A stretch of DNA of 16,252 bases from Nitrososphaerales archaeon TH5896 (GTDB taxonomy: Archaea > Thermoproteota > Nitrososphaeria > Nitrososphaerales > Nitrososphaeraceae), in contig JAATVP010000074.1 in assembly GCA_014523625.1 (NCBI GenBank), positions 1 to 16,252 of the forward strand, written 5' to 3'. The position numbers and the translations under genes are program-made. The notes under the pieces were generated by a model. That model did not search any database and was not told the DNA's origin. It worked only from the letters and a program-made list of their open reading frames with translations. Position 1 is the first letter of the stretch; each line of letters opens with the position of its first letter. Below are positions 1 to 16,252 of this stretch, piece after piece.

Positions 1-6
1 CCATCC

Positions 7-177
7 ATGTACGTAAGTAATTACTCTGCTGTTCTTCTTGAAGAGTATCAATCGTTGAAAGATGATCAAAGGATTATCCTTCGCGATCATCTTGTTGAAG
101 CGGCATTGAATCAGTATCGAGGCAGGCAGATAATGCTCGCTCAACCCGACAAGGTTCGTTCAGCGTTAAGGTTGTGA
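7..177 (+). CDS. Short hypothetical protein, possibly the C-terminal end of a gene cut by the window edge
   Basis: The frame reads 56 residues from an ATG at 7 to TGA at 175-177, and it stays open upstream to the window edge, so it may be the tail of a longer protein. The product is charged and looks helical (LLEEYQSLKDDQRIILRDHL, then VEAALNQYRGRQ) with a basic C-terminus. That would suit the end of a small DNA-binding or antitoxin-like protein, but I do not recognise a family. The amino-acid composition looks coding. Whether 7 is the true start cannot be decided from this window. Confidence 0.4.
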   Translation: MYVSNYSAVLLEEYQSLKDDQRIILRDHLVEAALNQYRGRQIMLAQPDKVRSALRL

Positions 178-401
178 GCCCAAAATTTAGTTCAAAAATG
201 GTTCACATAACAACAGGTGACGGGGTAATGTGTAACGTCCTACGTCGATAGGGGTGAATGCGTTTACAGCACCTCTATTTAGGCCTCCTGACATTCGATC
301 TTTACATTAATCTTTACATTAATTAGGATGCTTGACAGATCAGAACAGAAAGTGAATTTGAAGGTACATATTGTAATGAGTTATCCAAAAGGAACCCCCT
401 C
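178..401. other. Gene-free stretch with a 12-bp tandem duplication
   Basis: No reading frame of useful length is seen on either strand. The one distinct feature is a perfect head-to-tail duplication of the 12-mer tctttacattaa at 299-310 and 311-322. The stretch leads into the degraded dehydrogenase fragment and is probably decayed sequence. Confidence 0.4.
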
Positions 402-553
402 AATAGGTGACCGTCGTGCGGGAAAATGGAGCTGGTGAAAGAAGCTGGAAGCGACGGTATCTTTGTTAAAGCTGACGTCTCAAACGAAGATGATGTCAAG
501 CACTTGTAGAGACAACCGTGAAGGCGTACGAAGTACTCACTAACTCAGGATTC
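402..553 (+). pseudogene. Degraded fragment of a short-chain dehydrogenase/reductase (SDR)
   Basis: From the ATG at 426 the frame reads MELVKEAGSDGIFVKADVSN and continues EDDVKHL to a TAG at 507. This is the classic SDR segment that precedes the 'D-V' cofactor-binding site and the following helix. Shifting one base at 507 restores the expected continuation ETTVKAYE (509-532), followed by a weak match to the region before the NNAG motif. Upstream, the frame encoding GDRRAGK joins only after another one-base shift near the A-run at 423-426. The Rossmann glycine motif and the whole catalytic Tyr-x3-Lys half are absent. It is a short, doubly frameshifted relic without function. Confidence 0.7.
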
Positions 554-626
554 TCAGTTCTCTATAATTTTCATACCACATGAAACGATTTTTATGTAAT
601 TGGTTCTCAATCAAAGAGGAAAATTA

Positions 627-1244
627 GTGACAGCTGTAGATTCAAGGCAATACAAAGAGACAGAACGCCAGAAGTGGGATAGTGTGACTAGTGGCTGGCA
701 GAAGTGGTGGAGGACAATCGAAAGAGGTGCCGGAAAACTTAGTAACCGTTTGATAGAACTTGCAGAGATTAAACCAGGCTCTAGAATTCTAGATATTGCA
801 ACAGGTATAGGAGAACCAGCTATTACAGTTGCAAATCAGATGGGTAAGACTGGCTGCTACATTTTGGCTACAGATATTTCACCTCAAATGTTATCGATAG
901 CAAAACAGAGAGCTATTGCATTAGACCTATCAAATATGATTGAATTTAAAGTGGGAGATACAGAAACAATCGATTTACCAAATTCAACATTTGATGCTGC
1001 ACTATGTAGAGCAGGATTGATGCTTTTTTCAGATCTTAATGCGGGTTTATCAAATATTTATCAGTCATTGATAGAAGGTGGTCATTTTGCAGCCGCCGTT
1101 TGGGGTTTACCAAATAAGGTTCCTTTCATTTCCGTAGTCACGAATACGATAATGAAAGAAACCAACACCCCACCACCTCCACCGGGAACTCCTGGACCAT
1201 TTAGCCTTTCGGATGAAAATAGCCTCAAGAATTCTTTTATCTAA
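627..1244 (+). CDS. C-terminally truncated class I SAM-dependent methyltransferase (UbiE-like)
   Basis: The protein is a Rossmann-fold methyltransferase. Motif I is ILDIATGIGEP, an acidic ribose-binding residue follows in ATDIS, and the post-II/III region reads FDAALCRAGLMLF, then a glycine-rich LIEGGHFAAAVWG segment. Related archaeal enzymes run to about 270-290 residues with a further domain after the PFSLSDENSLKNSFI motif. Here a TAA comes directly after that motif, so about 70-80 C-terminal residues are lost. The GTG at 627 was chosen because agagga (615-620) lies six bases ahead; the frame is open back to a TTG at 600, which is an alternative start. A TATA-like tctataatttt lies near 559-569. 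The substrate is unknown. It is probably a decaying gene, though the catalytic core is complete enough that a short product could be made. Confidence 0.65.
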   Translation: MTAVDSRQYKETERQKWDSVTSGWQKWWRTIERGAGKLSNRLIELAEIKPGSRILDIATGIGEPAITVANQMGKTGCYILATDISPQMLSIAKQRAIALDLSNMIEFKVGDTETIDLPNSTFDAALCRAGLMLFSDLNAGLSNIYQSLIEGGHFAAAVWGLPNKVPFISVVTNTIMKETNTPPPPPGTPGPFSLSDENSLKNSFI

Positions 1245-1399
1245 TCTGACATTCCACTTATATACTGTTATCTGTTTATATCCTTTTTAACTGTCATTAT
1301 TTACCAATAATCACTTCCCCAAATTACCTTTTTAGAACATAGCGCAACAGTTGTGAGTGAAAATCTTAATAGAGATAGTTCTCATTTCTATGAACTGAT

Positions 1400-1720
1400 A
1401 TGACTGGTTACTCTAAGGATCTAATATTCTCCTTATGTCTTGTGTTTTTAGTATCTTGCTTTATGAGTTGGGGTGTTCATATATTTGGAGAACCTATTGT
1501 AAGGATACCTGATTTCAAACTGGAAAAGATTGTCGATGGATTGTCTAGACCCATCGGCATATCCTTTATTGGTCACGATGACTTTCTAGTAATTGAGGAA
1601 GATACCGGAAAGGTCAAACGGGTCATTGATGGACAGGTAACCCAATCTATATTAGATTTAGATGTCTCAACAGATGATTTAAGAAGACTTATAGGCATAT
1701 GGTCGCAACCGAAGAATTAA
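1400..1720 (+). pseudogene. N-terminal remnant of a PQQ-type glucose/sorbosone dehydrogenase
   Basis: The 106-residue frame opens with a hydrophobic export segment (about residues 8-28: LIFSLCLVFLVSCFMSWGV), followed by FKLEKIVDGLSRPIGISFIG and DDFLVIEEDTGKVKRVIDGQ. These match the first blade of soluble aldose-sugar/sorbosone dehydrogenase beta-propellers, where the protein goes on for another 250 or more residues after an 'ERGxLGI' motif. Here that motif appears as LRRLIGI, and the frame then diverges and stops at 1720. Six-bladed propellers cannot fold from one blade, so I read this as a truncated, non-functional gene. No convincing continuation in another frame follows. Confidence 0.6.
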
Positions 1721-1851
1721 AACGGTACATGGGTTGGGGATCTGACAGTGGCATTATACACCTCCAAATTGACAATTATTGCCAGCTTATCACCAGTGAC
1801 TCATTCGTGAAAGAACGTTACCAATACAGCACCATTAATAATAATGACTAG
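1699..1851 (+). CDS. Possible 50-residue hypothetical protein
   Basis: An ATG at 1699 opens a 50-residue frame (beginning MVATEELKRYMGWGSDSG) that overlaps the last 22 bases of the truncated dehydrogenase frame. The composition is plausible for coding sequence, but there is no recognisable domain, no clear ribosome-binding site and no promoter. It may equally be a frameshifted piece of unrelated decayed sequence. Confidence 0.2.
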   Translation: MVATEELKRYMGWGSDSGIIHLQIDNYCQLITSDSFVKERYQYSTINNND

Positions 1852-1881
1852 TATGATAGCAGGAGGAGGATAGGCCTTAGA

Positions 1882-1919
1882 CTCTATAGAGGGTTAGCGC
1901 CTCTAAATACAATAGAGGC
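1882..1919. repeat. Short palindrome and stem-loop
   Basis: A perfect 10-bp palindrome ctctatagag lies at 1882-1891. It is followed by a 6-bp stem (gcctct at 1899-1904, agaggc at 1914-1919) with a nine-base loop. It lies between the end of the plus-strand dehydrogenase remnant and the convergent minus-strand membrane protein, so a termination or decay-scar role is possible. There is no oligo-T run beside it. Confidence 0.3.
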
Positions 1920-1958
1920 AAGTCGCAATAGTGACGACTATGAGATCCATTAATCATG

Positions 1959-2297
1959 TTATTTATTTTTTTGTACAATTGCAAGAAAAAATAATATTAG
2001 AATTGCAAGAGTCATTGAGGATGTTATTATAGACCCATAGCCTGTATCGAGTACTTCAAAGGCTTCTTCTAATGACTCAAATAATAACTGGATTCCAAAG
2101 AGAGCGAATGCTGTAGCTGCGTATATTATCTTCTTGAGGCCAGTTTTCCTATACGCAGAAATTGATAGTGCTAACAATAATAGCGAAAAGATCCCGGTAA
2201 TTGCCATTATCGCAATTTCTATATCCTCAAACATCTCTGCTTGCAAAAACAATCCTGAAAATGTAATCAATACTATTATTGCTGATTCAATTATCAA
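1959..2297 (-). CDS. Small four-helix membrane protein encoded with a winged-helix regulator
   Basis: This 112-residue protein is mostly hydrophobic, with four likely transmembrane segments at about residues 3-20, 27-48, 56-74 and 87-108. Short charged loops include YRKTGLKK between helices 2 and 3 and ESLEEAFEVLD before helix 4. Its ATG lies only two bases after the stop codon of the upstream tandem winged-helix regulator, so the two are almost certainly co-transcribed and probably translationally coupled. In archaea, small four-helix proteins are often paired with such regulators, which suggests a membrane sensor or partner role. That role is inference. No catalytic motif is visible. Confidence 0.75.
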   Translation of the reverse strand: MIIESAIIVLITFSGLFLQAEMFEDIEIAIMAITGIFSLLLLALSISAYRKTGLKKIIYAATAFALFGIQLLFESLEEAFEVLDTGYGSIITSSMTLAILILFFLAIVQKNK

Positions 2298-2299
2298 TG

Positions 2300-2842
2300 C
2301 TATTCAGTACTCCCTCTAGATAACGAAAGAAAAATCTCTGCCAAACGATCACTCCATCTTCCCCAAATGTTTGGATAGTAATTCCGCATTAACATAGTAA
2401 TGTATCTAGATGAGGTTGTTCTATCACGTAATTGATATCTCTTGTATCTCCCATCCTTTATTTCAATAATTAACATGATTTCAATCAAGCGTCTTATGTA
2501 CCAATTAACAGATGCTGATGATATTCCAATTCTATTGGCTATTTCTGTTTGAGTGGGTGCTTGTTCTTCTATGATGAACATAAGTATTTCCCGAGCAGTT
2601 TCTTGCCCTAGAATCTTAAGGATCTCCTTTTCATTTTCCTTGAAAATTCCGGCAGGAAAGTAATGTCTGTACAGACCGTGCCTTGTAGATACTACTCTTG
2701 TGCCTTTCTCTAGTCTCTCTAAATGGTACTGTGCAGTTCCCATTGAAATATCTGTAGCCTCTTTGATTTTACGTAGGTGGCAGCCTGGATTATGTTGAAT
2801 GAATTGTAATATTCTCTCAGCTGTATCTCCAATCCCATCCAC
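2300..2842 (-). CDS. Tandem winged helix-turn-helix transcriptional regulator
   Basis: Two winged-helix units follow one another in 180 residues. The first (about 8-62) contains GCHLRKIKEATDISMGTAQYH, here split as GCHLRKI and MGTAQYHLERLEK, with a wing ending YRHYFP. The second (about 72-150) has the recognition-helix pattern TEIANRIGISSASVNWYIRR and a wing DGRYKRYQL. This arrangement is typical of archaeal one-component regulators of the ArsR/MarR-like group. The start is a GTG at 2842; the frame has no earlier candidate supported by a promoter. A TATA-like ctaataaata on the plus strand (2886-2895) reads as a TATA box for this gene. It is divergent from the secreted-protein gene at 3067, whose promoter carries a paired inverted element, making it a natural candidate to bind there, though that is untested. 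Confidence 0.85.
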   Translation of the reverse strand: MDGIGDTAERILQFIQHNPGCHLRKIKEATDISMGTAQYHLERLEKGTRVVSTRHGLYRHYFPAGIFKENEKEILKILGQETAREILMFIIEEQAPTQTEIANRIGISSASVNWYIRRLIEIMLIIEIKDGRYKRYQLRDRTTSSRYITMLMRNYYPNIWGRWSDRLAEIFLSLSRGSTE

Positions 2843-2885
2843 AACGATCTACCAGTCCGCCTTGGAGCGATAATGATAATAAAAC

Positions 2886-2895
2886 TAATAAATAA
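2886..2895 (-). promoter_or_regulatory. Probable TATA box of the winged-helix/membrane-protein operon
   Basis: On the minus strand the sequence reads tatttattag, an AT-rich TATA-like element about 48 bp ahead of the GTG at 2842. That would place the transcript start near 2865 with a short leader. It is the best match in the intergenic region, apart from a second candidate at 2947-2953. Confidence 0.4.
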
Positions 2896-2946
2896 TACTC
2901 TTCAACTACAATAAAATACAAATTTGAGCCTTTTCGGCATTTTTAG

Positions 2947-3042
2947 TATAAATGTCTTGTGGTACAGGTACCTAACTGATAACCAACCTTCCTTCATGAT
3001 TATATGGATTCATTTAGCTGCTTGTACCAAATATCTTATTTA
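2947..3042 (+). promoter_or_regulatory. Promoter with an inverted pair of 18-bp elements (copy A)
   Basis: The right arm atttagctgcttgtacca (3012-3029) lies five bases ahead of a TATA-like cttatt (3035-3040), 27-32 bp before the ATG at 3067, the spacing expected for a leaderless archaeal transcript. The left arm tggtacaggtacctaact (2960-2977) is its reverse complement at 14 of 18 positions, separated by 34 bp. Outside the left arm, tataaat (2947-2953) would act as a TATA box on the minus strand. The right arm is identical to that of copy B at 3638-3655, with identical spacing to arm, TATA and start codon. It is most likely the binding site for a shared regulator. Confidence 0.7.
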
Positions 3043-3066
3043 GCATTGATACATTAACCAGGTACG

Positions 3067-3387
3067 ATGAACACAAAATCAGTCCTGAGCTTCGGTGTTA
3101 TCATAGCCGTAGCCATGACATCAATGTCTCTGCTTGGTAGTATCATTTCCAATGTAGGGGCACAAGGACAAACAAATGATACAACTCAAATAAAGAATTA
3201 CTTGACTGAGGCCATGCAAGCACTTGACAGCGGCAACAACACTATGGTATTAGAGCAATTAGATTTAGCAGAGGCTGCGATGACAGGAACAGCAGATGAT
3301 GACGAAGGAGAAGTAGAAGAAGGACCAGGAGAAGATGAGGACGAACCAGGAGACGTAGACACTAATGATGAAGAAGATTCGCCCTGA
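3067..3387 (+). CDS. Small secreted acidic protein
   Basis: The 106-residue protein starts with a clear export signal (basic MNTKS, then the hydrophobic run VLSFGVIIAVAMTSMSLLGS, with likely cleavage after NVGA at about residue 32). The mature part has a short helical section with QIKNYLTEAMQALDSGN and VLEQLDLAEAAMTG, then a strongly acidic, low-complexity tail (DDDEGEVEEGPGEDEDEPGD) ending EEDSP. The tail could bind divalent metal ions or reflect a surface-exposed, unstructured region. Related small exported proteins with a helical hairpin are common in ammonia-oxidising archaea, but none has an assigned function that I can name. The gene has its own promoter (copy A of the paired element) and an oligo-T terminator at 3430-3436. 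Confidence 0.8.
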   Translation: MNTKSVLSFGVIIAVAMTSMSLLGSIISNVGAQGQTNDTTQIKNYLTEAMQALDSGNNTMVLEQLDLAEAAMTGTADDDEGEVEEGPGEDEDEPGDVDTNDEEDSP

Positions 3388-3429
3388 TCAGCAGTAATAG
3401 CGGGGAATAAGAATACGACCTAACTCATC

Positions 3430-3436
3430 TTTTTTT
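3430..3436 (+). terminator. Oligo-T terminator after the acidic secreted protein
   Basis: A run of seven T follows 42 bases after the stop codon of the gene ending at 3387, in a T-rich context. Archaeal RNA polymerase commonly terminates at such runs without a hairpin. Confidence 0.5.
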
Positions 3437-3572
3437 GTAAACATCTTAATTATTTTTATAATATCGCCTGTACATCTGTTGCAATCAATGAAATCAACTC
3501 AACATTACGATACTGCGTAGAGAGAATATGTGCTGGCAGCTACGCTATTGCTTATCGAGCAACTGAACGAGC

Positions 3573-3668
3573 TATAAATTGTTTGTGGTACAAGCATCTA
3601 AATAAATCTGATATTTATATCATGATTCCCTAATCTGATTTAGCTGCTTGTACCAGATTACTTATTAG
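3573..3668 (+). promoter_or_regulatory. Promoter with an inverted pair of 18-bp elements (copy B)
   Basis: The right arm atttagctgcttgtacca (3638-3655) is identical to copy A. The left arm tggtacaagcatctaaat (3586-3603) is its reverse complement at 17 of 18 positions. The arms are 34 bp apart, cttatt (3661-3666) begins six positions after the right arm, and 37 bp separate the right arm from the ATG at 3693, every spacing exactly as in copy A. A tataaat (3573-3579) lies six bases outside the left arm, again as in copy A. Apart from a shared tcatgatt in the middle, the spacer sequences differ, which argues for selection on the arms and spacing rather than a recent duplication. Confidence 0.75.
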
Positions 3669-3692
3669 TTGTAGTACTGCATACTTAATACA

Positions 3693-4424
3693 ATGAAACC
3701 GATCGGATCTAATGTAATCTACATGGTAGCAGCTGCGGTAGCATTAGCAGCTATACCGCTCGTTTCCTCGACAATGGCCAATGCGCAAAACCAATCATGG
3801 ACTAGCACATTTAACTTGGAGCTTTGCAATTTCTCCACTACAGGTACTAACCCATATTTTATTCTACAGCCTGGTTATCAGCTTGTGTTTGCTGGTATAG
3901 AAGATGGCGAACCACTCAATGTAACTGTCACAGTAAGCAATAAGACAAAAGTTGTCGGAGATGGGATAATCACTAGATTAGTAGAAGAAAGGGTAGTTAA
4001 CAGCGAAACCGGCGACTTAAAGGAACTCACCAAAGATTACTTTGCCATATGCGATAAGACAGACAGTGTGTTTTACTTTGGCGAAGATGTTAATAACTAC
4101 GAGAATGGAGTATTAGTTGATCACGAAGGTTCGTGGTTGCATGGTTCAGATAACGCAAGAGCTGGTTTAATAATGCCTGGAACTCCTCTACTTGGCTCAA
4201 GATATTATCAGGAAATAGCTCCAGAGATTGCATTGGATAAGGCAGAGATAGTAAGTATGAATCAAACAGTGAATGTTCCTGCAGGCAGCTTTAGTGAAGT
4301 AATAGAGATGAGAGAAACAAATGATCTCGAACCAGGTATAGAGGAGGATAATCTACATGCTCCTGGAATCGGACAGGTAATAGATCATGAATTAGAACTG
4401 GTCAGCTATGGTTATCTTAAATAA
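3693..4424 (+). CDS. Secreted conserved protein of unknown function
   Basis: The 243-residue protein has an export signal (MKPIGSNVIYMVAAAVALAA, likely cleaved after STMANA at about residue 31). The mature part is rich in predicted beta-strand. Recognisable segments are NPYFILQPGYQLVFAG near the N-terminus, TRLVEERVV, DKTDSVFYFGEDVNNYENG, then EGSWLHG, LIMPGTPLLGSRYYQE, and a C-terminal VPAGSFSEVIEMRET followed by HAPGIGQV. This pattern is shared by a widespread exported family in bacteria and archaea whose role I cannot state. Several N-x-S/T sites suit a glycosylated surface protein. It has its own promoter (copy B), of the same design as that of the acidic secreted protein, so the two are probably regulated together. 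A run of six T at 4450-4455 is a possible terminator. Confidence 0.8.
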   Translation: MKPIGSNVIYMVAAAVALAAIPLVSSTMANAQNQSWTSTFNLELCNFSTTGTNPYFILQPGYQLVFAGIEDGEPLNVTVTVSNKTKVVGDGIITRLVEERVVNSETGDLKELTKDYFAICDKTDSVFYFGEDVNNYENGVLVDHEGSWLHGSDNARAGLIMPGTPLLGSRYYQEIAPEIALDKAEIVSMNQTVNVPAGSFSEVIEMRETNDLEPGIEEDNLHAPGIGQVIDHELELVSYGYLK

Positions 4425-4449
4425 GTGCATGACTTAAGCCCGTTTTCAA

Positions 4450-4455
4450 TTTTTT
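4450..4455 (+). terminator. Possible oligo-T terminator after the secreted protein
   Basis: Six T residues in a T-rich context lie 25 bases after the stop codon of the gene ending at 4424. The signal is weak, but it is placed as expected for an archaeal terminator. Confidence 0.35.
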
Positions 4456-4505
4456 GCCGCAATGGTAGCTACTCAAGAGAGAAAACCAAAATTACGATTC
4501 ATGTA

Positions 4506-4628
4506 TCACCCCTTCACTAATCCATGGTAAACATCGCTGTCTTTGATAATTCTAGAGATCAGTTTGGAGTAGGTTTCGCCAAAGGTTCCTTTACTCCTTA
4601 ATTTCTGAAACGTTCTGTCGTCTGACAT
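4506..4628 (-). CDS. Small ribbon-helix-helix-like protein (antitoxin type)
   Basis: A 40-residue frame reads MSDDRTFQKLRSKGTFGETY and then SKLISRIIKDSDVYHGLVKG. The pattern (D-x-T-[FW]-x-K-L, then G-T-F-G-E-T-Y-x-x-L-I-x-R-[IL]-[IL]-K) matches the small archaeal DNA-binding or antitoxin proteins in which a strand, a helix and an 'ETF/ETY...LI' helix form a ribbon-helix-helix-like fold. Homologues usually carry a few more residues before the VSD, so this copy is either N-terminally shortened or starts at the in-frame ATG at 4634. Both candidate starts lie inside an 18-bp perfect palindrome. No toxin gene is seen beside it. It is too short for most gene finders. Confidence 0.5.
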   Translation of the reverse strand: MSDDRTFQKLRSKGTFGETYSKLISRIIKDSDVYHGLVKG

Positions 4629-4660
4629 GTACATGTCAGTTCTAGCACATAGAACTGGCA
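4622..4660 (-). promoter_or_regulatory. Perfect 18-bp palindrome overlapping a stem-loop at the start of the small RHH-like gene
   Basis: The sequence ctgacatgtacatgtcag (4622-4639) is a perfect palindrome containing both possible start codons of the 40-residue gene. Overlapping it, tgtcagttct (4634-4643) pairs with agaactggca (4651-4660) around a seven-base loop with one G-U type mismatch. It could be an autoregulatory operator for the RHH-like product, or an RNA structure hiding the start. Confidence 0.4.
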
Positions 4661-4794
4661 GCTAAAAGGAAGTAAACCACTGCCAAAGTAGATGCTTCCA
4701 TTTGACTAATACTACTGGATTACCGTGATGCTCTTATTCCTTTAAAATACATGAAGAACGACTCCCAATTACACTACTTTCAGATTAACACAAT

Positions 4795-5130
4795 TCAACT
4801 ATGTTCTGATTCATCTAACTTCGATCTAATAAAATTGTGAAACTTTTCTATCTCATCTTTGAATATTACTCTATCAAAAGCCTGCTGGTTTACTTGCTGT
4901 ACGCCGTTAGACACGATTTCTTCTATGTCTTTCCGCATACTAATGCGATTCCATCGAGCTATCTTTGATAATATTGGTTCATCAAAATACTTGAATACCA
5001 TTTCAGCTTTTTTCTCTTTAAATTTAGCATTCTCTTCTCTATTTCTAAAAACTGAATAAAGGTCAGATTTTGATATGCTTACCTTACCTTCTAGCGCTAT
5101 TATGTGAGCTATCTCATGACCCGGGGTCAT
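4795..5130 (-). CDS. Hypothetical protein overlapping the end of the patatin gene
   Basis: This 111-residue frame starts at an ATG 17 bases inside the 3' end of the patatin frame and is read one frame away. It is helical and charged, with an HEIAH motif at residues 5-9 that fits the HExxH zinc-protease pattern, but no glycine turn or third ligand is obvious and the motif sits at the extreme N-terminus. Patatins of the large archaeal type normally continue past this point, so it could be the frameshifted tail of the patatin or of some other gene joined here. I do not recognise a family. The coding-like composition and a stop two codons upstream of the ATG are what can be seen. Confidence 0.45.
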   Translation of the reverse strand: MTPGHEIAHIIALEGKVSISKSDLYSVFRNREENAKFKEKKAEMVFKYFDEPILSKIARWNRISMRKDIEEIVSNGVQQVNQQAFDRVIFKDEIEKFHNFIRSKLDESEHS

Positions 5131-6181
5131 CTTTTAATTTAGCTGGCCATACGTCTGTGATATACACATCTAGCGCAGGAATCTTAACCTTTTTTCCTCC
5201 GTCTTCTTCCTTTGTGCCATCCCACAATCTATCCTCTTGAATTTCATTTTTCCAGTAATCCTTATGTTTGTCTATCAGTTCTCGCAGAGGCGTATTGCTC
5301 AAGACACCACCATCCCAAAAAGGCCGCCTTTTTCCAGATTGTTTATCTACTAGGGCGACATGTCTGTAAAGATCAGGCATTGAGAAAGTGGTACTTAGCT
5401 GATCCCATCCTATGCCATCGGAGTATTCAAAAATATGATGGTATTCTTCTTTTGGCTTGTTGTTATAATCATTCCATTCGTCATAGTCATTGTATTCTGT
5501 CTTAGTATTATAGCTATCAAACGATACTGTATTACCAGATTGCACATCTACGCTGACCAATAAAAAGCGAGGTTCACTTCTCTTTTCGCTATATTCCGTT
5601 CTGATTGGAAACTTAATATAATTTCGGCAGCTCTCCTTCAAAGAGAAAGTCGGAAAGGTCATCCAGGACGGCAATCGTTTCTGTTCGCCACGCAATCTAA
5701 AGCCATATGAAATATCGCCATATTTAAGATCCCAACGAGGGATTGCTGCAGCAACATTCGGTGCTCCAAGAGTCCTAGTAGTCCAGTATCTTCTGGCTGA
5801 TTCTGCGGATGCGGGAATGTCCCACGCTTCTTTGGCAAAATGCAATAAGTCAAACCATTCCTTAACTAAGGGATTATATTGAATATTAGGTACTGAGCCC
5901 TCTGTTGTTTCTAATATCCTATCCCAGCCTTGTTTCATGGTCTTGATTGAATTGTGAAATAGATCCCATGGCCAGAAATTCAAATCGACCCAATCAGTAA
6001 AGAAATATTTAGTTTGTACTTCTCGCCAGAATTTTTCTAATATATCTGCTGAACCCTTCCAATATTCTGATGCAGGGAAGGAATTACTGACATCCGCCTC
6101 TTTCTTATTCAGAAAATGACTCACAATAATAGCGCCGTTAATTGCACCTATTGAGGTACCGGCAATAACATCAATTGCTTG
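5114..6181 (-). pseudogene. Patatin-like phospholipase, N-terminally broken
   Basis: Reading back from the first usable start (GTG at 6124), the frame stays open to a TAG at 6182-6184 and encodes AIDVIAGTSIGAINGAII, the nucleophile elbow GTSIG of patatins. No ATG, GTG or TTG lies ahead of it in frame, so a protein started at 6124 (336 residues) would lack the catalytic serine. The glycine-rich oxyanion-hole segment that should precede it is also missing. The catalytic Asp is present in FWDGGVLSNTPL (about residue 271 from the GTG), as are family segments SAESARRYWTTR and APNVAAAIPRWD. The C-terminal third of the family is absent or replaced by the overlapping frame at 4795-5130. The gene acted on lipids when intact and is now most likely inactive. 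Confidence 0.7.
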
Positions 6182-6242
6182 CTAGAGTATGATACCAGTC
6201 CACCTCCTGGACATCTCGCCTGAGTTCGTTAACCTTTAGCAC
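6171..6242 (-). pseudogene. Possible fragment of a methyltransferase N-terminus fused to the broken patatin
   Basis: Starting at a GTG (6242), a 23-residue frame reads VLKVNELRRDVQEVDWYHTL and ends ASN before TGA. The pattern ELRRxVQ...WYHT resembles the N-terminal 'WYHTI' segment of some class I methyltransferases. It runs into the patatin sequence, one frame away, so the two pieces look joined by a deletion. The match is short and uncertain. Confidence 0.25.
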
Positions 6243-6367
6243 TGCATAAAACAACTGGATTGTCAATTAGGTTTATGCATAGTTATTACTGCAATTGCAG
6301 CTGCTAATGCTGTTGCTAATACTAGTGATGATCAGTATGCAAAAGAAAGTCTATAAAGTATTACATA

Positions 6368-6598
6368 TTATTGATCAGCAAAGTTACTTCCATACACAGC
6401 GTTGAATTTTTTGAACATTAATGCACAGCTTTCATTATCAAAAGTATATTGTGATCCATCAATTTGTTCTACTACCACTGTTGGCAATGCGGAAGTATTT
6501 TCTAGCTGCCGATCTCCTTCGTTTTCCCTGTCAACACCATCGCTAACAAAAACGTATTTCCCACACATTGCACATTCGTATTCATGTGCCGATATCAT
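6368..6598 (-). CDS. Small CxxC zinc-finger protein (TRASH-like)
   Basis: The 76-residue protein opens with YECAMCGKYVF (Cys 9 and Cys 12), then a variable charged region, then VVVEQIDGSQYTFDNESCAL with Cys 58 and MFKKFNAVYG. The spacing and the 'YxFDxxxCxxMFKKF' ending match the TRASH-like metal-binding module seen in archaeal metal-response proteins and at the front of some sensor proteins. It may act as a free-standing metal-binding or regulatory protein, possibly binding zinc or copper. The start is an ATG at 6598. A 9-bp inverted repeat around a TATA-like stretch lies just upstream (6643-6670), so the gene is probably regulated there. Confidence 0.7.
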   Translation of the reverse strand: MISAHEYECAMCGKYVFVSDGVDRENEGDRQLENTSALPTVVVEQIDGSQYTFDNESCALMFKKFNAVYGSNFADQ

Positions 6599-6642
6599 AT
6601 GATAGTAGTCACTTTGCCTCTTTTTTGCTTAGCGATATAATT

Positions 6643-6670
6643 GCAACTAAATTTAAAAAGGTTTAGTTGC
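6643..6670 (-). promoter_or_regulatory. Inverted repeat spanning the promoter of the zinc-finger gene
   Basis: Two perfect 9-bp arms, gcaactaaa (6643-6651) and tttagttgc (6662-6670), flank a ten-base AT-rich spacer, tttaaaaagg. On the minus strand this spacer reads as a TATA element about 50-60 bp before the ATG at 6598. A dimeric repressor binding both arms would cover the TATA box. The spacer could also serve transcription to the right. Confidence 0.5.
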
Positions 6671-6853
6671 TATAGATGCTATTTTCTTATAAAATGACCG
6701 ATTTGATTAAGATTCTTGTCAATGCTGGTATATGATTCTATAAATTGTTACATATCACACACCCTGGGGCGACTGATACAATATTTCTAATCGATTATGA
6801 TAGAATTTAGATCCCTTTCTCCTGCAAATACGTGTATCTGATTTAACTCGGCT

Positions 6854-7015
6854 ATGGTTTTCGTTGCGGCCGCACTAATAGGCATAACACTAATTTGTAA
6901 GAAATTTTATCAATGTATTCAATACAAAGTCATTCACTACAGCAAAATACCGTCCGAAGATCACAACGATATTCTTATTTTAATGAGTCTGACAATTCCC
7001 TTAGGAATATCATGA
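6854..7015 (+). CDS. Possible small membrane protein or gene remnant
   Basis: The 53-residue frame begins MVFVAAALIGITLICKKF, a plausible transmembrane helix followed by positive charge, then a polar stretch (YSKIPSEDHND) and a second hydrophobic segment ILILMSLTIPLGIS that ends abruptly. It could be a two-helix protein or the edge of a lost membrane protein. No ribosome-binding site is seen. Confidence 0.25.
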   Translation: MVFVAAALIGITLICKKFYQCIQYKVIHYSKIPSEDHNDILILMSLTIPLGIS

Positions 7016-7262
7016 TGTGTAGTCATTGCAGATTCTAGTGTAAACTAGGTACATGATCATTGTGATTCTGACTTCCCATATAAACGTCTTACAAAAGCAA
7101 AGATGAACTTTATATCACAGAAAATATCTTCTTAAGACAACTAATTATTGGCAAAGAAACTAATGCTTCAGGTGAACTGATTAGTCATCTTTATTTCTTG
7201 CCATGCTATAATTCCAGCGTGGACTCCTGTAGTTGACGTCATTACCATCCTCTAAAAGGAAT

Positions 7263-8242
7263 ATGCGTCTTGGAAATGAGGAAAAAGAGGAGGAGGAGAA
7301 AATGGAATTATTAAACAGTCCTGAAGATGTGATAAAGCTCGTACTTAGATTGAGTCCAAAGGTAAAAAATAGTCTTGATGGATGTTTTGACTACACCGGG
7401 CCTTCAATTCAAGTCGAAACGAAAGCATCAATATTGCTGCTCATGAGCTGCGCAATCCTATTCAGCCTATACTAGGTTTATCTGATGTTCTTCTGCGTTC
7501 GGATGCTTTTTTTGATAAAAGCAAATTAAATGAGATTAAACAGAAAGAGATAGTTGAGATAATTGCTAGAAATGCAAGAAGACTTCAACAGCTCACTGAA
7601 GACATACTTGATGTAACCAAAATTGATAGCAAGACTTTGAAGCTAAATAAACTAAGTTTTGATCTTGCAGTAACGATAAGAGAGATGGTACAAGATTATT
7701 CTGCTGAAATAAGGAATCATGATAAGAGAATTGTTATTTCCTTTTCTTGTCCAAATGACTTGGAATCTAGCTTTATAGTCGCAGATGAGAATAGAATCAG
7801 GCAGGTATTGTGTAACTTGATAGATAATGCAATAAAATTCACTAAGGAAGGTGCCATAACTATTTCAACTGAGATCGACAATAAACACAATCAAATAATT
7901 GTCAAAGTTAAGGATACCGGTACAGGAATCGATTCTGATATAATCCCGAACCTATTCAAGAAATTCGTAACAAAGTCTGACAGTGGTACTGGACTTGGCT
8001 TGTATATATGTAAGGGAATAATTGAAGCGCATAACGGCAGAATATCGGCTGAGAATAATTCTGAACAGGATCATAATGCAGAAGTTAAATTTGGTGAAAG
8101 CAGAATGAAAAATGGAGCTACATTCAGTTTTAATCTGCCACTATACTATTCTTCAGCTAGCTTTAATTTGCCTCAGTTCTTTCTATTGCTAATGGTTGGG
8201 ATAGAAACTATTCATTTGGTTCCGTTAATCTGGCTGAATTAA
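7263..8242 (+). pseudogene. Sensor histidine kinase with a large internal deletion and frameshift
   Basis: Two frames belong to one gene. The first (7263 to about 7425; longest start TTG 7233) gives MELLNSPEDVIKLVLRLSPK and LDGCFDYTGPSIQVETKAS, the start of an archaeal sensor region. The second frame then opens as ESINIAAHELRNPIQPILGL, with the phospho-accepting His at codon 7442-7444, and continues through the N box (NLIDNAIKF), G1 (VKDTGTGID) and G2 (SGTGLGLYI) of the ATPase domain to 8242. In intact relatives several hundred residues separate these parts; here they join at about 7418-7435 in different frames. ATG 7263 follows aaaagga, and ATG 7302 follows a strong gaggaggag. The C-terminal tail may also be shifted, since another frame stays open to 8265. 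A truncated kinase core from ATG 7637 would lack the His. Confidence 0.75.
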
Positions 8243-8413
8243 TGCTAAAAGACGAAAGTGAATAGATTAGAAATAGGAGATGTATGTATATTTTTCGACT
8301 AGCTGAAGCAAACCCTATGAAGTAATATAACATCCATCATATACTCTTTTGATAGTCTTATTGATCACACCTAATAATATCTTGTTTTTCAAAGATTTGT
8401 AGAATCAGTACAA

Positions 8414-8620
8414 ATGACTAGCAATAAAGATTGTAACTGTAGTCAGCGTATGAATAGTTCAAAGCCCGTAGAGTATTTTAAGATAAATGGATCTAGAATT
8501 GAATTACGATGTGGTAATTGCAACGGGCTTGTGAATTGGTGGGTAGAACATCCTCGAACGCGAAACATTGTACCGATTAAGCGACGATGGTCTAAAGAAG
8601 AGCGTGAATCTATGCGCTAG
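8414..8620 (+). CDS. Small protein with paired cysteine motifs
   Basis: The 68-residue protein carries CNC (Cys 7 and Cys 9) and CGNC (Cys 33 and Cys 36), enough for one zinc ribbon, in RIELRCGNCNGLVNWWVEHP. The C-terminus is basic (IKRRWSKEERESMR). Such proteins usually bind nucleic acid or a protein partner, but I cannot name a family. The start ATG at 8414 has no obvious Shine-Dalgarno site, which suits a leaderless transcript. It is a stand-alone gene, followed 30 bp later by a hairpin. Confidence 0.6.
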   Translation: MTSNKDCNCSQRMNSSKPVEYFKINGSRIELRCGNCNGLVNWWVEHPRTRNIVPIKRRWSKEERESMR

Positions 8621-8649
8621 CCCTTCTGAAGCGAACTAATTATCAAAAA

Positions 8650-8669
8650 TTTTCTTATTATTAAGAAAA
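8650..8669 (+). terminator. AT-rich hairpin after the small cysteine protein
   Basis: An 8-bp perfect stem (ttttctta and taagaaaa) with a four-base loop lies 30 bp past the stop codon at 8620. The T-rich left arm itself may provide the termination signal. Confidence 0.4.
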
Positions 8670-8910
8670 ATAGATTTCAAAATCGGGGGAACATCCAATT
8701 TGCTTAATGTGGGCAACCAATACTGGCATAACCAGTATCAGAATTTAGCTCAGGTTAGCTCAAAGTAACTTTTGCCACTTTTTAGTTGACAGGATTCTAG
8801 CCAGTTGTAATTTTTGCGATGCTACTCATAATTCAGCATTTGGCAAATCGTACCATAATCAGACATATCTGGTTCTAGTGATCGCTTATGACTTATTGCA
8901 ATCATACTTA
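8670..8910. other. Gene-free stretch
   Basis: No convincing reading frame or repeat is seen here. The last 30 bases contain acttatt (8891-8897), a likely TATA element for the small membrane-protein gene at 8911. Confidence 0.35.
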
Positions 8911-9021
8911 ATGAGGTTTTATACGATGGTCCAAGATAATAATAACATGGGGAAAGCATTTGGTGTACTATGTGCGTTGTTTGCAATTGGAATCGCTATA
9001 GCTTTGATCATCGACAGTTAG
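8911..9021 (+). CDS. Small single-pass membrane protein
   Basis: This 36-residue frame reads MRFYTMVQDNNNMGKAFG followed by a clean transmembrane helix (VLCALFAIGIAIALIID) and a stop. A second in-frame ATG at 8926 would give 31 residues. A TATA-like element lies 14-20 bp ahead of the first ATG and about 30 bp ahead of the second, which favours ATG 8926 for a leaderless message. Its function is unknown; similar tiny membrane proteins are common in these archaea but seldom annotated. Confidence 0.5.
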   Translation: MRFYTMVQDNNNMGKAFGVLCALFAIGIAIALIIDS

Positions 9022-9100
9022 CAGTCTGTATGATCCAAACTATCCTATCTCAGAATATCTCATGATAACTCATGATGATTGTTATTTAACTTAAACCGTA

Positions 9101-10075
9101 TCAGGAATCTACATTAGGTTCTCTTTTTTTGGCCCGGATTAACACATAATCTAACATTCCGTTCAGGGATAGATCTTTCATCTTTAATGCTGATCTGTAC
9201 ACCGCATATTCAACAAACTCAAAGTAGAGTCTCTGCTTGTACGAGGCAAATGATTGTATTAGCCTATGTCTGATATTCCCTCTATTTCGTACATAATACT
9301 CTGCCAAGGGTTCATATACTTGATGTCCAATTTGTTGAAATTCTTCTATCTGATATCCATGGTCTGCAATAGATCTTGATATTGTATCTATGTCATAATG
9401 TTGTGAAGCCCAACTAAAGTACAGAATTCCAAGTTTTTTCATTAGCTTCAATCTTTTTACGATGCCAATCTTCTGATTCTCCCCTTTTACTAATGGTTTT
9501 AAATCTACAACTGGAATTGCAAGTGCAATCAATCCACCAGGTTTTAAAATTGATTTAGATACTTCAAGAAAATTGGCTATGCTTTGGAAATGTTGTGCTG
9601 ATTCAAATGCCACGATCATGTCAAGCTTATCTTTTCCAAATGGCAGCTTGGTTGAGCTGGCATTGATCAAAGATATGCGATCAAAAGAAGCTGGAGAGGA
9701 ATTGGGAGTAGAAAAAATTACCATTTTCCTGGCTGTACTCAACTCCATGTAATTGATATCAACACACAAAATTCTTAGATGAGGATACTCTGATCTCCAT
9801 TGAACGGCAGGAGCTGAGAATCCACTTCCAACATCGGCAATCAATTCAACAGTTTCGAATTTTGCGAATTTGCCAAATATCGCACTGAGTTCATGTTGTG
9901 CATTTACGGCATCATCGCTATTGTTAATCCAATAACCAAAGTTGAGCATATAATCATTAGAATCATTCACAGCTGTCCGAACATAAGGAGTCAAAGAGTT
10001 GTACAGCTTGATGATGTCTCTTTCAGTTTGTTTAAAGATCCACAAATTCAATTTCACTGAATAGAAAATCGTCAA
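9101..10075 (-). CDS. SAM-dependent methyltransferase (type 11, small-molecule type)
   Basis: The 324-residue protein has the methyltransferase motif I LIADVGSGFSAPA (about residues 79-90), an acidic ribose-binding residue in CVDIN (Asp 106), and post-motif segments LPFGKDKLDMIVAFESAQHF and LKPGGLIALAIP. The N-terminal DYMLNFGYW resembles the sterol/tocopherol/erythromycin-type O- or C-methyltransferases. The C-terminal 140 residues (HYDIDTISRSIADHGYQIEE, then GHQVYEPLAEYYVRNRGNI) would form the acceptor-binding cap. The target is unknown; a lipid or quinone is possible. The start is a TTG at 10075; a GTG at 10057 is an alternative and no ATG exists before the fold. It is divergent from the esterase gene and has a TATA element and an inverted repeat just upstream. 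Confidence 0.85.
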   Translation of the reverse strand: MTIFYSVKLNLWIFKQTERDIIKLYNSLTPYVRTAVNDSNDYMLNFGYWINNSDDAVNAQHELSAIFGKFAKFETVELIADVGSGFSAPAVQWRSEYPHLRILCVDINYMELSTARKMVIFSTPNSSPASFDRISLINASSTKLPFGKDKLDMIVAFESAQHFQSIANFLEVSKSILKPGGLIALAIPVVDLKPLVKGENQKIGIVKRLKLMKKLGILYFSWASQHYDIDTISRSIADHGYQIEEFQQIGHQVYEPLAEYYVRNRGNIRHRLIQSFASYKQRLYFEFVEYAVYRSALKMKDLSLNGMLDYVLIRAKKREPNVDS

Positions 10076-10090
10076 ATAGCAGGCTCATAG

Positions 10091-10132
10091 TTACAGATAG
10101 TGATTTCTGTAATTGCACTCTCATATATATTG
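10091..10132 (-). promoter_or_regulatory. Promoter and likely operator of the methyltransferase gene
   Basis: On the minus strand a TATA element (10124-10132, atatatatg) is followed by an inverted repeat with 7-bp arms, ttacaga (10091-10097) and tctgtaa (10106-10112), spaced by eight bases. The repeat covers the expected transcript start about 25 bp downstream of the TATA box, a position typical of repressor sites. Confidence 0.5.
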
Positions 10133-10272
10133 TCTCTCATCTAGATGATCCGTGCAGATAAAGGTAGAAAATCGATGTCGTGGGATATTATACTGGAGAT
10201 TAGCCAAATATACAAGGAATAGTAGAATACTAATAACCTACAAATTCAATGTTATTTTAATTGGCTAGATTG

Positions 10273-11271
10273 ATGAACAGAGCAAAAGGGAGGATAATTA
10301 TGCATCGCTATACAAGCAAGGTACTAAAATCTAATCCATTAAAAGATCCCTATGTAAGAGACGTCTTGGTATATCTGCCTTCTGATTATACGCAAAGTAA
10401 TTCTAAAGGCTATATTGCCGCATTTGGTCTTGTAGGATTTGGTGGCCAGGGGAAGATGTTATTAAATGCTGATCCATTTGCAGAAAACATAGAACAAAGA
10501 ATGAATCGCCTGATCTCAGAAAGAAAGTGTGGGCCAATGATTTTGGTTTTGCTGGATTGTTTTACAAGATTTGGAGGGAATCAGTATATCAATTCTTCGG
10601 CAACAGGTAATTATGAAGACTATATTATAGATGAGATTGTCCCATTTATAGACAAAAACTACAACACTTCTGCTCATGCTATATGGGGAAAGTCGTCAGG
10701 AGGTTATGGTTCCATCGTTTTGGGTGTGCGACATCCTGATATATTTCAAGGAGTCGTGGATCACTCAGGGGATGCAGGTTTTGAATATTGTTATCCTCCA
10801 GATTTTCCTAAGGCTCTTGATGCATTTAGGGAATCGGGAGGCCCTAAGAAGTGGCTAAATAAATTCTGGAAGAAACCCAATCGTCATCAGAAAAATGATG
10901 CCCAGCCTTTGAGTACTTTTGGAATGGCGGCACATTATTCACCAAATCCTAAATCAAAAGAAATGGGCGTGGATTTACCCTTCGATCTCCATACTGGCGA
11001 GACGTTACCAGAGGTGTGGAACCGATGGCTTGCCTGGGATCCAGTTAGGATGGTAGAAAAATATCGCGAGAATTTGAAAAGGCTTAAACTTATTTTTATT
11101 GATTGTGGCACAAGAGATGAATTCAATGTTCATTGGGGTGCTAGAATGCTTCACTCAAAACTTCTAAGGATGAACATTAAGCATTATTATGAAGAATTTG
11201 ATGATGGTCATATGAATATAAGCTACAGATATGATGTATCTCTACCAAAGATCTACTCAGCATTGTCATAG
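10273..11271 (+). CDS. Esterase-D-type alpha/beta hydrolase
   Basis: The protein belongs to the putative-esterase (esterase D / S-formylglutathione hydrolase-like) group. Counting from the longest start (TTG 10261), the nucleophile elbow is IWGKSSGGYGS with Ser 145, the acid is probably Asp 286 in DCGTRDEFN, and the base is His 317 in DDGHMNIS. The N-terminal strand GRIIMHRYTSKVLKSNPLKD and DVLVYLPSDY are family features, and GLVGFGGQGK provides the oxyanion-hole loop. No signal peptide is visible, so it probably acts in the cytoplasm on small esters or thioesters. I prefer the ATG at 10273 because it keeps the GRII strand; ATG 10300, with ggagg ahead, is also possible. It is divergent from the methyltransferase across about 185 bp, which suggests a shared context but not necessarily a shared pathway. 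Confidence 0.85.
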   Translation: MNRAKGRIIMHRYTSKVLKSNPLKDPYVRDVLVYLPSDYTQSNSKGYIAAFGLVGFGGQGKMLLNADPFAENIEQRMNRLISERKCGPMILVLLDCFTRFGGNQYINSSATGNYEDYIIDEIVPFIDKNYNTSAHAIWGKSSGGYGSIVLGVRHPDIFQGVVDHSGDAGFEYCYPPDFPKALDAFRESGGPKKWLNKFWKKPNRHQKNDAQPLSTFGMAAHYSPNPKSKEMGVDLPFDLHTGETLPEVWNRWLAWDPVRMVEKYRENLKRLKLIFIDCGTRDEFNVHWGARMLHSKLLRMNIKHYYEEFDDGHMNISYRYDVSLPKIYSALS

Positions 11272-11509
11272 GATTTTAATAATAAGTAATGAGATTTAAA
11301 AAATTAAAAAAGCCGATTACATAAATCCAAAGAATTATCTGAGGGTTTGGGTGATCCAACTACGTTAGACTAAAAATGAATTCTGGAGTATTTGTAGACC
11401 TGAAAACTAAAAGAAATTAAAGGATATATTACATTATACCATGATATTGTTGTCGCTACTCTTTGTAATATGGGGATGCGTACCGGAGCTTACTAAAGAC
11501 TGTATTGAC

Positions 11510-11791
11510 ATGACTAACACCTCAAGTACCTACTTGAGCATAATCATAGGAGCTGGTATCGGTGTAGCCATAAGTTGGTGGGTTTACGACAGACAGAAAA
11601 AGACTTCGGTCCAACAAGATAATATTCTCCAACGCGTACGCGATTTAGAACAAAAGAATATGCAAGTTTTGACGAAATTGGAAAGCTTTGCAGAGAGTCA
11701 TGACGAATTATTAAACAGATTAATTCTATTAGATGAGAATATCCTCGAATTAGATAAAAAGATTCAGTCGCTATTAGAAAATAATAACTGA
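11510..11791 (+). CDS. Single-pass membrane protein with a coiled coil
   Basis: From the ATG at 11510 the 93-residue protein has a short polar head (MTNTSST), one transmembrane helix (YLSIIIGAGIGVAISWWV), a positive stop (YDRQKK) and a long heptad-patterned helix (ILQRVRDLEQKNMQVLTKLE through LDENILELDKKIQSLLENN). The topology fits a membrane-anchored coiled-coil adaptor, with no enzyme motif. The frame is open to an ATG at 11441, which would add a second hydrophobic stretch. However, the TATA-like gatatatta (11423-11431) predicts a transcript start near 11452, after that ATG, so I chose 11510. Confidence 0.6.
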   Translation: MTNTSSTYLSIIIGAGIGVAISWWVYDRQKKTSVQQDNILQRVRDLEQKNMQVLTKLESFAESHDELLNRLILLDENILELDKKIQSLLENNN

Positions 11792-11845
11792 TTAATCGTT
11801 AGTTGAGATCTTTTTTGATTGCATTACAACAAGAGGAAGATAGGA

Positions 11846-11950
11846 ATGGAAGGAGCAGAAACGCCCAGAATTTTTTATCCATCCAACAATAATACTTATG
11901 TCGCAAGTACTCTTACAGGAGCCGATGGTCTAGTATCTGTGATACATTAG
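11846..11950 (+). CDS. Possible 34-residue hypothetical protein or remnant
   Basis: An ATG at 11846, preceded by gaggaagatagga, opens a frame beginning MEGAETPRIFYPSNNNTY and ending at TAG 11948. The ribosome-binding match is good, but the product has no recognisable domain and may be a gene fragment. The rest of the stretch to 12117 shows no gene; its T-rich end (12082-12090) may help stop transcription from the left. Confidence 0.25.
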   Translation: MEGAETPRIFYPSNNNTYVASTLTGADGLVSVIH

Positions 11951-12117
11951 TCTTTTACTAGGCTCCCAATTGGAGATTACAAATTCGAACGATATACAAC
12001 TGTTCTTTAATTTAGTACAAATCAATATTGAGCATTTCATAAATTTTCTCTTATACTATTTCTTGTAGTTGGTCATTGTTTCTTGTTTTTCCCAAACATC
12101 ATATATCTCAACTAACT

Positions 12118-12741
12118 TTAAATCACTATTGTTCGAAAAGTCAAGTTTATTCTTGCTTGAGTGATCTTATTAGACTTAGGTAAGCTATGCAACCAATTCG
12201 ATTGTGTGGCATCTCTCATAACAAGTAAACTGCCATGTTCAAGTACAAGCGACAATATTTGTTTAGTTTGTTTATGCTTGAATGAAAACTTTCGTTCTGC
12301 TCCAAAGCTTAGTGATGCAATAGGAGTATTCTTCCCTATTGATTTTTCATCATCACTATGCCATCCTAAACCTTCATTTCCATCATGATATAAGTTTAGC
12401 AAACAAGAATTGAAGCATGCTCCTGAAACTTGTTCAACTAAACGCTTAAGCTCTACAAGTTCTATAGTCCAAATTAATGCCTTCCTTGTTGAATTTGAAT
12501 AAGTATACAAGTAATCAGAGTCACCATACCATGCTACCTTTCTTTTTGTAATGATATGTTTACCAAGAATATTGACTTCATCGTTTTTCCATAGAATATT
12601 TTTCAATAATAAATCAAAATATCTATTTGCCTCTGTGTACGGCATAATTATCCCATAATAATATGCTGTTCCATCTTTGTACAGAAGGTTGTATGTTTCG
12701 TCCGCATTAAGCGCATCTAATTTTCGATTCATTATAATCAT
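12118..12741 (-). CDS. alkB: AlkB-family 2-oxoglutarate/Fe(II) dioxygenase (alkylated nucleic-acid demethylase)
   Basis: The 207-residue protein shows the AlkB core. It has NLYHDGNEGLGWHSDDE with iron ligands His 128 and Asp 130, the SLSFGAERKFSFKH strand pair, the distal ligand His 185 in WLHSLPKS, and the C-terminal RINLTFR (Arg 197 and Arg 203) that holds 2-oxoglutarate and the substrate base. Its length fits the ALKBH2/AlkB class that removes 1-methyladenine and 3-methylcytosine by oxidation, releasing formaldehyde. The start is the ATG at 12741 (a second ATG at 12732 is possible). It lies 250 bp downstream of the Oxygenase-NA and alkyltransferase operon in the same orientation, with an oligo-T stop between, so it probably has its own promoter within one damage-response group. 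Confidence 0.9.
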   Translation of the reverse strand: MIIMNRKLDALNADETYNLLYKDGTAYYYGIIMPYTEANRYFDLLLKNILWKNDEVNILGKHIITKRKVAWYGDSDYLYTYSNSTRKALIWTIELVELKRLVEQVSGACFNSCLLNLYHDGNEGLGWHSDDEKSIGKNTPIASLSFGAERKFSFKHKQTKQILSLVLEHGSLLVMRDATQSNWLHSLPKSNKITQARINLTFRTIVI

Positions 12742-12757
12742 TATTGAGGAGTCAATA
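12742..12757 (-). promoter_or_regulatory. Inverted repeat directly ahead of the AlkB gene
   Basis: Arms tattga (12742-12747) and tcaata (12752-12757) abut the ATG at 12741, with a four-base spacer. With a TATA-like caatattt near 12778 the repeat would lie at the transcript start. It is short, so it could be chance. Confidence 0.25.
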
Positions 12758-12799
12758 CTATCTAGAAAGGATCCGTGAAATATTGCTTCCTATTCTGAC

Positions 12800-12806
12800 A
12801 AAAAAA
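12800..12806 (-). terminator. Oligo-T terminator of the alkyltransferase/Oxygenase-NA operon
   Basis: Seven consecutive A on the plus strand read as seven T on the minus strand, about 190 bp past the stop codon of the Oxygenase-NA gene and ahead of the AlkB gene. It is in the usual form of an archaeal terminator. Confidence 0.4.
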
Positions 12807-12823
12807 GAATGTACATATTTTCT

Positions 12824-12844
12824 TTTTTCATTTTTCATTTTTCA
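12824..12844. repeat. Three tandem copies of a 7-bp unit
   Basis: The unit tttttca is repeated head to tail three times, with a partial fourth copy after it, in the 250-bp spacer between the AlkB and Oxygenase-NA genes. This is simple sequence of unknown role. Apart from the repeat, the terminator and the AlkB promoter, the spacer holds no gene. Confidence 0.5.
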
Positions 12845-12991
12845 TTTCATCTTGTTTGACTAACATACCGCATTTTTCAGATTTGCATGATTCAAAGATT
12901 GTTATTCTACTAAAGAAGAATCTCATTTTCGTTGCTTCATCTCTTTTGTTTCTATTACTTTTAATCACATCTTGTTGTTTTGTGCATGCAA

Positions 12992-13714
12992 CTAGGTTAA
13001 AGCATCATGGAAAATAATTCCAAGAACATATCTATCTCCACTACGAACTTCGCTTACACCATGTCTCATTTGTGCACGGTAATAACCTTTGCTCCCATTC
13101 ATAGGCCTAAAATTTGTAGTAATTATCAGCATCCCGCCTTTACGTGGTCTCAATACAATAGCTTTTGACTGTGCCCTTGGAATTTGCTGGGTTAATACAA
13201 ATTCTCCACCAGTATAATCATCATCAACCTCGTTTAGAAAGAAAACCAATTGGAATGGAAAGAAAATGTCTCCATAAAGATCCTGATGCAATGTATTATA
13301 ACCTCCTTTTCCATATTTTAGAATGAGGACGGTAGATTTTAATTGATTATTTTGATGGCATAACTTCTGAAGTTCATCGAACTCGTCCGGATAATATCTT
13401 TTTATGTTTAACATCTTCATCCACATGTTCGCTATTGGTACAAGTTTTGGATAAACTGCTTCTCTGATAGTGTGGATTAGATCCGGTAACGGATATTTGA
13501 AATATTTGTATTCGCCTAATCCAAAACTATGCCTTTCCATTGTAATGGTTTTGCGACATATATCGTCGTTACCATATTCGTCTATGCGTTCCTTGCAATA
13601 TTGATCATTAAGAAATCGCGGTATTAAGCTGTACCCTTTTGCATTCATTTCTTCGGATACTAACTGCCAGTCAATCTCTGAAATCTTCTCCTGTACTACA
13701 TCGATGGGATTCAA
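12992..13714 (-). CDS. 2OG-Fe(II) oxygenase of the Oxygenase-NA family (predicted nucleic-acid repair dioxygenase)
   Basis: The 240-residue protein matches the family named for a predicted role in oxidative repair of methylated nucleic acid. Features are IDWQLVSEEMNAKGYSLIP near the N-terminus, RHSFGLGEYKYFKYPLP, the iron-binding LHQDLYGD (His 143 and Asp 145), the jelly-roll segments FFPFQLVFFLNEV and YTGGEFVLTQQIPRAQSK, the distal ligand His 218 in MRHGVSEV, and Arg 228 in SGDRYVLGIIFHDA for 2-oxoglutarate. The length is typical. The only usable start is the TTG at 13714, six bases after the stop of the alkyltransferase gene, so the two form an operon. Bacterial members also sit with ada, ogt or alkB genes, which supports a shared role in alkylation repair. 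Direct biochemical proof for the family is limited. Confidence 0.85.
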   Translation of the reverse strand: MNPIDVVQEKISEIDWQLVSEEMNAKGYSLIPRFLNDQYCKERIDEYGNDDICRKTITMERHSFGLGEYKYFKYPLPDLIHTIREAVYPKLVPIANMWMKMLNIKRYYPDEFDELQKLCHQNNQLKSTVLILKYGKGGYNTLHQDLYGDIFFPFQLVFFLNEVDDDYTGGEFVLTQQIPRAQSKAIVLRPRKGGMLIITTNFRPMNGSKGYYRAQMRHGVSEVRSGDRYVLGIIFHDALT

Positions 13715-13720
13715 TAATTT

Positions 13721-14233
13721 CTAATCTCTGTCTTTGATGTTGCTCTGCGGGTAGACTCTAAAATTATTAAAATTCTTAACTGTTCCGTTGATAAATGATA
13801 CACCCTCTTTCTCAAGTAATTGTCTTTTCTCGGCAGTTCCATAGGCATAACCTCCTACGCGACCATTGGACATAACTATTCTGTGGCAAGGCACCTTAAT
13901 GGGATTTGGATTTTCGCCGAGTATTCGACCTATCGCCCTTGACGCCGAAGGATTTCCAAGTGCCCTTGCTAGATCCCCATAGGTAGAAACCTTTCCTGCA
14001 GGTATTTTTAGAAGAAGGTCATATACATCGCTATTTCTTATCGGCCTATTAGCGCTGATCCTAGTCGCTTTATTTGACATCGGGGCCATTTGAGATGATA
14101 TTTGCAACTTCATTTTCTTCTTCTTTGTTCCTTTGATTGAAGAAAGTTTTTTCACATTCTGGTTCAAGTGCTTCGCATCATCCTCATGCATATCATATGA
14201 TACCATGATAGCGTTATATAAGTGTATTTGCAT
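13721..14233 (-). CDS. ogt: O6-alkylguanine-DNA alkyltransferase
   Basis: The catalytic domain is complete. VYDLLLKIPAGKVSTYGDLA gives the winged-helix start, RALGNPSASRAIG the DNA-binding helix, and IKVPCHRIVMSNGRVGGYAY the active-site Pro-Cys-His-Arg (Cys 116 counting from the start used here) that takes the alkyl group from O6-methylguanine in a suicidal transfer. It ends with KRQLLEKEGV. Ahead of it is a basic, low-complexity stretch with GTKKKKMK in place of the usual N-terminal ribonuclease-like domain. The frame is open to 14305, but a TATA element centred at 14258 predicts transcription starting at the ATG at 14233, so a leaderless message. ATGs at 14206 and 14191 also fit, the last one with a second TATA (14213-14222). 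It is the first gene of an operon with the Oxygenase-NA gene. Confidence 0.9.
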   Translation of the reverse strand: MQIHLYNAIMVSYDMHEDDAKHLNQNVKKLSSIKGTKKKKMKLQISSQMAPMSNKATRISANRPIRNSDVYDLLLKIPAGKVSTYGDLARALGNPSASRAIGRILGENPNPIKVPCHRIVMSNGRVGGYAYGTAEKRQLLEKEGVSFINGTVKNFNNFRVYPQSNIKDRD

Positions 14234-14236
14234 TTT

Positions 14237-14274
14237 GCTATCTTGATAGCAGTATCTATAAATACTTGTCAAGA
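14237..14274. promoter_or_regulatory. Shared symmetric TATA element and nested operators between ogt and the RHH regulator
   Basis: The 14-mer gtatctataaatac (14252-14265) equals its own reverse complement at 12 of 14 positions, so it presents a TATA box on both strands: 26 bp before the ogt ATG (14233) and 30 bp before the regulator's TTG (14289). It is framed almost symmetrically by tcttga (14241-14246) and tcaaga (14269-14274). Overlapping the ogt side is gctatcttgatagc (14237-14250), a 6-bp inverted repeat with a two-base spacer. A dimeric RHH protein binding here would control both directions. Confidence 0.6.
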
Positions 14275-14288
14275 AAATAGTCTGTACA

Positions 14289-15032
14289 TTGGCGCATAAT
14301 CTCATCGTTAGAGGTTTCGACGATCAAGTTCATGAGAAACTAGGAGAGATAGCAAATCAAAGGGGAGTTTCTATAAATTCAATAGTAAAAGATGCTGTGG
14401 ATGTATGGCTAAAGAAGCAGCAATCAGAAGTACCTAGAAAGCATCATCTAGTAATCTATTCAGATGATGAATCCATGATGCGGTTACTAAAATCAATGGA
14501 TAAACTTGCAATGGAAGGTAACTTGTTTAGATGTTTCTTTGGACCGCCACGCAATCCATCTATCGAACTTTTGTCTAAACTTAAGTGGTATGACGGTACA
14601 GTAAAACCTTATCCTTTTTCTTTTGCGACACAATCTAAGGATGAACAGCAGCAACAACAGCAGCAACAACAACAAGCTCAAGCTCAAATCCAAGTTCAAA
14701 GTCGGAAAAACATAATAAAGTATTGTGGTAAAGTAGTAGAAAATGTTGTAAGGAATGCGGATAACAAGCAGGTATGCTGCATGGATTTTGTAATTAATGA
14801 TGTGGGAGAAGATTCACTGAAACATGCACTTATTGTAGAAAAAGCTTATGACGATAACAGGATAGCAGGGTTGATGTATTGTGCATATAAAACAGATAAC
14901 TTATTGAATTCAGAGATAAAAGATCTGATAGAGTTATTCGAAATGCATGATCAAATCTTCATACTAAAAGAAGACGAGGTATACAAACTCCATGTAACAA
15001 AAGAAAATGTTCACAAGTTATTTTTGAGCTAG
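14289..15032 (+). CDS. Ribbon-helix-helix DNA-binding protein with a poly-glutamine linker, likely regulator
   Basis: Residues 4-43 form a ribbon-helix-helix (strand NLIVRGF, then VHEKLGEIANQRGVSINSIV and KDAVDVWLKK) of the Arc/CopG type, which binds DNA as a dimer. Residues 52-110 (HHLVIYSDDESMMRLLKSMD, FRCFFGPPRNPSIELLSKL, KWYDGTVKPY) and about 140-247 (HALIVEKAYDDNRIAGLMYC, ELFEMHDQIFILKEDEVY) look like the two halves of a sensor-type domain, with a weak likeness to MEDS domains. They are separated by ten Gln (120-129; codons 14646-14675) and an AQAQIQVQ stretch. The start is a TTG, required to keep the first strand and placed 30 bp from the shared TATA. Being divergent from the ogt operon, it may sense damage or a cofactor and control that operon. 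That role is inference. Confidence 0.75.
   Translation: MAHNLIVRGFDDQVHEKLGEIANQRGVSINSIVKDAVDVWLKKQQSEVPRKHHLVIYSDDESMMRLLKSMDKLAMEGNLFRCFFGPPRNPSIELLSKLKWYDGTVKPYPFSFATQSKDEQQQQQQQQQQAQAQIQVQSRKNIIKYCGKVVENVVRNADNKQVCCMDFVINDVGEDSLKHALIVEKAYDDNRIAGLMYCAYKTDNLLNSEIKDLIELFEMHDQIFILKEDEVYKLHVTKENVHKLFLS
14646..14699 (+). repeat. CAG/CAA triplet tract encoding poly-glutamine
   Basis: Ten mixed CAG/CAA codons (14646-14675) are followed by four Gln codons alternating with Ala, Ala, Ile and Val. The mix of codons suggests the tract is kept at protein level, although slippage could still change its length. Confidence 0.7.
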
Positions 15033-15054
15033 GCCTATCTACTTTAAGGATGTT

Positions 15055-15585
15055 CTATTTAGGCAGATCCTTTATTTGTTGTTCTATGTTTCCTCCAGCT
15101 TCAAGTTGGACTGACTTGGGGAATCCTTCCAAATTATACCGTGTAATTACTGTCAATTCACAATCTACCTTATTTGTATCTACCATTGTAAGACAAGCCT
15201 TTAACTCATCTCCATCGTGTAACAAGCTAGAATTTATGTTGATAGGAATCGTCAATGCAACTGGGTTACTTTCACTAGCAAAATCCTGTTGAGCTTTGGA
15301 GAACAAATCAATGGTTGTATTACTTGTTAACGATTCGCCTTCTGGACCAGCTATTGATATTGTGGAATTTCTGGTTTCACTGTTAACTCCTAACACGTCG
15401 ATGTTAAGTGTAAAATTGCCTATCGTTGTTTCTGGTAGAATTTGTTGCTGCTGCTGTTCTTGTGCATTTGCTAGACTCCCTGTAGTAATAATCAATCCTG
15501 TAAATGTAAAGAGTATCGCCAAACATACTATAACATCATTGTTAATTTGTTCATATCTTGATATGCCAGTATTGATGTTTATCAT
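15055..15585 (-). CDS. Exported protein of unknown function with a short Gln run
   Basis: From the ATG at 15585 the protein has a 16-residue polar lead, an export helix (VIVCLAILFTFTGLIITTGS) and a likely cleavage site in LANAQ, followed by QEQQQQQ. The mature part is beta-rich with repeated N-x-S/T sites (GNFTLNID, ETRNSTISIAGPEG, TSNTTIDLF, INSSLLHDGDELKACLTMVD), which suits an extracellular, perhaps glycosylated, domain with two cysteines (in KACL and VDCELTVI) that could pair. No family is recognised. The frame is open to a GTG at 15612, but a TATA-like tagtataag at 15613-15622 would start the message inside that extension, so I prefer 15585. It is convergent with the RHH gene; their stops are 22 bp apart. 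Confidence 0.7.
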   Translation of the reverse strand: MININTGISRYEQINNDVIVCLAILFTFTGLIITTGSLANAQEQQQQQILPETTIGNFTLNIDVLGVNSETRNSTISIAGPEGESLTSNTTIDLFSKAQQDFASESNPVALTIPININSSLLHDGDELKACLTMVDTNKVDCELTVITRYNLEGFPKSVQLEAGGNIEQQIKDLPK

Positions 15586-15612
15586 CCGTGTACTTATCTT
15601 ATCTATTAACAC

Positions 15613-16169
15613 CTTATACTATTATTCTAAATAGACTACGTATGTATGTTTCTTTGTATTTACTTTGTATTCTACTTACCTATCCTTTAAATTAAATATA
15701 CTAGAATTTGCCACGTTTATCTCAAACTTGAATATTACAAGCCTTTTATTCAGATTCAAAATCTAGCTTTTTTGATATGAATTGTGCGGCCCCGATCTAA
15801 ACGAAGGCTCTATTCAATGCTCTCATGAATAGACTGCTGTATTATTCTTCCCTTTAAACTAGCCAGCGTTACTAATATGACTTCCCATCTAATTGACTCT
15901 ATCCAACTAACTAATCAAATATGTAGTATATCTATCAAAATGCAAACTAACATGGAAACTACTGTAATATCAAGAATAAGAAAAACCAAGATAATTATGT
16001 TGGTGTATTTTTTGTATTTTCAGTATGTCAAGGTAAATAAATGTTATAAAATAGCGTCATTTTTTGCAAAGTGTGTAAAAGTGACTTCTATTCATAGTAT
16101 GATCAACATTCGCTAACTATGTTCATCATTATATAAATAGTCAACAATATTAGATATTCGTTATCACTA
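15613..16169. other. AT-rich stretch without a convincing gene
   Basis: This 557-bp stretch contains one 79-residue frame (15877-16116) of random-looking composition and no recognisable RNA or repeat. It ends with a good TATA element (ttatataaat, 16129-16138) that belongs to the gene beginning at 16170. Confidence 0.45.
16129..16138 (+). promoter_or_regulatory. TATA box for the gene at the right edge
   Basis: ttatataaat lies 32-41 bp ahead of the ATG at 16170, predicting a transcript start near 16160 with a leader of about ten bases. Confidence 0.5.
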
Positions 16170-16252
16170 ATGTGTGACAATCATGATGTACCTAAAAACG
16201 CTGACTCCGAAGAGACTCAAGAAGAGATCTCATTAAATGTTACTAAAAATAA
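16170..16252 (+). CDS. Start of a hypothetical protein cut by the window edge
   Basis: An ATG at 16170 opens a frame that is still open at the end of the window; 27 residues are visible (MCDNHDVPKNADSEETQEEI, then SLNVTKN). The visible part is hydrophilic and acidic, like an unstructured N-terminus. The well-placed TATA box upstream supports a real gene. Nothing can be said of its function. Confidence 0.5.
   Translation, partial: MCDNHDVPKNADSEETQEEISLNVTKN

Follow-up and report, generated by a model that had tools for sequence, protein, structure and literature searches.

Introduction

The described systems closest to the one reported here are the EarA regulator of Methanococcus maripaludis, the Lrp-family regulator Ptr2 of Methanocaldococcus jannaschii and the ara-box of Sulfolobus. 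According to the excerpts consulted of PMC5512572, archaeal activators typically bind upstream of the BRE, where they help to recruit TBP or TFB. EarA binds immediately upstream of the BRE and TATA box of the fla promoter, with four 6-bp sites at that one promoter, and its target is a surface system, the archaellum; Ptr2 likewise has multiple sites upstream of the BRE and recruits TBP directly at sub-optimal TATA boxes; and the ara-box is a consensus box lying directly ahead of BRE/TATA, whose description in these excerpts does not include an inverted arrangement with a second TATA box (PMC5512572). The HVO_0163-type regulators (PF24266, PF13412) share their domain architecture with the candidate regulator of this study, whose model contains two winged-helix-turn-helix (wHTH) units followed by C-terminal helices. 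A binding site of such a regulator for comparison was not found in the parts of the literature covered, where the mention of HVO_0163 comes from an acetylome study.

The locus analyzed here lies in a stretch of 16,252 nucleotides from Nitrososphaerales archaeon TH5896 (contig JAATVP010000074.1, positions 1 to 16,252), hereafter the window, which is contig C7 of a 2.74-Mb assembly of 277 contigs. Its sites also stand directly upstream of TATA-like boxes. Unlike at the EarA promoter, they form bipartite inverted half-sites that are phase-locked six turns apart and have a TATA-like box on each side, and unlike Ptr2, the candidate factor is a tandem winged-helix protein (HTH_HVO_0163_N plus HTH_24); spacing and bidirectionality differ as well. 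What would be new relative to the known upstream-regulated archaeal promoters is the placing of phase-locked inverted bipartite sites between back-to-back TATA boxes. Among the literature matches listed, as judged by titles and the starts of abstracts and with subscription journals mostly outside, there is no description of this paired site or its regulon, and the matches listed for ammonia-oxidising soil archaea (again titles and abstract starts) include no defined transcription-factor regulon. These archaea are abundant, and the locus offers a testable regulon for them, consisting of a site with a rule for its spacing, a candidate factor carrying a candidate specificity residue, and a short list of probably secreted targets. 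It also offers a simple system for asking how one archaeal factor handles two divergent TBP/TFB complexes.

A paired element with fixed geometry in the window

The features of the locus are as follows.

1959..2297, - strand: MP, a 112-aa hydrophobic, probable membrane protein that adjoins WH
2300..2842, - strand: WH, a 180-aa tandem winged-helix regulator and the proposed cognate factor; its GTG start lies 117 nt from the left arm of pair 1
2947..2953, - strand: regulator-side TATA box of pair 1 (ATTTATA on this strand), 6 nt outside the left arm
2960..2977, - strand: regulator-side half-site of pair 1, AGTTAGGTACCTGTACCA
3012..3029, + strand: target-side half-site of pair 1, ATTTAGCTGCTTGTACCA
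3036..3043, + strand: TATA-like box TTATTTAG, 6 nt past the arm, its centre about 27 nt before the ATG
3067..3387, + strand: S1, a 106-aa, probably secreted protein with a hydrophobic N-terminus and an acidic C-terminus; ATG 37 nt from the arm
3573..3579, - strand: TATA box of pair 2 (ATTTATA on this strand), on the side that faces no recognised gene
3586..3603, - strand: outer half-site of pair 2, ATTTAGATGCTTGTACCA
3638..3655, + strand: target-side half-site of pair 2, ATTTAGCTGCTTGTACCA
3662..3669, + strand: TATA-like box TTATTAGT, 6 nt past the arm of pair 2
3693..4424, + strand: S2, a 243-aa, beta-rich, probably secreted protein whose N-terminus is hydrophobic; its ATG lies 37 nt beyond the arm

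An earlier note on this DNA had described an identical 18-mer ahead of two genes for secreted proteins, each copy with an inverted partner at the same distance, and its measurements are reproduced here. The + strand copies of ATTTAGCTGCTTGTACCA at 3012-3029 and 3638-3655 have reverse-complement partners at 2960-2977 (14 of 18 positions) and 3586-3603 (17 of 18). In both pairs the arms are separated by 34 nt, the right arm ends 37 nt before the ATG (3067 and 3693), and TTATT begins 6 nt past the right arm, while the intervening sequence is mostly different (41% spacer identity between pairs 1 and 2 against 89% in the arms). Beyond what had been noted, TATAAAT stands 6 nt outside both left arms (2947-2953 and 3573-3579), and the layout in the window reads TATA-arm-34-arm-TATA. 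At up to three mismatches the window contains three matches to the 18-mer, where 0.01 are expected.

Copies in the genome and distribution across genomes

A scan of the whole assembly for the 18-mer at up to three mismatches returned eight matches against one for the reversed control. The genome contains four pairs, all with the 34-nt gap (two on C7, one each on C161 and C248). Seven of the eight matches belong to these pairs, whose eighth arm (2960-2977) has four mismatches; the remaining match, on C98, is a stray inside a long open reading frame. All four copies lie upstream of genes and have a TATA-like box outside both half-sites. The C248 pair precedes a 248-aa paralogue of the 243-aa S2, again with 37 nt to the ATG, and the C161 pair has another winged-helix gene (81% identical) on one side and, on the other, a further small acidic protein whose N-terminus is hydrophobic. 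Arm identity among the four pairs is 75-89%, and interior identity is 35-59% in five of the six comparisons and 82% for the W2/C248 paralogues.

Single half-sites were considered as a wider regulon and rejected, as the genome holds 67 matches at up to one mismatch against 68 for the reversed control. With single half-sites at background level, the pair is the specific object. Exact half-site matches number ten, seven of them within pairs. One of the strays falls in a frame that we take, from its sequence, to resemble a sensor kinase. The other two are in a duplicated stretch close to what is presumably response-regulator-like sequence (L230, G000:C122:2000-5000, about 1275-1510); there, about 50 nt containing the TTAGCTTATTGTATCA half-site are present in two copies, 181 bp apart.

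We then turned to the 70 genomes of the family. A 70-bp pair pattern built solely from the four pairs of this genome matched, at up to three mismatches, 45 places in 24 of the 70, against two places for the reversed pattern; the same site is thus found before several genes and is conserved across the family above the control, as is characteristic of a regulon. When the gap was left free between 23 and 53 (TACA-n5-CTAA / TTAG-n5-TGTA), 36 places were found in 25 of the 70 genomes, with two genomes for the reversed control. Their core gaps were 38 (20 places), 37 (5), 39 (3) and 49 (4), with 28, 29, 33 and 41 once each, so that 28 of the 36 fall at 37-39 and four more lie about one turn longer. 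The paired element is real, conserved and specific.

All four places with gap 49 belong to genus g6 (L046, L047 and L049 at 1501-1575, and G025:C213:444-518) and are not independent, since three of them are orthologues with near-identical spacers. Next to the gap-49 copy of L171, the following rightward ORF is secreted-looking and, as we read its sequence, presumably polysaccharide-deacetylase-like.

In 67 chosen genomes of f2, the order's largest other family, which we take to be Nitrosopumilaceae, the strict free-gap pattern is at background level, with one genome against five control genomes. Of 43 genomes chosen from beyond the home family, 11 encode WH relatives (E ≤1e-20). A wider scan of 400 genomes at up to two mismatches gave matches in 22 of the 62 home-family genomes it included and in 25 from elsewhere, with one control genome. 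In 22 of these 25 the match is a single near-identical stretch that recurs in genus g20 and, judging from its sequence, appears to be coding; the other three (G206, G260 and G321) are weak gap-38 variants adjoining WH relatives. Together with gap-48 candidates before three f2 paralogues, whose scores of 8.6-11.1 are within chance reach, these variants are suggestive, and only that, of the element outside the home family. Three f2 loci (L181, L182 and L183) carry weaker gap-38 pairs with one TGTACCA end and one TGTTCCT/TGTCTCT end, located just downstream, not upstream, of a WH-MP operon.

Half-site anatomy and helical phasing

To describe the element, pairs were scored with a position weight matrix (PWM) in the window and in 80 stretches chosen for a WH relative (the stronger part of the list, mostly above about 35% identity) or for a strict or free-gap pair. 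Requiring a PWM sum over 27, more than 4 for each arm and a gap of 36-40 left 62 pairs after deduplication. Seven of the 36 free-gap places lie outside the 80 stretches (G004:C382, G021:C36, G022:C120, two in G025 and two in G047). As the PWM was trained on gap-38 pairs, many of them beside WH, the counts of WH adjacency and by identity class given below are partly circular with regard to spacing; the strict and free-gap genome counts are independent of it.

The half-site is bipartite, TTAG-n5-TGTAYCA, with an inner box (CTAA/TTAG) and an outer box (TGGTACA/TGTAYCA), and the consensus of 48 distinct gap-38 pairs is CAnTTAGnYAYTTGTAYCA followed by a TATA-like stretch. The two sides differ at one variable position, which is always C in the regulator-side consensus (CAnTTAGnTacTTGTACCA-cAAannaTTana, 26 rows) and 66% T in the target-side consensus (cAtTTAGntncTTGTAtCA-aATTtCTTATTAat, 32 rows). 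The arms contain on average 1.45 and 1.28 bits per position and the interior of 37 oriented pairs 0.35, with one well conserved C near the dyad.

By counting, the two box centres of a half-site are 10.5 bp apart, or one turn; the inner boxes of a pair are separated by 42 bp (4.00 turns at 10.5 bp per turn) and the outer boxes by 63 bp (6.00 turns), and gaps of 48/49 add about one helical turn. Since these distances are whole turns, all boxes would face one side of B-form DNA. Outside the arms, AT content peaks at +7 to +13 (124 flanks of the 62 pairs), and the TATA-like box outside both half-sites is also seen in the averaged flanks, some single orphan sides lacking a clear one. The element therefore has the placement of archaeal activator sites, at a fixed distance immediately upstream of BRE/TATA (6 nt from arm to TATA in the window), and with a TATA-like box usually about 6 nt outside each arm, it reads as a putative bidirectional promoter module.

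Target genes and start-codon geometry

S2 has 1751 homologues at E ≤0.001 and no Pfam match at E ≤0.1. Its sequence matched no solved structure, and the fold comparison gave weak YmcC-like/beta-barrel matches only (TM 0.35, best E 9.2e-5), from which no function was drawn.

Among the 124 sides of the 62 pairs, 40 face an ORF with a hydrophobic N-terminus, as defined by a simple hydrophobicity window applied, in place of a signal-peptide predictor, to first-ATG ORFs of at least 70 aa starting 20-160 nt away. The start lies 31-46 nt from the arm in 35 of the 40 and 35-38 nt in 27; three genes with an earlier in-frame ATG (L111, L116 and L160) fall outside 31-46 for that reason. Expressed per pair, 35 of 62 have such an ORF at 31-46 nt and 27 have none by this test. 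With the TATA centre near +10, the ATG follows about 27 nt further on. In archaeal promoters the TATA box has its centre 26/27 bp ahead of the transcription start site (PMC5512572, in the part consulted). Because the two distances agree, the target genes look leaderless, and leaderless transcripts fit the geometry.

By neighbour, 11 of the 62 pairs lie between WH and S1/S2, 15 beside WH only, 21 beside S1/S2 only and 15 have neither at the positions tested, and in all 11 pairs having both, WH and S1/S2 are on opposite sides. Some pairs without S1/S2 face other hydrophobic-N-terminus ORFs (L120, L160, L163 and L170). On 22 orphan sides picked by hand, the far-side TATA is mostly kept, with exceptions such as L107, L159 and L167. 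Seven copies of the S1 element (genera g5 and g11) remain similar for about 40 nt beyond the orphan arm and then diverge, which hints that the second promoter is real even though no recognised gene follows it; the orphan side of S1 elements could possibly give rise to an unannotated transcript. In these copies the orphan side reads TGTACCA-TAAATGTTTTATA plus about 28 similar bases (L099 1731, L101 1800, L103 5001, L104 4998, L149 1422, L157 2552 and L158 2343).

The candidate winged-helix regulator and its association with the sites

The earlier note had proposed the nearby winged-helix protein as a candidate factor, which is supported by its adjacency to the element and by the way its clade and the sites go together. 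WH exceeds the Pfam gathering thresholds of both HTH_HVO_0163_N (58.9 against 31 bits) and HTH_24 (61.4 against 21.9 bits). Its predicted structure consists of two wHTH units and two C-terminal helices (best mean pLDDT 84.4; range over five models, 54.3 to 84.4). Three solved structures matched the sequence, over a single domain only, and the structural matches of the model, likewise single-domain, include the ArsR-type CzrA, SmtB and CadC, several of them titled repressors. Among named records, close relatives are encoded in one Nitrososphaerales, three Nitrososphaera and one Nitrosocosmicus assembly, and from these and the label of one homologue we take the home family to be Nitrososphaeraceae. 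Many genomes have several WH-like paralogues, and relatives of MP are found beside WH in most of the loci examined.

In 19 of 23 WH-facing pairs, the WH start lies 97-147 nt from the arm (59, 59, 32 and 248 nt in the others), which means that WH mostly has a leader. We examined 60 rows with at least 340 nt upstream of WH, some of them near-identical orthologues, for a pair of gap 36-40 scoring above 10.0 (the maximum over 1200 shuffles was 9.3). Such a pair was found in 8 of 8 rows at 65% identity to WH or more, 16 of 21 at 55-65%, 5 of 13 at 50-55%, 2 of 9 at 40-50% and 1 of 9 below 40%, that is, in 24 of 29 at 55% or more against 8 of 31 below.

Box sequence also varies with the regulator. 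Of 38 rows with a TGTACCA-like heptamer 36-180 nt before WH, five with TAC-type and 21 with TTAG-type inner boxes entered the residue comparison; the regulator-side box was located by its own search, as the nominal best pair was misplaced in some rows. Residue 110, which comes second in the recognition helix predicted for HTH2, is R in all five TAC-type regulators and A (14) or P (7) in all 21 TTAG-type regulators above 50% identity. Besides 110, column 11 is the only one at which all five share a residue that is absent from the 21. This covariation suggests recognition of the inner box by HTH2, in which case the largely conserved outer box would fall to HTH1 (SMGTxQYHL-like), although the TAC rows are compatible with one origin and may count as one event; a sister pair of rows has CTG. 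In genome G069 WH genes of both the TTAG and the TAC type are present, and each has sites of the matching type next to it (L093 and L106), although one S2 element in that genome (L166) mixes the two types.

Counting a genome as having WH when its best E is ≤1e-50, 19 of the 70 family genomes have both WH and the pair, five the pair only, 14 WH only and 32 neither (Fisher p = 1.3e-4, kinship ignored). The five pair-bearing genomes without a close intact WH are G009, G012, G027, G062 and G067, of which G012, G062 and G067 are drafts. In G027 (one contig; L148, 2552-3054), WH is split into two pieces in different frames next to an intact paired element. G009, a complete one-contig genome, has kept the S1 element and has no WH relative beyond a weak partial match (E = 3e-6 with the profile, 1.9e-11 with a single-sequence query); at L157 (G009:C1:195900-201000) the pair at 2552-2621 has its geometry intact and no tandem-wHTH orthologue. 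Either another factor acts in G009 or the regulator was recently lost. Of the 14 genomes with a close WH and no strict pair, seven belong to genus g10, some with TAC/CTG-type boxes, and G008, G010, G059 and G063 have pairs with a gap of 37 or 39.

Models for the action of the element

In our judgement WH is probably a regulator that acts on the paired half-sites and governs an autoregulated local regulon, whichever the sign of its effect. The earlier note had postulated a specific dimeric or looped regulator of at least two exported proteins, and the comparative data (the 45 places in 24 of 70 genomes and the preferred distance) support it, binding by WH and its dimer or loop being what we infer. 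Each 70-bp element would be a symmetric, bidirectional regulated promoter, with one WH per half-site, its HTH2 contacting the inner box and its HTH1 probably the outer one. The two copies would then associate with each other, the DNA of the 34-nt spacer between them being bent or looped. As a TATA-like box usually lies 6 nt outside each arm, the half-site binder would sit next to the TFB/TBP position, and the paired WH could recruit or stabilise TFB/TBP there. On one side this would produce leaderless mRNAs of secreted proteins and on the other the leadered WH-MP operon, hence autoregulation.

The same sites would also serve if WH were a repressor. Bound beside or between the two TATA boxes, it would block TFB or RNA polymerase in both directions until a signal, possibly relayed by the membrane partner MP, releases it. 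This reading overlaps with the preceding one, and we regard it as rather less likely than not. Autoregulation with a divergent arrangement is common among repressors, and the single-domain matches of the WH model to CzrA, SmtB and CadC agree with it. However, the sites end 6 nt before TATA, which they leave uncovered along with the start, and the target-side boxes (TTATTAA) look by eye weaker than the regulator-side TTTATA. Archaeal activators, moreover, typically bind upstream of the BRE (PMC5512572, excerpts). Because the sites end where such activators act, activation with autoregulation is favoured, if only mildly, over repression. It is rather unlikely that another factor, a wHTH paralogue or an alternative TFB/TBP, occupies the half-sites and that WH is merely another target. 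The element without a close WH in the complete genome G009 and the several WH-like paralogues of many genomes would fit such a factor, but both the presence of the element and its box sequence follow the WH clade, and the pair keeps its 97-147 nt to the first listed WH start in 19 of 23 WH-facing pairs.

The two remaining explanations concern the origin of the similarity. The earlier note had offered, as an alternative, a 70-bp element with terminal inverted repeats, that is, a mobile MITE-like element that landed in promoters. Inverted termini and several copies per genome are as expected for one, but near-identical copies at unrelated places were not what we found: interiors are only 35-59% alike in five of the six comparisons within the genome, the four copies there are each upstream of a gene, TATA boxes flank the arms, the ATG distance is a preferred one, and the pair is kept in the promoters of related genes across genera. 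We consider this origin highly improbable. A chance similarity through recent duplication of a promoter between tandem genes, to which the direct register of pairs 1 and 2, 626 bp apart, might point, is just as hard to credit, given that searches with S1 and with S2 did not recover the respective other gene in the window (E ≤1e-3), that the spacers are 41% identical against 89% for the arms, and that the element is conserved in other genera.

Returning to WH as the regulator of the paired sites, a more detailed version can be put forward tentatively, and we hold it to be less probable than not. The element would represent a class of promoter architecture new to archaea, a double-headed, face-locked operator. 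Two tandem-wHTH proteins, six turns apart (about seven turns in a further genus), would bridge the DNA or bend it and would serve two back-to-back TBP/TFB complexes. One complex would feed the regulator's own operon and the other the leaderless secreted-protein genes, while orphan copies, retaining their second TATA box, would make an unrecognised transcript.

Other features of the window

Two further regions of the window drew our attention. The ORF at 5114-6124 is patatin-like (Pfam E 0.0035, below the curated cut-off) and overlaps an ORF in another frame at 4795-5130; 4795-6124 may represent a single gene interrupted by a frame change or an assembly error. At 7233-8242 there are two short consecutive ORFs that look like a fragmented sensor kinase, the second containing a stretch, GTGLGLYICKGI, that we take to be histidine-kinase ATPase-like.
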